From assembly GCF_013282805.1 (NCBI RefSeq), contig NZ_CP054038.1, forward strand, positions 62,001 through 126,000: DNA of 64,000 bases, in the 5' to 3' direction. Below the pieces are notes generated by a model, which ran no database searches, had not been told where the DNA came from, and saw only the letters and a list, made by a program, of their open reading frames with translations. Both the position numbers and the translations under genes were made by a program. Origin of the DNA: Microbacterium hominis. GTDB lineage: Bacteria; Actinomycetota; Actinomycetes; Actinomycetales; Microbacteriaceae. Shown here in pieces: positions 1 through 64,000 of the stretch (the stretch's first letter is position 1; every line of letters begins with the position of its first letter).

Positions 1-5
1 GGGGC

Positions 6-701
6 CTACGGAACCGCGCGGCGCAGCGTGAGGTACGAGATGCCGCCGAGCACCGCGATCACCAGCAGTCCCCACAGCGACAGGCCGAGGGATCCCTGCG
101 TTCCGAACCACCCGAACACCTGCGCCCACGCGTTGGCGCGCCCGATGAGGAACATCACCCCCACCAGCAGCGCGCCCAGGCCGATCAGCACGGTCGTGAG
201 CACCAGCGAGCCGAAGCGCTTGTAGATCGTCGCCGACCAGAAGCCCACGACGAAGAACGCCATCGCGACCGTGAAGAACGACACGGCGGCGCCGAGGGGC
301 CCGGCCTCCCACATGAACGGCAGATAGAAGAAGTACCCGTTCATGCCCCAGCCGCCCGTGGCCTGTTCGATCAGCCCGCCGATGACGAACACGATCGCAA
401 GCAGCGCGCTGGTGGCCACCGCGGTGAGCAGCGTGCCGAGGTAGAACTCCCGGCGGGTCACGCTCATCGCCTGCGAGAACGGGAACGTGAGGGTGAGGGA
501 TTGGATGCCGACGACGCCGAAGTACCACAGCGGCGCCTGCGCGCCGCCGCCGTACAGCGGGCCCGGCACCCCGGCACCCGCGATCATCGCGTAGACGGCC
601 AGGGTGATCAGCAGCGATCCGCCGAGCACCATCAGCGGCACCCAGATATAGGTGTTCCGGTTGACGAGCTGCATGCGGACGACGTTGAGGGTACGGCTCA
701 T
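6..701 (-). CDS. ABC-2 type transporter permease subunit
   Basis: Integral membrane subunit of an ABC exporter, 231 residues, with about six hydrophobic helices and a short cytosolic N-terminus (MSRTLNVVRMQ). It is the last gene of a three-gene operon: its ATG overlaps the stop codon of the ATPase gene by 4 nt (positions 698-701), which suggests translational coupling. The order GntR regulator, ATPase, permease matches the Bacillus ytr type of cell-envelope-stress exporter. The substrate cannot be read from the sequence. The stop codon lies at the very edge of the window, so further operon genes could lie downstream. Confidence 0.85.
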   Translation of the reverse strand: MSRTLNVVRMQLVNRNTYIWVPLMVLGGSLLITLAVYAMIAGAGVPGPLYGGGAQAPLWYFGVVGIQSLTLTFPFSQAMSVTRREFYLGTLLTAVATSALLAIVFVIGGLIEQATGGWGMNGYFFYLPFMWEAGPLGAAVSFFTVAMAFFVVGFWSATIYKRFGSLVLTTVLIGLGALLVGVMFLIGRANAWAQVFGWFGTQGSLGLSLWGLLVIAVLGGISYLTLRRAVP

Positions 702-1612
702 CGGAGTGCTCCTTCGTCTTCGGCGGCCGACGGGGCGGTGTCGGCGGCGTGCTGGGTGATGCGGACGATCAGCTGCTGCAGCGAGACCGGCCCGACGTCG
801 AGGCCCGCGGCCGCCAGACGCGCGCGATCGTCGTCGGTGAGGTGGCCGAGAACGGTGACCGAAGCCACCCGGCCGAGAGTCTCGCGATGGAGCACCTCGC
901 GCCCGGCGACGAACGTGTCGACGGCGGCGGCATCGCCGACGATGGCGGCGGCGCGATCGCGCACGTCGTCGGTCGCCTCGTCCATGAGGATCCGCCCCCG
1001 GTCGATGACCAGCACGCGCTCGATGAGGTTGGAGACCTCGTCGATCAGGTGGCTCGAGAGGATGACGGTGCGCGGGTGCTCGCTGTAGTCCTCGAGCAGC
1101 CGGTCGTAGAAGATCTGCCGGGCGACGGCATCCAATCCGAGGTACGGCTCGTCGAAGAAGGTGATGTCGGCGCGGGAGGCCAGGCCGATGATCACCCCGA
1201 CCGCCGAGAGCTGTCCGCGCGAGAGCTTCTTGATGCGGCGCTTCATCGGCAGCTGGAAGTCGGCGATGAGACGGTCGGCGAACTCCTGGTCCCAGTTCGG
1301 GTAGAACAGGCGGGCCATGCGGAACGCGTGCGTGGCCGTCGCGTCGTCGGGGTACTTCTGGCTCTCGCGCACGAAGCACATGCGGCCGAGCACCTTGGCG
1401 TTCTCGTACGGCTGCTCGCCGAACACGCGCACCTCGCCGCGGGTGGCGAAGTTCTGCGCGGTGAGGATCGACATGACGGTGGTCTTGCCGGCTCCGTTGC
1501 GACCGAGCAGGCCGTAGATGGTGTCCTTCTCGATCGTGAAGCTCACGTCGTCGACGGCGAGGGTCTCGCGGTAGCGCTTGGTGAGGTTCTTCACCTCGAT
1601 GACAGCGGTCAT
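698..1612 (-). CDS. ABC transporter ATP-binding protein (YtrB/CcmA-like)
   Basis: Cytosolic ATPase of the exporter, 304 residues. It has a Walker A motif (GRNGAGKTT, about residues 37-45), a signature-like stretch beginning LSRGQ and a Walker B region ending FFDEPYLGLDA. The C-terminal 80 residues form an accessory region typical of ABC-2 exporter ATPases. The signature reads LSRGQ rather than LSGGQ, a change that is tolerated in this family. The ATG overlaps the end of the upstream gntR gene by 4 nt, and its own end overlaps the permease start by 4 nt, so the three genes are very likely one coupled transcript. Confidence 0.92.
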   Translation of the reverse strand: MTAVIEVKNLTKRYRETLAVDDVSFTIEKDTIYGLLGRNGAGKTTVMSILTAQNFATRGEVRVFGEQPYENAKVLGRMCFVRESQKYPDDATATHAFRMARLFYPNWDQEFADRLIADFQLPMKRRIKKLSRGQLSAVGVIIGLASRADITFFDEPYLGLDAVARQIFYDRLLEDYSEHPRTVILSSHLIDEVSNLIERVLVIDRGRILMDEATDDVRDRAAAIVGDAAAVDTFVAGREVLHRETLGRVASVTVLGHLTDDDRARLAAAGLDVGPVSLQQLIVRITQHAADTAPSAAEDEGALR

Positions 1613-1998
1613 CGTGCGGTTCCTTCCGTGGTGGATGCATCGTGCGCGGCGCGCTCGCGGATGAGCGTGCCGAGATCGTCGGGGGTGAGGCCCAGGGTGC
1701 GGGCCTCGGCGAGGAGGGGGGCGACGAAGCGGTCGGCGAAGGCCGCCCGGCGCTCGGCGAGGAGCAGCTCGCGTGCCCCCGGGGCGACGAACATGCCGAT
1801 GCCGCGCCGCTTGTAGATCACGCCCTTGTCGACGAGCATGTTCACTCCCTTGGCTGCGGTGGCGGGGTTGATGCGGTGGAATGCCGCCAGTTCGTTCGTC
1901 GACGGCGCCTGGCCCTCTTCGGGCAGGGAGCCGTCGACGATCGCGTCCTCCACGCGCTCGGCGATCTGGAGGAACAGGGGTCGGCCTTCTTCGACCAC
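1609..1998 (-). CDS. GntR-family regulator, YtrA subfamily
   Basis: Short (129 residues) GntR-type repressor with an N-terminal winged helix (PLFLQIAERVEDAIVDGSL ... NPATAAKGVNMLVDKGVIYKRRGIGMFV) and only a short helical tail, as in the YtrA subfamily, which usually controls its own ABC exporter operon. The start was set at the GTG at 1998, which has GAGG 5 nt upstream; the longer open frame beyond it lies in the regulatory region. It overlaps the ATPase gene by 4 nt. The likely operator lies just upstream at 2016-2039. Confidence 0.87.
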   Translation of the reverse strand: MVEEGRPLFLQIAERVEDAIVDGSLPEEGQAPSTNELAAFHRINPATAAKGVNMLVDKGVIYKRRGIGMFVAPGARELLLAERRAAFADRFVAPLLAEARTLGLTPDDLGTLIRERAAHDASTTEGTAR

Positions 1999-2015
1999 GT
2001 CGACCTCACTTCTTG

Positions 2016-2039
2016 GGTTAGTTACTCGACTAGGTAACC
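2016..2039. promoter_or_regulatory. Putative GntR/YtrA operator between divergent genes
   Basis: An imperfect inverted repeat with outer arms GGTTA...TAACC and inner arms GTTAC (2021-2025) and GTAAC (2034-2038). It sits between the gntR start (1998, minus) and the leaderless promoter of the patatin gene (plus). YtrA-type repressors usually bind GT...AC dyads of this size next to their own gene. The operator role is inferred. Confidence 0.5.
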
Positions 2040-2064
2040 ATCGAACCAAGGAGGTGTCAACCCC

Positions 2065-2070
2065 TAGAGT
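2065..2070 (+). promoter_or_regulatory. -10 element (TAGAGT) of a leaderless patatin transcript
   Basis: TAGAGT is followed after 7 nt by the ATG at 2078, which would make the A of ATG about the first transcribed base. A good Shine-Dalgarno-like AAGGAGG at 2048-2054 lies 23 nt away, too far to serve this start. Confidence 0.45.
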
Positions 2071-2077
2071 GTGGATC

Positions 2078-2898
2078 ATGACGGTCGCGTTCGTGCTGGG
2101 CGGGGCGGTGTGCGCGGCTCGGTCGAGATCGGCATGCTCCGCGCACTGCTCGAGCGCGGCATCCACCCCGATCTCGTCGTGGGCACCTCGATCGGCGCCA
2201 TCAACGGCGCGATGGTCGCGCACGACCCGACGCCCGAGGTGATCGAGCCGCTGACCCGCGCGTGGGCCAGCCCCGAGGCGTCGGCGGTGTACGGCGACGG
2301 GTTCATGACGCAGGCGGGCCGGTTCATCCGCACCAAGACCCACCTCAACTCGCCCGAGCCGCTGCGGCGGCTGCTGGAGCGTCAGCTCGGCGAGGAGGCG
2401 AGCTTCGAGGCGCTCGCTGTTCCCCTCAAGGTCGTGGCCGCCTCCATCGAGCGCGCGGCCGAGCACGTGTTCGAAGCGGGTCCGCTCGTTCCCGCGATCC
2501 TCGCGTCGGCGTCGGTGCCGGGACTCCTGCCGGCGACCGAGATCGACGGGGAGCACTACCTCGATGGCGGGATCGTGAACTCGATCCCGATCTCGCACGC
2601 GGTGGATGCCGGCATCCGCACCATCTACGTGCTGCAGGTCGGCCGCATCGAGCAGTCGCTGGTCGCCCCGCGCACGCCGATCGAGACGGCGAAGGTGGCG
2701 TTCGAGATCGCGCGGCGGCACCGCTATGCCCACGACCTCGCGACCCTTCCCGACGGCGTGCGGCTGCACGTGCTGCCCAGCGGCGGAGAGCTCGAGGGCG
2801 ATGACTCGCTGATGTCGTACCGGCGCATGACCACCGTGCAGCGCCGCATCGACCGCGCGTACGAGGCCAGTGCCGCGTATCTCGAGGGCGTCGCGTGA
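2078..2898 (+). pseudogene. Patatin-like phospholipase, frameshifted near the N-terminus
   Basis: Lipid acyl hydrolase of the patatin/RssA type with a GTSIG nucleophile elbow (VVGTSIGAINGAMV) and a DGG catalytic motif (YLDGGIVNSIP). The expected N-terminal strand MTVAFVLGGG starts at the ATG at 2078 but is in a different frame from the rest. One G is missing in the run at 2102-2105, exactly in the glycine-rich oxyanion loop. Adding one G restores a continuous protein of about 273 residues. Reading from the GTG at 2071 avoids the frameshift but loses the first beta strand. Its end overlaps the next gene. Sequencing error and true inactivation are both possible. Confidence 0.8.
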
Positions 2899-3953
2899 GG
2901 CTCCCGCCGCCGTGGCTGCGGCGGCTCGTGCTCGCCCCGACCGTGATCGTCGCGGGACTCCTGCTGCTGACGACCGCGCCGCTGTGGCTGCTGATCGCCC
3001 TGGCGCTCACCTCGCTCGTGCCGGGCCGGTTCCGCCTGCCGCGCGTGCTGTGGCTGGTGACCGTGTACCTGCTGTGGGACTCGCTCCTGCTCGCCCTGCT
3101 GTTCGCGCTGTGGGTGGGGTCGGGCTTCGGATGGAGGCTGCGCTCGCCCGCCTTCACCGCCGCGCACTACCGCGTCGGGGCGTGGGCGCTGCGCGTGCTG
3201 TTCTGGGTGTTCGGTGCGGTGCTGCGGCTCGAAATCGTGGCCACGGGCTCCGACGACGAGGATCCGGATGCCGCGGGCCGCGCCTTCGACGCACTCCTGG
3301 CCGCCGGGGTGCCGGTCGTCGTCGGCTCCCGGCATGGCGGACCCGGGGATTCGTTCATCCTCATCCACACCCTGCTCAATCGCGCGGGGCGCGAGCCGCG
3401 GATCGTGCTCAAGGACACGCTGCAGTGGGATCCGGCGATCGACGTGCTGCTCAACCGCATTCCCACGCGGTTCATCACGCCCACCGGCTTCGCGGGCAAG
3501 GCGCGCGGCGGCGGCGCCCGGGTCGAGCACGAGATCGCCGCGCTCGCCGCCGGCCTCGACGCCGACGATGCGCTGGTCATCTTCCCCGAGGGCGGCCAGG
3601 TGTCGGCGCGGCGACGGGAGTCGCGCGTCGCGCGGCTGCGCGCGAGCGGCCGTGACGACCTCGCCGTGCGGGCGGAGGGGCTCCGCCACGTCATGCCGCC
3701 GCAGCCCGGCGGCGTGCACGCGGCGCTGGGTGCGGCATCCACCGCCGACATGGTGTTCATCGGCCACACCGGGCTCGACCAGCTGCTCACGCTCGGCGAC
3801 ATCTGGCGGGAGCTGCCGATGGACAAGCGCATCACCATGCGCGCGTGGCGGGTGCCGGCCGCGGAGATCCCGCGCGATCGCGACGCGCAGGCCGAGTGGC
3901 TGTTCGCCTGGTTCGAGCGCATCGACGCGTGGATCGACGCCCACGGAACGTGA
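2895..3953 (+). CDS. PlsC-like 1-acylglycerol-3-phosphate acyltransferase
   Basis: Predicted membrane-bound acyltransferase, 352 residues. The first 100 residues hold two or three hydrophobic helices. The catalytic HxxxxD motif is present as SRHGGPGDS, and the phosphate-binding motif as FPEGGQ (FPEGTR in typical PlsC). The GTG start overlaps the TGA of the patatin gene by 4 nt, so the pair looks co-translated: a lipid deacylase followed by a reacylating enzyme suggests phospholipid remodelling. The long N-terminal membrane region is unusual for PlsC. Confidence 0.8.
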   Translation: MRLPPPWLRRLVLAPTVIVAGLLLLTTAPLWLLIALALTSLVPGRFRLPRVLWLVTVYLLWDSLLLALLFALWVGSGFGWRLRSPAFTAAHYRVGAWALRVLFWVFGAVLRLEIVATGSDDEDPDAAGRAFDALLAAGVPVVVGSRHGGPGDSFILIHTLLNRAGREPRIVLKDTLQWDPAIDVLLNRIPTRFITPTGFAGKARGGGARVEHEIAALAAGLDADDALVIFPEGGQVSARRRESRVARLRASGRDDLAVRAEGLRHVMPPQPGGVHAALGAASTADMVFIGHTGLDQLLTLGDIWRELPMDKRITMRAWRVPAAEIPRDRDAQAEWLFAWFERIDAWIDAHGT

Positions 3954-4254
3954 GCGCGTGAATGTAACGATTCGGAAACCATCTCGCCCTCGGTTTTGCA
4001 TGCATGTGCATGGTGGCTAGCGTGGAGGCGCCCTTCGGGGCATGACGACCAGTCCGCGGTCGTCGCGTGATGAGTGTGGTCCTGGGGATCCCGGCGCGAC
4101 GAACGTATGGTCGGCGGTCTGGGCGACGAACCCGATGTTGCGTCGCCGGATGCGTGGTCGCGTCGCGTGTGTGCGGCGCTGTCTCCACGTCGATGATCGC
4201 CACCCGGGCGCAACCGAAGACGCGTGCGACTGCACGCGCGCCGAGGTAAAGCAC
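3954..4254 (+). promoter_or_regulatory. Intergenic region with promoter and long leader of the betaine transporter operon
   Basis: No convincing gene. A promoter-like pair TTGCAT (3996-4001) and TAGCGT (4018-4023), spaced 16 nt, would start a leader of about 225 nt before the GTG at 4255. The -35 region carries repeated GCATG steps. No riboswitch class was recognised in the leader, although its length leaves room for osmotic or RNA-level control. Confidence 0.4.
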
Positions 4255-5583
4255 GTGACCGTCGAACCCGCCCTCGAGGCGCGAAATCTCTACAAGGTGT
4301 TCGGGCGCAGCCCGAAAGACGCCGTCCGCCGGCTGCAGGCCGGCCAGACCCGGGCCGAGGTGGCCTCCGCGGGCACCGCTGCCGTCATCGACGCGAGCTT
4401 CACGGTTCAGCCCGGTGAGATCTTCGTGATCATGGGCCTTTCGGGCTCGGGCAAATCCACCATCATCCGCATGCTCAACGGCCTGCTCGACCCCACTGCG
4501 GGCGACGTGCTCGTGCAGGGGCGCAGCATCGGCTCGGCATCGCCGAAGGAGCTGCGCGATATCCGCCGTTCGTCGATCTCGATGGTGTTCCAGCACTTCG
4601 CACTGCTGCCGCACCGCACCGTGCTCGACAACGCGGCCTACGCGCTCGAGATCCAGGGTGTCGGCCGCGACGAGCGTCGCCGCCGCGCGCAGGAGATCCT
4701 CGAGAAGGTCGGACTCGGCGACCGCGCCGACGCGATGCCCGACGAGCTCTCCGGCGGCATGCGCCAGCGCGTGGGCCTCGCCCGGGCGCTCACCGCGGGC
4801 ACCGACATCCTGCTCATGGACGAGGCGTTCTCCGCGCTCGACCCGCTCATCCGCCGGGAGATGCAGGAGCAGCTCGTCGAGCTGCAGCGCGAGCTCGGCC
4901 GCACCATCATCTTCATCACCCACGATCTCAACGAGGCGATGTTCCTCGGCGACCGCATCGCGGTGATGCGCGACGGGCGCATCGTGCAGAACGGCACGCC
5001 CGAGGAGATCCTCACCGATCCGGCCAACGACTACGTGGCGCAGTTCGTGCAGGACGTCGACCGCGCCCGCGTGCTCACCGCCGGCGCCGTGATGGCGCCC
5101 GCCGTCGCGACCACACCGGTCAGCGCCGGAGTGCGGGGCGCGCTCAAGGTGATGCGCGATCTGCAGGTGGGCTCGGTCGCCGTGCTCGAGAACCGCCGCT
5201 ACCTCGGGGCGGTCACCGACCGTGCCGTCGTGCGCGCCGTCAAGGCCGGCACCACCGACCTGCGCTCGCTCGTGAGCACCGCGCAGCCGGTCGTGAAGGC
5301 CGACGAGCCGCTCACCGATGTGGTGGAGCGCTCGGTCGAGAGCGCCATCCCGATCGCCGTCGTCGACGAGGAGAACCGCCTGCTCGGCACGATCCCGCGC
5401 GTCACGCTGCTCGCCGCGCTCGGCAACGTCGACCCGCAGACCACGCCCATCCCGATCGTCGAGGCGCCGGTGACGGTGCCGGAGGCCGAGTTCGCGCAGA
5501 CCCTGGCAGCCGTCGGCGAGCCGACGCTCGCCGTCGCCGGTGCGGCCGTGCCCGCGGCATCCACGACGGAAGGAGGCCTGTGA
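4255..5583 (+). CDS. proV: Glycine betaine/quaternary amine ABC transporter ATPase with CBS domains
   Basis: ATPase of an osmoprotectant importer (ProV/OpuAA type), 442 residues. Walker A is GLSGSGKST (about 61-69), the signature is LSGGMRQR, and Walker B is ILLMDEAFSALD. A pair of CBS-like domains follows at about residues 280-400, as in transporters that sense ionic strength or c-di-AMP. The GTG start at 4255 has GAGG 8 nt upstream; the longer open frame lies in the leader. The N-terminal motif NLYKVFG is typical of the family. The permease and binding-protein genes follow directly. Confidence 0.93.
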   Translation: MTVEPALEARNLYKVFGRSPKDAVRRLQAGQTRAEVASAGTAAVIDASFTVQPGEIFVIMGLSGSGKSTIIRMLNGLLDPTAGDVLVQGRSIGSASPKELRDIRRSSISMVFQHFALLPHRTVLDNAAYALEIQGVGRDERRRRAQEILEKVGLGDRADAMPDELSGGMRQRVGLARALTAGTDILLMDEAFSALDPLIRREMQEQLVELQRELGRTIIFITHDLNEAMFLGDRIAVMRDGRIVQNGTPEEILTDPANDYVAQFVQDVDRARVLTAGAVMAPAVATTPVSAGVRGALKVMRDLQVGSVAVLENRRYLGAVTDRAVVRAVKAGTTDLRSLVSTAQPVVKADEPLTDVVERSVESAIPIAVVDEENRLLGTIPRVTLLAALGNVDPQTTPIPIVEAPVTVPEAEFAQTLAAVGEPTLAVAGAAVPAASTTEGGL

Positions 5584-6482
5584 TGGAGAACCTCCGCCTG
5601 CCCCTCGGCGACTGGATCGAAGGCGTCGTCGACTTCCTCGGCGACACCCTCGGCTGGCTTTTCGACGCCATCGCCATCGTTCTCGGCTCGGTCTACGAAG
5701 GACTCGAGTGGATGCTGCGTACGCCGCCCTTCTGGGTGATCATCGTGCTCATCGCCGCGGTCGCCTACCTCGTGAAGGGCTGGAAGCTGGCCGTCGGAAC
5801 GATCGGCGGACTGCTGCTGATCGTGCTCGTCGACCAGTGGGAGAACGCGATGGACACCCTCGCGCTCGTGCTCGTCGCCTCCGTCGTCGCGACCGCGATC
5901 AGCATCCCGGTCGGCATCTGGGCCGCGCGCAACGAGCACGTCTCGCGCGTGGTGCGCCCGGTGCTCGACTTCCTGCAGACGATGCCCGCGTTCGTCTACC
6001 TGATCCCCGCGATCATCTTCTTCGGCGTGGGCGCGGTGCCCGGCATGATCGCCACGATCCTGTTCGCCCTCGCCCCCGGAGTGCGGCTCACCGAGCTCGG
6101 CATCCGCGGCGTCGACAAGGAGGTGGTCGAAGCCGGCCACGCGTTCGGCGCCACCCCCGGCCGCATCCTGCGCCAGATCCAGCTGCCGCTCGCGATGCCC
6201 AGCATCATGGCGGGCGTCAACCAGATCATCATGCTCAGCCTGTCGATGGTCGTGATCGCCGGCATCGTCGGCGCCGGCGGCCTCGGCGGCGAGATCACCC
6301 GCGCCATCGGGCGCATCAACGTGGGCCTCGGCTTCGAGGCGGGCATCTCGATCGTGATCATCGCCATGATCCTGGATCGCGTCACCTCCGCCTTCGCGAC
6401 TCCCGACCGCAAGCGCAAGGTCGGCAAGCCGGTGCGCGGGTCGAGCACGGCCACCGAGCAGGCGCAGCCCGCCTCGGCCTGA
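5583..6482 (+). CDS. proW: Glycine betaine/proline ABC transporter permease
   Basis: Membrane subunit of the osmoprotectant importer, 299 residues, with about seven hydrophobic segments. It has the binding-protein-dependent transport signature (VEAGHAFGATPGRILRQIQLPLAMPSI) that docks the ATPase. The ATG at 5583 has GGAGG 6 nt upstream and overlaps the TGA of the ATPase gene by one base, so translation is coupled. An acidic, amphipathic N-terminus (MENLRLPLGDWIEGVVDFLG) precedes the helices, as in OpuAB/ProW. Confidence 0.93.
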   Translation: MENLRLPLGDWIEGVVDFLGDTLGWLFDAIAIVLGSVYEGLEWMLRTPPFWVIIVLIAAVAYLVKGWKLAVGTIGGLLLIVLVDQWENAMDTLALVLVASVVATAISIPVGIWAARNEHVSRVVRPVLDFLQTMPAFVYLIPAIIFFGVGAVPGMIATILFALAPGVRLTELGIRGVDKEVVEAGHAFGATPGRILRQIQLPLAMPSIMAGVNQIIMLSLSMVVIAGIVGAGGLGGEITRAIGRINVGLGFEAGISIVIIAMILDRVTSAFATPDRKRKVGKPVRGSSTATEQAQPASA

Positions 6483-6495
6483 CGCCGACACCGAC

Positions 6496-6519
6496 GGGAT
6501 GCCGCATCCCCGGCATCCC
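6496..6519 (+). promoter_or_regulatory. GGGATGCCG hairpin between permease and binding-protein genes
   Basis: A perfect 9-bp stem (GGGATGCCG / CGGCATCCC) with a 6-nt loop, 14 nt after the permease stop. It has no U-tract. It could protect the upstream message or partly terminate it, so that the binding protein is made at a different level. It also belongs to a recurrent GGATGCC hairpin type seen at two other places in the window. Confidence 0.4.
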
Positions 6520-6630
6520 GAACACCCAGACCAGGCGGGTGCATCAGCCCGCCGGAGGTGCGCGAGATTCGCGTGCCTGACAAACAACGACCGATCCGCG
6601 GACAGCAACGCGGATGGAGAGGACGTCACC

Positions 6631-7542
6631 ATGATGACCAAGAGAAAGCACCTCGCGACCGGAGCAGCCCTCGTCGGCGCTTCCGCGCTCGTGCTCACCG
6701 GCTGCGCCGGATCCGACACCGACGCCGCCGACAGCGGCTCGTCGGAGGGCGGCGCCGACCGCGCCATCGAGCTGGCCGTGTTCAACGGCTGGGACGAGGG
6801 CATCGCCGCGTCGTACCTGTGGGAGGCCATCCTCACCGAGCAGGGCTACGACGTCGAGCTCACCTACGCCGACGTGGCACCCGTGTACGCGGGCCTGGCC
6901 GAGGGCGACTTCGACCTCGTGCTCGACACCTGGCTGCCGATCACGCACGCCGACTACATGGAGCAGTACGGCGACGACCTCGTCGACCTCGGTGCCTGGA
7001 ACGAAGAGGCCGCGCTCACCATCGCGGTGAACGAGGACGCGCCGATCGACTCGCTCGAGGAGCTCGCCGCCAACGCCGACGCCTTCGGCGACGAGATCGT
7101 CGGCATCGAGCCCGGCTCGGGCCTGATGCGCATCACGGGCGAGAACGTCGTTCCGGGCTACGGCCTCGAGAAGCTGAACCTCATCGAGTCGTCGACCCCG
7201 GCCATGCTCGCCGAGCTGCAGTCGGCCACCGACGCGGGCGAGAACATCATCGTCACCCTGTGGCGCCCGCACTGGGCCTACAACGCGTTCCCCATCAAGG
7301 ACCTCGAAGACCCGCAGGGCCTCCTCGGCGACGCCGAGGGCATCCACTCGGTGTCGTCGACCTCGTTCGGCGAGGAGTTCCCCGAGGTGAGCGAGTGGAT
7401 CTCGAACTTCGAGATGCCCAGCGACCTGCTGTACTCGCTCGAGGACGCCATGTTCAACCAGTACGACGGCGACGACTACGGCCCCATCGTGGAGCAGTGG
7501 ATCGCCGACAACCAGGAGTACGTGGACGGCCTCACCTCCTGA
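6631..7542 (+). CDS. proX: Glycine betaine/quaternary amine-binding lipoprotein
   Basis: Extracytoplasmic substrate-binding lipoprotein of the importer, 303 residues. The signal peptide ends in a lipobox (VLTGC, about residues 21-25), followed by an acidic linker and an OpuAC-like domain. Tryptophans in FNGWDEG, LDTWLPITHADY and LWRPHWAY are candidates for the aromatic cage that holds the quaternary ammonium group. The RBS-like GGAGAGG lies about 9 nt before the ATG at 6631; an alternative ATG follows at 6634. The gene ends the operon and is followed by a strong hairpin. Confidence 0.92.
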   Translation: MMTKRKHLATGAALVGASALVLTGCAGSDTDAADSGSSEGGADRAIELAVFNGWDEGIAASYLWEAILTEQGYDVELTYADVAPVYAGLAEGDFDLVLDTWLPITHADYMEQYGDDLVDLGAWNEEAALTIAVNEDAPIDSLEELAANADAFGDEIVGIEPGSGLMRITGENVVPGYGLEKLNLIESSTPAMLAELQSATDAGENIIVTLWRPHWAYNAFPIKDLEDPQGLLGDAEGIHSVSSTSFGEEFPEVSEWISNFEMPSDLLYSLEDAMFNQYDGDDYGPIVEQWIADNQEYVDGLTS

Positions 7543-7555
7543 GGCTTCCCGTTCG

Positions 7556-7586
7556 GCGGCCGGGGCGCGTATCGCGCCCCGGCCGC
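7556..7586 (+). terminator. Terminator hairpin after the betaine transporter operon
   Basis: A perfect 14-bp GC-only stem (GCGGCCGGGGCGCG and its complement) with a TAT loop, 13 nt after the proX stop. There is no long T-run, as is common in high-G+C actinobacteria. Confidence 0.8.
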
Positions 7587-7657
7587 TTCGCGTCTGCGGT
7601 GCACACTAGGGGCCCTCCCCGGATGCCTCCCCGTGTGCCGGCTCGTACGCTCGGACC

Positions 7658-9772
7658 ATGAGAGCTGCCGAACCGACATCGAGCGGGTCGCTGGAGCGCG
7701 CCGGGGCCACGATCCACTACGACGTGTACGGTGCGACGGGACCGACGATCCTGCTGCTCCCGACGTGGGAGATCGTGCATGAGCGCGCCTGGAAGATGCA
7801 GCTCCCCTATCTCGCCCGGCACTTCCGCGTGGTGAGCTACGACGCCGCTGGGGCAGGGCGATCGTCGCGACCGCTGGTTCCCGAACGTTACACGTTCGGG
7901 AACCGGATGGCGGATGCGCTGGCCGTGCTGGACGCGACCGGGACCGACCGCGCGGTCGTCGTCGGATTCTCGATGGGCGGCGAGACCGCGATCAACCTCG
8001 CGGCGCTGCATCCCGATCGCGTGCTCGGTCTCGTGTCGATCGGCGGCAGCCATCCCTGGCGCATCGAGCTTCCGGGACGAGAGGGCCGAGTTGCGTACGA
8101 CCCGGTGTCGAACCCGCATCCCGAGGGCTGGGACAAGTTCGATCCCGAGTACTGGCTGGCGGACTGGCCGGACTTCATCCGGTTCTTCATGTCCGAGGTC
8201 GCCTCCGACCCCCATTCGACCAAGGCCGTCGAAGACCTCGTGAGCTGGGGGCTCGACCAGCGGCCCGACGTGCTCGCCTGGACGCTCGACGACCTCTACG
8301 AGCACGACGTCGACGACCTGCGCGCGCGGCTGGAGTCGCTCGACCGGCCCGCCCTCTTCATCCACGGGACCGACGACCACATCACCGGGTTCGACAACGC
8401 CGAGCTGATCCAGCGCATGATCCCGGGCGCCGAACTGCTCGCCCTCGACGCGGCCGGCCATGTGCCGCAGGTGCGCTTCCCGGTGGTCGTCAACCAGGCG
8501 ATCCGCGACTTCGCCGACCGCGCCTTCGGAACGCGACGACTCGACGCGACCTGGTGGATCGCCCCGGGCCGAGACACCCGCGTGCTGTATCTGTCGTCGC
8601 CGATCGGGCTCGGCCACGCCCGCCGCGACCTCGCGATCGCCCAGGAACTGCGCGCGCTGCATCCGTCCGCGCAGATCGACTGGCTCGCGCAGGATCCGGT
8701 CACGCGCGTGCTCGACGCCGCGGGCGAGCGGCTGCATCCGGCATCCGCCGCCCTCGCCAGCGAGTCGTCCCACATCGAGCACGAGAGCGGCGACCACGAC
8801 CTGGCGGTGTTCCAGGCGCTGCGCGATATGGACGAGATCCTCGTCCACAACTTCATGCTGTTCGACGAGGTCGCCGCCGCGGGCCAGTACGACCTCGTCA
8901 TCGCCGATGAGGCCTGGGAGGTCGACCACTTCCTCTTCGAGAACCCGCAGCTCAAGCGCGGCGCCCTCGCCTGGATGACCGACTTCGTGGGCTATCTCCC
9001 GATGCCCTCCGGAGGGGAGCGGGAGGCGCGACTGACCGCCGACTACAACCTGGAGATGATCGAGCACGTCGATCGCTACGGGCGGATGCGGGATGCCGCG
9101 GTCTTCGTCGGCGCGGCCGACGACATCGTGCCCGATACCTTCGGACCGGGGATGCCGCGCATCCGGGAGTGGACGGAGCAGCACTTCGACTTCTCCGGGT
9201 ACATCACCGGCTTCGACCCCGCCGCGCTCGGCGGAAGGGAGGCTCTGCGCGCGCGACTGGGCTACCGTGACGACGAGCGCGTCTGCATCGCCGCCGTCGG
9301 CGGCTCGGGCGTCGGCTCGGCGCTGCTGCGCCGCATCGTCGCCGCCGCTCCCGCCGCCCACCGCGCCATCGACGGACTGCGGATGATCGTCGTCACCGGT
9401 CCACGGATCGATCCCGCCACGCTGCCCCAGGTGCCGGGCGTGGAGTACCGGGCCTATGTGCCCGACCTGCACCATCATCTCGCCGCGAGCGACCTTGCGA
9501 TCGTGCAGGGCGGGCTGACGACGACGATGGAGCTCACCGCGGCGAAGGTGCCGTTCATCTATGTGCCGCTGCAGCAGCACTTCGAACAGCGCTTCCACGT
9601 GCGGGCGCGTCTGGACCGCTACCGCGCCGGGCGGCTCATGGAGTACGACGAACTCACCCCGGAGGTGCTCGCTTCGGCGATGGCCCAGGAGATCGGCCGC
9701 ACGGTCGACTATCGCGACGTCGAGACCGACGGCGCCGCGCGGGCGGCGGCGATCCTCGCCCGGTTGCTCTGA
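7658..9772 (+). CDS. Alpha/beta hydrolase fused to a GT-B-like glycosyltransferase
   Basis: Two-domain protein of 704 residues. Residues about 1-290 form an alpha/beta hydrolase with the nucleophile elbow GFSMGG (Ser105), an acid in HGTDDH (about 239-240) and the histidine in AAGHVPQ (His268). Residues about 305-704 resemble a MurG/UGT-type GT-B glycosyltransferase: a glycine-rich N-terminal loop (SSPIGLGHARRDL) and a C-terminal donor-site stretch (VQGGLTTTMELTAAKVPFIYVPL). No signal peptide is seen. The start is leaderless: TACGCT lies 6 nt before the ATG at 7658. It ends 4 nt before the convergent LuxR gene. The substrates are unknown; the fusion suggests that an ester cleavage and a glycosyl transfer act on the same molecule. 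Confidence 0.82.
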   Translation: MRAAEPTSSGSLERAGATIHYDVYGATGPTILLLPTWEIVHERAWKMQLPYLARHFRVVSYDAAGAGRSSRPLVPERYTFGNRMADALAVLDATGTDRAVVVGFSMGGETAINLAALHPDRVLGLVSIGGSHPWRIELPGREGRVAYDPVSNPHPEGWDKFDPEYWLADWPDFIRFFMSEVASDPHSTKAVEDLVSWGLDQRPDVLAWTLDDLYEHDVDDLRARLESLDRPALFIHGTDDHITGFDNAELIQRMIPGAELLALDAAGHVPQVRFPVVVNQAIRDFADRAFGTRRLDATWWIAPGRDTRVLYLSSPIGLGHARRDLAIAQELRALHPSAQIDWLAQDPVTRVLDAAGERLHPASAALASESSHIEHESGDHDLAVFQALRDMDEILVHNFMLFDEVAAAGQYDLVIADEAWEVDHFLFENPQLKRGALAWMTDFVGYLPMPSGGEREARLTADYNLEMIEHVDRYGRMRDAAVFVGAADDIVPDTFGPGMPRIREWTEQHFDFSGYITGFDPAALGGREALRARLGYRDDERVCIAAVGGSGVGSALLRRIVAAAPAAHRAIDGLRMIVVTGPRIDPATLPQVPGVEYRAYVPDLHHHLAASDLAIVQGGLTTTMELTAAKVPFIYVPLQQHFEQRFHVRARLDRYRAGRLMEYDELTPEVLASAMAQEIGRTVDYRDVETDGAARAAAILARLL

Positions 9773-9776
9773 AGGC

Positions 9777-12527
9777 TCACGCCTCCCCGTTCGCACCGCC
9801 GGCGATGAGGGCCGCGAGCTCGGGGCGCGATCCGATCCCGAGCTTCACATAGACCTTCCGCAGGTGGTACTCGACCGTCTTCGGGCTGAGGAAGAGCGCC
9901 GCCGCGGCCTCTCGGGTCGTGTGCCCGTCGACCAGCAGCAGGCTCACCTGCAGCTCCTGCGGTGTGAGCAGCGACGTCGCGTTCGCGGCGGCGGCGGGCA
10001 CGCGGACACCGGCAGCGGCGAGTTCGGCGGCGGCCCGGTCTTGCCAGAGCGCGCAGCCGAGCCGGTGGAAATGGTCGTGCGCCGCGCGCAGCGGCTCGCG
10101 CGCATCGACGTGCCGGCGCGCTCGGCGCAGCCGCTCCCCGTACGCGAGGAGCGTGCGTGCTGTCTCGAACACATCGGGGGTGTCGCGGTGCCGCTCCAGC
10201 GCGGCACGGAACCAGCGGTCGATGTCGTCATCGGCGGCGACCAGCCCCATCGCACGGTCCGCCCGCGCGCGCGCCCACGGCTGGCCTTTGCGGTGCGCAT
10301 CCGCGGCGAGTCCCTCGGCCGTGCTGCGAGCCTCGTCTTCGCGGCCCACGCGCACCAGGGCGTCGACCAGCTCGGGCGCGGGCACGAGGTCGGGGTCGTC
10401 CAGCCCGCGCTCGCCGAGCAGCGAGAGCAGCGACCCGAAGAGATCGATCGCCCGCTCGGGCTCACCCATCGACAGCGCGAGGTCGCCGGCAGCGTACGTC
10501 AGCCACGCCTCGCCCAGATGGATGTCGCGCGCGCGGCAGAGCCGGCGGGCCTCTTCGGCATGCACCCGGCAGTCGTCGGGTCGACCCAGGCGCGCCTCGA
10601 GGCGGCTGAGTCCGGCCAGCGCCATCGCCAGTTCGGTGGTCTGCCCGGTCTCGCGGGCCAGGCGCACCGCCTCGGCGTAGTTCGCCTCGCCCCGCGGGTA
10701 CGCGGCGGTGGTCGCCTGGTCGAGCGCGACGTGGAAAAGCACGGCGGGCAGGGCGCCGATCCCGGCGGCGCCGCGAACCTCGTCCACGAGTTCGCGCAGA
10801 CGGTCCCCGCTGGTGGCGTCGCGCAGGAAGAGCGGTGCGAGCATCAGCCAGAACAATCGTCGCGGTTCTTCGCGCACGCCGGGGTCGGTCTCGAACAGGG
10901 CGGCCGCCGTGTGGATGGCGTCGATCCCGCCGCGGCCCGCCAGGACACCGGCGATCCCGGTCGCCATCAGCGTCACCGCACGCGCGCGCGCCCCGACGAC
11001 CCGCGGTGCCACCGCGGCGAGCCTTTCGGTCAGCGTCGCCGCCGCGCGGGCATCGCCGAGGTACATCGTGGTGTGGACGGCGTCTGCGAGCGCGACCGCC
11101 GTCTCGTCCGCACTCTCGGCGCGGTCCGCGGCGGACTCGAAGAGCTCGACGGCATCGCGCAGCGATCCCGTGTGCGCGGCGATCGACGCGCGAAGCCGCA
11201 CCGCAGCCGCCGTCGCCGCGACGTGCGAAGACTCCACCGATGGGAGTTCGTCGAGGAGTCCCTGCGCCCATCCGCCGTCGCCTGCCACCCATGCCAGTTC
11301 GGCGGCACGCAGCATCCTCTCGCCGCGCCGGCGGTGAGCGACGGTCAGATGCGCCGACCTTTCGTACGCCGCCGCGGCGACGGCGAACGCGCCGCGGCCG
11401 GCGGCCCGATCGCCTGCTTCCGAGAGAAGGTCCGCGATGTCGTCGTCGGGGTGCCACACCGCTTCGGCCAGGTGCCACGCCCGTCGATCGCTCTCGGCCG
11501 CGGGAAGCACCTCTGCCGCGGCGCGGTGGGTCTCGCGCCGCGCGGGCGCCGATGAGGCCGAGTACGCAGCGGCGCGCAGGAGTGGATGCCGGAACTCGAC
11601 GCGTCCGCCCGAGAGGGCGACGAGGCCGTGCTCCTCGGCGTCGGCGAGACGCGCCGGGTCGAGCCCGAGCCGCTCGCACGTGGCGACCACGAGCCGCAGG
11701 TCGGGGCCGCTCACTGCGGCGGCAAGCAGCACCGCGCGGCATTCGCCGTCGAGGCCGTCGAGCCGGCGGCCGAACGCGTCGGCGAGCGCACCGGGCACGC
11801 GCAGGGGGAGACCGCTCTCGACGCTGTCGAGCACCGCGCGGTCGCCGGCGCCGAGCTCGAGGAGGGCGAGCGGATTGCCCTGTGTCGCCCGGTGGAGCAG
11901 CTCCAGCTGCTCGTCGGTGACCACGCGTGTCGACGACACCAGCGCCCTCGCGTCGTCGAGGCCGACCCCGCTGATGCGCAGCGCCGGCAGATCGGCCACG
12001 ATCCCCTCGCCGTCCGGTGTGCGGACGCCGAGGATCACGGCGACCGCGTCGGCCCCGAGCCGCCGCGCGGCGAAGACCAATGCCTCGACCGAGGGTGCGT
12101 CAGCGAGGTGCAGGTCGTCCACGATGACCGCCGCAGGGACGTCGTCGGCGAATCGGCACAGCAGGCTCAGCACCGCGGCACCGACGGCGAACCTGTCGAC
12201 GGGGCCGGTCGGGCTCGGGCCCGGCGATCGCGGAAGCGCGAGGGCAGCCGCCAGCACCTCCGCCTGAGACGGCGGAATCGCGTCGAGCACGTCGAGAGCG
12301 GGTCGCAGCAGCTGCAGCAGCATCGCGAAGGGGATCTCGCGCTCGGCCTCGACACCCGTCGCGCGCAGCACGCGCATCTCGCCGAGGACCCCCACAGCCT
12401 GCTCGAGCAGTGCGGTCTTGCCGACCCCGGCCTCGCCGGTGAGAGCGAGCACGCCGCTCGTCCCCAGGCGTGCCGCCGCGATGAGGCTGCCGATCGCCTG
12501 CTGCTCAGCCTCGCGACCCACCAGCAT
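9777..12527 (-). CDS. Large LuxR-family (LAL) transcriptional regulator with AAA ATPase
   Basis: STAND/LAL-type regulator of 916 residues. It has an N-terminal P-loop (GEAGVGKT, residues 31-38), Walker B around VIVDDLHLAD, a long helical TPR-like middle (about 390-840) and a C-terminal LuxR helix-turn-helix (LTPQELQVSLLLVDGHTTREAAAALFLSPKTVEYHLRKVY in part). Such proteins use ATP and an effector to activate a neighbouring gene. The start is leaderless: on the minus strand TACACT precedes the ATG by 6 nt. The adjacent divergent gene is the damaged methyltransferase at 12639, the most obvious candidate target. Confidence 0.93.
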   Translation of the reverse strand: MLVGREAEQQAIGSLIAAARLGTSGVLALTGEAGVGKTALLEQAVGVLGEMRVLRATGVEAEREIPFAMLLQLLRPALDVLDAIPPSQAEVLAAALALPRSPGPSPTGPVDRFAVGAAVLSLLCRFADDVPAAVIVDDLHLADAPSVEALVFAARRLGADAVAVILGVRTPDGEGIVADLPALRISGVGLDDARALVSSTRVVTDEQLELLHRATQGNPLALLELGAGDRAVLDSVESGLPLRVPGALADAFGRRLDGLDGECRAVLLAAAVSGPDLRLVVATCERLGLDPARLADAEEHGLVALSGGRVEFRHPLLRAAAYSASSAPARRETHRAAAEVLPAAESDRRAWHLAEAVWHPDDDIADLLSEAGDRAAGRGAFAVAAAAYERSAHLTVAHRRRGERMLRAAELAWVAGDGGWAQGLLDELPSVESSHVAATAAAVRLRASIAAHTGSLRDAVELFESAADRAESADETAVALADAVHTTMYLGDARAAATLTERLAAVAPRVVGARARAVTLMATGIAGVLAGRGGIDAIHTAAALFETDPGVREEPRRLFWLMLAPLFLRDATSGDRLRELVDEVRGAAGIGALPAVLFHVALDQATTAAYPRGEANYAEAVRLARETGQTTELAMALAGLSRLEARLGRPDDCRVHAEEARRLCRARDIHLGEAWLTYAAGDLALSMGEPERAIDLFGSLLSLLGERGLDDPDLVPAPELVDALVRVGREDEARSTAEGLAADAHRKGQPWARARADRAMGLVAADDDIDRWFRAALERHRDTPDVFETARTLLAYGERLRRARRHVDAREPLRAAHDHFHRLGCALWQDRAAAELAAAGVRVPAAAANATSLLTPQELQVSLLLVDGHTTREAAAALFLSPKTVEYHLRKVYVKLGIGSRPELAALIAGGANGEA

Positions 12528-12638
12528 CCCCCGAGTGTAGGACGCGCAAGGACTAGGGGGTGGGCCCGGATGCGGCGACGGCGGCCTGATTCCTAGCGTC
12601 GAAGCATCCCATCCTTCACATCGAACAAGGAGTTCACG

Positions 12639-13600
12639 ATGACCATCACCGCCGGGCGATCGCCGAGCACGGCCCCATCACGCCGGCTGAGCTGGCAGCG
12701 GCGACCGATACCGCGCAGCCGTATGCGCGCGAGTGGCTGAACGCGCAGGCCGCCGGCGAGTTCGTCGACTACAGCCCCGAGACGGGGCGGTACACGCTGC
12801 CCATCGAGCACGTCATCGCCCTCACAGACACCGAGAGCCCCGCGTTCCTTCCCGGCCTCTTCCAGACGGTGCTCGGCAGCGTCCAGGCGGTCTCGCACAT
12901 CGTCGACGCTGCGCGCAGCGGCACCGGCGTGGGCTGGCATGAGCACGACTCCGACCTGCATGACGGGTGCGAGCGGTTCTTCCGCCCCGCCTACCTGGCG
13001 AGTCTCGTCGACGAGTGGATCCCCGCTCTCGACGGGGTCGAGCAGAAGCTGCGTGACGGCGCCCTCGTGGCCGACGTGGGCTGCGGGTACGGCGCCTCGA
13101 CGATCCTGCTCGCGCAGGCGTTCCCGAACTCGACCTTCGTCGGCTTCGACTACCACGTCGCGTCGATCGAGACCGCGCGGGCTCGCGCCGTCGAGGCGGG
13201 GGTAGCAGATCGCGTGCGCTTCGAGGTGGGGGCGGCCGACGCGTTCCGCGGCGACCGCTACGACATCGTGGCGATGTTCGACTGCCTGCACGACATGGGC
13301 GACCCGGTCGGGGCGGCCCGGCACGTGCGCGAGATGCTCGCCGAGGACGGCACGTGGATGATCGTCGAGCCGATGGCCGGCGACCACGTCGAGGACAACC
13401 TCAACCCCGTCGGCAGGGTCTACTACGGGTTCTCGACCCTCGTCTGCACTCCGTCGTCGCTCTCCCAGGACGTGGGCCTGGCGATCGGCACGCAGGCCGG
13501 TCCTGCCCGCATCGGCGACGTCGCCGCCGCCGGCGGGTTCACCCGCTTCGCGAAGGTCGCGCAGACACCGCTCCACCAGGTGCTCGAGGCGCGTCCCTGA
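12639..13600 (+). pseudogene. SAM-dependent methyltransferase with disrupted N-terminus
   Basis: The region from about 12650 to 13600 encodes a winged-helix/methyltransferase protein (YAREWLNAQAAGEFV, then the SAM-binding loop VADVGCGYGASTILLAQAF). The only ATG with a ribosome site (AAGGAG before 12639) is in another frame and stops after about 35 codons. The methyltransferase frame is open from 12590 but has no ATG, GTG or TTG before the GTG at 12869. Relatives usually have about 30 more residues before RAIAEHGPITPAELA, so a short out-of-frame deletion right after MTITA is the simplest explanation. A shortened methyltransferase from 12869 (243 residues) could still be made. Confidence 0.7.
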
Positions 13601-13611
13601 GTCGTCGAACA

Positions 13612-13643
13612 GGCTGCGGGGCCGGGTGACCGGCCCCGCAGCC
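13612..13643 (+). terminator. Terminator hairpin after the methyltransferase gene
   Basis: A perfect 14-bp stem (GGCTGCGGGGCCGG and its complement) with a GTGA loop, 11 nt after the stop codon at 13600 and 19 nt before the next gene. Confidence 0.8.
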
Positions 13644-13662
13644 GTGTGGGAGAGTCGGAGCC

Positions 13663-15090
13663 ATGTTGCATGACGACGATCGTGAGCTGATGCGTGCTGT
13701 GTCGGGGTATCTGCGGCGGGTGAACGAGGTGAGCGAGCGGGAGGCGGTCTCAACCCGGACGCCCTTGGGCGACGTGATCAGCGAGCACCTGGGCGTCGAC
13801 GCATCGCAGGTGCCGGTCGTCGTGGAGCAGATCGCGGATCATCGACTCGTGGACGCGGACCTCGCGCTGGATGCGCTGGGGGAAGGCGATGGGCGTCTGA
13901 TCGGCGTGACCGGCGGGGATCAGCGGCATCACCAGAGACTGTCCGAGTGGATCACCAATCCGCATACGCGCTATGCACCCGGACCGGTCGACTTCGCCGA
14001 GCGGGCGACGGGGCCGAGTTCGAGCGCGCGTGTGGTCTCGTTGGGTGTTCGGCTGCTCCGCTTCGACGGCGTTCCGATCGCGCTCGCACAGCGTGCGGCC
14101 TCGCCGGAGTTCGGAAGGCCGGCGGCTCTGCTCGAGGTGCTGAGCGCCGACGACGCGGTTGTCACCCGCTTCCTCGAGACCCTGCGGCAGACGATGATCG
14201 AGCGCAGCGTCCTGCGCGGGCAGGTGCTGTCGTTCCAGCCCACGGAGTACGGGCGCGATGCCGGCGCCACCTTCGTGGAGCGGCCGGCGGTCGCGGCCGA
14301 CGACATCGTGCTCGGCGCCGGCGTGCTCGAAGAGGTCGTGCAGCACGTGATCGGCATCGGCAGGAACAGCGAGGCGCTGCAGCGGGCGGGTCAGCACCTG
14401 AAGCGCGGCGTGCTGATGTACGGCCCGCCGGGCACGGGCAAGACGCTCACGGTCCGCCACCTCCTCACCGAGACCGCGGGTGTCACCGCGGTGGTGCTCA
14501 CCGGGTCGAGCATCCGCTTCATCGGCGCGGCCGCCGAGATCGCGCGCACCTTCCAGCCCGCCATCGTCGTCCTGGAAGACATCGACCTGGTCGCCATGGA
14601 ACGCCACAGTTCCCCGCAGCCGCTGCTGTTCGAAGTGCTCGATGCGCTGGACGGCCTCGACGGCGACGCCGACGTCGCGTTCATCATGACCACGAACAGG
14701 GTCGACGTGCTCGAGCGGGCCCTCGCCGAGCGTCCCGGCCGCGTCGATCTCGCGGTCGAGATTCCGCTGCCCGCGCCGGCCGAACGCCGGCGTCTGTTCC
14801 GCCGGTACGCGCAGGCCCTGCCGTTCACCGAGGATTCCCTCACCGCGGCGGCCGAACGCGCCGAAGGAACGACCGGGTCGTTCGCGAAGGAGCTCATGCG
14901 GCGCAGCGTGCTCCGCGCGATCAGGGAGGAACGCGAACCTCGCGACGAGGACCTCGCCGAAGAGCTCGACCGCCTGATGGACGCACGTCAGCACCTCACC
15001 CGCGCCATGCTGGGCTCCGCCGGCGAGCAGGACTCGGACCTCCCGCCGGACGGGCACCACGCGGCGAGCTTCGGATGGTTCGGCGGCTGA
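13663..15090 (+). CDS. AAA-family ATPase, CDC48/FtsH-like single ring
   Basis: Soluble ATPase of 475 residues. The C-terminal half holds an AAA module: Walker A GPPGTGKT (about 252-259), Walker B IVVLEDIDL, sensor-1 FIMTTNR and a C-terminal helical lid. The N-terminal 200 residues match no family I recognise and probably form the substrate-recruiting domain. There is no membrane helix and no protease domain. It stands alone between a terminator and a convergent acetyltransferase gene, so its substrate is unknown. Proteins of this layout remodel other proteins; that role is inferred from the fold only. Confidence 0.85.
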   Translation: MLHDDDRELMRAVSGYLRRVNEVSEREAVSTRTPLGDVISEHLGVDASQVPVVVEQIADHRLVDADLALDALGEGDGRLIGVTGGDQRHHQRLSEWITNPHTRYAPGPVDFAERATGPSSSARVVSLGVRLLRFDGVPIALAQRAASPEFGRPAALLEVLSADDAVVTRFLETLRQTMIERSVLRGQVLSFQPTEYGRDAGATFVERPAVAADDIVLGAGVLEEVVQHVIGIGRNSEALQRAGQHLKRGVLMYGPPGTGKTLTVRHLLTETAGVTAVVLTGSSIRFIGAAAEIARTFQPAIVVLEDIDLVAMERHSSPQPLLFEVLDALDGLDGDADVAFIMTTNRVDVLERALAERPGRVDLAVEIPLPAPAERRRLFRRYAQALPFTEDSLTAAAERAEGTTGSFAKELMRRSVLRAIREEREPRDEDLAEELDRLMDARQHLTRAMLGSAGEQDSDLPPDGHHAASFGWFGG

Positions 15091-15114
15091 TCCGCGCGAG
15101 CGCGCAACCGGCGC

Positions 15115-15693
15115 TCAGCCGCGCGACGCGCGCCACTCGCGTTCGAGGATCGCGTAGTGGCCCGTGTCGGTCCACTCGTCCTTGAGCCACATGTGCTCGA
15201 CGAAATGGCCCTCGTGCCGCATCCCGAGCGCCAGACACAGGGCGACCGAGGCGTCGTTGCGCGGATCGAGTTCGGCGTACACCCGGTGCAGCTCGAGCTC
15301 ACCGAACGCGAGATCGAGCAGCAGCCCGGCAGCCTCTCGTGCGTACCCTCGGCCCTGCGCCTGCGGCAGGAGGATCCAGCCGATCTCGGCGGTCCGGTCG
15401 GGCGTGGCGCTGTGCAGCTCGAAGTACATCGTTCCGCAGAACCTGCCGTCGGAATCGCGGATCGCGGGCTGCAGGTAGTCGCCCGGATTCTCCAGGCGGG
15501 TCGCCGCGGCATCCCGTCGCAGCACCTCGGTCACCTGCTCACGCGACCTCGGCTCGTAGAGGAGGTAGCGACATACCTCGGGGTCGGACTGCATGGCATA
15601 CAGCGGCTCGAGGTCGTCGTCGCGGAGAAGGTCGAGATGAACGCGCTCGCCGTGCAGCGGGCGGAAGTCCCAGGGGAGGCCCATGGCGACCAT
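15115..15693 (-). CDS. GNAT-family N-acetyltransferase (RimJ/RimL type)
   Basis: Acetyl-CoA-dependent acyltransferase, 192 residues, with the RimJ/RimL layout: ERVHLDLLRDDDLEPLYAM at the N-terminus and the pyrophosphate loop QAQGRGYAREA in the middle, followed by GMRHEGHF near the end. The start could be the ATG at 15693 or the one at 15684, which has a better-spaced AGGATGG. The acceptor is unknown. It converges with the AAA ATPase gene. Confidence 0.87.
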   Translation of the reverse strand: MVAMGLPWDFRPLHGERVHLDLLRDDDLEPLYAMQSDPEVCRYLLYEPRSREQVTEVLRRDAAATRLENPGDYLQPAIRDSDGRFCGTMYFELHSATPDRTAEIGWILLPQAQGRGYAREAAGLLLDLAFGELELHRVYAELDPRNDASVALCLALGMRHEGHFVEHMWLKDEWTDTGHYAILEREWRASRG

Positions 15694-15788
15694 CCTGCCC
15701 GAGATGAGAGGTGTGCCTCAGGTGCCGTCGCCGGGAACGCTCAGTCGGCATGCCCAGTCGCGCTGGCGGCATCGGGACGATCGGTGAC

Positions 15789-16433
15789 TCAGGGCATGTG
15801 CCGGTCGACGGCTGCGAGGTAGTCGGTGGGATCGTCCGTCCAGATTCGGATGACGTCGGCGGTCTGGGAGCCGCCTTTCGGCGGCCTGCCGGGGAGATGG
15901 AGGGTTGTCGATCGCTCGAGCCGGATCTCGATGTTGACTTCGTCCTGCATGCGCAGCGACAGCACCCTGCTGCCCTCGTGCTCGGTGAATCGGGGCGACT
16001 TCGGCGGATCCACCTGGCGGATGCGGGCGACCGAGGCGATGTCATCCCAGTCGAGGAAGAGGTCGGTCTCCAGTCCATCGCGGATGCGGATGCCGCCGGG
16101 GCCGACGACGTGCGGGCGCATGTAATAGGCGCACAGCAGCCCGATCATCCAGGTCAGTCCCCAGACGCCGATGATCAGGACCACGATGCGCGCGACCGGC
16201 CAGCGGTGCACGATGAGGTCAAGGATCGGGATCTCCAGCGCCGACAGAGCGATGAAGATGATCAGGATCGTCAGCACCGGCCGATGGTACGAGAACCCGG
16301 ATCCGCCGCGATCGATCGCGGGGCGGCGTGCGATCGCCCGCCCGATGCTGTCGTAGATCCGCAGTTCCATGCGGACCGCGCGAGCCAGGAACGATAGCGC
16401 GGCCGATCGGGACGTCGTCGTAGCGCCGGTCAC
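15789..16433 (-). CDS. Conserved membrane protein of unknown function
   Basis: 214 residues, with two hydrophobic helices (about 53-73 and 80-103) followed by a soluble domain of about 100 residues rich in beta strands (GGIRIRDGLETDLFLDWDDIASVARI), which resembles PH-like domains of small actinobacterial membrane proteins. The ATG overlaps the end of the marR gene by 4 nt, so it is in a MarR-controlled operon. No function can be assigned. Confidence 0.75.
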   Translation of the reverse strand: MTGATTTSRSAALSFLARAVRMELRIYDSIGRAIARRPAIDRGGSGFSYHRPVLTILIIFIALSALEIPILDLIVHRWPVARIVVLIIGVWGLTWMIGLLCAYYMRPHVVGPGGIRIRDGLETDLFLDWDDIASVARIRQVDPPKSPRFTEHEGSRVLSLRMQDEVNIEIRLERSTTLHLPGRPPKGGSQTADVIRIWTDDPTDYLAAVDRHMP

Positions 16434-16888
16434 GATGCTTCCGCCTCGTCATCCGCCGCCTCGGCGACCAGCTGCGCCAGGCGCTCGGCGATCGCAGCGA
16501 CCGCGCTCGCGACCCGGTCTCGGTCCGACGCGGGCACCGCGTCGAGGAGCGTCGCATTCAGTGCCGCGTGCTCCCGCACCGTGCGCTCCATCACCTTTTC
16601 GCCGACGGGGGTGAGAGCGACGAGCCGCGCGCGACGGTCGGTCGGGTGCGCAACCCGCGTCACATATCCGGCATCCTCCAGAGCATCCACCAGCGCTGTG
16701 ATGTTCCGGGCGGACACGTTCAGCGTCTCCGCGATGGCGTGCTGTGCCACGGGGCCCGCGTGGTGCACCGTCCACAGCACCCCCATCCGCGCCGCGGACA
16801 GCGGGGTTCCCTCGTATTCGCGTGCCATGTCGCGCTGGAACAGGTCTGCGATCTGCAGCAGGCGGTCGAGAAGCAGCGGTTCGTGCAT
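16430..16888 (-). CDS. MarR-family transcriptional regulator
   Basis: 152-residue winged-helix repressor with the MarR core (VAQHAIAETLNVSARNITALVDALEDAGYVTRVAHPTDRRARLVALT in part; the DRR wing is clear). The start at 16888 directly abuts an inverted repeat that is probably its operator. It is divergent from the monooxygenase gene at 17010 and co-transcribed with the membrane protein gene downstream. The ligand is unknown. Confidence 0.9.
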   Translation of the reverse strand: MHEPLLLDRLLQIADLFQRDMAREYEGTPLSAARMGVLWTVHHAGPVAQHAIAETLNVSARNITALVDALEDAGYVTRVAHPTDRRARLVALTPVGEKVMERTVREHAALNATLLDAVPASDRDRVASAVAAIAERLAQLVAEAADDEAEAS

Positions 16889-16909
16889 ATCAGTACCTTA
16901 GTACATGAT
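16889..16909. promoter_or_regulatory. Probable MarR operator
   Basis: Inverted repeat ATCAGTAC-CTTA-GTACATGAT, with GTAC half-sites, touching the marR start codon and facing the divergent monooxygenase gene. Its size and position fit an autoregulatory MarR site. Confidence 0.6.
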
Positions 16910-17009
16910 TACCTGGGTTCAGTATTGCGCCGACGCGTCAGCTGGTGCCGCGGACGCGGAATACATCCGCGCGGCGTGCGTTGCATGCGAACGAATGAAA
17001 GAGGGTGCG

Positions 17010-18043
17010 ATGAGCGACGTGGAATTCGGGCTGGACACGTTCGGCGATGTCACGGCCGACGAGAACGGGAATCTGCTGTCGGACGCGCAGACGATCCGCA
17101 ACGTGGTCGACCAGGCGGTGCTCGCCGACGAGGTCGGTCTGTCGTTCTTCGGGGTCGGTGAGCACCATCGACGCGAGTTCGCCGTCTCGAGCCCCGAGAT
17201 CGTGCTGGCGGCCGCCGCGGCCCGCACCCGCAGCATCCATCTCGGCACCGCCGTCACCGTGCTCTCGTCGGACGACCCGGTGCGGCTGTACGAGCGCTTC
17301 GCGACGCTGGATGCCGTGTCGGCAGGGCGTGCGGAGGTCATCCTCGGTCGCGGTTCGTTCATCGAGTCCTTCCCGCTGTTCGGATACTCGCTGGCGGACT
17401 ACGAAGTGCTCTTCGAGGAGAAGCTCGACCTGTTCAGCCGGCTGCTGAAGGAGGAGCCGGTGACGTGGCGGGGCCGCACGCGCGCGGCGCTGCAGGACGC
17501 GGATGTGTTCCCGAAGACGGAGAACGGCATCCGCGCGTGGGTGGGCGTCGGCGGGTCGCCCGAGTCGGTCGTGCGCACCGCGCGGTACGGCTACGGCCTC
17601 ATGCTCGCGATCATCGGCGGGTCGGCCGGGGCCTTCCGCCCGTACGTCGACCTGTTCCATCGCCAGTCGGCCGAGTTCGGCCACGGCACGCTCCCGGTGG
17701 GTGTGCACTCGCCCGGTCACATCGCCGAGACGGACCAGGAGGCGTGGGAGACGCTCTTCCCGCCGATGAAGGTGAATCGCGACAAGATCGGCGCGGAGCG
17801 CGGGTGGCCTCCGTACAGTCGGCTCGCCTTCCAGCGCGACCTCGGCCCCGAGGGGCGGTGTACGCCGGGTCCCCGGAGACGGTGGCGCGCAAGATCGCGG
17901 ACACGGTGCGTCTGCTCGGCCTCGACCGTTTCGATCTGAAGTTCTCGAACGGCCCGCTCTCGCACGACCACCTGATGCGCTCGATCGAGCTGTACGGCAC
18001 CCGCGTGGTGCCGCGCGTGCGCGAACTGCTCGCGGAGGGCTGA
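17010..18043 (+). pseudogene. LLM-class flavin-dependent monooxygenase, frameshifted near the C-terminus
   Basis: Luciferase-like FMN-dependent oxidoreductase. The family features are clear: VEFGLDTFGDV at the start, FFGVGEHHRREFAVSSPEIVLAAAAARTRSIHLGTAV, and VGVGGSPESVVRTARYGYG. The ATG at 17010 follows GAAAGAGGG. The frame runs through RDLGPEG and then changes: GAVYAGSPETVARKIADTVRLLGLDRFDLKF continues one frame over, to the stop at 18043. One G is missing in the run at 17852-17855. Restoring it gives a normal-length protein of about 344 residues. The gene is divergent from marR and probably controlled by it. Confidence 0.82.
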
Positions 18044-18059
18044 GCGCTAGGGTCGGAGG

Positions 18060-18716
18060 ATGCGACCCGCACGCCTGACGTGGACGATCGGCGGCATCGG
18101 TCTCGTGCTCTGCGCGGTGCTCGGGATGCTGCAGTACTCGGTGATCGGCATCGGTCCGGTCGTCGCGTTCGATGTCGCGACCGACGTGGTGTTCGCGCTG
18201 GCCGTGCTGGTCTTCACGATCGGATGGACGCGGGAGGCGAGCGTCGTCGCGCGGCGCCCGCTCGGCGTGATCGCGCTCGCCGTCGTCGCTCTGTGGCCGT
18301 TCGCAGCTCGCATCGCGCAGCCGTTCCTTCCGCGCATGGACAACGCGACGTTCGAAGCCGGCCTCGCGGCCTACCGCGCGGCCGAGAACGTGCTCACGGC
18401 GGTCTTCCTCGTGAACCTCCTCGTCTCGCTCGCCGCAGCGCTCATCGCGGTCGTGCAGATCGCGCGCGCCGGCGTCGTGCCGCCCCCGTGGCGGTGGGCG
18501 CCGTCGTGGGCGCTGATGGTCTCCGTGGCCGCAGGCGTGCTGCCGCAGATGCTGTTCGCGTCCATCGCGTCCGCCGACGCCCAGGCCTACGTCGCGTTCG
18601 CGACGATCATCGGCCTGATCGGATTCCTCGCACCGACCCTCGGGCTCGGCGTGCTCGCGCTGGTGCTCGCCGCCCGCGTGCCCGAGCGCACGGTCGAGGT
18701 TTACCGCTCGACGTGA
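18060..18716 (+). CDS. Conserved multi-pass membrane protein
   Basis: 218 residues with about six hydrophobic segments and a conserved-looking polar loop (PFLPRMDNATFEAGLAAYRAAENVL). No catalytic motif is visible and I do not recognise the family. The start is leaderless: TAGGGT lies 6 nt before the ATG at 18060. It follows the monooxygenase gene after 16 nt but has its own promoter. Confidence 0.72.
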   Translation: MRPARLTWTIGGIGLVLCAVLGMLQYSVIGIGPVVAFDVATDVVFALAVLVFTIGWTREASVVARRPLGVIALAVVALWPFAARIAQPFLPRMDNATFEAGLAAYRAAENVLTAVFLVNLLVSLAAALIAVVQIARAGVVPPPWRWAPSWALMVSVAAGVLPQMLFASIASADAQAYVAFATIIGLIGFLAPTLGLGVLALVLAARVPERTVEVYRST

Positions 18717-18746
18717 CCGTCGGAGCCCATGGCTAGGCTGGCCGGC

Positions 18747-19427
18747 ATGGCATCGTCGAGATCCCGCCACGACCCGGGCCCGCAGGCGCCGCTGTTCGAC
18801 TTCGACGCGCGAGCGCTCGACGGCATGCCCGCCGGAGACACCGCCGCGCTCGAGGCGGGTCGGCTTGAGGCGGTGGCGTACACCGACGTCGAGCTCGTGG
18901 ACTGGCGCGTTCCCCTCGGCGACATGATCGATGGATGCCGCTTCGACGGCGTTCGCGCGCAATCATGGACGATCCGGGGCGTGCGTCTGGCCGAATCCGT
19001 GATCGAGCGGGCCGACATCCCTGTGGTCTCGGCCGCGCGCACCGACGCGCGTGATCTGATCGTCTCCGACAGTCGGCTGGGTTCGATCGAGGCGTACGAC
19101 GCGTCGTGGCGCGGCATCCGGTTCCTCAGATGCCGACTGGGCTTCGTCAATCTGCGCGGCGCGGATCTGATGGACATCGCGTTCGAGGACTGCACCGTCG
19201 ACGAGATCGACCTGCTCGACGCGAAGGCGCGGCGGGTCTCCTTCACGGCGACCGGCGTGCGATCGCTCAACGTGACCGGCGCCGCTCTGGCAGACGTCGA
19301 TCTGCGCGGTGCACAGCTTCAGGAGATCGTGGGGCTCCCCGGGCTGCGCGGGGCGACCATCTCGGAGACGCAGCTGCAGCAGATGGCGCCGGCGCTCGCC
19401 GCCCTCGCCGGCGTCGACGTGCTCTGA
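18747..19427 (+). CDS. Pentapeptide-repeat protein
   Basis: 226 residues. The middle and end carry degenerate A(D/N)Lxx-type five-residue repeats (LRGADLMDIAFEDCTVDEIDLLDAKA, VTGAALADVDLRGAQL in part), which fold into a right-handed quadrilateral beta helix. Some family members protect gyrase; nothing here shows that role. An upstream ATG at 18729 exists, but TAGGCT lies 7 nt before the ATG at 18747, so a leaderless start there is preferred. Confidence 0.8.
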   Translation: MASSRSRHDPGPQAPLFDFDARALDGMPAGDTAALEAGRLEAVAYTDVELVDWRVPLGDMIDGCRFDGVRAQSWTIRGVRLAESVIERADIPVVSAARTDARDLIVSDSRLGSIEAYDASWRGIRFLRCRLGFVNLRGADLMDIAFEDCTVDEIDLLDAKARRVSFTATGVRSLNVTGAALADVDLRGAQLQEIVGLPGLRGATISETQLQQMAPALAALAGVDVL

Positions 19428-19594
19428 GCGAGGGCCGGGCACATCGCCGCGTATCGTCCTCGCGGCGTCACTCGAGCGGGAGCGCTCGTACCCGATAGTT
19501 CCGCGGGCGCCGAAGCGTTGCCGGGCGAGAGCGGCGACGTCGACGCGCCCCCAGGCTAGCGGAGGTTGCCGGCGAGCGAGAGGGGGTCGGTGTC

Positions 19595-19619
19595 GGATGC
19601 CGGCTACAGGCCGGCATCC
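19595..19619 (-). terminator. GGATGCCGGC hairpin at the end of the DUF1801 gene
   Basis: A perfect 10-bp stem with a 5-nt loop that includes the last codons and stop of the DUF1801 gene (stop at 19604). It probably terminates or protects the arsR-VOC-DUF1801 transcript. About 165 bp of sequence without a gene lie between it and the pentapeptide gene. Confidence 0.55.
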
Positions 19620-19960
19620 CTTCGCGAAGCGTGTGCGAGGCGTTCGACGAGTTCGGCGGAGGGTGGATCGTCGACGCGGAAGGTGATCCCCGTCTTGGTC
19701 GCCTTCAATCCTGCAGCGGCGATGTCGTCCGCGTGGGCGGTGAGCGCGCTTGCCGAGAGGTAGAGGCCGCACTGCTTGCTGAAGGCCGCGTAGGCGGCGA
19801 CGATCGTCCGCCCGATCCGGAACCCCGGCATTCCGTATTGCACGACCTCCTCGGCGTCGGGCAGCGCTTCGGAGAGCTGCGCGCGCAACGTCTCCAGTAC
19901 GGGGCGGAACTGCGCGGGGGCAGCCGCGATGTATCCGTCGTGGTCGGTGGTGTCCGTCAT
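19604..19960 (-). CDS. DUF1801 domain protein (YdhG-like)
   Basis: 118-residue cytosolic protein of the DUF1801 family (VVQYGMPGFRIGRTIVAAYAAFSKQCGLYL). Relatives in Bacillus have been called iron chaperones, but the function is uncertain. It is the third gene of an operon with arsR and the VOC protein, 13 nt after the VOC stop. DUF1801, ArsR and VOC genes are often found together in actinobacteria. Confidence 0.82.
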   Translation of the reverse strand: MTDTTDHDGYIAAAPAQFRPVLETLRAQLSEALPDAEEVVQYGMPGFRIGRTIVAAYAAFSKQCGLYLSASALTAHADDIAAAGLKATKTGITFRVDDPPSAELVERLAHASRRDAGL

Positions 19961-19973
19961 TCCGACCTCGGCC

Positions 19974-20366
19974 TCAGGCCGGGCTCGTGAGCTGCACGAG
20001 GTTGCCGCACGTGTCGTCGAGCACCGCGGTGATGACCGGGCCCATCGGGGTCGGCTCTTGGGTGAACCGCACGCCCTGCGCGGAAAGTTCCGCGTGCACG
20101 GCCGTGACGTCGTCGACCGTGAAGGATGCCGCGGGAATCCCGTCTTCGACGAGGGCCGCCGTGTACGCCTTCGCCGCCGGGTGCTGGTCGGGCTCCAGCA
20201 GCAGTTCGGTGCCCGACGGCTCGTCGGGGCCGACGACGGTGAGCCAGCGGAACTCCCCGAGCGGGATGTCGTTCTTCACCACGAAGCCGAGCTTCTCGGT
20301 GTAGAAGGCGAGAGCCTTGGCCTGGTCGTCGACGAACACGCTCGTCACGGTGATGCGGATGCCCAT
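19974..20366 (-). CDS. Glyoxalase/VOC-family protein
   Basis: 130-residue vicinal-oxygen-chelate protein made of two beta-alpha-beta-beta-beta modules (ITVTSVFVDDQAKALAFYTEKLGF; AVLDDTCGNLVQL). Metal-binding candidates include residues of the glutamate-rich second module. The ATG at 20366 starts 2 nt after the arsR stop codon, so it is translated in tandem with arsR. The substrate is unknown; possibilities range from detoxification of electrophiles to an antibiotic-binding role. Confidence 0.85.
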   Translation of the reverse strand: MGIRITVTSVFVDDQAKALAFYTEKLGFVVKNDIPLGEFRWLTVVGPDEPSGTELLLEPDQHPAAKAYTAALVEDGIPAASFTVDDVTAVHAELSAQGVRFTQEPTPMGPVITAVLDDTCGNLVQLTSPA

Positions 20367-20368
20367 GG

Positions 20369-20647
20369 TCAGTCCTTCGGGTGCAGAATCCAACGCTCGG
20401 TGATCTCGCGCAGGGGTTCGGTGTGGAGGTGGTGGATCTTGGTGCGGCCGGAGCGGTGCGAGCTGACAAGACCCGCCTCTTCGAGCACCGCGAGGTGCTG
20501 GGAGATGGCCTGGCGGCTCGACGAGATGCCGTACCGCATCGTCAGACGCCCGCACAGTTCGAACAGGCTCTGCCCGTCTCGCTCCGTCAGTTCGTCGAGG
20601 ATGCGCCGTCGCGTGTCGTCGGCGAGTGCCTGGTACACGTCTCCCAC
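20369..20647 (-). CDS. ArsR-family winged-helix regulator
   Basis: 92-residue ArsR/SmtB-type repressor (YQALADDTRRRILDELTERDGQSLFEL; ISSSRQAISQHLAVLEEAGLV). No metal-binding cysteine cluster is present, so it belongs to the large non-metal branch that usually pairs with VOC or SRPBCC genes. A TTG at 20665 would add six residues. The GTG at 20647 is preferred because TATTCT lies exactly 7 nt before it, giving a leaderless start. Confidence 0.87.
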   Translation of the reverse strand: MGDVYQALADDTRRRILDELTERDGQSLFELCGRLTMRYGISSSRQAISQHLAVLEEAGLVSSHRSGRTKIHHLHTEPLREITERWILHPKD

Positions 20648-20654
20648 GGCCTCA

Positions 20655-20684
20655 AGAATAGGCAAGTGGATGCTTGCATGTCAA
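20655..20684 (-). promoter_or_regulatory. Promoter and likely operator of the arsR-VOC-DUF1801 operon
   Basis: On the minus strand TTGACA (20684-20679) and TATTCT (20660-20655) are spaced 18 nt. The spacer contains ATGCAAGCAT, a self-complementary dyad that would let the ArsR product cover its own promoter. Confidence 0.7.
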
Positions 20685-20767
20685 GTGGGTCGGAGGGTGT
20701 GCTGGTACGCGCGGATCTCGCTCCGCCAACCATGCACAGCGAGGGGACCCGATGCGAGAATGACCCC

Positions 20768-21193
20768 GTGACCGAGACTTCCCGACTCGATGACGGGCCC
20801 TTCTTCCACGGCACCCGCGCGGCGCTCGGCGCCGGCGATCACCTTGTGGCGGGGCATCCATCGAACTACCGGTCCGAGGTCCTCATGAACCACGTCTACT
20901 TCACCGCGCTGCGCGATGGAGCGGGGCTTGCGGCCGAACTGGCGGTGCTGCTCGGGCCCGAGGGTGCGGAGCCGCACGTGTACCGCGTCGAGCCGACGGG
21001 CGACTTCGAGGATGACCCGAACGTCACCGACAAGAAGTTCCCCGGCAACCCCACGCGCTCATTCCGCACGCGCGCGCCGATGGTCGTGGTGGAGGAGATC
21101 CACGACTGGACGCGGCTGACCCCCGAGGCGCTCGAAGAGTGGCGCGTCAGGCTCGACGCGCTCCGCGTGAGCAACGCGGAGATCATCAACTAG
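20768..21193 (+). CDS. arr: Rifampin ADP-ribosyltransferase (Arr type)
   Basis: 141 residues, the normal length of Arr. It has the family fingerprint FFHGTRAAL near the N-terminus, NHVYFTA in the middle, and VEPTGDFEDDPN-TDKKFPGNPTRSFRTR. Arr enzymes transfer ADP-ribose from NAD to rifamycins and inactivate them. The GTG at 20768 is chosen because Arr homologues begin at this point; a weak -10 (GAGAAT) lies 6 nt before it. Environmental actinobacteria often carry it as a chromosomal gene, and nothing mobile is seen next to it. Confidence 0.88.
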   Translation: MTETSRLDDGPFFHGTRAALGAGDHLVAGHPSNYRSEVLMNHVYFTALRDGAGLAAELAVLLGPEGAEPHVYRVEPTGDFEDDPNVTDKKFPGNPTRSFRTRAPMVVVEEIHDWTRLTPEALEEWRVRLDALRVSNAEIIN

Positions 21194-21215
21194 CCGAGTC
21201 TCTCGGCCCGGCGTC

Positions 21216-21356
21216 TCAGGCCGGCTCGGTCGTGCGGATGAGTCCGCAGTTCACGCACGACCACGCGACGAGGAAGCGCTCGTCGTCGAGGATCTCGAAC
21301 CGCAGCGGATCGCCGCACGTCGGGCAGGCGCGCGGGTCCGGGGCATCCCGCTTCAT
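21216..21356 (-). CDS. Small zinc-ribbon-like protein
   Basis: A 46-residue protein with two CxxC knuckles (CPTCG at about 11-15 and CVNCG at about 34-38) separated by a beta-rich stretch, the pattern of a zinc ribbon. The coding signal is good and the frame ends in TGA at 21216. Role unknown. Confidence 0.65.
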   Translation of the reverse strand: MKRDAPDPRACPTCGDPLRFEILDDERFLVAWSCVNCGLIRTTEPA

Positions 21357-21376
21357 GCCCGGCCCCTTCGCACGCG

Positions 21377-21532
21377 CTACTCCGCCGCCCGCTCTTCGAG
21401 CCAGCGGGTGTGCGACCGCAGGGCGTGCACGACGGCCACGCGCACAACGACGTAGAGGGCACCGCCCACGACCGCGACGATGACCAGATACGTGAGGATG
21501 ACGAAGAGCCAGCCGTTGAGCCCCATGAACAT
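21377..21532 (-). CDS. Small single-pass membrane protein
   Basis: 51 residues: a hydrophobic helix (WLFVILTYLVIVAVVGGALYVVV) followed by a basic, polar tail (RSHTRWLEERAAE). On the minus strand TACGCT lies 6 nt before the ATG at 21532, giving a leaderless start; a second ATG lies at 21526. It was found by reading the strand directly. Function unknown. Confidence 0.6.
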   Translation of the reverse strand: MFMGLNGWLFVILTYLVIVAVVGGALYVVVRVAVVHALRSHTRWLEERAAE

Positions 21533-21555
21533 GGATCGAGCGTACCGGCCCCGCG

Positions 21556-22260
21556 TCAGCGCCCTGCGAACTCTGCCGCGATCGCAGCTTCGACGGCCCG
21601 CCGCGGCAGCCCGTCGACCTCGGCGGCGAGACTGCCGAACGTCGCCGGGTCCCAGTCGAGGCCGAGAGCGGCGTTGACCTCGGTGAGCACCGCGACGAAC
21701 GAGTGGATGCCGCCGAGTGGCAGCATCCCGCTCAGCAGGCGCGCTCCCCGCACGGCGCGCTGGGACGTGCCGATCAGCTTGACCGCGTCCCGCGCGTTGA
21801 TGCTGAACTCACCGGGGCAGTACTCGCCCGGAACGTCGCCGACGCGGGCATCGACCCCGAGGCCGCGCAGCGCGCGCACGAGCGCGTCGCCGACCTCGCG
21901 GAACAGCGCCGCCTGGCCGATCGAGCTCTCATCCTCGCGGGTCACGAGGTCGAACACCAGACACGTCTCGTCGTAGGCGACCGCGCGCCCGCCCGTCGGG
22001 CGGATCACCGGGTCGAACCCGTGCGCGCGCGATGCCCGGACGGCGGTCTCGAAGCCCGGGAGGCGGCTCTCGCGCCTGCTCATCGCCACCGTGGGAACCG
22101 GGGTCGCGAGCCGCAGCACCCGATCCTCGCGGATAGACCCGTCGGCCACCGCACGCAGCAGCTCAACCGAACGTGCGAGGTCGGTGGCGGCATCCACCTG
22201 TTCGTCCTGTCGGATGACGAGGGCGCGTGCGTTCGCAGGCAGCTCGTCGGTTGCGGCCAT
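21556..22260 (-). CDS. Lipoate-protein ligase A-like protein
   Basis: 234 residues of the biotin/lipoate A/B ligase fold. The lipoyl-AMP-binding motif is present as RPTGGRAVAYDE (about 95-106; RRxxGGGAVxHD in LplA), and PGEYCPGEFSINARDAVKLIGTSQRAVRGARLLSG follows in part, with the conserved lysine. The C-terminal LplA accessory domain is absent, so it may act as an octanoyl- or lipoyl-transferase or with a partner. No lipoate-dependent enzyme gene is nearby. Confidence 0.82.
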   Translation of the reverse strand: MAATDELPANARALVIRQDEQVDAATDLARSVELLRAVADGSIREDRVLRLATPVPTVAMSRRESRLPGFETAVRASRAHGFDPVIRPTGGRAVAYDETCLVFDLVTREDESSIGQAALFREVGDALVRALRGLGVDARVGDVPGEYCPGEFSINARDAVKLIGTSQRAVRGARLLSGMLPLGGIHSFVAVLTEVNAALGLDWDPATFGSLAAEVDGLPRRAVEAAIAAEFAGR

Positions 22261-22398
22261 GCGCCCAGACTCTCACGGTGGGAAGGGTCGTGGCACACTG
22301 AGCACGGAGACCGCTGCGCGGCCGTCGGGTTGCGCTCGCCGCGGGCTGAGGCGGGCTCGGCGATACTGAGAGCACGAGTCTTCGAACGGAGGACGCCG

Positions 22399-22572
22399 AT
22401 GTCCATCAACTTCGAGCCTGGCCCCGGTCCGCACATTCCGGCTCCCGGTGAAACGAGCGTTCCGGAGCTCGAGGCCGACGAGTCGGTCCCCCCACGTCCT
22501 GAGGAGGACATCGCCGATGTCGCGCGGGCGGAGCCCGATGCGGCGGATCACGGCCCGCGGCCCACGGGCTGA
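22399..22572 (+). CDS. Small acidic proline-rich protein
   Basis: 57 residues, rich in Pro, Glu and Asp (MSINFEPGPGPHIPAPGE...), probably disordered. The ATG at 22399 has a clear ribosome-binding site (GGAGGA). No family recognised. It ends 12 nt before the convergent dinB stop. Confidence 0.6.
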   Translation: MSINFEPGPGPHIPAPGETSVPELEADESVPPRPEEDIADVARAEPDAADHGPRPTG

Positions 22573-22584
22573 TTTCGCCCGCGA

Positions 22585-23781
22585 TCACTCGTGCTCCGGC
22601 AGCAGGGGCGCCGTGATCCCCGGATCACGACCGAGCACGGCGGCCCTGGCGACGGAGGCCGCGCCGAAGCGGTCGCGCACGGCATCCAGCACCGTGTCGA
22701 GGCGTGCACCGTCGCTCCAGTCGATGGGCAGTTCCGGCGGCACGCTGTCGACGTGGCCAAGTTGCGACAGCGAGACCCCGATCAGGGTGATCCCGCGCTC
22801 AGCGATCTCGGGCATCGCGGCGGCGAGCAGCCCCTGCGCGACGCCGAGGAGCACCGCTGTGCGGTCGGTCGCGATACGGACGCTCCGTGACCGCGTCGCC
22901 TTCGCGTAGTCGCTGAAGCGGAGGCGCAGCACGACCGTGCGGCACACCCGGTCGCGATCGCGGAGGCGCCGCGCGAGGCGGTCGACGATCTGGGTGAGGA
23001 TGACCTCCAGCTCGTCAGCCGTGCGCGGGCGGTTGCCGAGCGCTCGCTGCGAGCCGATCGAGCCGCGTCGCCGGGTGGTGTCGACAGGCCGTGGGTCGCG
23101 CAGGCGCGCCAGCGCGTGCACGTGCGCGCCGGTCGCCTTGCCGAGGAGCCGCTCGGCTGCCGACGCCTCGAGCTCGGCCAGTTCGCCGACAGTGTGGATG
23201 CCGAGCCCGTGCAGCTTCTCGGCCGTCACCTTGCCCACACCCCACAGCCGCTCGACCGGCAGCGGCAGCAGGAACGCCTCCTCACGCTCCGGCTCGACGA
23301 CCAGCAAGCCGTCGGGCTTGCTCACCGCGCTCGCCACCTTGGCGAGGAACTTCGTTCGCGCGACGCCCACCGAGATCGCCAGCCCGACCTCGGCGCGCAC
23401 GCGTGCCCGCAGCCGCACCGCGATCTGCTCGGGCGTGCCCGCGATGCGACGGAGCCCGCCGACCTCGAGGAACGCCTCGTCGATCGAGAGGCCCTCCACC
23501 AGCGGGGTCGTGTCGCGGAAGATCGCGAAGACCTCCTTGCTGGCCGCGGAATAGGCCTCCATCCGCGGCGGCACCACCACGGCATCCGGGCACAGCTCCC
23601 GCGCCTGCCGCCCGCCCATCGCCGTGCGCACCCCGCGCGCCTTCGCCTCGTAGCTCGCCGCCAGCACCACGCCGCCGCCGACGATCACGGGCCGCCCGCG
23701 CAGCTCGGGGGCGTCGCGCTGCTCGACCGAGGCGTAGAACGCATCGAGGTCGGCGTGCAGCACCGTCGACTCGCCTCGCAT
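22585..23781 (-). CDS. dinB: DNA polymerase IV (Y-family translesion polymerase)
   Basis: 398-residue Y-family DNA polymerase that copies damaged templates. The palm begins with LHADLDAFYASVEQ (catalytic Asp) and contains LSIDEAFLEV (the SIDE motif with the other acidic residues). A helix-hairpin-helix thumb and the little-finger domain follow. The normal C-terminal beta-clamp-binding tail is not obvious. The ATG at 23781 follows GAGAGGA. A LexA box lies 13 bp upstream, so the gene is very likely SOS-regulated. Confidence 0.95.
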   Translation of the reverse strand: MRGESTVLHADLDAFYASVEQRDAPELRGRPVIVGGGVVLAASYEAKARGVRTAMGGRQARELCPDAVVVPPRMEAYSAASKEVFAIFRDTTPLVEGLSIDEAFLEVGGLRRIAGTPEQIAVRLRARVRAEVGLAISVGVARTKFLAKVASAVSKPDGLLVVEPEREEAFLLPLPVERLWGVGKVTAEKLHGLGIHTVGELAELEASAAERLLGKATGAHVHALARLRDPRPVDTTRRRGSIGSQRALGNRPRTADELEVILTQIVDRLARRLRDRDRVCRTVVLRLRFSDYAKATRSRSVRIATDRTAVLLGVAQGLLAAAMPEIAERGITLIGVSLSQLGHVDSVPPELPIDWSDGARLDTVLDAVRDRFGAASVARAAVLGRDPGITAPLLPEHE

Positions 23782-23793
23782 GGCATCCTCTCT

Positions 23794-23807
23794 CGAACAT
23801 CTGTTCT
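23794..23807. promoter_or_regulatory. LexA (SOS) box upstream of dinB
   Basis: CGAACATCTGTTCT matches the Gram-positive SOS consensus CGAACrnryGTTCg at nearly every fixed position. It lies between dinB (minus) and ltrA (plus), closer to dinB. Confidence 0.85.
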
Positions 23808-23878
23808 ACGAATCGTGACACGCACTTCCGACATCGGGACCGTCGCGCGCCACGCGGTTTCGCCCTAGGGTGAGCGCC

Positions 23879-25120
23879 ATGACCTCCGGCAGCACCCGCC
23901 CCCGGCGCCCGCACGGCCTCGTGCCCATGTCGGGTCGCAACCCCCGCGACGCCCACCGGGCGGCCACCCCGCTCGAACTGCTCTACGATCTGACCCTCGT
24001 CGTCGCGTTCTCGATCGCGGGGTCGGAGTTCGCGCACAGCCTCGCGGCCGGCCATGTGGTGTCGGGCCTTCTCGCCTTCCTCTTCTGCATGTTCGCGATC
24101 ATCTGGGCCTGGATGACCTTCGCGTGGTTCGCGTCGGCCTACGACACCGACGACTGGGGCTTCCGTATCGCCACGCTCGTGCAGATGCTCGGCGTCACGA
24201 TCCTGGCGCTCGGCATCGGCGACCTGTTCGCGGGCTTCGACGAGGGGCGCCTCGATAACGCGGTGATCGTCGTCGGCTACGTCATCATGCGTCTGTCGAT
24301 GATCAGCCTCTGGCTGCGCGCGGCGCGCAACGACCCGGAGCACCGACCCGTGCTGCTCGGCTACGTGAAGATCATCGGCGCCGCCCAGATCGGGTGGATC
24401 ATCACGGCGTTCCCGCTGCCGGTGCCCGTGCTGCTGGCCCTCATGACCACCCTCTACCTGACGGAGGTCGGTGGGTCGGCGATCCTGGAGTCCCGCGAAG
24501 GGCGCCTGCCCATCCACCCGCACCACATCGCCGAACGGTTCGGCCTGCTGGGCATCATCACCTTCGGCGAGGTCGTGCTCGGCACGACCACCGCGGTCGG
24601 CGCGGTCACCGTCGAGGTGGGGTGGACCGTGGATGCCGCGGTGCTGGCGTTCTCGGGCATCGCCATGGTGGTCGGCATGTGGTGGGTGTACTTCGCGCTC
24701 CCGCACGGGGAGATCCTCAGCCGCCGGCGCGACCTGGCCGTGCGGTGGGCCTATTCGCACCTCGTGCTCTATTCAGCGATCGCCGCTGTCGGCGCGGGGC
24801 TCCACGCGGTCGCCTACTACCTCGAACACCACAGCGAACTCGATGCGGTGGCCACGACCCTCACGGTCGCGATCCCGCTGCTGGTGTACGTGCTCGCCCT
24901 TTACGCCGCCTTCCACCTGGTGCTGCCCGGGCGTGACCCGGTCCACACGTGGCTCATCGTCGCGACGGTCGCGACGATCGCCGGCGCCGTGGGCCTGGCC
25001 ATGACGGGGGTGTCGATCGCCTGGCCCGTGCTGGTGCTGACCGCGGCGCCGTGGATCAGCGTGGTCGGCTACGAGGTCTACGGCGACACCCACGCGCGTC
25101 GGGTGCTCGAGACCCTCTGA
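23879..25120 (+). CDS. Low-temperature-requirement protein A (LtrA) family membrane protein
   Basis: 413 residues with about twelve hydrophobic segments. The family motifs are present: TPLELLYDLTLVVAFS near the N-terminus and HHIAERFGLLGIITFGEVVLGT in the middle. LtrA was named from a Listeria cold-growth mutant; its biochemical role is unknown. The start is leaderless: TAGGGT lies 7 nt before the ATG at 23879. The upstream GTG at 23870 lies inside that promoter. Confidence 0.87.
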   Translation: MTSGSTRPRRPHGLVPMSGRNPRDAHRAATPLELLYDLTLVVAFSIAGSEFAHSLAAGHVVSGLLAFLFCMFAIIWAWMTFAWFASAYDTDDWGFRIATLVQMLGVTILALGIGDLFAGFDEGRLDNAVIVVGYVIMRLSMISLWLRAARNDPEHRPVLLGYVKIIGAAQIGWIITAFPLPVPVLLALMTTLYLTEVGGSAILESREGRLPIHPHHIAERFGLLGIITFGEVVLGTTTAVGAVTVEVGWTVDAAVLAFSGIAMVVGMWWVYFALPHGEILSRRRDLAVRWAYSHLVLYSAIAAVGAGLHAVAYYLEHHSELDAVATTLTVAIPLLVYVLALYAAFHLVLPGRDPVHTWLIVATVATIAGAVGLAMTGVSIAWPVLVLTAAPWISVVGYEVYGDTHARRVLETL

Positions 25121-25132
25121 GCTGCCGAGCGG

Positions 25133-26041
25133 TCACTCGTCGGCGGTCTCGCGGATGCCGCGCATCACCAGCAGCGGATCGGGCTTGCTGAGGACGGCGT
25201 CGTTGCGGCCTTCGTAGTCGAACTGCCTCAGGAAGTGCCGCATCGCGTTCAGCCGTGCGCGCTTCTTGTCGTTGGAGCGCACGATGATCCATTGCGCGTG
25301 CCGCTTGTCGGTGCGGTGGAACATCTCCTCCTTCGCACGCGTGTAGTCCTCCCAGCGGTCGAGCGAGGCCAGGTCCATGGGCGACAGCTTCCAGCGGCGC
25401 ACCGGGTCGAGCTGACGGATCGCGAATCGGGTGCGCTGCTCGGTGCGCGAGACCGAGAACCAGAACTTGGTGACATGGATGCCGGAATCCACGAGCATCC
25501 GCTCGAACTGCGGCGCCTGCACCATGAACTGCTGGTACTCCTCGTCGCTGCAGAACCCCATGACCCGTTCGACGCCGGCGCGGTTGTACCAGGACCGGTC
25601 GAACATGACGATCTCGCCCGCGGTCGGGAGGTGCTCGATGTAGCGCTGGAAGTACCACTGGCCGCGTTCGCGCTCGGTCGGCTTGTTCAGGGCGACCACT
25701 CGGGCCGTGCGCGGGTTGAGGTGCTCGGTGAACCTCTTGATGGTGCCGCCCTTGCCCGCGGCATCCCGACCCTCGAACAGGATGATCGCGCGACGGTCGT
25801 TGTCTTCGAGCCAGTACTGGAACTTCAGAAGCTCGACCTGGAGGGCGTACTTCTGATGCTCGTAGTCGTCGCGGTCCATCAGCTCGGGGTAGGGGTAGCC
25901 CTCCTGCCACGTGTAGATCGGATTGCCGTGCGGATCGATGAGGTCGGGGTCGGCCGTGTGCCCATCGCGGACGGAGTACCCCTCCTGCCGCAGGTGCTCG
26001 ATGTATTCGCGCAGGCCCTCCACGGGAACGTTGTCCTTCAC
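25133..26041 (-). CDS. ppk2: Polyphosphate kinase 2 family protein
   Basis: 302-residue cytosolic kinase of the PPK2 class, which uses polyphosphate to phosphorylate nucleotides (or the reverse). Walker A is FEGRDAAGKGG (about 89-99), Walker B is VMFDRSWYNRAGVE and the lid contains RWKLSPMDLASLDRW. The length and the LNPRTARVVALNKPTERERGQWYFQRY region in part fit the class that makes NDP and NTP. The GTG start at 26041 has GGAGG about 12 nt upstream; longer readings run into the repeat element. It converges with ltrA. Confidence 0.92.
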   Translation of the reverse strand: MKDNVPVEGLREYIEHLRQEGYSVRDGHTADPDLIDPHGNPIYTWQEGYPYPELMDRDDYEHQKYALQVELLKFQYWLEDNDRRAIILFEGRDAAGKGGTIKRFTEHLNPRTARVVALNKPTERERGQWYFQRYIEHLPTAGEIVMFDRSWYNRAGVERVMGFCSDEEYQQFMVQAPQFERMLVDSGIHVTKFWFSVSRTEQRTRFAIRQLDPVRRWKLSPMDLASLDRWEDYTRAKEEMFHRTDKRHAQWIIVRSNDKKRARLNAMRHFLRQFDYEGRNDAVLSKPDPLLVMRGIRETADE

Positions 26042-26148
26042 TTGGGCCTCCTCCGGCGGACTTCGCCGCCTCGTGCGCATTATGCCGTGCCGCGGTGACG
26101 CGTGGGTGCGTCGGAACGTGACGCGCGTCCCGTCGCCCGTCTCACCAC

Positions 26149-26271
26149 TTGCCGAGAAGAGGTGATCTGCCGGAGACAGGCTGGTCTGTTGCCAAGAACA
26201 GGTGATCTGCCGGAGACAGGCTGGTCTGGCATCCATCGTCCTGTGTTCGCCAGATCACCTGATCTCGGCCA
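26149..26271. repeat. Inverted-repeat element, copy A (left arm duplicated)
   Basis: Two tandem 40-bp copies (26149-26188 and 26189-26228, three differences) start TTGCCGAGA...AGGTGATCTGCCGG. They are followed after GCATCCATCGT by the inverted arm (26240-26271, ending AGATCACCTGATCTCGGC). Together they can form a long hairpin. The same element occurs at 27969-28052. The wider gap 26042-26362 holds no gene; the rest of it is the promoter region of the lipoprotein gene. Confidence 0.85.
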
Positions 26272-26362
26272 CGAACGGGCGGGTCATCGCGCGGCGAGGT
26301 ATCAGGCGGGCGGGCAGCGGCTTCCTTATCAAGGGGCGGATCCGACACGAGGAGACGACACC

Positions 26363-26995
26363 ATGCGAGTCCAGGACCACGATCGACGCCGAGGCGCCGT
26401 GAGCGCCGCGGCACTGGCGGCGCTGTGGGTCAGCGGGATGCTGCTCGCCGGGTGCGGCGGGACGATCGACCCCCTCACGCTGCCGAGTCCGGCTCCGTCG
26501 CCTCCGGCGCCGACGGGCACTCCGACCGCAACACCGTCGCCGACCGCAGGTCCGACGCCGACGCCTCCACCGCCGACGCCTCCGCCGCCGACCGGGGGTG
26601 CGGTGCCGAGCCCGGTCGACATTCCGGAGATCAACGTGGTCATCGGCAGCAGCTGGACCGACAGCGTCACCCAGGGGGTCGTCTTCTCGGCGATCTACGA
26701 CGCGTGCGGCGAACTCGGGCCGGGATGTGTGGATGTCGAGGTCGTGGTCGACCCCGACCCCGAGTTCGAATCCTCCACCGACTGCGCCCTCCTCGAGGTG
26801 CGGTCTCCGGATCCCACGTACGACATCGACATCCCGGAGACGCCGCACCGCGACGACCTGGTCACGATCCTGATCAGCGATCCCTGTGACGACCCGACGC
26901 CGACTCCGACGGAGGCGCCCGTTCCAACGGAGGAGCCGTCGCCGACTCCGACGGAGGCGCCGACCGAGGCTCCGACCCCGACGCCGTCGGGCTAG
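26363..26995 (+). CDS. Pro/Thr-rich lipoprotein of unknown function
   Basis: 210 residues. The signal peptide ends in a lipobox (LLAGC, about residue 33). A Pro/Thr-rich linker of about 50 residues follows, then a small domain (INVVIGSSWTDSVTQGVVFSAIYDACGELGPGCVDVEV) and a second Thr/Pro/Glu-rich tail with PTPTEAP-like repeats. Low-complexity tails like this often span the cell wall. The RBS GAGGAG precedes the ATG at 26363. It lies 8 nt before the next membrane-protein gene, and the pair is bracketed by the two copies of the repeat element. Confidence 0.75.
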   Translation: MRVQDHDRRRGAVSAAALAALWVSGMLLAGCGGTIDPLTLPSPAPSPPAPTGTPTATPSPTAGPTPTPPPPTPPPPTGGAVPSPVDIPEINVVIGSSWTDSVTQGVVFSAIYDACGELGPGCVDVEVVVDPDPEFESSTDCALLEVRSPDPTYDIDIPETPHRDDLVTILISDPCDDPTPTPTEAPVPTEEPSPTPTEAPTEAPTPTPSG

Positions 26996-27003
26996 GAACC
27001 GCC

Positions 27004-27963
27004 ATGTCCCGGCCCCGTCCCGCCGCCGCCACCCGCCTGGCCGGGTCGCGGCGGCGCCCCGCGCACCCGCCCGAGGCCGAGTCGAATGCGCAGCTGATGA
27101 AGGCGCTGCGTGGTGTCGCATCCGTCGTCGCCCCGATCACGCTGATCACGGCGCTGATGTTCTACTTCGGCGTGCAGCATGCGTACTGGTACTTCCACTA
27201 CTTCGGCATCAACTACACCGTGATGGGACTCACGACCCAGGACTACCTCGTGCGCAGCGCCGACGGACTGTTCGTTCCGATCCTGGGTATCACGCTCCTC
27301 CTGCTGCTGGGGTTCTGGACGCTTCGGATCCTCGCCGGGCGCCTGACGGCCGAGCGACGGCGGGCGGTCCAGCGCGTGGGAGCCGTCGTGGCCCTCGTGC
27401 TGGGTGTGATCGCGTTCGGCGTCGCCGTGCGCGGCATCCTTCGACCCGAGACCTTCGACCAGATGAAGGCCGTCCCGGGCCTGTGTCTCGCCGGCGGGGC
27501 TCTGCTGCTGGCGCTCGCCTCGAATCTGCACTGGCGGCTCCGGTCGGCGAGCGGGGCGACGCTGCCCGGCTGGATCGCCGTCGCCGAGTGGGGCGCGCTG
27601 TTCGTCGTCGTCGGCATCGGCCTCTTCTGGTCGGTGACGAACTACGCCGGTGTCGTCGGCGAGACGCGGGCATACCGCACGGTGATCGAGGCGCCGGAGG
27701 AACCGCACGCGATCGTCTACAGCAAGGAGAAGCTGAGCATCCCGGCCGCCGCGGCGAGCGAGCGCACCTGCGTCGCTGCCGCCGAAGGGGGAGCCGCATA
27801 CATGTACCGCTACGAGGGCCTCAGGCTGGTCATCGCCACCGACTCCGCGTACTTCCTGCTCCCGGCCGGCTGGCCGACGGGCGGCGCGATCGTGCTCCCG
27901 CGCAGCGATCCGGTGCGGGTCGAGTTCGTCAGGCCGGAGTTCGCGCAGGACTTCGACTGCTGA
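27004..27963 (+). CDS. Membrane protein of unknown function
   Basis: 319 residues: a basic, Ala/Pro-rich cytosolic N-terminus, about five hydrophobic segments between residues 38 and 215, then an extracellular-type C-terminal domain of about 100 residues with two cysteines (SERTCVAAAEGG and the terminal FDC). I do not recognise the family. It starts 8 nt after the lipoprotein stop, so the two are probably partners. Confidence 0.75.
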   Translation: MSRPRPAAATRLAGSRRRPAHPPEAESNAQLMKALRGVASVVAPITLITALMFYFGVQHAYWYFHYFGINYTVMGLTTQDYLVRSADGLFVPILGITLLLLLGFWTLRILAGRLTAERRRAVQRVGAVVALVLGVIAFGVAVRGILRPETFDQMKAVPGLCLAGGALLLALASNLHWRLRSASGATLPGWIAVAEWGALFVVVGIGLFWSVTNYAGVVGETRAYRTVIEAPEEPHAIVYSKEKLSIPAAAASERTCVAAAEGGAAYMYRYEGLRLVIATDSAYFLLPAGWPTGGAIVLPRSDPVRVEFVRPEFAQDFDC

Positions 27964-27968
27964 TCCAC

Positions 27969-28052
27969 TTGCCGAGATCAGGTGATCTGCCGGAGACAGG
28001 CCGCAGCGGCATCCCATCGTCCTGTCCTGCGCGGATCACCTGATCTCGGCAA
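27969..28052. repeat. Inverted-repeat element, copy B
   Basis: Left arm 27969-28000 (TTGCCGAGATCAGGTGATC...) and right arm 28021-28052 (...GATCACCTGATCTCGGCAA) pair over about 32 bp with few mismatches, separated by a 20-nt loop that contains GGCATCCCATCGT, as in copy A. It starts 5 nt after the stop codon of the membrane-protein gene and may act as its terminator. Confidence 0.85.
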
Positions 28053-28234
28053 GCGAGGAGGGCGCGGATCACCTGATCTCGGCACGTGAGGAGGCGCGGA
28101 TCACCTGATCTCGGCACGTGAGGAGGGCGCAGATCACCTGATCTCGGCAAGCGAGGCTGCGCGGATCACCTGATCTCGGCACGTGAGGAGGCGCGGATCA
28201 CCTGATCTCGGCACGTGAGGAGGGCGCAGATCAC
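28034..28234. repeat. Nested 32/33-bp tandem array built from the element's right arm
   Basis: The 18-mer GATCACCTGATCTCGGCA occurs at 28034, 28067, 28099, 28132, 28164 and 28196, with a partial copy at 28229. The steps are 33, 32, 33, 32, 32 and 33 bp. The intervals (AGCGAGGAGGGCGCG, CGTGAGGAGGCGCG, CGTGAGGAGGGCGCA) are nearly repeated in the second half, so three units were duplicated as a block. The last, broken unit supplies the stop codon of the gene at 28231. It is not a CRISPR array, since the intervals are not unique. Confidence 0.9.
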
Positions 28235-29061
28235 TCCGGCCGCTCCGACCGGTCGTGCCGCTCCGGCCGCTCCGGCCGGTCGTGCTGCACCGGCGGCGGG
28301 GTCGCGATCTCGAGCATCACCTTCTTCTCGAGCCCCTCGATCGCGTCGTCGGACAGGGCGATGAGGCCGTTGAGCTCTTCGCGCACGCGACGGTAGGCGA
28401 TCTGACGCTCCGCGGGTGTCGCCGCCTGGTCCACCGCGACGGTGAGCAGCTGCTTGGCGGTGTCGAGGCGCTTGCGCTCGCCGGCGCTGAACTCGGAGTC
28501 GCGGATGCGGCGCGCATCCCGCTCCGCGAGGTCGAAGGCCACGTCGAAGTCGGTGACGGCCGCGCGGTAGGCCGCGAGCTGCTCCGGCGCGAGCTTCGCC
28601 TTGGGCGACGCCGGCCGCAGGCCGTCGGCCACGCGCTTCGCCCGCAGGAAGGCCGCGGTCAGCGGCTGGCGCCCGTCGCTCATGGCCGGGAAGGCGATCA
28701 CCTTCGCCACGTCGAGCTCGTACTCCAGCCAGCGGGCCGCGATGTCATCGTGCGTCGCCATCAGCTTCTGCAGCTCGGCCTGCACCGCGTCGGGGGCCGG
28801 CTTGGCGGCATCCATCGCCTTCGCGGCGCTGGATGTCGCGGTGGCTCCCGTGATCGTCGGGAGGGATGCCGCGGGCACGGGCTTGCCGCGCGCCGCAGCC
28901 TGAGCCGCCTTCAGCTCAGCCTTGGCGTGCATCACCTCGAGACGCTGCTTGTGGCGTCGGCGGGCGCCGCGCTCCCAGGCGTTGCCGGCCGCAGCCAGCA
29001 GCCCGAAGGCCGGAAACGCCAGCCACCAGTAGCTTCCGAGGAAGTCGAAGAACGGCTCCAC
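28231..29061 (-). CDS. Membrane-anchored helical protein, paralogue 1
   Basis: 276 residues: an N-terminal membrane helix (YWWLAFPAFGLLAAAG), a basic helical region, then a domain with ARWLEYELDVAKVIAFPAMSDGRQP and RPASPKAKLAPEQLAAYRAAV. The C-terminal tail is charged (HDRPERPERHDRSERPE). The start is a leaderless GTG: on the minus strand TAGCAT precedes it by 6 nt. The next gene upstream is a clear paralogue. The tail ends inside the tandem repeat array, so the C-terminus may have been reshaped by it. Function unknown. Confidence 0.75.
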   Translation of the reverse strand: MEPFFDFLGSYWWLAFPAFGLLAAAGNAWERGARRRHKQRLEVMHAKAELKAAQAAARGKPVPAASLPTITGATATSSAAKAMDAAKPAPDAVQAELQKLMATHDDIAARWLEYELDVAKVIAFPAMSDGRQPLTAAFLRAKRVADGLRPASPKAKLAPEQLAAYRAAVTDFDVAFDLAERDARRIRDSEFSAGERKRLDTAKQLLTVAVDQAATPAERQIAYRRVREELNGLIALSDDAIEGLEKKVMLEIATPPPVQHDRPERPERHDRSERPE

Positions 29062-29104
29062 CCGTTCATGCTAACCAGGCTCGCCCCGTCGGGGAGCGGT
29101 CGCG

Positions 29105-30085
29105 TCAGGTTGTGCGCCCGTCGTGGCTGCGCGAAGGCACCGGCCACACGGGATTCGGCCCTCTGCTCGGCGTCTGTCGCGGGGGTCGGGGCGCGGGCTC
29201 GGGCGTCGGGGGTGGCGCCGCGGAGGCATCCTGCCGCTTCGTCGACTCACCGGTGCGGGCCGCCATAGCCGCCGCTGCGGTCTCGGCGGCGCGGGTCAGG
29301 GCGTCGGTCGAACGGGCGAGCACTTCCTGGGCGACGGCGCTCCAGTCCACCGCCGGCGTCTGCGGCCGCGGGTCGGACGGACCGGCCGCGCCCACGGGCA
29401 CGGTGCCCTCGGCGCGCGCCTGCCGCCACGCCTCCGCCTCGGCGGTGTGGAACGCGTGCTCCAGGCGCGAGACGGCGGCCCGGTAGGCGGCGAACTCGGC
29501 GGGGGTCATGCGAAGGCGAGTGGATGCCGGGCGCAGCCGCGCGGCCTCGGCATGCGCGGCGGCGAGGGCGGCGGTCGCGGGCTGACGCCCGTCGCTCATG
29601 GCGGAGAAGGCGATGCGGCGCGCGGGATCGGTCTCGTACTCGAGCCAGCGCGCGGTGACCGCATCGTGGGCAGCCACGGTGCGGGCCAGCGGCAGCTGCG
29701 TCGGGTCGGTGGTCGCGGGCACGGCGGCGCGGGCGGCCGTGACATGGGTGCGCTGCACGCGCACGCTCGCGGTCGCGGCCTTCACCTCGCGCTGCGCGGC
29801 GGAGAGGTCCTGCCGTGCGGAGGCCACCTGATCGGGGGTCGCGCGGGCGGCGGCGCGTTCGGCCTGCAGCCGTGCGAGCTCGGCGCGCGCGACCTTCGCC
29901 GACATGCGCGCGCCGGCAGCACGCGCGCGCGCGTCGTGGAGTTCGAGGCGGGCGGCGTCGTATTCGAGGCGCCGCGCATCGAGGCCGCGCTGGTAGCGCA
30001 GCCCGAAGAAGCCGAGCGTGCCCGCGCCCGCCGCAACGGGCCCGACCCACCAGAACTCGGCGATCATCGCCCAGAGCGGATCCAC
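29105..30085 (-). CDS. Membrane-anchored helical protein, paralogue 2
   Basis: 326 residues with the same plan: an N-terminal helix (FWWVGPVAAGAGTLGFFG), a long Ala/Arg-rich coiled-coil-like stretch (about 35-130), then the shared domain (ARWLEYETDPARRIAFSAMSDGRQP; AEFAAYRAAVSRLEHAFHTAE) and a Pro-rich tail. The ATG at 30094 lies on the -10 box itself (TAGCAT). The GTG at 30085, 7 nt after it, gives MDPLWAM, which aligns with MEPFFDF of paralogue 1, so it is preferred. Function unknown. Confidence 0.73.
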   Translation of the reverse strand: MDPLWAMIAEFWWVGPVAAGAGTLGFFGLRYQRGLDARRLEYDAARLELHDARARAAGARMSAKVARAELARLQAERAAARATPDQVASARQDLSAAQREVKAATASVRVQRTHVTAARAAVPATTDPTQLPLARTVAAHDAVTARWLEYETDPARRIAFSAMSDGRQPATAALAAAHAEAARLRPASTRLRMTPAEFAAYRAAVSRLEHAFHTAEAEAWRQARAEGTVPVGAAGPSDPRPQTPAVDWSAVAQEVLARSTDALTRAAETAAAAMAARTGESTKRQDASAAPPPTPEPAPRPPRQTPSRGPNPVWPVPSRSHDGRTT

Positions 30086-30127
30086 GAGCCCCATGCTAGT
30101 CCGGTCGTTCGCCGACCGGGCTGGGGA

Positions 30128-30265
30128 TCAGCCGAACAGCAGCGCGAAGACGGTGGCGCCCCCGCCGACGAGGATGAGCGCCACGATGACCACCCAGGCC
30201 ACGACCTTCACGCGGCGCTGCCGGGTGTCGTTGAAGCCGCGGTACTCGTCGTCGTCGGTTGTCAT
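30128..30265 (-). CDS. Small single-pass membrane protein
   Basis: 45 residues: an acidic/basic head (MTTDDDEYRGFNDTRQRRVK) and one C-terminal helix (VVAWVVIVALILVGGGATVFALLF). TAGACT lies 7 nt before the ATG on the minus strand, so it is leaderless. It lies between purL and the paralogue pair. Function unknown. Confidence 0.65.
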   Translation of the reverse strand: MTTDDDEYRGFNDTRQRRVKVVAWVVIVALILVGGGATVFALLFG

Positions 30266-30318
30266 GCGATCCAGTCTAGGTGCGGCGTGTCGTCGGAGCG
30301 GTCGCCCTCCGAAGGCGC

Positions 30319-32667
30319 TCAGGCGACGGGCTCTGCCACGATCGGGCCGAACGCAGCGGGAAGGGTCGCCTGCGACAGCTCGCGCAGCTCGGCGAGCGGC
30401 ACCGTGAACAGGCCCTGCACCTCGAGAGCGGCCGGGTCGCCGTCGGCGGCGGTGTCGGTCACGCCGATGCGCAGCACCGGGTAGCCGCGTCCCTCGCACA
30501 GACCGCGGAACTTCACGTCGTCCTCACGGGGCACCGACACGATCACGCGGCCGGTCGACTCCGAGAACAGTGCGGATGCGGCATCCACCCCATCGCGTTC
30601 CATGATCTCGTCGAGCCACACGCGGGCGCCTACGCCGAAGCGCATCGAGCTCTCGGCGAGGGCCTGCGCGAGGCCGCCCGACGACAGGTCGTGGGCGCTG
30701 GAGACGAGCGACTGCAGCGACGCGGCGTGGATGAGGTCGGCGAGCTTCTTCTCGCCGGCGAGGTCGACGGCCGGCGGGCGTCCGCCCAGGTGGCCGTGGA
30801 TCGTGCCGGCCCACTGGGAGCCCGAGAGCTCCGTCGACGTGACGCCGAGGAGGTAGATGTTCTCGCCGGCGTCCTGCCATCCCGAGGGGATGCGGCGGGC
30901 GACGTCGTCGATGATGCCCATGACGCCCACGACCGGGGTCGGGAAGATCGGCTGGTCGCCGGTCTGGTTGTAGAACGACACGTTGCCGCCGGTGACCGGG
31001 ATGCCGAGTTCGAGGCATCCATCGGCGAGGCCCTCCACGGCCCGCGAGAACTGCCACATGACCTCGGGGTTCTCGGGGGAGCCGAAGTTCAGGCAGTCCG
31101 TGACGGCGGCGGGGGAGGCGCCGGTGACAGCGACGTTGCGGAACGCCTCGGCGAGGGCGAGCTTGGCGCCCTCGTACGGGTCGAGCTGGCAGAAGCGGCC
31201 GTTGCAGTCGGTGGCGATCGCGAAGCCGAGGCCGGAATCCTCGTCGACGCGGATCATGCCGGCGTCGTCGGGGAAGCTGAGGGCCGTGTTGCCCATGACG
31301 TAGTAGTCGTATTGGTTGGTCACCCACGACGTGTCGGCGAGGTTCGGGCTCGCGACCAGCTGCGTGAACTGGCGGCGCAGGGTCTCCCCGTCGACCGGCC
31401 GCGGGAGGGCGGCCGCGGAGTCGAGCTGCAGCGCGTCGATCCAGGTCGGGTAGGCGACCGGACGCTCGTAGACGGGGCCGTCGACGGCGACCGTCGACGG
31501 GTCGACGTTCACGATCTCCTCGCCGTGCCAGAAGATCTGCAGGCGGCCGTCTCCGGTGACCTCGCCGAGCACGCTGGTCTCGACGTCCCACTTGGCGACG
31601 ACCTCGAGGAACGCATCCAGCTTCTCGGGGGCCACGATCGCCATCATGCGCTCCTGGCTCTCGCTCATGAGGATCTCCTCGGGCGTGAGGGTGGGGTCGC
31701 GCAGCAGCACGTTCTCGAGGTCGACGCGCATGCCCGAGCCGCCGTTGGCGGCCAGCTCGCTCGTCGCGCACGAGATGCCGGCGGCGCCGAGGTCCTGGAT
31801 CGCCTCGACGAGCTCGCCCTGGTACAGCTCGAGGCAGCACTCGATGAGCACCTTCTCGGCGAAGGGGTCTCCCACCTGCACGGCGGGGCGCTTGGTGGGA
31901 CCGCCGTCGGCGAAGGTGTCGGAGGCGAGGATGGATGCTCCGCCGATGCCGTCGCCGCCGGTGCGGGCGCCGAACAGCACGACCTTGTTGCCCGCGCCCG
32001 ACGCGTTGGCGAGCTTGAGGTCTTCGTGGCGGAGCACGCCGACCGCGAGGGCGTTGACGAGCGGGTTGCCCTGGTAGACGGCGTCGAACACCGTCTCGCC
32101 GCCGATGTTCGGCAGACCCAGGCAGTTGCCGTAGAACGAGATGCCGCTGACCACGCCGTGCACGACGCGCGCGGTGTCGGGGTTGTCGATGGCGCCGAAG
32201 CGCAGCTGGTCCATGACGGCGACCGGGCGCGCACCCATCGAGATGATGTCGCGCACGATGCCGCCGACGCCGGTCGCAGCACCCTGGAACGGCTCGATGT
32301 AGCTCGGGTGGTTGTGCGACTCGACCTTGAAGGTCACCGCCCAGCCCTCGCCGATGTCGACGACGCCGGCGTTCTGGCCCATGCCGACCATGAGGCGCTC
32401 GCGCATCTCGTCGCTGACCTTCTGGCCGAACTGGCGCAGGTAGATCTTGCTCGACTTGTAGGAGCAGTGCTCGCTCCACATGACCGAGTACATCGCCAGC
32501 TCGCCCGAGGTGGGGCGGCGGCCGAGGATCGTCTTGATCTGCTCGTACTCGTCGGTCTTGAGTCCGAGCGCCGCGTACGGCTGCTCCTTCTCGGGGGTCG
32601 CGATCGCGTTGTCGACGGTGTCGGCCGAGGGGCGCGATACGGCGGTGGTCTCAGAGGGAGTGGTCAT
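30319..32667 (-). CDS. purL: Phosphoribosylformylglycinamidine synthase subunit PurL
   Basis: 782-residue cytosolic enzyme of purine synthesis; with PurQ and PurS it converts FGAR to FGAM using glutamine-derived ammonia and ATP. It is the small-type Pur[13 protein letters not shown] holds the catalytic histidine, and [29 protein letters not shown] in part and two duplicated AIRS-type ATP-binding halves follow. The start MTTPSETT at 32667 has GGAG about 10 nt upstream. purQ and purS are not in the window. It is divergent from terC. Confidence 0.97.
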
Positions 32668-32750
32668 GGCGGCTGAGCTCCAGAAATTCGAGGGCGCCGG
32701 ACCCGTCAAGTCTAGTTCGCGGCATGCCCGCCGATGACACCGTTCACAGA

Positions 32751-32776
32751 GTGGATGCCGCGGGCGCGGCATCCAC
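32751..32776. repeat. 26-bp perfect palindrome between purL and terC
   Basis: A 12-bp stem (GTGGATGCCGCG and its complement) around GG, just upstream of the terC -10 box. It could be a protein-binding site for either gene or a hairpin. It is the third GGATGCC/GGCATCC hairpin in the window. Confidence 0.5.
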
Positions 32777-32795
32777 TCACACATAGGATCGACGC

Positions 32796-33695
32796 GTGGA
32801 GTTCTCCCTCGAATTCACCCCGGATCTCGTCGCCGTCTTCGTGACGCTCTTCGTGCTCGAGGTCGTGCTGGGCGTCGACAACGTCATCTTCATCTCGATC
32901 CTCGCTTCCAAGCTCCCCAAGGAGCAGCAGGCGAAGGCCCGCAACCTCGGACTCACGCTCGCGATGCTCATGCGCGTCGTGCTCGTGCTGTTCGCCGGCT
33001 GGATCATCACGCTGAAGGAGGACGTGTTCTTCATCGGCGAGATGGGCTTCTCGTGGAAGGACCTCATTCTCATCGCGGGTGGTCTGTTCCTCGTCTACAA
33101 GGCCGTCACCGAGATCCACCACAAGCTCGAGGGGCACGAGGAGGAGTCCGCCGGTTCGAAGCGGGCCACCGTCACGTTCGGATCGGTGCTGCTGCAGATC
33201 CTGCTGCTGGACCTCGTGTTCTCGCTCGACTCGGTGATCACCGCCGTCGGCATGACCGAGAACCTCCTCGTCATCATCACGGTCGTCGTGCTGTCGTTCG
33301 GCATCATGCTGTTCGCGTCCCGCTTCATCTTCGCGTTCGTCAACAAGCACCCGACGGTGAAGATGCTCGCGCTGTCGTTCCTGCTGCTGATCGGCGTGTT
33401 CCTCGTGGCCGAGGGCTTCGAGGTGAAGATCGACAAGGCGTTCATCTACGGTCCGATGGCGTTCGCGATCTTCGTCGAGGCGCTGAACCTGGCCTACGCG
33501 GCGCGCAAGGCCGCGCGTGAGAAGAAGAGGCAGACCGCTGTTCAGCTGCGCCCGCAGTACCCGGACGTCGACGAGTCGGTCGCGGTCGCCGCGGCCCTGT
33601 CGAAGGACCCGGCCTCGGGTTCGGTGGGCCTGTCCCGCAAGCCCGTGTCAGGGGATGTCGCCGGTGCCGCGGAGGAGCGCCAGGGCCTGGGCTGA
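32796..33695 (+). CDS. TerC-family membrane protein
   Basis: 299 residues, with about seven hydrophobic segments and the TerC pattern: [16 protein letters not shown] near the N-terminus and [16 protein letters not shown] in the second half, both with the conserved aspartates in membrane helices. TerC proteins are linked to metal (manganese) export and tellurite resistance. The C-terminal 60 residues are polar and variable. The GTG start is leaderless: TAGGAT lies 6 nt upstream. Confidence 0.9.
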
Positions 33696-33713
33696 TCAGC
33701 CGGGGTGCCCGGG

Positions 33714-35384
33714 TCAGGACGACACGGGAGTGTCTCGCTTCGCCGGCACCGTGATGGATGCCACTTCTTCGAGACGCGGATGGAGTTCGTCGCCGTGCTC
33801 GACCACGCCGGTGTGCCACGTCATCGTGAGGCCCTCGGGTTCCTCCTGAAGCAGTGCGACGTTGTTGTCGAACCACGGACCCTTCACCGTCCTCCAGCGG
33901 AAGGGCGGGTCGGGCACCTTGGCGGAATGCGCGGCGGCGGCGCCCAGCGGCGTCGCCGCGCCGTACGACATCACCACGGAGAACCAGCGCAGGAAGCGGG
34001 GCAGGGGGTTGCGCATGGGGGAGCACACCGCCTGCACGATGCGGCTGCCGCTGTCGCGCTCGACCTCGGCCAGGTACGAGTAGTGCACGTCGCCGGACAG
34101 GAATGTCACCGTCTGCGGGGCCGGCCCGCGCTCGCCGTCTGCGAGCTCCGTCGCGATCGCGGCAACCGCTTGGAAGCTGTTCTGGAACGCGGCCCAATGT
34201 TCGAGGTCGACGGCCTGCCGCAGCCGTTCCCCCACCCACGCGGCCGGCCGCCCCCACGCCCCCTGTGCGATCGCCTCATCCCAGGCCTCGACGTGGTGCA
34301 AACCCAGCGGCAGCAGGAACGGGAGCGAGGTGGCGACCAGGACGTGGCGGAATCCGCCCTGCATCCGGTCATCGAACCACTGCAGCTCGTGATCGTTCAG
34401 CAACCCCCGCGACGACGGGGTGAGATCTCTCGCGACGCGTGAATCCACGACGATCAGACGCGTCTCATCGAGGTCTCGGGAGAAGCTCCAGCGATAGCTC
34501 TCGGGATCCCTGTCGCAGCGGCTGGCGAACTCGTCGAGCGAGGCGCTGAGATCGGGGGAGGCGGCGGCGTCCTGCCGACTGACACGCTGCCACATCTCGT
34601 CGGCGGCGCGTTCGCGGGGCGAGAGGTTGCCGAGATGCTGGTACACCCAGTACGAGGCCAGGCCGGCGACCACGCGTTCGTGCCACCAGGAGGTGGCCTC
34701 CATCTTCTTCTTCCAATCGAGCGACGCGTTCCAGTCGTCGCGGATGTCATGGTCATCGAAGATCATGGCGCTCGGCACCGTGGAGAGCAGCCACCGATTC
34801 GCGTCGTCGGACCACGCCAGCTGATACAGGTGGGCGTACTCTTCGAAGTCCTTGAGCTCCTTGCCCGGTTCCTCATGGATGTCGCGGCGGCTGCGGATGA
34901 ACTCCTGCATCTCCTTCGTGGTCACGTCGGCGTACACCTGGTCGCCGAGGAAGAGCAGCAGATCCGGGCGGGTCTCACGGTGTTCGGCGAGCGCGAGGGC
35001 GAAGGCGCGCAACGAGTCGACGCCATGTGTTCGGTTGCCCGACCGGTCGTGGGCGACGCTGGTGCGACACGACCCATAGGCGATTCGCTGCCGTTGCCCG
35101 GGCGTGCGTGTGGCGATCACCGAGGCGGGAAACTGGGAGCCCTGCTCGGGCCACACCGGGACTCCGTCGACCTCGACCTCGTACGGGGAGACGCTGCCCG
35201 GCTCAAGCTGGTCGACCTCGACGAGGGCGTAATGGTGCCCGTGCACAGTGAAGGTGCGGGCCTGCCAGGATCGTCCCTCGACTCGGACGTTCACCAGGCA
35301 GTCGGCTCGTGTCTCCAACCAGATGGCGGCCGACGTCTCATCGACGTAGCGCAGCATCGGCCCCAACAGCAGCGGGGATCCCAT
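33714..35384 (-). CDS. PhoD-like alkaline phosphatase family protein
   Basis: 556 residues with the metallophosphoesterase residues of the PhoD family: IAYGSCRTS, LLLFLGDQVYAD, MIFDDHDIRDDWN, and TFLSGDVHYSYLAEV, which supply metal ligands. No signal peptide or Tat motif is seen, unlike classical secreted PhoD, so this is a cytosolic relative whose substrate is unknown. It converges with terC, 18 bp apart. Confidence 0.85.
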   Translation of the reverse strand: MGSPLLLGPMLRYVDETSAAIWLETRADCLVNVRVEGRSWQARTFTVHGHHYALVEVDQLEPGSVSPYEVEVDGVPVWPEQGSQFPASVIATRTPGQRQRIAYGSCRTSVAHDRSGNRTHGVDSLRAFALALAEHRETRPDLLLFLGDQVYADVTTKEMQEFIRSRRDIHEEPGKELKDFEEYAHLYQLAWSDDANRWLLSTVPSAMIFDDHDIRDDWNASLDWKKKMEATSWWHERVVAGLASYWVYQHLGNLSPRERAADEMWQRVSRQDAAASPDLSASLDEFASRCDRDPESYRWSFSRDLDETRLIVVDSRVARDLTPSSRGLLNDHELQWFDDRMQGGFRHVLVATSLPFLLPLGLHHVEAWDEAIAQGAWGRPAAWVGERLRQAVDLEHWAAFQNSFQAVAAIATELADGERGPAPQTVTFLSGDVHYSYLAEVERDSGSRIVQAVCSPMRNPLPRFLRWFSVVMSYGAATPLGAAAAHSAKVPDPPFRWRTVKGPWFDNNVALLQEEPEGLTMTWHTGVVEHGDELHPRLEEVASITVPAKRDTPVSS

Positions 35385-35724
35385 GAACCCGTTGTACCGC
35401 GAACGGCACCACAGCGGCCAGAGGTGCTCGCGGTGAAGTGGGGTTCACGCCAGGCGGGTCACCGATCTCACGTGATCGGGCATGGAGCGGCGCACATTCG
35501 CGAGGGGATGAGCGCGCGTCGTCGCCGGGGTGATCAGTGGAGCCCGTCGCCGTCGGCATCCGGCCGGCGGAGTGTCGGCTCGGCCGCCCGCTGGGCATGC
35601 CCTGAGCGTGCATGTCAGCGCGCCGGTCATTCGCACTCGCGTCGTCTCGCACGCGCCGGGGATTGATTCGGGGTACTGGAGTCGGGGAATGTGCGCGAAG
35701 CGCGACCGGATCTTCGGCAACCTG
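35385..35724. other. Intergenic region, 340 bp, no gene recognised
   Basis: It lies between the PhoD-like gene start and the toxin stop. Open frames here show no codon bias or known motif. It marks the junction between ordinary chromosome and the accessory region. Confidence 0.5.
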
Positions 35725-35985
35725 TCAGTAGTGGTCTCGCGCCTGGAGGATCACGATGTGGTCATCGGTCACGTAATAGACGAGTCGGTTCTTTTCGTCG
35801 ATGCGTCGAGACCATGCCCCGGACAGGACGTGGCGGAGCGGTTCGGGTTTGCCGATGCCTTCGAACGGATCACGAACAACGTCCGCGATCAGCATGTTGA
35901 TTCGCTTGAGGGTCTTGCGATCCTGCGTCTGCCAGTAGACGTAGTCCTCCCACCCGTGCGGGTCGAAGGCGAGCGCGCGGGTCAC
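35725..35985 (-). CDS. yoeB: Txe/YoeB-family toxin (mRNA interferase)
   Basis: 86 residues with the YoeB pattern: FDPHGWEDYVYWQTQDRKTLKRIN at the start, GKPEPLRHVLSGAWSRRID in the middle and NRLVYYVTDDHIVILQARDHY at the end (catalytic Glu/Arg/His-type surface). YoeB cleaves mRNA at the ribosomal A site when free of its antitoxin. The start overlaps the antitoxin stop by 4 nt. Confidence 0.92.
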   Translation of the reverse strand: MTRALAFDPHGWEDYVYWQTQDRKTLKRINMLIADVVRDPFEGIGKPEPLRHVLSGAWSRRIDEKNRLVYYVTDDHIVILQARDHY

Positions 35986-36233
35986 GCGTCGAGGAGGTCG
36001 TGCTGCTCGAACTCTCCGCGACGTGCGCGCTCGACGGCCTCCAGCAGCCGCTCCGCGTTCGCGGGGTTGCGCAGGAGGTAGGCCGTCTCGGTCAGTGCGT
36101 CGAAGTCGTCCTTGGACATGATCACGGCGTTGCCGCGGCGGGAGACGACTTCAACGGTCGTGTGGTCCTCATTGACCTGCTGAATGAGTCCGAACAGGCT
36201 CTTTCGCGCTTCGGTCGCGGTGATAGCGGACAT
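35982..36233 (-). CDS. yefM: YefM/Phd-family antitoxin
   Basis: 83 residues: an N-terminal DNA-binding fold (MSAITATEARKSLFGLIQQVNEDHTTVEVVSRRG in part, then AVIMSKDDFDALTETAYLLRNPANAERLLEAVERA) and a short C-terminal toxin-neutralising tail. ATG at 36233; a longer frame upstream lies in the operator. The antitoxin-first order with a 4-nt overlap is standard. It should repress its own promoter at the dyad at 36253-36276. Confidence 0.92.
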   Translation of the reverse strand: MSAITATEARKSLFGLIQQVNEDHTTVEVVSRRGNAVIMSKDDFDALTETAYLLRNPANAERLLEAVERARRGEFEQHDLLDA

Positions 36234-36252
36234 GGATGCTCCCCCTCGGCTG

Positions 36253-36276
36253 AGTAGTACGTAAAACGGTACCACT
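36253..36276. promoter_or_regulatory. Probable autoregulatory operator of yefM-yoeB
   Basis: The dyad AGTAGTAC...GTACCACT with a GTAC core in each arm, 20 bp upstream of the antitoxin start. YefM operators contain TGTACA-like dyads. Confidence 0.55.
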
Positions 36277-36381
36277 CTGGCGTACGGTAGCCGACCGACC
36301 ATCGGGCGGGCAGACTCTCGCCGCGATGAATGTCGGAAGTTACTGATAGTTCTGAGCGCGACGTCATGACGAGGGGGAACC

Positions 36382-36591
36382 ATGATCGACATCGATCCGA
36401 TCCGGGACGCGATGTGGCAGGCGCGCTGGGATGGCTTGGTCGTGCTCGGGCAAGCGATTTGGGTAGCTGCGCTCGCACACTGGTGGTTCGCACCACTTAT
36501 GCTTCTCGCCCTCATGACAACTGGGCGAAAGCGGCTCCTCCGCTTGGCACACGGGGTCGGAACCGCATTCCTGCGAGCGAACACAGACTGA
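36382..36591 (+). CDS. Small membrane protein
   Basis: 69 residues: a short polar N-terminus, a hydrophobic stretch of about 30 residues (LVVLGQAIWVAALAHWWFAPLMLLALM) that may form a hairpin, and a basic tail. A strong ribosome-binding site (GAGGGGG) precedes the ATG. It is not similar to anything I recognise. About 245 bp without a clear gene follow before the ABC-3C operon. Confidence 0.55.
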   Translation: MIDIDPIRDAMWQARWDGLVVLGQAIWVAALAHWWFAPLMLLALMTTGRKRLLRLAHGVGTAFLRANTD

Positions 36592-36807
36592 TCACCTGCC
36601 GACCGGCTTGCGGTCAGGGGGAGATCATGAGACCTACCGGCTCGGCGTCAGACACACGAGCCTGGCGTGGCGTCCTGCGCCCGTCAGCGCGTAAGCGCCG
36701 AGTCACGCCCACGCCGCCTTCGCGGCGGTGGCGCTCTGCGTCGGCGAGCCGCGACGGCTGGCGCGGACGATGGACCCGCTCGTGTCCCAGCCGTGTGGCA
36801 GCGGGGG

Positions 36808-36835
36808 TACGATGCATGCCCCAATAGCATTGGGG
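36808..36835 (+). promoter_or_regulatory. -10 box and dyad over the ribosome-binding site of the ABC-3C operon
   Basis: TACGAT (36808-36813) is a likely -10. From 36819 to 36835 runs the perfect dyad CCCCAAT-AGC-ATTGGGG, which ends one base before the ATG at 36837 and contains the GGGGA that would pair with the ribosome. It could be a repressor operator or an RNA hairpin that hides the start. Confidence 0.5.
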
Positions 36836-36836
36836 A

Positions 36837-37790
36837 ATGTCATATCCGTTCGAGGACCTCCACGAGGACCAGTTCGAACGCCTCGTCGTCGAGTGCGCAC
36901 GCTACCTCTTCGGCGCCGGAGTTCAGGAGTTCGCGAAGGGTCCGGACGGCGGGCGGGATGCGCGCTTTCACGGCGTCGCTGAGCGGTTCCCAAGCACTGC
37001 CGGCCCATGGGGTGGCATCACCGTGATACAGGCGAAGCACACGAACGCACTCAATGCTCACTTTGCCGAGGGCGCATTCAGCGGCGCCAAGAAGAGTTCC
37101 GTGCTGTCGGAAGAGATCTCGAGGATCAAGGCGCTCGTGGACGCGAACGAGTGCGACAACTACTTGTTGGTGTCCAATCGCAGGCTTGGAGGAAGGACCG
37201 CGCCGCTGATCACGCGACGAATCTCCAGCGACGCGGGCCTCGCAATGGATCGGGTGAGCCTGATGGGCGTCGAGCGGTTGTCGTCCCTGCTGCGCGAAAG
37301 AGCCGACCTGATCAAGCTCGCAGGAATCACCTTCCCCGGTGGATCACTCTTGGTTTCGAGCTACGAGATTGCCGAGATCATCCTGGCGGTGGGCGCCGGC
37401 CTCGCGGACGACGAGGTCGCCGAGGAGCTCGCTGTGACGTCGCGCGTCTCCTACGCTGAAAAGAACCGTTCGAACCGGGTGGGCGTCGACTTTGCCAAGG
37501 AGCTGAGCGATCGGTACTTGTCCTACACCCCCGCGATTGACGCCTTCCTCGCGGATCCGATGAACGCGGACGTTAAGGATCTGTATGACGCCGCGGTGGA
37601 GGACTTCCAGCTGAAGATCTTGGCTGCCTACGACGAGCACAAGTCCTTCGAGCGCATCTTTAATCTCCTCGTCGATGCGCTTGCGAGACGCGATGGTGTG
37701 CTTGCGAGCAACAAGAAGAGTCTTCGCGCCCTGCTCTTCTATATGTACTGGCATTGCGACATTGGACGCGTGGCCCATGCTGGTCCCTAG
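36837..37790 (+). CDS. ABC-3C system protein: restriction-endonuclease-like domain plus C-terminal component
   Basis: 317 residues. Residues about 1-75 are a Mrr-like nuclease fold: FERLVVECARYLF, then GPDGGRDARF (Asp in the active site, about 35-44) and VIQAKHT (QxK, residues 65-67). The rest is helical and ends in RALLFYMYWHCDIGRVA, a pattern I associate with C-terminal components of ABC-three-component (ABC-3C) systems. In such systems the ABC ATPase is thought to license the nuclease effector on invading nucleic acid. It overlaps the next gene by 14 nt. The G+C is visibly lower than in the flanking core. Confidence 0.75.
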   Translation: MSYPFEDLHEDQFERLVVECARYLFGAGVQEFAKGPDGGRDARFHGVAERFPSTAGPWGGITVIQAKHTNALNAHFAEGAFSGAKKSSVLSEEISRIKALVDANECDNYLLVSNRRLGGRTAPLITRRISSDAGLAMDRVSLMGVERLSSLLRERADLIKLAGITFPGGSLLVSSYEIAEIILAVGAGLADDEVAEELAVTSRVSYAEKNRSNRVGVDFAKELSDRYLSYTPAIDAFLADPMNADVKDLYDAAVEDFQLKILAAYDEHKSFERIFNLLVDALARRDGVLASNKKSLRALLFYMYWHCDIGRVAHAGP

Positions 37791-38016
37791 CAAGCACTCC
37801 CACCCCGACCACACAGTCCTCGCGGCGGCCGGAGCCGCCCTGAAGCTTCTGCGTCGCACGCGCGTGGCAACGTACGACGAGGTGCATAACGCCGTGCAGG
37901 CAAGCACGAGTCGAGCGGACTACCTCCTGGTGCCGGCAGTTGACCTTCTGTACCTCGTTGGCTTGATTCGGTATCTACCGAAGGCTGACGCTTTCGAACT
38001 TACGGAAAGACAATGA
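37777..38016 (+). CDS. ABC-3C middle component (MC6-like)
   Basis: 79-residue winged-helix-like protein: PSKHSHPDHTVLAAAGAALKLLRRTR, then YDEVHNAV and VPAVDLLYLVGLIRYL. The P-KH--PD--LL--GA pattern matches the MC6 type of middle component that bridges effector and ATPase. ATG at 37777 inside the end of the upstream gene; its own stop overlaps the ATPase ATG by 4 nt. The three genes are therefore tightly coupled. Confidence 0.7.
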   Translation: MLVPSKHSHPDHTVLAAAGAALKLLRRTRVATYDEVHNAVQASTSRADYLLVPAVDLLYLVGLIRYLPKADAFELTERQ

Positions 38017-39794
38017 AGATCACTCGTCTCTACTCGAACAAGCCGGAGATCTTCCAGCCGATCGAGTTCAATCACGGGCTCTCTGCTGTGGTGGCCGAGA
38101 TCCACGCGCCTGATGTGCGTGATATTGACACGCACAATCTCGGGAAGACGAAGCTCGGCGAACTCATCGACTTCTGCCTTCTGAAGCAGAAGTCGAAGGA
38201 CCAATTCCTGTTCGCAGTGCCCGCGTTCGACTCGTTCGTATTCTTCATCGAACTCGAGCTCGCTGAAGGCGGGTTCGTGACTGTTGCGCGGCCCGTCAAC
38301 CCGGGCTCTCGCATTTCCATCGTTCGTAGCGAATCGTCGATCACCGACGCTCAGCTTGTACCTGCTGAGGATTGGGACCAGCATGGGCTTGCCTTCGAGC
38401 GTGCGCGCAAGATGCTCGACGGGATTCTGGGTTGGGGCGCACTATCGCCGTGGGAGTTCCGGAAGCTGGTCGGGTACCTGATCCGAACCCAGCAGGACTA
38501 CCAGGACGTGTTTCAGCTGGGCAAGTTCTCGGGCAAGCACCAGGATTGGAAGCCATTCGTGGCTCACCTACTTGGACTAGGGTCGGCCGACGTCCGGGCG
38601 CTCTACGATCAACGCGAGGTAGTCGAGCAACTCAAGGGCAAGCTGGAGACCTTGGTGGCCGAGTGGGGCGGACACGACGACTCAGCATCTCTAGACGGGC
38701 TCATTGCGCTCAAGAAGGAGGCCCTGGTCTCGCGCTCAGCCGCCCTCGAGACCTTCGACTTCCACGAGGAAGATGCCAGGGTTTCCGAATCCCTCGTGGA
38801 CGAGATCGAGCTGAAGATCCTGCGTGCCAATGAGGAGCGTTACGAGCTTCAGCAACTGCTGGCGAGGATCAGCTCGTCACTCGCAGAACGGACGATAACT
38901 GTCAAGCCAAAGCAGGTCGAGGCCCTGTTCGCAGAGGCGGGCGTGGTTCTCGGCGAACAACTGGTGCGCTCATTCGACGAGCTGGTCGCATTCAACCGCG
39001 CCATTACAGCTGAGCGGCGGGAGGCGCTTCAGGATCAAGCAGCGCGCGCTGCCGAGAGGTTTGACGCGCTGGAGGCCGAGCTCTCCGACCTAAACTCACG
39101 CCGCTCCCGGGCGCTGGCGTTCCTGCATGAGTCAGCCTCGCTCGAAAAGTACAAGGAGCTGAGTTCGGAGGTCTCGAAGCTATCGTCTGAACTGGCTGTT
39201 CTTGAGGCGCGGCGCGAGTCGGCGGCGCGGCTTATCAACGTGCGCCGGGAGCATCGGGAAGCGACCGAGGAGCTTGGTCGCCTGGAGAGCGAGGTCGAGG
39301 CCAACCTCTTGGAAGTGAGCGGCGACTCCTCGAGCCGATTCGCGAGGTTGAGATCCTACTTCAATGAGGTTGTCTCTCACGTGACGGGCCAGAGCGCAAT
39401 TCTCGCGGCGAGGATGAATGCGTCCGGCGGTCTCGACTTCTCCGCAGAGTTTGTCGGGGAGTCGGGTATCGCGACGAGTGGAGACCAGGGAACGACCTAC
39501 AAGAAGCTGCTGTGCATCGCGTTCGATCTGGCGATGCTGCGTTCATTCATCGATGTCCCCTTCGCGCGATTCGTCTACCACGACGGCGCACTCGAGCAGC
39601 TGGAGCCGCGAAAGCGCGAGAAGCTCCTCGAGGTGTTCCGGCAGTACGCCCAGTATGGAGTCCAGATCGTGTTCTCCGCTCTTGATAGCGACTTCCCTGG
39701 GCCGGTCAGCGATTCGCTCACCCCCAACGACATCGTCATAGCGCTGCATGACGATGGCGACGATGGCCGATTGTTCAAGATGCCCGCATGGTGA
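38013..39794 (+). CDS. ABC-3C system ATPase, DUF2326/SMC-like
   Basis: 593 residues. The N-terminal nucleotide-binding half has the atypical Walker A THNLGKTKLGELIDFCLL (about 41-58), which lacks the usual first glycine as in DUF2326 proteins. A long coiled-coil region follows (about 215-440, Glu/Arg/Leu-rich), then the C-terminal half with the Walker B/D-loop-like FARFVYHDGALEQLEPRKRE. The layout is that of Rad50/SMC-type ATPases that sense DNA ends or unusual DNA. It is the last gene of the ABC-3C operon. Confidence 0.82.
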   Translation: MKITRLYSNKPEIFQPIEFNHGLSAVVAEIHAPDVRDIDTHNLGKTKLGELIDFCLLKQKSKDQFLFAVPAFDSFVFFIELELAEGGFVTVARPVNPGSRISIVRSESSITDAQLVPAEDWDQHGLAFERARKMLDGILGWGALSPWEFRKLVGYLIRTQQDYQDVFQLGKFSGKHQDWKPFVAHLLGLGSADVRALYDQREVVEQLKGKLETLVAEWGGHDDSASLDGLIALKKEALVSRSAALETFDFHEEDARVSESLVDEIELKILRANEERYELQQLLARISSSLAERTITVKPKQVEALFAEAGVVLGEQLVRSFDELVAFNRAITAERREALQDQAARAAERFDALEAELSDLNSRRSRALAFLHESASLEKYKELSSEVSKLSSELAVLEARRESAARLINVRREHREATEELGRLESEVEANLLEVSGDSSSRFARLRSYFNEVVSHVTGQSAILAARMNASGGLDFSAEFVGESGIATSGDQGTTYKKLLCIAFDLAMLRSFIDVPFARFVYHDGALEQLEPRKREKLLEVFRQYAQYGVQIVFSALDSDFPGPVSDSLTPNDIVIALHDDGDDGRLFKMPAW

Positions 39795-39871
39795 GCCGAT
39801 ACTTGCCCATCATTGAGCGGCGCTCGATCGTGCACGCGCGGAGTTGTTCTCAAGTATCCACTTGGGTCGGG

Positions 39872-40084
39872 TTATGGATGCCCGTCCAACAACGTCCGCA
39901 CGAGCCCCACGAGCTCGCTTTCCCCCGTCGCCATAGCCGCGCCCGTCAGAATCGTGCCGAGCATGACAAGAATGACGAGGAGTCGCGCCGTGCTGCCCCA
40001 GCCCGATTGGACCGCGTCGGCGATCGTTGACCACATTCCGACCTTGATCTGCGTATCCGGTCGCGGTGCTTTGCTTGTTCCCAC
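39872..40084 (-). CDS. Small single-pass membrane protein
   Basis: 70 residues with one hydrophobic segment (STARLLVILVMLGTILTGAAMA) between polar ends. The GTG start at 40084 has a near-perfect ribosome-binding site (GAAGGAGGTG, 8 nt spacing), so it is expressed on its own. It faces the ABC-3C operon. Unknown function; the size and topology would suit a toxin, holin or membrane anchor, but nothing specific is seen. Confidence 0.6.
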   Translation of the reverse strand: MGTSKAPRPDTQIKVGMWSTIADAVQSGWGSTARLLVILVMLGTILTGAAMATGESELVGLVRTLLDGHP

Positions 40085-40271
40085 CTGCGGTCACCTCCTT
40101 CGCCCCTGGGTGGATTCTCGATGACCAAGTAACGCACACGCCGAGCGCTTCCGGGGATATGATCGATTTGCGCCTTAACCGGCCAGGACAATCAAGAAAG
40201 TCTGAGACAGTAAGAGAGATTCTGGCTGGTTGAAACGTCCAGCCTGAAGCGTCACAGATTGGACCAAGATT

Positions 40272-41276
40272 GTGCCTATCACGGTCGAATTCTCGCGTGC
40301 TCCCACCGCGAAGGAGTCCACGAAGCTCAACGCGCGGCTGCATCGACTGAGCCGGCCAGAACAGCTTCCGCGTATCGAGCGGGTATACGAGTCGATGGGT
40401 GCGGAGCTGCCCGCAGAGGGGCTCACGATTCGTCCCGGCTTCTCCTTCCGCGATGAGGGCATCGATCAGGATGCGTCAGATCGAAGCGCTCCGCCCCGCG
40501 AGCTGCGCCCGCCTGCTACTCGGCTCATGAGCAGTCGCGGCGCGGCACTCCGATTCGAGTTGACGCTGCTCGCGCTTGTTCAGACCAGACGCAAGCCGGG
40601 TGCCAGGGCGAAGCTCGTCGAGTTCGGATTCGAGGTGCGAGGCAGTTCCCGTTCTCGTGGATGGTCAGACCTGCTCGCCTCTGACGCGTCCGACAGCAAT
40701 CGCGACGGAGTGCTCATGACCGCGCGCGATAAGCGCGCTCGCAGCGTTCGGAGCGCGCTCCTCGCGCTCTCGGATGCGGGATTGGTTGACTTCGCGGACG
40801 GGCCAGGTAGGCGCGACCGCTACGAGCGGTTCGTCCTCCTCGATGAGCGAGGGGTCGAAGCACTCGGAGAAGCCGACGAGTACCGAGTCCCCACCAAGGC
40901 CGAGCCGACCTTTGCCCTGCCCAGTGGATTCGTCACGAACGGATGGCTCCAGGTGCTCGAAGACTCGGAGATCGCGATCCTCTTGATGATGGCGTGCGCA
41001 CGCGATGCATGGTGGGAGAACGGCGCCCTTGTGGTGCCTCCGGACGTTCGGTTGCGGAACTACGGGATTCATCGCGATGTCTACTCGTCGGCCCGCAAGA
41101 CGCTCGACTGGTTTGGGCTGCTTGAGGTTCGCGAGGTCGGGAGGCACGCGGATGGGCGTGCTGAGAACGGCGAGCAACACACTCACCGACTTCGCCTCCT
41201 ATCGGGCGGTTTCGATGCACCGGCCGTCACGACCGTGATCGAGGCGCTGAACAGTCAGTTGTCGAGGCGCCGATGA
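40272..41276 (+). CDS. Unknown protein with winged-helix-like segments
   Basis: 334 residues, GTG start. The N-terminal 70 residues are basic; the middle (ALRFELTLLALVQTRRKPGARAKLVEFGFEV, then RSVRSALLALSDAGLVDFADGPGRRDRYERFVLLDE in part) reads like a wHTH domain with a wing. A second helical unit (EDSEIAILLMMACARDAWW ... YGIHRDVYSSARKTLDWFGLLEV) resembles replication-initiator or regulator wHTH folds. I do not recognise the family. It lies 127 nt upstream of the kinase gene on the same strand. Confidence 0.55.
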   Translation: MPITVEFSRAPTAKESTKLNARLHRLSRPEQLPRIERVYESMGAELPAEGLTIRPGFSFRDEGIDQDASDRSAPPRELRPPATRLMSSRGAALRFELTLLALVQTRRKPGARAKLVEFGFEVRGSSRSRGWSDLLASDASDSNRDGVLMTARDKRARSVRSALLALSDAGLVDFADGPGRRDRYERFVLLDERGVEALGEADEYRVPTKAEPTFALPSGFVTNGWLQVLEDSEIAILLMMACARDAWWENGALVVPPDVRLRNYGIHRDVYSSARKTLDWFGLLEVREVGRHADGRAENGEQHTHRLRLLSGGFDAPAVTTVIEALNSQLSRRR

Positions 41277-41403
41277 TCGGACTTCAGCTCAATTGCTCGA
41301 ATCGCACGATGTTCGTCACCCGGTTACGTCTGGGCAGCGGGCACTCACCGTACGAGGATCAATGATCGCCGAACGAGCCGGGTGCGCCGATATCGTTTCC
41401 GGT

Positions 41404-42861
41404 ATGGGGATGACGCTCGATCAGGGAACCTGGGACGTCGTGGCGCCGTTCGACGCAGATGCCGGAGCTTTCGCCAAGTTGTACCTCGTGACCTCGGCGA
41501 ATGGCGACGAGGCAGTTGCGAAATGCATGCCCGTCAAGCCAGGAGCTCAGCGCGAACTCCTCTTCAGCGAGTCGATCCAGGCCGCCGGGTACGCGAATGT
41601 CATGCCCGTCGTCGACTTCGGTGAGCACGAGGGCTACTACGTGGTCGTCATGCCGCGAGCCGAGATGTCTCTCAAACAGTATGTCGAGCGGCACCCGGCC
41701 GGTGTACCGCTAGAAAATTCGTTGGCTGTTCTCGACGACGTTGCGGCGGCGCTCGCGCAAATCAACGACAAGATCGTTCACCGCGATATCAAACCAGCGA
41801 ACGTCCTCCTGCACGAGGGCAGCTGGAAACTGGCTGACTTCGGGGTCTCTCGCTATGTGGAGGCCGCGACGGCGACGGAGACCCGCCGAGCAAGTTTCAC
41901 GCATGCGTACGCGGCGCCCGAGCAGTGGAGGCATGAGACCACTTCAGGCCGCACGGATGTCTACTCGTTCGGGGTGATGGCGTACGAGCTCATCGAGCGG
42001 CGCCGCCCCTTTCAGGGCCCACAGTTCCGCGAGGAGCATCTTCATGAGATTCCACCGGAGATGGATTCCGGAACCCCGAAGTTGCGCCAGTTGATTCGCG
42101 AATGCCTGCTAAAGGATCCTGCGACCAGGCCGGCACCGGATAGCCTCCAGAACCGACTCCGCGCCGCCGAGATCGACATCGCGAAGCATGGCACCGCCAA
42201 GCTCGCAGTGCTCAGAGCGCGACGCACCGCGCAGATTTCCGCAGAGCAAGCGCGTGATGCTGCCGAGCGAGACGCGAAGGAGCGACTGGAAAGCATCGTC
42301 GAGGACGCGGCGGCTTTACTCAATCCCATTGCGCGGGCCATTAGGGCTGAGCTTGTCGGAGCTGGGCTGGGGATCATGTTCGACACGGTGCTCGGAAACG
42401 CAGCACCAATCTTTCGTGCGAAGTACGAACGCGCATTGCTGGAGTTCGATCGCGTCGACCCGGTCGAATCCGCACAACTTCCGTTCACGGTGCACGCCTA
42501 CGCGAGCATCACCGTCGACGCCGGAACCTCAGCAAACCAATATCGAGGCCTCAGCCACTCACTCTGGTTCTGTGACGCGCAAGAGCAGGGCCGCTTCGCA
42601 TGGTACGAACTGGCGTTCAGATCTTCCACGGGCGGCCCGGATCGGTCCCGTCTTGAGCCTTTCTCCAGGCCGCCGTGGAGTGTGGAACAGGCCTTTGCGC
42701 AAGCCGCTGGCGACATCGAGCTGGCCTGGCCGCCGACCGAACTGGCCCTAGCAGATCCGAACGAGTTTGTTCAGAGATGGATCGGCTGGTTCGCGGACGC
42801 CGCCGACGGGAACCTTGCCAGACCGTCCACACCGGCTACCGGGCCGCGCCCCTTTCGCTGA
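41404..42861 (+). CDS. Soluble Hanks-type Ser/Thr protein kinase with unknown C-terminal domain
   Basis: 485 residues. The kinase domain (about 10-260) is intact: the VAK lysine (residue 40), HRDIKPAN (126-133), DFG (145-147), APEQW (171-175) and the substrate-binding DVYSFGVMAYEL. The glycine loop is poor. A helical, charged linker (about 265-310) leads to a C-terminal domain of about 170 residues without a known match. There is no membrane helix and no PASTA repeat, unlike housekeeping PknB. The start is leaderless (TATCGT 7 nt before the ATG at 41404). Confidence 0.85.
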   Translation: MGMTLDQGTWDVVAPFDADAGAFAKLYLVTSANGDEAVAKCMPVKPGAQRELLFSESIQAAGYANVMPVVDFGEHEGYYVVVMPRAEMSLKQYVERHPAGVPLENSLAVLDDVAAALAQINDKIVHRDIKPANVLLHEGSWKLADFGVSRYVEAATATETRRASFTHAYAAPEQWRHETTSGRTDVYSFGVMAYELIERRRPFQGPQFREEHLHEIPPEMDSGTPKLRQLIRECLLKDPATRPAPDSLQNRLRAAEIDIAKHGTAKLAVLRARRTAQISAEQARDAAERDAKERLESIVEDAAALLNPIARAIRAELVGAGLGIMFDTVLGNAAPIFRAKYERALLEFDRVDPVESAQLPFTVHAYASITVDAGTSANQYRGLSHSLWFCDAQEQGRFAWYELAFRSSTGGPDRSRLEPFSRPPWSVEQAFAQAAGDIELAWPPTELALADPNEFVQRWIGWFADAADGNLARPSTPATGPRPFR

Positions 42862-43483
42862 TGGCGTCCCCGTCGGAGTAGCGAGCTCTGTATCTCGGGC
42901 TCGAGGTCTGACGTCTCCCGGCGGGGTATGTTCGCGATGGCGCGAGGGACGCCAGCCCACAGACGACGCGCGGCTGCGCGAATCTCCCCACTAACGGGCA
43001 TTGCCCGTATGGGGATCGTGACGGCGTGGTGGTGTTGGTCAGCTTCGCCTGCGCCCGCGCGGGCTCAGGGCCGCAGTCGTCGCTCGCGACCATGGCCCCG
43101 CACAGCGCCCACGCGATGAGGATCGGCTGGAGGAACAGCCTGATGAATCGGGCCCGATCAGTGCGCAGCAGCGGCGCCGAGCGTCCGGTTCGCCAATGGT
43201 GCACGTTTCCCGGGAACACTGCGACGAAGAACGCCGCCGTCAGCGCCCCGACGGTGCGCCGCTCACGCGGAAGTGCGATCAGCGCCCCGCCGAGCATGAT
43301 CTCGACAACGCCTGAGGCCACGACGATCGCGTCCTTGTCGAGGCCGGATGCACGAGTGGCCCAGTCCGGGACGGCGATCTGGAAGCCTCGCCTCGCCCAG
43401 AACAGGTGCGCAAGCCCCATGTAGAGGAGAAACCCGCCGAGAAGCATCCGAGCGCCAGTCCGCGCGATCAGTCCCACCGTCAT
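42836..43483 (-). CDS. DoxX-like membrane protein with an atypical C-terminal extension
   Basis: 215 residues. Residues about 1-125 are a four-helix DoxX-type membrane protein (RMLLGGFLLYMGLAHLFWARRGF; DAIVVASGVVEIMLGGALIAL). Relatives end after the fourth helix. Here about 90 more residues of low-quality, Arg/Pro/Ser-rich sequence follow and overlap the end of the kinase gene by 26 bp on the other strand. The tail is probably read-through after loss of the original stop codon or a small frameshift. Confidence 0.65.
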   Translation of the reverse strand: MTVGLIARTGARMLLGGFLLYMGLAHLFWARRGFQIAVPDWATRASGLDKDAIVVASGVVEIMLGGALIALPRERRTVGALTAAFFVAVFPGNVHHWRTGRSAPLLRTDRARFIRLFLQPILIAWALCGAMVASDDCGPEPARAQAKLTNTTTPSRSPYGQCPLVGRFAQPRVVCGLASLAPSRTYPAGRRQTSSPRYRARYSDGDAISERGAAR

Positions 43484-43616
43484 CGCGTCAGTCTGACAGG
43501 CTTCCTCCGCTTCGGATCGGATCGATCAGCTACACCGACAGCGCGCAGCGGCCCCAGTCGCGTGCACCGCCCGATAGCGGATCGGGAATGTCCGAGGTCG
43601 GCGGGACCATCGATAC

Positions 43617-43946
43617 ATGGGTAACCCGAACTACCACCTCACCAAACACGAGCGGGCGGAGATGATCCGTGCGCACGCTGGACTCGTCACAGCCCTCGTC
43701 GGCAATGATCCCGACGCACTCGATGGTCAACTCAAGTCAATCGTCCGTGAGCAGTCGGAGGCGTCGCAGGGAGATGTGAAGGCCTTCGCCGGAAGAATGG
43801 CAAAGCAGGTCGAAGCGGGGGCCATCGTCACGCGACACCTGCTGATGTCCCTCGCACCCCGACTCGAGATGACCGAAGCTGAAGCTCACGAACTCTTCGC
43901 GTCCATCTATGCCGACGACTCGATCACCGACCTAATGAGCGAATAG
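43617..43946 (+). CDS. Small helical protein of unknown function
   Basis: 109 residues, predicted all-helical and soluble (HERAEMIRAHAGLVTALVGNDPDALDGQLKSIVREQ). Good coding signal. It is the last gene before the IS21 element, whose insertion lies 44 bp after its stop and leaves it intact. Confidence 0.55.
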   Translation: MGNPNYHLTKHERAEMIRAHAGLVTALVGNDPDALDGQLKSIVREQSEASQGDVKAFAGRMAKQVEAGAIVTRHLLMSLAPRLEMTEAEAHELFASIYADDSITDLMSE

Positions 43947-43989
43947 CCGCATCAGCGGCGCTGCGGCAAACCGTGCTCGGCGCGGGCCA

Positions 43990-43996
43990 GTCTGGG
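43990..43996. repeat. Left target-site duplication of the IS21 element
   Basis: GTCTGGG directly before the IS start (TGAATATT). Confidence 0.85.
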
Positions 43997-44157
43997 TGAA
44001 TATTCGCTTCTCTGAGCGCCACGAGTATTGCGGTTGAGCGCCACTTGCTGGCGGGCGCGATCGCGTTGTTGAGTACCACCGGATATTCGGGTTCGGCGCC
44101 ACGTTCCTAGGCTCCTTCTGCCGTGTGATTGGCCACGCGGCAGAAGGAGTAGTTCGG

Positions 44158-45722
44158 ATGGTACGCAGGATCAAGGCGAAGCTGGTGTTGAGGCTTCGCG
44201 CGGAGGGACTCACGGGTCGGCAGATCGCGGCGCAGGGCATGTCTCGGCACTCGGTGACGGCGGTGCTCGACGCCGCCGACCGGGAGGGCATCTGCTGGGA
44301 CGACGTAGCGGAGCTCGACGAGGCGGACGTGTATGCGCGGCTGTTCCCGGGGCGTGGTGAGCACGAGAGCGTTCATGCGCAGCCGGACTGGGATCGGGTG
44401 CATCGGGAGCTCGCCCGGGTCGGGGTGACGTTGAAGCTGCTGCATGGCGAGTACGTCGATGCCTGCCGGGGCAAGGGCGAGACGGCGATGGGCTACGACC
44501 GGTTCTGCAAGACCTACCAACGTCACGTCCTCGTGATCGGCGCGGCGTCGCGGGTCGGTCACAAGGCCGGGCAGACGGTCGAGGTCGACTGGTCGGGGAA
44601 GACGATGCAGCTCACGGACTCGGTGACCGGGCAGGCGACGAGGGTCTACCTGTTCGTCGCGACGCTGCCGTTCTCCCGCTACTCGTTCGTCGAGCCGACA
44701 CTGGACATGAAGCAGGACACCTGGCTGCGCGCGAACACGGCGATGTTCGAATGGTTCGGCGGGTCCGTCCCGCGGATCGTCCCGGACAACCTGAAGGCGG
44801 GTGTGATCAAGCACCCTGCGGAGGGCGAGGTGGTGCTCAACGACGCGTATGGGAGCTCGCCGCGCACTATTCGGCGGCGGTGCTGCCGGGGCGGGTGAAG
44901 AAGCCGAAGGACAAGCCGAGCGTCGAAGGAACTGTCGGGAACGTCGCGACGGTGGTGATCGCCGCGCTCCGCAACCAGCGGTTCGCGACGCTCCCGGAGC
45001 TGCGCGCCGCGGTCTACGAGCGTGTCGCCGCTTACAACGCGGAGCCGTTCCAGAAGCGCGCCGGCTCCCGGCTTTCCGTGTTCGAGGGTGAGGAGAAGCC
45101 GCTGCTGCGGCCGCTGCCGGCCGTCGCGTTCGAGATCTCGCAGTGGCTCTACGGTCGCAAGGTTCAGAAGAACGGGCATGTGGTGTTCGAGCGGAACTTC
45201 TACTCCGTCCCTTACGAGAACATCGGCCGGTCCGTCGACCTGCGCATCACCGACACGACGATCGAGGTGTTCGCCGGGGATCAGCGGCTGACCAGCCATC
45301 TCCTCGCCCCGGCCGGGGTGGTCAACGAGTACCGGACGCATGACTCGGATCTGCCCGATGGGCCCCGCTACCAGCAGATGGACCCGGAACGGGCACGGGA
45401 GTGGGCCGCTCGGATCGGGGAGAACACCACGGTCATCCTGAACCGGATCTTCGAGTCCGTCCCCGTCGACGAGCAAGGGTTGGGAGCCGCGCTGGCAGTG
45501 CTCAGGTTGACTCGCCGCTACTCCGCCACGAGGGTCGAAGCAGCCGCCGGCATCGCACTCGAGTCGAGGGTGAGGTCGCCGCGGTATGCGCATCTGCGGC
45601 CGATCCTGGACTCGAACCAGGACCAGACCGGCAGGCGCCAGCCGAGGTTCGAACCGAGTCCTTGGGAGGAACCTGCCGGGTATGTCCGCGGCGCCGACTA
45701 CTACGCAGGACAGACCCGATGA
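44158..45722 (+). pseudogene. istA: IS21 istA transposase, frameshifted
   Basis: DDE-type transposase of about 520 residues: an N-terminal HTH (LRAEGLTGRQIAAQGMSRHSV), the first catalytic Asp in VEVDWSGKTMQL, the second in VPDNLKAGV, and a beta-barrel-type C-terminus. The frame breaks after VVLNDAY at 44850: one base (C of an expected CGG) is missing, and the rest continues in the next frame (ELAAHYSAAVLPGRVKKPKDKPSVEGTV in part). The start ATG at 44158 follows AAGGAG. IS21 elements do not normally need a frameshift in istA, so the element is probably not autonomous as sequenced. Confidence 0.88.
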
Positions 45723-46468
45723 GCCGGCTCGATGCGGAGACGAAGCGGAAGCTGCGGGAGATGGGTGTCCCCGCCCTCGTCGACGCGTTCGACATCCAAG
45801 ACGACGCACTGGCGATGGGGTTGGTGTTCGAGGAGCGGATCAAGCTCGCCGTCGACGACGCCCACGCCGCGTTCACCCACTCCAAAGTCGAAGGCCTCAT
45901 CCGGCGGGCGGGTTTGCGTTACCCGAACGCGGACCTCCGCAGGGTCGACATGCTCGAACAGCGCGGCCTGGACCGCGGGGTGATCGCGCAGCTCGGGACC
46001 TGCCAGTTCATCACCCGGCACATGAACGTCGTGTTCCAAGGGTTCACCGGCTCCGGGAAGTCCTACCTCGGGTCCGCGTTGGCGAAGCAGGCCTGTCAGC
46101 ACCGCTACCGGGCGCACTACATCCGCATGCCCGACCTCGAAGAGACCTGGGCGGCGGCGAAAGACCGCCCGGCGGGGCGGGAGAAGTGGTTGCGGAAGTA
46201 CTCCACGTTCACGCTCCTCGTGATCGATGAGTGGCTGCTCGACCCGCCCACCGACGACGTCCGGTCCATGCTGCTCGAGCTCCTCGAACGCCGATACGAC
46301 GCCACCTCGACCGTGTTCTGCACCCAGTACGCGAAGAAGGACTGGCACCAACGCCTCGGCTCAGGGGTCCACGCCGACGCGATCATGGACCGCATCGTCC
46401 ACAACACCCTCTGGATCGAGACCGGCGACGTCAACATGCGCGAGCACACGGCCGCCGCGGCCAGCTGA
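45719..46468 (+). CDS. istB: IS21 istB transposition helper ATPase
   Basis: 249-residue AAA+ ATPase that helps IstA select and join the target. Walker A is GFTGSGKSYLGSALA, Walker B is LLVIDEWLL, and the sensor region is STVFCTQY. The ATG overlaps the istA stop by 4 nt, the usual coupled arrangement. Confidence 0.95.
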   Translation: MSRLDAETKRKLREMGVPALVDAFDIQDDALAMGLVFEERIKLAVDDAHAAFTHSKVEGLIRRAGLRYPNADLRRVDMLEQRGLDRGVIAQLGTCQFITRHMNVVFQGFTGSGKSYLGSALAKQACQHRYRAHYIRMPDLEETWAAAKDRPAGREKWLRKYSTFTLLVIDEWLLDPPTDDVRSMLLELLERRYDATSTVFCTQYAKKDWHQRLGSGVHADAIMDRIVHNTLWIETGDVNMREHTAAAAS

Positions 46469-46592
46469 ACCATGCCGGTGAGCGTCGCGCCGACCGGGGT
46501 GGCGCTCACCGGCAATACCGGTGGCTCCGAGAGTGAATATCGACTGGCGCTCAACCGCAATAATCAGTGGCGCTCACGACTCCAAATACTCA

Positions 46593-46599
46593 GTCTGGG
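46593..46599. repeat. Right target-site duplication of the IS21 element
   Basis: GTCTGGG directly after the IS end (AATACTCA), identical to the left copy. Confidence 0.85.
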
Positions 46600-46645
46600 C
46601 GAACAGGCCCCGCTGGCGAGCCCCACCCCGGGGATGCGACCGCTC

Positions 46646-47704
46646 CTAGTGCTCGTCAACTACCTTCACGCGAAACGTCAGATATCCGTGTCCGAGGTAC
46701 GCACCAGTCTCGTCGTGGCCGACCGGCAACTCGCCGTCGGCAGTGAACTGGCCGAGGAGCGCGCCTTGGTCGCTTGCGAGCTCATCGCCGACCGCAAAGC
46801 CGCCGTCCGGATTCGTGTGAAACCACCCGCTCCCTTCGACGAACTCCAGTGCGGTGCTTTCGCGTGTGAAGATCGTCGCGCCATCCCATACCTCGGTCGC
46901 ATTCTTCGCGCTTAGAATGACCCCGATTACGTGTTCGTTCGATCCAGAGTTTGTGATGAACCGAGCCCGAAGTCCATGCACGGTTGCGACTGGACTCGCC
47001 AGATTGTCGGCCACGTTGTTCGCAACCCAGGCGTACACGACGTACTCAAGACCCGTCTCGCCGCGTAGCACCTCTCCGTATGTTTCGTTGGATGCTTCCG
47101 CCTGCCGAACCTGCACGAAGTTCCTTTCGTCCCCGTGCGCTGGGTTGTCCGTTATTGAGTTCAAGACGACGTAGATCGACGGACGTGCCGACGTAAAGAG
47201 ATCCCGCTCTGGCCCCCATCCGCCAGCATACGAGCCAGATGGTGCGCTCGAATCTGGTGGTTGGGCCGGTGGGTCCGCGGTGGGAGTCCCTGGGATCGTC
47301 ACCGCGTCACGAATCGCATCAAGAGTGTCGCCTTGATCGACTAGTTCGGCCCGTTCAGCGTTAGAGGCCTCGTCCTGGCTGGCGGCAATCGTTGCATCGT
47401 GAGCCATGCTCGCCCAAGCAGTGGCAACCGCGACAATGATGGCAAGCGCAGCCCACGCCTCGGCCGACGGACGATTCTTCTTCTCGTTCCACCCCCATCT
47501 CAAGCCGCGGCGAAGCCGTCGCCGTGAATTCGGAGCGTCGGCCGAATCACGTTCGTCAACTGCATTCTCGACCACATCGGGTTGGTCCGACCGGAGCGTG
47601 TGCGAATCCGTTTTTGCTCCGAGGGCGATGGCCTCCGACAGCGACAGGTCGTCCCCGCCAGACTGGCTATCCCCACTAGCCGGAGGTTCCGGAGACTTGT
47701 TCAT
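46646..47704 (-). CDS. Membrane-anchored protein of unknown function
   Basis: 352 residues: a polar cytosolic N-terminus of about 80 residues, one helix (AWAALAIIVAVATAWASMA), a Pro/Ser-rich linker with PPAQPPDSSAPSGS, then a soluble domain of about 190 residues (YVVLNSITDNPAHGDERNFVQV; YVVYAWVANNVADN) that looks like a beta-sandwich. TAGATT lies 6 nt before the ATG on the minus strand (leaderless). Family unknown; the lower G+C fits the accessory region. Confidence 0.65.
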   Translation of the reverse strand: MNKSPEPPASGDSQSGGDDLSLSEAIALGAKTDSHTLRSDQPDVVENAVDERDSADAPNSRRRLRRGLRWGWNEKKNRPSAEAWAALAIIVAVATAWASMAHDATIAASQDEASNAERAELVDQGDTLDAIRDAVTIPGTPTADPPAQPPDSSAPSGSYAGGWGPERDLFTSARPSIYVVLNSITDNPAHGDERNFVQVRQAEASNETYGEVLRGETGLEYVVYAWVANNVADNLASPVATVHGLRARFITNSGSNEHVIGVILSAKNATEVWDGATIFTRESTALEFVEGSGWFHTNPDGGFAVGDELASDQGALLGQFTADGELPVGHDETGAYLGHGYLTFRVKVVDEH

Positions 47705-47773
47705 GCCTGGAATCTAGCTGACCTCGACGCGGCTGACTCGCGTGCAAACGCTGACTGACACGACGTTTGCCCC

Positions 47774-48002
47774 AGTGGCGGCGGCGGGCTCGTCTCGCGC
47801 ATCACCACCCTCGGATCGGTCATTCTGACCGCCGGGTTCCTCACGCTCTCGGCTCCGGACCTCGAGGTGACCAACGTCGCATCGATCGCCCCGGAGATCC
47901 TCGCCCCCGTTTCGCCGGGGCCATCGTCGTCATCACGGGGACCTTCGCTCCACTGTTCCCCATCGCGGGGCCGTCGCAATCGTCGGCGGTATCTCGTACT
48001 GA
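47774..48002 (+). pseudogene. Relic of a membrane protein C-terminus
   Basis: In three frame pieces the DNA reads GLVSRITTLGSVILTAGFLTLSAPDLEV..., FAGAIVVITGTFAPLFPIA, AVAIVGGISY and stop. Two one-base deletions separate the pieces: one near 47910 and one in a G run near 47977, where five G are expected and four are present. No start codon or N-terminus precedes it. The family is not recognised. The rest of the gap 47705-48173 holds nothing else I can support. Confidence 0.4.
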
Positions 48003-48173
48003 GTGTGAGGACAGTTCGCAGAAACACGACAGTGACCGGCAACCCGGCCAACCCCGCGATACCCAAAGCCGTGCGCTCGATGGCGCCTCCGACGATCATT
48101 GGGGTAAGCCGTGCGCGCAAGCTCCCTCCAGCGCGCATCGCCCGCAAGAGGATCCGGCGGATTCGGCCGCGGC

Positions 48174-48926
48174 TCAGGCGATACGGAGGGCCGATTCCCA
48201 GACCCGCTCGTATTGCGCCACGTACTCGGTGGCGGCACGCCAGTGCGCACCGTGGCCGTCGAGGTACATGGTCGCCCACGGCTGACGCCCCGTGAGATGA
48301 GCACTACGGAGGAGATCGTGCATCGCCTCGGTCCGCTCCGCCATCGTCCGAGGCAGCGCTTCGCGAAGGGCCCGATCAGCGCCGTACCCGTCGACGAGTG
48401 CGGCGAGACGATCGGCTGCGATCGTCGGCGACTCGGTGACATCGTTCAGGGTGAAGGCTTGAGCGGCGTACGCGAGGTCCCACAGTCGGGTGCTCGGCCC
48501 GGCGCCGTCCCAGTCGATGAACACCCACCGATCCCCGACGATCAGGTTCCACGGTGCGAGGTCGTTGTGGCAGATCAGGTCGGCATCCCGCGCAGGGATG
48601 AGGACATCCCACCGATCCGACGGCGACCCTCCCCCTTCGGCCGCGTCATGGATCGTACGGATCAGATGACCGACCCGTCGGAGATCGGAATCGCGCAACG
48701 GCAACAACTCCTCGGCCAGCCGCCCGGGAACGAACTCGATAATCTGCCGCCCGGAGCCATCCCGGCCCAACGTCCGCGGTACGTCGACCCCGCGGCCGGC
48801 GAGCACGTCGACGAAGTCGGCGACCTGCCGGGAAGCGGACGTCCACGGCTTGCGCACCGTATCCCCGACGCGCACCACCTCCGCTGCGGCGTTTCCGCCC
48901 TCAAGTGGAAGCTCACGATCAGTCAC
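48174..48926 (-). CDS. Aminoglycoside phosphotransferase (APH)-fold kinase
   Basis: 250 residues with the APH/choline-kinase catalytic core: CHNDLAPWNLIV (Brenner motif, catalytic Asp) and VFIDWDGAGPSTRLWDLAY (metal-binding Asp). The N-terminal lobe is short. Many such genes phosphorylate sugars, amines or antibiotics; the substrate cannot be told. The GTG at 48926 is preferred because TACCGT lies 6 nt before it; a longer frame runs to 48965. Confidence 0.8.
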   Translation of the reverse strand: MTDRELPLEGGNAAAEVVRVGDTVRKPWTSASRQVADFVDVLAGRGVDVPRTLGRDGSGRQIIEFVPGRLAEELLPLRDSDLRRVGHLIRTIHDAAEGGGSPSDRWDVLIPARDADLICHNDLAPWNLIVGDRWVFIDWDGAGPSTRLWDLAYAAQAFTLNDVTESPTIAADRLAALVDGYGADRALREALPRTMAERTEAMHDLLRSAHLTGRQPWATMYLDGHGAHWRAATEYVAQYERVWESALRIA

Positions 48927-49065
48927 CGAACCACGGTATCGAGGCGGCTGGACCGACCTCGTCACTCAGAGAGCTCCTGCGGCTCAGGTGCTCAAGCGAG
49001 CGCCTGGCGAGGCTCCGCGCTCGGGCATTGAGCGAATGAGCGAGTGAGCTTCGGACGCGCCGAAG

Positions 49066-49746
49066 CTAGGCGAACATCTGGCGCAGTACGTCGAGGTCGC
49101 CCGCGTCAAGCGCCCGCTGTATCTCGTCCGCGTCCGCAGGATTGGGGAACAGCGCGGACAGTTCGTTTGCGAAGATCGATCGAAGTGAGTCGATGTCGCC
49201 CGCCGCAGCTGCGGTACTCATCGCCTCGATGGCGAGCTGGTAGGGAATCTGCTGGTACCCGGCAGGGGCGCCGGCGGGGTTGAAGTATGGCACCCACGGA
49301 ATCGAACTGTCTGGGCTGAGCAAGAGCACTTCGTCGGGCTGAATCGTCCGAGTGTGGTTGAGCTCCGTGATCGCGCCGGGGTTGTCGATACAGAATCGCT
49401 CCGCGATCGCGAACACTGCGTCGCCCGTTGCGACCGTGTAGGTCACGACTCGACCGCTGTCATCTTTGCCAACGGCGCCCGCCGCGAACTCGCGCTCACC
49501 GGTATCGACGAGGTCCCCCGTGACGCTCGCGCTGTTCCCGCCGAGATTGATCCTGGCGTGGTTTGCGGGGCATTCGACTTCGTCAGTCTCAACGTTGTCT
49601 AGCGCGGTGCTCGCCGCGGTTGCGGGGGTCGCTTCCTGGGCGGTCGGACTGGCAGTGCATCCAGCGAGTGCGGCAATGGCAATGACCAGGACGGGAAGGG
49701 TCGTGGCGGATTTTCCGGCGGGCGGCATGGCGATAGTCTGCTCCAT
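49066..49746 (-). CDS. LysM-domain lipoprotein
   Basis: 226 residues: a signal peptide with lipobox (ALAGC), a Thr/Ala-rich spacer, and a LysM-like module (VVTYTVATGDAVFAIAERFCIDNPGAITELNHTRTIQPDEVLLL in part, about 98-142), which binds peptidoglycan. A helical C-terminal region of about 65 residues (AIEAMSTAAAAGDIDSLRSIFANELSALFP) is of unknown function. The start may instead be the ATG at 49728 (MPPAGKSATT). Confidence 0.75.
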   Translation of the reverse strand: MEQTIAMPPAGKSATTLPVLVIAIAALAGCTASPTAQEATPATAASTALDNVETDEVECPANHARINLGGNSASVTGDLVDTGEREFAAGAVGKDDSGRVVTYTVATGDAVFAIAERFCIDNPGAITELNHTRTIQPDEVLLLSPDSSIPWVPYFNPAGAPAGYQQIPYQLAIEAMSTAAAAGDIDSLRSIFANELSALFPNPADADEIQRALDAGDLDVLRQMFA

Positions 49747-49843
49747 CAGGCCGCCGCGCCACGCTCCCGTTGCCGCAAATCACGTCTCGACGCAACGGCG
49801 ACTCGCGAAAAGGCCGGGGCGGCGCCCGACAGCCCCCGCATTC

Positions 49844-49866
49844 GAGCAACGCCCGCATGGGGATCC
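49844..49866. repeat. Short degenerate motif, copy left of the arabinan locus
   Basis: GAGCAACGCCCGCATGGGGAT, similar to GAACACCGCCCGTATAGGGAT at 59638 and to a copy at 43003. See the findings list. Confidence 0.35.
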
Positions 49867-49929
49867 ACTCAGTCTCGGCCGTTCTCGATCTGATCGCGCC
49901 TACAACCCCGAACAAGGAGCCGTCTCGAC

Positions 49930-49943
49930 TTACGACGTTGTAA
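49930..49943. promoter_or_regulatory. LacI-type operator O1 upstream of the LacI gene
   Basis: TTACGACGTTGTAA, a 14-bp palindrome with one mismatch, 52 bp before the LacI start. It implies autoregulation. Confidence 0.8.
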
Positions 49944-49995
49944 AGACAGAGTAGGGTTGGGGCGTCAGTATCGAAATCGAGAAGATGGATGATTC

Positions 49996-51009
49996 ATGGC
50001 TGCGACCCTCCACGACGTTGCCCAGCTTGCTGGGGTGTCCATCAAGACCGTCTCGAATGTTGTGAATGACTATCCGCACGTGCGGACAGCTACGCGTGAG
50101 CGCGTTCAAGCCGCGATCGCTCAACTCGGATACCAGCCGAACCTCTCCGCTCGGACTCTTCGCTCCGGTCGGAGCGGGGTGATCGGCCTCGTGTTGCCCG
50201 AGTTGAGTCTCAGTTACTTTGCCGAACTTGCCGACGCCGTCATTGCGCAGGCGGAGCTCCACGGTCTGGTTGTCATCATCGAGCGCACCGGCGCGGACCG
50301 AGCCAGGGAGCTTGCCGTGTTGTCGAGCCCCCGGATGCGGATGACAGACGGCGTCATATTCAGCCCGCTGGGAATGGGGCAGGCGGATGCTCACTTTCTC
50401 GAGGTCGACTTCCCGCTGGTGCTGCTCGGAGAGCGGATCTTCGGTGGGCCCGTGGACCACGTCACGATGCGGAATATCGAGGCCGCCCGCGCTGCGACCG
50501 AGTTCCTCCTGGGGTCTGGCCGCCAGCGAGTCGCCCTGATCGGCGCTCATCCTGACGAGGATCTCGGATCTGCCGCGCTGCGCCTCGAAGGCTATAAAGA
50601 GGCACTGGCATCGGCCGGGGTTGCGTACGACCCTGAGTTGGTGCGGTCGACGACCCTTTGGCACCGGGCGAACGGCGCGGCCGCTACCCGCGAGTTGATC
50701 GACAGCGGCGTCGACTTCGACGCCGTCTTCGGCTTGAATGACGCGCTGACCCTCGGCGTGATGCGCGTCCTCCAGGAGTCAGGGCGTCGGATCCCTGAAG
50801 ATGTCGCTGTGATCGGGTTCGACAACATCGAGGAGGCTGAGTACGCAGTTCCGAGCCTGACGACGATCGATCCGGGTCGTGAGCTGATCGCGCAGCGGGC
50901 AGTCGATCTTCTGGTGCAGCAAATTGGCTCCGGCGCGCAGCGGCCTGAGCACCCGACCGCTGAGACTGTCGGCTTCGAGGTCATAGTGCGAGAGTCCGCC
51001 CCTGCCTGA
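49996..51009 (+). CDS. LacI-family transcriptional regulator of the arabinan locus
   Basis: 337 residues: an N-terminal LacI HTH and hinge (TLHDVAQLAGVSIKTVSNVVNDYPHV, residues about 4-29) and a periplasmic-binding-like sugar domain (VIGLVLPELSLSYFAELADAV; AVIGFDNIEEAEYAVPSLTTID). It probably represses the surrounding genes through palindromes of the type TTACAACGTTGTAA found upstream of itself, the secreted glycosidase, the binding protein and the permeases. The inducer would be an arabinose-containing sugar (inferred). Confidence 0.92.
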   Translation: MAATLHDVAQLAGVSIKTVSNVVNDYPHVRTATRERVQAAIAQLGYQPNLSARTLRSGRSGVIGLVLPELSLSYFAELADAVIAQAELHGLVVIIERTGADRARELAVLSSPRMRMTDGVIFSPLGMGQADAHFLEVDFPLVLLGERIFGGPVDHVTMRNIEAARAATEFLLGSGRQRVALIGAHPDEDLGSAALRLEGYKEALASAGVAYDPELVRSTTLWHRANGAAATRELIDSGVDFDAVFGLNDALTLGVMRVLQESGRRIPEDVAVIGFDNIEEAEYAVPSLTTIDPGRELIAQRAVDLLVQQIGSGAQRPEHPTAETVGFEVIVRESAPA

Positions 51010-51037
51010 TGGGGCGGTAGCCCGCCCGCGCGTGAGG

Positions 51038-51085
51038 TGACGCGAGTGGGCGCGGTGCCGGAACGCGCCACGCCCACTCGCGTCA
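51038..51085. terminator. Bidirectional terminator between convergent genes
   Basis: A perfect 15-bp stem (TGACGCGAGTGGGCG and its complement) around an 18-nt loop, between the LacI stop (51009) and the stop of the secreted glycosidase gene (51093). Confidence 0.8.
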
Positions 51086-51092
51086 GCCCCTC

Positions 51093-53297
51093 CTACTGGA
51101 TGCCCTCCTTCACGAGGCGCCATTGCTGGCATAGCCCGCTCGTCGGGCCCCACTGCTGAGCAACCGCACCGTCTGCGGTCGAGCAAGAGTCGATCTCCAG
51201 GTACTTACCGCTGTTCGCGTTGGTGATCGTCCAGAAGCCACTACTGTTCGGGACAAGGTTCCAACGTTGCGTCGCATGCCCTGTCGGGCCCCACTGCACA
51301 GCGTCGGTCCCGTCAGCAGTCGACGCGCTCGGGATCTCGAGGAGCTTTCCACTGTTCTTGTTGGCGAGCGTGAAAGCGCCCCCTGCTGCAGACTCGACCT
51401 TCCATATCTGAGTGGGGTTGCCAGTGGGGCCCCACTGGCCGGCGGCGGCCCCATCAGTGGTCGCAGCTGAGAGGATCTCGAGCATCTTGCCGCTATTCCG
51501 GTTGACGAGACGGAACTCCGGAGCGGGTGTCGTAGATGACGGGAAGACCTGGATCTGGTCCAATTCGGCGTAAGTGCCCGAGTAGGCGAATCTGATCGTG
51601 TTGTTCCCAGCGTTCAGCGAGAGATTCCTCTGCGCCCACAGGTAGCGACCCCAGTCAGCCGTTCGGGGATAGCTGATCGACGTGGACGTCCCTCCGTTGA
51701 CGGACACGGAATGGCTACTTGTTGCCGTCGTACCGTTCGCGTAGCGGACGTTCATCGTGTACGTTCCTGCGGTCGGCACCTTCACCGTGAAGGTGACCGT
51801 GCTGTCTGAGAAGTTGATATTGCCGACCTTCGATCCATTCAACGCGTCACCATGCGTGACGATCGACGTGTTGACCCGAGCGGCATTCTCAGCCTCGTAG
51901 GCGGTGGCGTTGAGCGGTACCGTGCCCACGCGGATGTCGTTGTAGAGGTAGCCGGGTCGGTAGTTGTCGACGTTTGTGGCCTGATAGAGCGTTCGACCAT
52001 CGGGGCTGTAGTCGATGCCTTGCGCGAAGCCGGTGATAGAGCTCTGACCGTTGAAGGTCACTGCGAACGGAAGCCGCTCCCAGGGCCCAACTCCGAGGTT
52101 GTAGTTGACGAAGAAGTTCTGCCCGCTGTCCAGGTTCCCGGCGGCATCGAGCCCCCACTTCGAAGCGACGACGACCATCCCCTTCGGGCCGCCCGTTGGC
52201 ACCCAGGTGACCGTAGGCGAGGATCCGATTCCTCGTCCGTCAACGAGCTCGACGGGGGTGCCGAGGCTAGTGGTCGTGCCCCAGTTCAGCCCGTCCGGCG
52301 ACTTCTTGTAAAACACTGGCGACGCGTTGGAGAACGCGTAACCGGAGGCGTTCACGACCTCGTAGGTAGCGAGGTAGGTGTTGTCCGGCAGCTTGGCGAC
52401 TGTGATCATGCCCGGTCGGTGTTGATTGTCGGTCGGAGCGGACACGTTCGACAGCGCACCCCACGTCTGCCCACCGTCGGTCGAGCGACGGTAGGAGACT
52501 GCCTGCAACACGTCGTTGGCCTTCTGTCGCTCGTCCGAGAAGTAGGCAGTGAGCCCGCCGCCTCCGTCCACGATAAGAGTGGGCTCCCAGACTGTCGTTG
52601 TGGTTGAGGTGGAGGACGGGTCATATACGGCGGGGCCGCCGGTGTCGATCGTGCTGAGGTAGCTCCAGCTAGCGCCCTGGTTGCTGCTCTTGTACACAAC
52701 GAGTTTCGTAATGGATGACGGGTCGTCGCGATCAGCCGGCCGGATCTGGCCCGCCAGAAGGAGGGTTCCTGCGGCGAGCCCTCCAGTCGCCTGCGGCAAC
52801 TCATAGAGGAACGGCTGGGCAAGCCGATCGAGCTGAGTCAGGTCCTCCTGGCCCGGGATGCCCGGAAACTGCAACCCCGGATTGACCGCCGAGATCTTGG
52901 CCCAGGTGGTTCCGTTGTCGGTGCTGCGGAAGATCGGCCACTCCTGGTGGCACGGCAGGCTCGGAGTGGCGAGACATGCCTGAGTGTCGGTCGTCGGGTT
53001 GGAGCTGGGACTGGAGTCCTTGATGAGCCTTCCATCATCGAAGGTCACGATCAGAGTGCCGTTGGCCGATCCACTGTGCTTCAGCGCCACGATTTTCGCG
53101 TATGCGGTGCCGGTGGCGTCCCCGCCTTCGTCATTGAACGAGGAACCATCCGGCGGCGCGTAGACGAGGGAGCCGTTCCCGGTTGTCACCGCGTAGGCAG
53201 CAGGTGTGCCCGCGAGCACTGAGCAGGTCAGCGCGATTGTGGCGGCCAGAGCGAGTGTTGCTCCCCGACGGCGGCGGCCAGATTCTGTGTGTCGCAT
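51093..53297 (-). CDS. Secreted sialidase-fold glycosidase with CBM and ricin domains, probable exo-arabinanase
   Basis: 734 residues. A signal peptide ends near AAYAV (about 36). Residues about 40-465 form a beta-propeller of the BNR/sialidase type (FRSTDNGTTW, YKSSNQGASW and YRRSTDGGQTW are Asp-box repeats). A CBM6/35-like module (YEAENAARV ... GTYTMNVRYANG, about 470-590) and a ricin-type CBM13 with three QxW repeats (about 600-730) follow. In this locus a GH93-like exo-1,5-arabinanase is the best guess; an exo-sialidase-like enzyme is the alternative. The ATG follows AAGGA. Two operators lie directly upstream. Confidence 0.78.
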   Translation of the reverse strand: MRHTESGRRRRGATLALAATIALTCSVLAGTPAAYAVTTGNGSLVYAPPDGSSFNDEGGDATGTAYAKIVALKHSGSANGTLIVTFDDGRLIKDSSPSSNPTTDTQACLATPSLPCHQEWPIFRSTDNGTTWAKISAVNPGLQFPGIPGQEDLTQLDRLAQPFLYELPQATGGLAAGTLLLAGQIRPADRDDPSSITKLVVYKSSNQGASWSYLSTIDTGGPAVYDPSSTSTTTTVWEPTLIVDGGGGLTAYFSDERQKANDVLQAVSYRRSTDGGQTWGALSNVSAPTDNQHRPGMITVAKLPDNTYLATYEVVNASGYAFSNASPVFYKKSPDGLNWGTTTSLGTPVELVDGRGIGSSPTVTWVPTGGPKGMVVVASKWGLDAAGNLDSGQNFFVNYNLGVGPWERLPFAVTFNGQSSITGFAQGIDYSPDGRTLYQATNVDNYRPGYLYNDIRVGTVPLNATAYEAENAARVNTSIVTHGDALNGSKVGNINFSDSTVTFTVKVPTAGTYTMNVRYANGTTATSSHSVSVNGGTSTSISYPRTADWGRYLWAQRNLSLNAGNNTIRFAYSGTYAELDQIQVFPSSTTPAPEFRLVNRNSGKMLEILSAATTDGAAAGQWGPTGNPTQIWKVESAAGGAFTLANKNSGKLLEIPSASTADGTDAVQWGPTGHATQRWNLVPNSSGFWTITNANSGKYLEIDSCSTADGAVAQQWGPTSGLCQQWRLVKEGIQ

Positions 53298-53333
53298 CGT
53301 TGCGTCCTTCTAGCTGGGGACGATGCAGCGTTT

Positions 53334-53370
53334 CTACATCGTTGTAAGTGATGGTTGCACAACGATGTAA
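53334..53370. promoter_or_regulatory. Operators O2 and O3 upstream of the secreted glycosidase gene
   Basis: CTACATCGTTGTAA (53334-53347) and GCACAACGATGTAA (53357-53370) match TTACAACGTTGTAA at 11 of 14 positions each. Their centres are 23 bp apart, close to two helical turns, which would favour cooperative binding. Confidence 0.78.
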
Positions 53371-53394
53371 ATCGGGTCAATGGGCCGCGACGGA

Positions 53395-54633
53395 TCAGCG
53401 GTCGCGCGTCGCGAAGCGGTGGAATGCCTCGGCAACCGGGGTCTTCGTACGCCGCAGCGTGCCGTCAGGTTGCTCGTCGAGCGCCCACAGCCCCATCGTC
53501 AACAGGTAGTTCATCGCCGCCTGGTCGCCGGTGCGGTAGCTCCACTCGATCATGTCGGTGATGCACCACCAGGTGTAGCCGACAACGTCGACGCCCTGCG
53601 ACCGGAGCTGGTCAACGGCCTCCACTGACTCTGTCATCCAAGCGATTCGTTCGTCGACTGTTCCGGTGTAGCTCGTCTCAGTAAGGAAGACGGGCTTGCC
53701 GTATCGTTCGGCGAACAACCTCAGGACGTCCTTCATCCCTTCGGTGCCGGCGTTGAGCCGGGGGCGCAGGTCTCGGGGACCGCCGGTCCGCGTCACGCCG
53801 CGCTCGAAGAGCTCTGTCGAGTGCTGCGGGTAATAGTTGACACCTATGACATCGGGTTGCGCGGTGTGGGTGCGCGCCCAGGCGAGGTCGTCGTCGCTGA
53901 ATCCATGTCCTCTCAGGTAGGGGGCCAGCGCGTGGTCGTCTCCGACCCGCCCCATGACGAGATCCTGGATGAGGAATCGCCGGTGGCGCAGGTGCTCATG
54001 CGTTTCGTGGTGGGCATCGAGGTCCCCGCCGAACCGGAAGGATGCCTCTACGTGCATGAAGTCCGCCGACTCGTCAACCTCGGCGATCGCGTTCTGGGCC
54101 GTCACGATGCCGCGTGTGATACCGCGGAGGACAGCGACGAAGCCCTGGTCGCCGGTGCGGTACGGGGGCCACTGGCCGAACTCGCCGCAATACATCACAT
54201 TGAGTAGTGGCTCGTTGAGCGGCGTGTAGTGCCGGATGCGGCCTCGGTAGCGCTCGGCGACTTCGGCAGCGTACTCGGCGACGCGTTGCGGATAGTCAGG
54301 GTTCACGAATTGGTCGTCGAGCCAGAGCGGCGTGCCGTAGTGCATGAGGTCTGTGACGAGCTCAAGGCCGAGCTCGTCGAAATGGTCGATCACTCGGTCG
54401 AGCCACTCCCAGTCCCACGTGCCCGCCTGTGGCTGTATGCGGTACCACGGGATGCCCCAGCGAACCATCTCGCTTCCCGACTCGGCGCAGTAGTCGAGAT
54501 CCTCTCGCCAGAAGCGGTAGTGCTGCATGAGCTCGTACTCGTCGAGTGCGCGTTCTCCTGGCTCCGTCTGGGGAATGAAGGTGTCCTCCACTCCCACCGC
54601 GAATCGGAGGCGTCCGTCTTCGAACCAGCGCAT
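53395..54633 (-). CDS. GH1-like family glycosidase
   Basis: 412-residue TIM-barrel glycosidase, cytosolic. The acid/base Glu is in TPLNEPLLN (the NEP motif of GH1), and the nucleophile Glu is in VFLTETSYTG. RWGIPWYRIQP is typical of GH1. Several residues usual in beta-glucosidases differ, so the specificity may be for arabinosides or galactosides rather than glucose. The ATG at 54633 follows GAAGGA by 7 nt; a longer frame to 54732 has no ribosome site. It is transcribed after the binding-protein gene. Confidence 0.82.
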   Translation of the reverse strand: MRWFEDGRLRFAVGVEDTFIPQTEPGERALDEYELMQHYRFWREDLDYCAESGSEMVRWGIPWYRIQPQAGTWDWEWLDRVIDHFDELGLELVTDLMHYGTPLWLDDQFVNPDYPQRVAEYAAEVAERYRGRIRHYTPLNEPLLNVMYCGEFGQWPPYRTGDQGFVAVLRGITRGIVTAQNAIAEVDESADFMHVEASFRFGGDLDAHHETHEHLRHRRFLIQDLVMGRVGDDHALAPYLRGHGFSDDDLAWARTHTAQPDVIGVNYYPQHSTELFERGVTRTGGPRDLRPRLNAGTEGMKDVLRLFAERYGKPVFLTETSYTGTVDERIAWMTESVEAVDQLRSQGVDVVGYTWWCITDMIEWSYRTGDQAAMNYLLTMGLWALDEQPDGTLRRTKTPVAEAFHRFATRDR

Positions 54634-54745
54634 GTATCGTCCTTCGGTCGTGATGAATGTGAGTGGCTTGAGCCGGACACCGGGCAGGGTCGAGCCCGCG
54701 CTCCGCAGGCAGCGGCGCGCGGGCCCGGTCACGGTAGCCGGTGGT

Positions 54746-56002
54746 TTAGCCGGCGAGGGCGGCTTCGATCTCCTGTTGTGCGGAGGTCAGCAGAGAGGCG
54801 ACGTCGCCCCCGGCGAGGGCCTTCTGCGTTGCCGTGTCCATTGCGGTGAGCACGTCGGTCGAGGGAATCACTCCGGGCAGGAGCGCTGCGCCATATTGCG
54901 ATTGATCGGTGAGCGCGGCGACGACCTCGTTCTCCGCCACGTCCGCAGGCGTGACCTCGGTGGTCAGCGGCGGCCAGCCGGACGCCAGCGACCAGGTCAC
55001 CATGTTCTCCTTCTGGTAGAACCACGTGAGGAACTCCTGAATCGCGGCACGCTCGGCATCGGTGGCCTGCGAGGTGACGCTCAGGTCGACCGCCAGAGCC
55101 GACGCCTTGATGCCATCCGGACCGGCGGGGAGCGGGGCAATCCCGAAATCGATGCCCGCCGACTCTGACACTGTGGCCATCCAAGGCCCGGCGAGGGTCA
55201 TGGCCACTTGGCCAGCACTGAACAAGCCATCGGCGTCGGCGCCCGCCAGCCCGGTCGGAGAGAATCCACCCGCGGCCAGCGCGTCCTGCCAATACTTCAG
55301 GGTCTCGACATTCTCCGGCGAGTCGATCACTGCGGCACCATCGGCGGTCACGACGTCTCCGCCACCGCTCTTGAACAGCGACGGCCAGACACCGTTCCCG
55401 ACCGTGCCGTGGTCTTGCAGGGCGAGGCCGTACTGCTCGGGGCTCCCATCGCCGTTCTCATCGATCGTGAGTGCGTTCGCGGCATCCACCCATTCGTCCC
55501 ACGTCGTTGGCACGTCGACACCGGCCGTCTCGAACATCGCCGCGTTGTAGAACATCGTGAGCGGAGTGAAGCTCAACGGAGCGGCATAGTGCGCGCCCTC
55601 CACGATGCCGGTTGCCACGGCCCCCTCGTTGAGCACGTCGGCGCCACTTCCAGCAGTCGAGTACCACTCGTCGAGATCGTGCAGCGCCCCCTTTGACGCC
55701 CAGACCGGCACGTTCTCCGCCGGAAGGGCAACGAGCTCGGGGCCAGTGTTGGAGCTGAGTGCCGGAAGAGCAGTGTCCAGCAGCGTGGCCCACGGCTTGA
55801 TCGACGGCGTGATCTCTATGCCGTCCTGGGACGCGTTGAACTCCTCGACGAGATCGTTCAGCACCTCGCCGTCGGCCTCCGTGTATCCGTGCCAGAACTC
55901 AATTTGGATCGGGCCTTCTGAGTTCGCGGTGCCGGCGGCGCAGCCCGATGCCGCGAGCGCGACCGCGCTCAGGAGGGCGGCGGCCGTCATTGTCTTCTTC
56001 AT
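54746..56002 (-). CDS. Sugar ABC transporter substrate-binding lipoprotein
   Basis: 418 residues of the MalE/UgpB class. Signal peptide with lipobox (AASGC, about 17-21), then IQIEFWHGYTEADGEVLNDLVEEFN and DVPTTWDEWVDAANAL, characteristic of this family. It captures an oligosaccharide outside the cell for the permeases encoded divergently. GGAGGT precedes the ATG at 56002. The promoter carries operator O4. Confidence 0.93.
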   Translation of the reverse strand: MKKTMTAAALLSAVALAASGCAAGTANSEGPIQIEFWHGYTEADGEVLNDLVEEFNASQDGIEITPSIKPWATLLDTALPALSSNTGPELVALPAENVPVWASKGALHDLDEWYSTAGSGADVLNEGAVATGIVEGAHYAAPLSFTPLTMFYNAAMFETAGVDVPTTWDEWVDAANALTIDENGDGSPEQYGLALQDHGTVGNGVWPSLFKSGGGDVVTADGAAVIDSPENVETLKYWQDALAAGGFSPTGLAGADADGLFSAGQVAMTLAGPWMATVSESAGIDFGIAPLPAGPDGIKASALAVDLSVTSQATDAERAAIQEFLTWFYQKENMVTWSLASGWPPLTTEVTPADVAENEVVAALTDQSQYGAALLPGVIPSTDVLTAMDTATQKALAGGDVASLLTSAQQEIEAALAG

Positions 56003-56073
56003 TGGTGCGGGACCTCCACAAGTCGACTTCGGTGTCGAAGGGAAGGCGAGACACCTGCTCGCTTCCCCATTCT

Positions 56074-56131
56074 CTACAACGTTGTAAGGGCGTCGTGCTC
56101 ACATCATGGATCGCCAGCACCGAAATGTCAA
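56074..56131 (-). promoter_or_regulatory. Promoter and operator O4 of the binding-protein gene
   Basis: On the minus strand TTGACA (56131-56126) and CATGAT (56108-56103) are spaced 17 nt. The near-perfect palindrome CTACAACGTTGTAA (56074-56087) lies just after the expected transcription start, so bound repressor would block transcription. Confidence 0.8.
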
Positions 56132-56163
56132 ATAGTCACCGCGGCAATCACGCGTTCCTCAAC

Positions 56164-56210
56164 TTGACGCAGCGACCGCCCTCACCCTAGGTTCATTTAC
56201 AACGTTGCAG
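56164..56210 (+). promoter_or_regulatory. Promoter and operator O5 of the permease-GH51 operon
   Basis: TTGACG (56164-56169) and TAGGTT (56188-56193) are spaced 18 nt; TTACAACGTTGCAG (56197-56210) overlaps the expected start site. Confidence 0.8.
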
Positions 56211-56244
56211 AAGCGGTAAGAAACCGCGGAAGAGAGAGACAGCG

Positions 56245-57186
56245 ATGACGCTGACCAGCACACAGCGATTCCGGCCGCCGCCCCAGATCGGCGGCCGCGG
56301 CCCGCTGCGCGGGCGGGCGAAGCGGTGGATCACGATTGTCGCGTTCCTGTTGCCGGCGATGACCGTCCTCATCGCCTTCGTGTTCTGGCCGATGCTCGCC
56401 GCTCTCCGGCTGTCCTTCACCGACGCCAGTGGCTTCGGGGTTGAGGAATGGGTTGGATTCGACAACTACGCCGCGGTATTCACCGAACCCAACATCCTCC
56501 GCGCGATGGGGAACACCGCCCTCTACACGGTCATCTTCACACCGATCGTCGTGGTTCTCGCGCTGCTGCTCGCGCTCGCGCTCAACAGTCCGCGACTCCC
56601 CCTCCGCGGCACATTTCGGACAGCCCTGTTCCTGCCTTTCATCGTGTCTCTTGCTGTCGCGGCGTTCGCATGGCAGTACCTCCTGGACCCCCAGGTCGGG
56701 CTGCTCAACTTCTGGCTGCAGTCGTTCGGCATCCGCATTGGCGACGTCCTGCAGGACCCCGCACTCGCGATGCCAACGGTTGTGATGATCGCAGTCTGGA
56801 AGAACTTTCCGTTCTACATGATCGTCTTCCTTGCGGGCTTGCAGGAGATCCCGCAGAGCCTGTACGAGGCGGCGAAGGTCGACGGCGCGGGACCGCTCGC
56901 ACGATTCCGCAACGTCACCCTGCCCCTTCTGGGCAATACGACAGGGTTCGTACTTGTGATCGCCACCATCGCCGCACTGCAGGCCTTCGACCAGATCTAC
57001 ATACTCACGGGAGGCGGGCCCTATCAGAGCACGCAAACAGTGGTGATGCAGATCTACAAGTCGGGCTTCAAGGACCTCGAGCTCGGGTTCGCCTCGGCGC
57101 TGTCCTATGTGTTGCTCGTCGCCACACTGCTGCTGAGCTTGGCGCAGTTTGCGATCACGGCCCGCAGCGCGAAGGACGCCGGGTGA
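56245..57186 (+). CDS. Sugar ABC transporter permease (MalF/UgpA type)
   Basis: 313-residue membrane subunit with six hydrophobic helices and the EAA loop (EAAKVDGAGPLARFRNVTLPLL) that contacts the ATPase. The basic N-terminus is cytosolic. Stop codon overlaps the GTG of the second permease by 4 nt. No ATPase gene is present in the locus; a shared MsiK-like ATPase encoded elsewhere is likely. Confidence 0.94.
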   Translation: MTLTSTQRFRPPPQIGGRGPLRGRAKRWITIVAFLLPAMTVLIAFVFWPMLAALRLSFTDASGFGVEEWVGFDNYAAVFTEPNILRAMGNTALYTVIFTPIVVVLALLLALALNSPRLPLRGTFRTALFLPFIVSLAVAAFAWQYLLDPQVGLLNFWLQSFGIRIGDVLQDPALAMPTVVMIAVWKNFPFYMIVFLAGLQEIPQSLYEAAKVDGAGPLARFRNVTLPLLGNTTGFVLVIATIAALQAFDQIYILTGGGPYQSTQTVVMQIYKSGFKDLELGFASALSYVLLVATLLLSLAQFAITARSAKDAG

Positions 57187-58034
57187 ACATGACTACGTGC
57201 ACTCGCCGCCGCTTCATCGGGCGGCTCACAAACTGGCTGTTCTTCGCCGCGCTGCTGCTGGTCGCGCTCCTCATCGTGCTGCCGATCGCGATCATCGTGT
57301 TCACTGCCTTCAAGCCAGTTACCGAAGTCAACGCTTTTCCGCCGACCCTCGTACCTGGCACCTGGACGCTCGACAACTTCACGAGGATCTTCACCGATCT
57401 GCCGTTCGCCAGACTCATCCTCAACAGCTTCGTCTTCGCCGGAGGGGTGACCCTCTTCGCGCTCACATTCGACTCGCTCGCGGCGTACGTTCTGGCGCGG
57501 ATCGACTTCCGAGGAAGCAACCTCCTGTTGATCGCGATCATCGCGAGCCTCATGGTCCCCTTCCAGGCCACCCTGATCCCCGTTTACCAGCTCGTCGCGG
57601 ATCTTGGCTGGATCAATTCCTATACCGGTCTCATCGCTCCGCGAGCTGCCGACGCCTTCGGCATCTTCTTCCTTCGCCAGTTCTTCCTGTCACTCCCGCG
57701 CGACCTTGACAACGCCGCGCGCATCGACGGGGCATCAGAGTTCCGGATCTTCCGCAGCATCGTCCTACCCAATGCCGTCCCCGCGCTTGTGACGCTCGGC
57801 ATATACACGTTCATCAACAACTGGAACGACCTGCTCTGGCCGCTCGTGTTCACGACGGATCAGCAGATGGGCACGATCACATCGGGACTCACGCTGTTGA
57901 CCGGCCCCGACGGCATCATTCCCTACGGCGTCATGATGGCCGGCTCCCTGATCGCATTGGCGCCCCTCGCCGTCCTCTTCCTACTGCTGCAAAAGCGCTT
58001 CATCCAGAGCGTCGCGAGCACCGGACTCAAATGA
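57183..58034 (+). CDS. Sugar ABC transporter permease (MalG/UgpE type)
   Basis: 283-residue partner permease with six helices and the EAA-type loop NAARIDGASEFRIFRSIVLPNAVPAL. The GTG at 57183 has AAGGA 6 nt upstream and overlaps the preceding stop; the ATG at 57189 is an alternative. It ends at the start of the GH51 gene. Confidence 0.94.
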   Translation: MNMTTCTRRRFIGRLTNWLFFAALLLVALLIVLPIAIIVFTAFKPVTEVNAFPPTLVPGTWTLDNFTRIFTDLPFARLILNSFVFAGGVTLFALTFDSLAAYVLARIDFRGSNLLLIAIIASLMVPFQATLIPVYQLVADLGWINSYTGLIAPRAADAFGIFFLRQFFLSLPRDLDNAARIDGASEFRIFRSIVLPNAVPALVTLGIYTFINNWNDLLWPLVFTTDQQMGTITSGLTLLTGPDGIIPYGVMMAGSLIALAPLAVLFLLLQKRFIQSVASTGLK

Positions 58035-58063
58035 ACACGACTCCTCTGAGACGAAAGGCTGCA

Positions 58064-59626
58064 ATGGCCAACGCACGACTTCTGTTCGACACCCGCTTGC
58101 CGGTCGGACCCGTCAACCGACGACTGTTCGGCTCGTTCGTGGAGCACCTTGGCCGGGCCATCTACGACGGGATCTACGAGCCGACACACCCGACCGCGGA
58201 TGCGGACGGGTTTCGGGAAGACGTCCGTGAACTCGTCCGTGAACTCGGTGTAAGCGCCATCCGCTACCCAGGCGGCAACTTCGTGTCCGGGTTCCGATGG
58301 GAAGACAGCGTTGGCTCTCGTGAGGATCGTCCAACGCGGATCGATTTGGCGTGGCACTCCACCGAAACGAACGAGATCGGTCTCCACGAGTTCCACAGCT
58401 GGCTCGAGTCCATCGGCAGCGAGCTCGTCCTCGCAGTGAATCTCGGTACCCGCGGCACTCTCGAGGCGCTCGATCTCCTCGAATACGCGAACCTTCCCGC
58501 TGGCAGCCGCCGCACCGACGAGCGCATGCGCAACGGACGGACGGACCCCTTCAAGGTCTCGATGTGGTGCCTTGGCAACGAAATGGACGGGCCGTGGCAG
58601 CTCGGGCATCGCTCCGCCGAAGACTACGGCAAGCTCGCCGCACAGACCGCCCGGGCGATGCGGATGTTCGATCCCGCCCTCGAACTAGTCGTATGCGGGT
58701 CGTCGAGCCGGCACATGCCGACGTTCGGCGAGTGGGAGCGAGTCGTGCTCACACACACTTACGACGACGTTGATTTCATCTCCTGCCACGCCTACTACGA
58801 GGAGAAAGGCGGAGACGCGGCAAGCTTCCTCGCCTCCGCGGTCGACATGGACGCCTTCATCGACCAAGTGGTCGCCACCGTCGAGCATGTGAAGGCACTT
58901 AAGCGCAGCGACCACGTCGTGAACATCTCGTTCGACGAGTGGAACGTCTGGTACAACGAGCGATTCGAGAAGGTCGACAAGCTCACCGGCGTCGACAACT
59001 GGCCCGTCGCACCCCGGCTTCTCGAGGACGGGTACACCGTGCTCGATGCCGTCGTCGTCGGCAACCTGCTCATCTCGCTCCTCCGGCACGCAGACCGAGT
59101 CACGAGCGCCTCCCTCGCACAGTTGGTCAACGTGATCGCACCGATCATGACCGAGCCCGGCGGCATCGCGTGGAGACAGACCACGTTCTTCCCGTTCGCA
59201 CTCACCTCCGCGCTCGCTATCGGAGAAGCCCTCACGACAAGCGTGGAGAGCGACACGTACGACACCACGGCCTATGGGCCGGTGCCCACGATCGACGCGG
59301 TGACGACCCACGACCCCGCGACAGGTACCGTCGCGATCTTCGTCGTCAACCGGTCGCTAACCGAGACGACTGCGCTCCAGTTCGACCTCGGGGCGCTTTC
59401 CAACGCGGCAACAGGAACGGCGCAGACGCTATCCGACGAGGACATCTACGCCGTCAACACGCTAGAGAATCCCAACCGGGTATCCATGCGCGACAACGAC
59501 TCGCTCATCCTCGATGACGGCGTCGGCTCAGTCGAGCTCCCCCCTGTGTCATGGACGGTCATCTTGCTCGAAGACCCTGGCCGAGCAAAGACGATCCCGC
59601 CCCGCGGCAATCGACTGCACGCGTAG
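58064..59626 (+). CDS. GH51 alpha-L-arabinofuranosidase
   Basis: 520-residue intracellular retaining glycosidase that releases L-arabinofuranose from imported oligosaccharides. The N-terminus GPVNRRLFGSFVEHLGRAIYDGIYEP is characteristic. The acid/base Glu is in CLGNEMDGPWQ and the nucleophile Glu in ISFDEWNVWY. The ATG at 58064 (MANARLLFD) follows AAAGG and aligns with family starts; an upstream ATG at 58031 overlaps the permease stop but has no ribosome site. Last gene of the plus-strand operon. Confidence 0.95.
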   Translation: MANARLLFDTRLPVGPVNRRLFGSFVEHLGRAIYDGIYEPTHPTADADGFREDVRELVRELGVSAIRYPGGNFVSGFRWEDSVGSREDRPTRIDLAWHSTETNEIGLHEFHSWLESIGSELVLAVNLGTRGTLEALDLLEYANLPAGSRRTDERMRNGRTDPFKVSMWCLGNEMDGPWQLGHRSAEDYGKLAAQTARAMRMFDPALELVVCGSSSRHMPTFGEWERVVLTHTYDDVDFISCHAYYEEKGGDAASFLASAVDMDAFIDQVVATVEHVKALKRSDHVVNISFDEWNVWYNERFEKVDKLTGVDNWPVAPRLLEDGYTVLDAVVVGNLLISLLRHADRVTSASLAQLVNVIAPIMTEPGGIAWRQTTFFPFALTSALAIGEALTTSVESDTYDTTAYGPVPTIDAVTTHDPATGTVAIFVVNRSLTETTALQFDLGALSNAATGTAQTLSDEDIYAVNTLENPNRVSMRDNDSLILDDGVGSVELPPVSWTVILLEDPGRAKTIPPRGNRLHA

Positions 59627-59637
59627 GTCCCCTGTCC

Positions 59638-59660
59638 GAACACCGCCCGTATAGGGATGC
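59638..59660. repeat. Short degenerate motif, copy right of the arabinan locus
   Basis: GAACACCGCCCGTATAGGGAT, 11 bp after the GH51 stop. The rest of 59627-59907 shows no gene. Confidence 0.35.
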
Positions 59661-59907
59661 CGAGTCGACTGAGTGCCGCCCGGATGTCCGCACGAGCTCA
59701 TCCGCATCGTTCCGACGCACCCCATCGTGCGGTCACGCGCCGGCGGTCCGGGCTGTGTTCGCGCGGATGTTGCGGCAACCTGGCCGGAGCGAGCAACTTC
59801 ACGGCTGGGTGCCGACTTCCAAGCCGACAGTGTTTTCGACTGCTACTTCGAGCGCAGACAGGAGGGAGCTCGGTCCCTTAGCCACGTCCCTTGGATAGTC
59901 TCGTCCA

Positions 59908-61776
59908 ATGGCAGCTTCCTCCCGCTCCCGCGAGGCCAGACGACGGGCGACAATCAAAGCCCGTGCCGCCACAGCGAGGTTGTCGGACGCGAAGAATGCA
60001 AACGATCGGGGCAGTGCGGTGCCGCCCACGGTGGCAGGGTATGAGGTCGCAGCAGAAGCGGCCCACGCACGGGTCGCGGAGGCGTTGCTCGCCCGCCACA
60101 ATGCGCGAATGTTCAGCATCGAGTCGGTGCCGGATTCGTACAAGGACACGATCATGTCAGCGTTGGTGCCGCTGGTCTTCCTTACGGGCGCGATCGACGG
60201 GCTGAGCGGGAAGGAGATGCGGAGGCCGGGATCAATCGGGAGGTTGACCCTCCGGAAGTTCATCTCGGGAATCGACAGCGTAGTGGCGACAATGCGCCTT
60301 CTGCTGTGCGGACAGATCGCCGGCGCTGCGATTATCGCGCGAAACCAGATCGAGACCTGGACTGAGGCGCGCGCTGCTTTGACGGATACGACGAAGCAGC
60401 GAAGTGAATCTCACGCGGACTTCGTCGCGCGTACCTGGTCGCGCCCCATCAGTCGAAGCCATGCAAGCGCAGGGACGGCGAGCCGTGTATTCGACGATCC
60501 CGAACAGTACGTTTCGGTCGTTGAACCCGACGTCGAACACACGCACATCCGACTCAGCACGGGTGAGGAGCTTTGCCCGGCAGGAATCTGGGGTTTGCTC
60601 AGTGAGGTCCTGCACGGGAGGGAGGGCACAGCGGTCTCAGCTTGGGATGCCTATTGTCTTGACCCGGCTCAGCTCGGCGAGTCTGAAGCAGTGCTTGGGC
60701 TCGTTCTGGATGCATTGCGAGTGGGGATGTTCCAAATCCGTGGCGAAATTCGACTGCTCGCGATTGACGGAGACATACCCATGATTGATGAACTCCTGCG
60801 GCAGACCGCGGAGGAGTTCTCGGTGGCGGCCGACGACGACGGCGCCAACCCACCAGCCCCCGGCGCATTGCCGCCGTCGTCGCACTTCGTCTCTCCGCCT
60901 CTTTCGTTCATGGCCCCACTTTCGCCGGGCGAGGGGCTCTCCCCGGCGGCCGTGGGGCAGTTGGCCGACGCCGCGAAGGCCTTCGAGCTGGTCAAGCAAG
61001 GTCGTCGCCCCGCGGGTCGGCTCTACCGTGACGACGAGTTGATGACTACCGTTTTTGGCTGGCATCGTTTCCGCAGCGCTCGTGCGGCCCAGGAGGCGTT
61101 GGATATCGAAGAGCGACTCCTGCCCGATGAATTCGATGAACGCGTGCTGCAACACAGGTCGACCATCTGGGCGTTCGTGACGGAGGCGACCGCGCTGGTG
61201 GGGCTGTGGCAATCTCCCGGTCCTTCTAGAGACGCCGCCCTACTCGCGGCATCGACGTTGCGATCTGCGTGGTGGCTTTGGCTGGAGGACGACGACCGCG
61301 CAATGTCGATATTGCGGACGGTGCTCGAGCAGACGGCGCGGCTACGAGTCTGGCGGCTGAAGCCCGAAAAGGCCCTCAAGCTCGAAAGCCGCTCAACCCC
61401 TCGGGATTGGATCGAGGCGGCGGGCTGGAAGCGCCTCGCTCCGCTGAACTCGGCACTCGGCGAGTTTGCGCACGTAACATCACGTTCTGACTGGAATGCG
61501 GCACGGCTAGTACTTACCGACATCCAGGACTCGCCAGAGCGGGACGATGCTCCTTTCACGGCACGGCGTTCGTCTCTTGAACTAGTCACATCGCTCCTGG
61601 CCATTGAGGTGTGTGAACAGAATCAAGCGCTGAGTCCCAGCATCGCGGACGCCCTCCGAGAACTGTTTCACGAGGTGGGCGCGTTCCCGCAAGATGAGGC
61701 CCGATTTGTTGAGGATCGACTCCGAGCCATCCATGCCTATCAGACGAGGTCCACCGATCAGGGTTCGAAGAGCTGA
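59908..61776 (+). CDS. Large protein of unknown function
   Basis: 622 residues, mostly helical and soluble. The N-terminus is basic; about 105-160 has a hydrophobic helical stretch (TIMSALVPLVFLTGAIDGL) and RNQIETWTEARAAL. A Pro/Ser-rich linker with acidic residues (about 310-350) separates it from a C-terminal half containing LRSAWWLWLEDDDRAMSILRTVLEQTARL. No catalytic motif is recognised. The start is leaderless (TAGTCT 6 nt before the ATG). The G+C is lower than in the core, so horizontal origin is likely. Confidence 0.65.
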   Translation: MAASSRSREARRRATIKARAATARLSDAKNANDRGSAVPPTVAGYEVAAEAAHARVAEALLARHNARMFSIESVPDSYKDTIMSALVPLVFLTGAIDGLSGKEMRRPGSIGRLTLRKFISGIDSVVATMRLLLCGQIAGAAIIARNQIETWTEARAALTDTTKQRSESHADFVARTWSRPISRSHASAGTASRVFDDPEQYVSVVEPDVEHTHIRLSTGEELCPAGIWGLLSEVLHGREGTAVSAWDAYCLDPAQLGESEAVLGLVLDALRVGMFQIRGEIRLLAIDGDIPMIDELLRQTAEEFSVAADDDGANPPAPGALPPSSHFVSPPLSFMAPLSPGEGLSPAAVGQLADAAKAFELVKQGRRPAGRLYRDDELMTTVFGWHRFRSARAAQEALDIEERLLPDEFDERVLQHRSTIWAFVTEATALVGLWQSPGPSRDAALLAASTLRSAWWLWLEDDDRAMSILRTVLEQTARLRVWRLKPEKALKLESRSTPRDWIEAAGWKRLAPLNSALGEFAHVTSRSDWNAARLVLTDIQDSPERDDAPFTARRSSLELVTSLLAIEVCEQNQALSPSIADALRELFHEVGAFPQDEARFVEDRLRAIHAYQTRSTDQGSKS

Positions 61777-62201
61777 GTAGTCGGCTGCCGCTGCGCGAGC
61801 AGATGGCCATTTGGCTCGGCGTGTCGAGCCCGATCTGAGCATCCGTTGAAGGTGCGCCCATTGCCCGCAATGGGTTCGCAAGTTTGCGCCTCCGGTTCCT
61901 TCTCGTACGGCGCCGCTACCCAGCGGGGACTACTGCAGAACTTGCTGACCCCCTGAGCAGGCTTGCCCGAATCGCTGGCCAAGTCGCGCGCGCCACGGAA
62001 CGTCAATCGGGCGCGGTATGGCCTGCACGCGGCCCTCGTCTCCCGCGCAGTGTCCGTTTGGGGATGGTTTGACGACGGGCCGGACGTCGTGGATATCCGG
62101 CACCCATCACCGCTGTCTTGAACCAGTCAGGAAGGCGAGCAGAAGTCAACGACTGGACCGTGAGCATCGTCGAGACTGTGCGCCAGGGCTGACGTGCTTG
62201 G
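61777..62201. other. Intergenic region, 425 bp, no gene recognised
   Basis: It holds a dyad at 61857-61874 (CCCATT-GCCCGC-AATGGG) that resembles the motif at 59638, and a related GTCCGTTTGGGGAT near 62048. No frame has coding character. It may be debris from earlier insertions. Confidence 0.45.
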
Positions 62202-62788
62202 TCATGTGCACGGGCCGACGCCTTCGAAGACCGTGCCGAGGTAAGTCTCGTCGCGTGCCGCTGTAGCGGCGAGGTAGTAGTCCGTGAAATGCTCGCACTG
62301 CCCGTTCGGAGCACTGATCGCTCTCGGGAAAGGTTGGAAGCCTCCCCCACCCCCGCCTCCACCACTGCCGGCACTGCCGCCACTGGTGCCTCGTGGCTGT
62401 GGGCCTTTGCCGGGAGGCGTCGTGTCGGGTCGTGTGGGAGGCCGCCGTGGCGGCGCCTTCCGGCGTGCCTCGACAAGCGGCGGGACGTAGGTAACTAGCG
62501 TGTCGTCGAGCCACACGTGGCCTTCGGCGTCAGTGATCCAGGTGTGCTCGGTCCGCATGCCCTGAGGGGTGACGGTTACCTCGACACGGGTGGTGTCGTG
62601 AGTGTTGGTGTCGAACCGAACCAGCAGTGAGTGTGTCTCGCTCGTCAGGACGCCGTCTCGGTCGAATGAGTGCGAGCCCTGTTCGGTGGTGAAGTGACTG
62701 GCATCCACCGATTCGGCGAACGATTCGAACAGGCCGCTGCCGTCCCGCTGATATGAATCGGCCTGACTTTCGTTCCTATCGCATTGCT
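62202..62788 (-). pseudogene. Gene truncated at its 5' end by an IS3-family insertion
   Basis: The remaining 195 codons encode a polar protein: TTEQGSHSFDRDGVLTSETHSLLVRFD, a Pro/Arg-rich stretch, a Gly-rich run, and a cysteine-containing end (GQCEHFTDYYLAATAARDETYLGTVFEGVGPCT in part). Upstream of 62788 the frame continues for 12 codons into the IS end, so any translation would start with IS-derived residues (MTWNQPNRH). The true N-terminus lies beyond the window or is lost. No family recognised. Confidence 0.7.
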
Positions 62789-63702
62789 TGTCCGGCAGGT
62801 GCCGGTTGGGCTGATTCCAGGTCATCGTAGTACGCGTCCTCGACCTCGATCGGGGTGCGCATGTCGAGCTCGCCGTGGAGGCGCTGGTTGTTCCACCACC
62901 ACACCCATTCGAGGGTCGCGAGCTCGACCTGCTCGACGGTGCGCCACGGCCCGCGCTGGCGGATCAGCTCGGTCTTGTAGAGGTTGTTGACCGCCTCAGC
63001 CATCGCGTTGTCGTAGCTGTCGCCGACGGTCCCGGTGGAGGGGACGGCGCCGAGTTCGACTATCCGGTCGGTGTAGACCATCGCGGTGTAGTTCGACCCG
63101 TGGTCCGCGTGATGGATAAGCCCGTCGAGCCTGCCGCCTGCGCCCCACGCGGCCATGTCCAGCGCCTGCATCGGCAGGATCTCGGACCGCAGCGTGGCGG
63201 CGACGTTCCAGCCAACGATGCGGCGTGAGTAGACGTCGGTGACGAACGCGACGTAGGCGAACCCGGACCACGTCGCGACGTAGGTGACGTCGCAGACCCA
63301 GAGCCTTCGCGGCGCGGGCGCGGTGAAGCGACGGTTCACGAGATCACTCGGCAGGACCGTCGTCTTGTCAGCGCGGGTGGTGAACACCCGCTTCGACTTC
63401 AGGACGCCTCGGACGCCGGCCAGGCGCATGAGGCGTTCGGTCTGGTCGCGGCCGATGTCCCACCCTTGCCGGCGCATCAGCGCATGCATCTTCCGCCGCC
63501 CGTAGACGCCGTAGTTCTCTGCATGCAACCTGGCGACCTCCGGGACGAGAAGCTCGTCCTTCAGCTGCCGTGCCGACGGCGCACGGCCGACCGCGGCGCG
63601 GTAGCCGCGGGAGGTGAGGAACCCTTGAACTGCCGGCCGGAGGACGCGGCAGATGAGCTCGACCCCGAAACGATCCCGGTGCTCGTCGATGAACCGGATC
63701 AT
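62776..63702 (-). CDS. IS3-family transposase OrfB (DDE integrase)
   Basis: 308 residues with an N-terminal helical region (YGVYGRRKMHALMRRQGWDIGRDQTERLMR) and the retroviral-type core: LWVCDVTYVATWSGFAYVAFVTDVYSRRIVGW (first Asp), LIHHADHGSNYTA (second Asp) and DNAMAEAVNNLYKTELI (Glu). The last codons and the TAG stop lie just beyond the IS end (62789), in target DNA. It is normally made as an OrfA-OrfB fusion by -1 frameshifting. Confidence 0.92.
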   Translation of the reverse strand: MIRFIDEHRDRFGVELICRVLRPAVQGFLTSRGYRAAVGRAPSARQLKDELLVPEVARLHAENYGVYGRRKMHALMRRQGWDIGRDQTERLMRLAGVRGVLKSKRVFTTRADKTTVLPSDLVNRRFTAPAPRRLWVCDVTYVATWSGFAYVAFVTDVYSRRIVGWNVAATLRSEILPMQALDMAAWGAGGRLDGLIHHADHGSNYTAMVYTDRIVELGAVPSTGTVGDSYDNAMAEAVNNLYKTELIRQRGPWRTVEQVELATLEWVWWWNNQRLHGELDMRTPIEVEDAYYDDLESAQPAPAGQAMR

Positions 63703-64000
63703 CTCGGTCAGGGGCGGTCGAGCTCCTTCGCGAAAAACACGCTCGCAGCCTTGAGAATCTCGTTCGCCTTCCGCAGCTCGGCGTTCTCCTTCTGCAGCTG
63801 CTTGATCTCCGCCGCGGCGTCGCTCGTAACCCCGGGCTTGGTGCCGGCGTCGACCTCGTACCGCCGCTGCCAGAGTCGCAGCGTCTCCGGGCTCATCCCG
63901 AGCAGCCCAGCCACATGCCGCACCGCGCTCATCAAGTTCGGGTGCTCCGGCCGCGCCTCCGCGAGCATCCTGAGCGCACGCTCACGCATCTCCGGCGAGT
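62789..64000 (-). mobile_element. IS3-family insertion sequence, partial (runs off the window)
   Basis: The OrfB-side end starts TGTCCGGCAGGTGCCGG at 62789, with the TGT common to IS3 ends. The other end and the target duplication are outside the window. It interrupts the gene at 62202-62788. Confidence 0.8.
63708..64000 (-). CDS. IS3-family transposase OrfA, 5' end outside the window
   Basis: At least 93 residues: an HTH (SAVRHVAGLLGMSPETLRLWQRRYEVD) and a leucine-zipper-like tail (AAAEIKQLQKENAELRKANEILKAASVFFAKELDRP in part) used for multimerisation. The frame is open to the window edge (SPE before the internal ATG at 63989), so the true start lies further out. A T5C run (TTTTTC) just before the stop is a candidate -1 slippage site for making the OrfAB fusion. 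Confidence 0.9.
   Translation of the reverse strand, partial: SPEMRERALRMLAEARPEHPNLMSAVRHVAGLLGMSPETLRLWQRRYEVDAGTKPGVTSDAAAEIKQLQKENAELRKANEILKAASVFFAKELDRP

Follow-up and report, generated by a model that had tools for sequence, protein, structure and literature searches.

A three-gene ABC-3C operon of Microbacterium hominis with a predicted nuclease effector, a probable abortive-defence complex of the Lamassu superfamily

A three-gene operon of Microbacterium hominis (36837-39794, + strand, by ORF calls, in the window, the whole 64,000-nucleotide stretch of DNA that was analysed) encodes every component of an ABC-3C system, the C-terminal one being fused to a predicted nuclease domain. 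Pfam profiles, co-occurrence and folds agree on this assignment, which the first-pass annotation had proposed. We interpret the operon, with good confidence, as an ABC-3C system of the Lamassu superfamily, probably forming an abortive-defence complex in which the nuclease is held in check. It comprises a DUF2326 ATPase, a middle component (MC) profile and a CTD profile in adjacent, co-occurring genes, with an effector domain fused N-terminally. CTD12, MC8 (along with MC6) and DUF2326 all pass curated Pfam cut-offs, placing each of the three proteins above threshold for its component, and no NCBIfam model is matched by the window's three proteins over its curated cut-off. Relatives carry the NCBI names 'ABC-three component system protein', 'ABC-three component system middle component 8' and 'DUF2326 domain-containing protein'. 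The window operon is an intact further member of the already named ABC-3C type, a group whose classification is reportedly due to Krishnan et al. 2020.

The operon is composed of a putatively LmuA-like effector (317 aa; 36837-37790, +), a putatively LmuC-like middle component (79 aa; 37777-38016, +) and an ATPase that resembles the LmuB sensor (593 aa; 38013-39794, +). The genes overlap as tightly as first described, by 14 nt between the effector and MC frames and by 4 nt (ATGA) between the MC and ATPase frames; the segment originally delimited from 36808 includes extra upstream DNA only. The MC start, ATG 37777, was chosen within a longer frame from 37675 and agrees with relatives. The peptides singled out in the first-pass annotation are present, with YMYWHCDIG in the effector tail, MLVPSKHSHPD opening the 79-residue middle component, and DTHNLGKTKL in the ATPase, containing the glycine-poor Walker A NLGKTK, a P-loop without its first glycine.

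The effector possesses an N-terminal part (residues ~1-165) predicted by its structural model to adopt a PD-(D/E)xK nuclease fold, followed by CTD12 at residues 171-310 (E 1.8e-33, 116.5 bits against a Pfam cut-off of 25). CTD12 is matched by 35/35 members of the effector alignment at E <= 0.01. The nuclease, earlier described as Mrr-like, is identified from the model and not from Pfam: Mrr_cat scores 18.1 bits in the window effector, below the cut-off of 21, and reaches E <= 0.01 in 14 of the 35 alignment members. Statements on the effector fold derive from a second-look VIA-align comparison of the model, with AF1548, Avs4 and AspBHI as the closest folds to the nuclease; Foldseek with the effector model returned no match at E <= 0.001, the best being YydB at 6.1e-3. 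Residues E14, D41, Q65 and K67 are invariant in all 35 effector relatives. The predicted fold and these residues speak for the DNA-cleaving effector that had been suggested, and support a predicted DNA-cutting PD-(D/E)xK nuclease. A stand-alone Mrr-type type IV restriction enzyme was considered and rejected on the sub-threshold Mrr_cat score and the CTD12 that follows it. In eight more genomes of the genus, the nuclease part recurs inside open frames of 838-1759 aa (L035-L042), with seven of the partial matches lying within residues 2-72 and one covering 3-134; the module seems to be reused in other proteins of the genus.

The middle component matches MC8 (PF20295; E 1.1e-11, 45.2 bits against a cut-off of 25) and MC6 (PF20293; E 7.3e-8, 32.7 bits against 27.2). 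At E <= 0.01, MC8 is recognised in 29/29 members of the MC alignment and MC6 in 28/29. Of the earlier designation 'DUF2326/MC6 type', the DUF2326 half stands, and MC8 is a better fit than MC6, though both are above cut-off. A sequence-level search of the MC profile against solved Lamassu chains gave no match.

The SMC/Rad50-like ATPase matches DUF2326 (PF10088; E 3.3e-17, 62.9 bits against a Pfam cut-off of 28.7) and, in PADLOC, PDC-M68B (2.3e-54) and LmuB (6e-11), PDC-M68B being matched by the ATPases of 40/40 relatives. Ranked by Z, the ATPase model aligns best with YydD (33.6), followed by LmuB (26.2, 25.1, 23.8 and 23.2) and Rad50 (22.9 and below), with the last of these four LmuB entries tying with Rad50 and a fifth Lamassu entry ranking under it. 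The window ATPase is of the LmuB-like SMC/Rad50 kind expected in the Lamassu superfamily. A conserved FN..I..ER block is positioned close to the coiled-coil tip, and no CxxC indicative of a zinc hook occurs within residues 186-445 of 40 ATPases. The Walker B Asp is followed by Gly (D-G) instead of the catalytic Glu in all 40 close relatives, and by Ser in 7/9 wider relatives; judged from sequence, the ATPase looks catalytically degenerate across the branch.

Co-occurrence was analysed in 31 genome loci, retrieved by two conserved peptides in a species-genome scan with the effector alignment. Genome searches were run with protein and alignment queries, and locus genes were called with effector and ATPase profiles and a single-sequence MC search (weakest accepted E 3.1e-4, L024). 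Of the 31 effector-bearing loci, 29 have all three genes, identically ordered, in line with the expectation that homologues occur together. The two loci without the full set are L028, a 57-aa fragment lacking MC and ATPase, and L030, a 570-aa protein with the nuclease stretch only. Effector and ATPase are uninterrupted in 27 of the 29 complete loci; in L026 (73-492), the effector measures 139 aa and appears interrupted, and in L029 (5537-8825), effector and ATPase are each split over two frames. By record title, the loci cover several phyla. One viral contig (L032) carries all three genes, and no effector relative was found in 50,697 phage records. Pairwise distance matrices, compared over the 24 loci in all three alignments (L001-L004, L026, L028-L030 and L032 left out), correlate at r 0.94 for effector/ATPase, 0.86 for ATPase/MC and 0.80 for effector/MC, with 0/5000 permutations reaching these values, a pattern that fits co-inheritance by transfer or descent. 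Full-length effector was found in 2 of 149 genus genomes, its own included, the other copy sharing 85% identity. The ATPase alignment matches 10 of 345 class genomes, with up to three candidates scored per genome, and covers the full profile length in its own genome only.

Applied by analogy, from homology of fold and layout, the Lamassu mechanism would run as follows in the window operon. Two DUF2326 ATPase subunits would bind ATP, forming an SMC/Rad50-like clamp, and the MC8 protein together with the effector CTD12 would keep the nuclease docked and inactive. Once the clamp encountered a mark of foreign DNA, which to judge from Lamassu and Rad50 might be DNA ends, hairpins or replication structures, it would free or cluster the effector. 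The effector's PD-(D/E)xK domains may then come together and cleave DNA, which would stop the phage or plasmid and probably damage the host cell. ATP would probably serve as a binding switch fired once and not as fuel, because none of the close relatives examined retains the Walker B Glu. The available passages of the literature describe comparable steps: PMC10586767 lists Mrr and PD-(D/E)xK among the effectors and defence as abortive, PMC12409362 associates DdmABC with the ABC-3C clade and has liberated LmuA forming an active tetramer, and stem-loop and DNA-end sensing are listed in PMC12904381. A bolder proposal, to which we give slightly less than even credence, is that in the DUF2326/MC8/CTD12 branch a Lamassu-like immune complex has dispensed with ATP hydrolysis entirely and acts as a single-shot ATP-gated DNA-structure sensor that irreversibly releases its nuclease, and that B. 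subtilis YydBCD is the same machine. The missing Walker B Glu and the match to YydB-YydD make the question of one-shot ATP binding testable.

Tentative, yet deserving serious attention, is the alternative that the same parts are aimed at plasmids or replication structures, in the way that DdmABC is aimed at plasmids, and do not form a mainly anti-phage system; it departs from the main reading only in target. DdmABC acts on both plasmids and phages according to the available text of PMC10586767 and PMC12409362. Effector relatives reside in 28 of 72,556 plasmid records, of which 23 are predicted conjugative and 20 belong to Agrobacterium, and inter-plasmid competition would be an obvious role for them; the ATPase occurs in 37 records of the same set. 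The window copy, by contrast, sits in a 3.9-Mb single-contig genome. Among three annotated plasmid stretches examined, two contain the intact three-gene operon, and the third (p292) begins at the record start with the ATPase only. The Ti plasmid pTiBo542 (L078, NC_010929.1) carries a complete CTD12-MC8-DUF2326-type operon at 5986-8994.

Just before the effector start codon lies a perfect dyad, CCCCAAT-AGC-ATTGGGG (36819-36835), which the first-pass annotation had placed over a ribosome-binding site and read as a sign of tight repression. The dyad itself is confirmed, and a search of the 3.9-Mb genome allowing one mismatch at most returns no other copy. The ribosome-binding site fares less well, since the underlying GGGGA runs directly into the ATG, with zero spacing, and is therefore a poor one. 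The dyad also overlies a -10-like TAGCAT (36825-36830, +) that lies exactly 6 nt before the effector start codon and probably serves a leaderless promoter as its -10 hexamer. Of 13 actinomycete loci, 9 have a TANNNT box 5-7 nt ahead of the start (L009, L010, L014 and L016 lack it) against 0.12 expected, a figure that overstates the surprise because the motif was picked after viewing the upstream regions and several loci are close kin. A sigma-70 scan of 36500-40100 yielded 0 promoter-like pairs (0.8 expected), and no -35 element was identified in this interval. Leaderless transcription is common in actinomycetes, and the upstream sequence suggests that the effector mRNA is leaderless; expression is probably constitutive or mildly regulated.

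Perfect arms of 7 bp spanning the -10 and start region, together with the single genomic copy, might point to an operator giving tight repression, but we consider it unlikely. None of 29 relatives showed the dyad within 110 nt (72 nt for L026) upstream of the effector gene, the scan being anchored on the match start, which in some distant loci differs from the start codon; two relatives have unrelated upstream inverted repeats (L001, arm 6; L024, arm 7). Perfect inverted repeats with arms of at least 7 and loops of 0-8 arise in 344 of 4000 random window stretches of 75 nt and in 439 of 20000 of 30 nt, or 2-9%, and the operon is without a regulator gene. Tight repression is left unsupported because the dyad is not shared, is not rare by chance and overlies the likely -10; a conserved operator was rejected on its absence in the 29 relatives, its single copy and its chance-level size.

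By sequence comparison, window 33700-46000 is a variable region or island edge. PhoD is found in 4 of 38 relatives, its own genome included, and in 0/22 other genus members searched, and terC in 7 of 38, again including its own, with G159 reaching only 25% identity over part of the protein. Three of the five other terC-bearing genus genomes have enough sequence 3' of terC, and over the ~12-14 kb that follow it none of the window ORFs of at least 90 aa beyond terC was matched (E 1e-15, >40% identity, more than half the length; MC, YoeB and YefM, too short, left out). No clean empty site was defined among the terC-bearing genus relatives. Upstream, a divergent YefM/YoeB toxin-antitoxin pair (35725-36239, -; Pfam YoeB 3.5e-39, Phd_YefM 3.1e-17) adjoins the operon. 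Downstream lie a 334-aa gene without a Pfam match (40272-41276) and, just after it and 1.5 kb from the operon, a Ser/Thr kinase (41293-42858, +) that matches mad6 (1.4e-39) and many PD-T4-6 models in PADLOC; it may represent a further defence gene, but kinases tend to hit many models, and this one matches 33 PADLOC families. In L001, a tRNA 3'-end-like stretch (5773-5815, by eye) precedes the M. halotolerans operon by ~200 bp, and ARAGORN found no tRNA in this locus.

Three linked genes, patchy and partly plasmid-borne, next to a YefM/YoeB pair, would also be expected of a toxin-antitoxin-like module, in which the nuclease is the toxin and the ATPase and MC are addiction partners stabilising mobile DNA. 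This is quite improbable: a 593-aa SMC/Rad50-like sensor with an LmuB fold far exceeds an antitoxin, and identically arranged Lamassu members protect against phages and plasmids in the available passages of PMC10586767. A DNA-repair complex of the SbcCD/Mre11-Rad50 kind with a non-defence role is hardly credible, given the very patchy occurrence (2/149 genus genomes; full-length ATPase only in its own among 345 class genomes, with up to three candidates scored in each), the placement in a variable region after terC, and an ATPase model that aligns better with YydD and the top LmuB entries than with Rad50.

Wadjet (JetABCD) was rejected: JetC alone matches, in the coiled coil of the ATPase with E 0.0069, and JetA, JetB and JetD match none of the three proteins. 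PADLOC system PDC-M68 is shared through the ATPase, whose PDC-M68B match extends to 40/40 relatives; the window effector and MC match no other PDC-M68 model at E up to 1. The YydB-YydD pair (PDB 9a6c, titled as an integrative crosslinking model of YydD-YydB, without an organism in the title) probably comes from B. subtilis, where a yydB-yydC-yydD cluster is described in the available text of PMC517825. YydB is longer, at 481 aa, matching the effector only in its C-terminal part, and identity to the window proteins is 16% in both pairs. No function for the pair was found among the literature matches listed, as far as their available text goes.

Lamassu entries in the PDB bear the titles 'LmuACB in nuclease sequestration state' and 'LmuA nuclease tetramer bound to DNA duplex'. 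Neither the window proteins nor the three family profiles gave a sequence-level match to solved Lamassu chains, and across solved-structure sequences the same queries returned chance or coiled-coil matches only. In type II Lamassu and DdmABC, LmuB generally shows a change from Glu to Gln (PMC10586767, available passages), whereas the window branch has D-G in 40/40; many but not all LmuB proteins have a zinc hook by the same source, in contrast to none found in 40 branch ATPases. DdmA carries a Cap4 domain (PMC12409362, available text), whereas the window nuclease is nearest AF1548/Avs4/AspBHI. Lamassu is among the systems that acquired a nuclease-protease pair in the available text of PMC12799240, and Lamassu-Mrr is, by title, the subject of PMC12447246, the sole bacterial-defence title among the matches listed.

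The accessible parts of PMC10586767 and PMC12409362 treat ABC-3C as a whole as belonging to the Lamassu superfamily, which includes tested members and solved structures. The earlier remark that few such systems have been tested thus no longer suits the whole kind. For the DUF2326/MC8/CTD12 branch itself, no functional test was found in the literature, by titles among the matches listed. With ABC-3C, the window operon shares the Pfam profiles CTD12, MC8 and DUF2326, the order effector-MC-ATPase and an effector domain fused to the CTD, with no defining difference. It adds an intact member to this ABC-3C branch, which fold and co-occurrence connect with Lamassu, a superfamily whose mechanism is currently coming to light.
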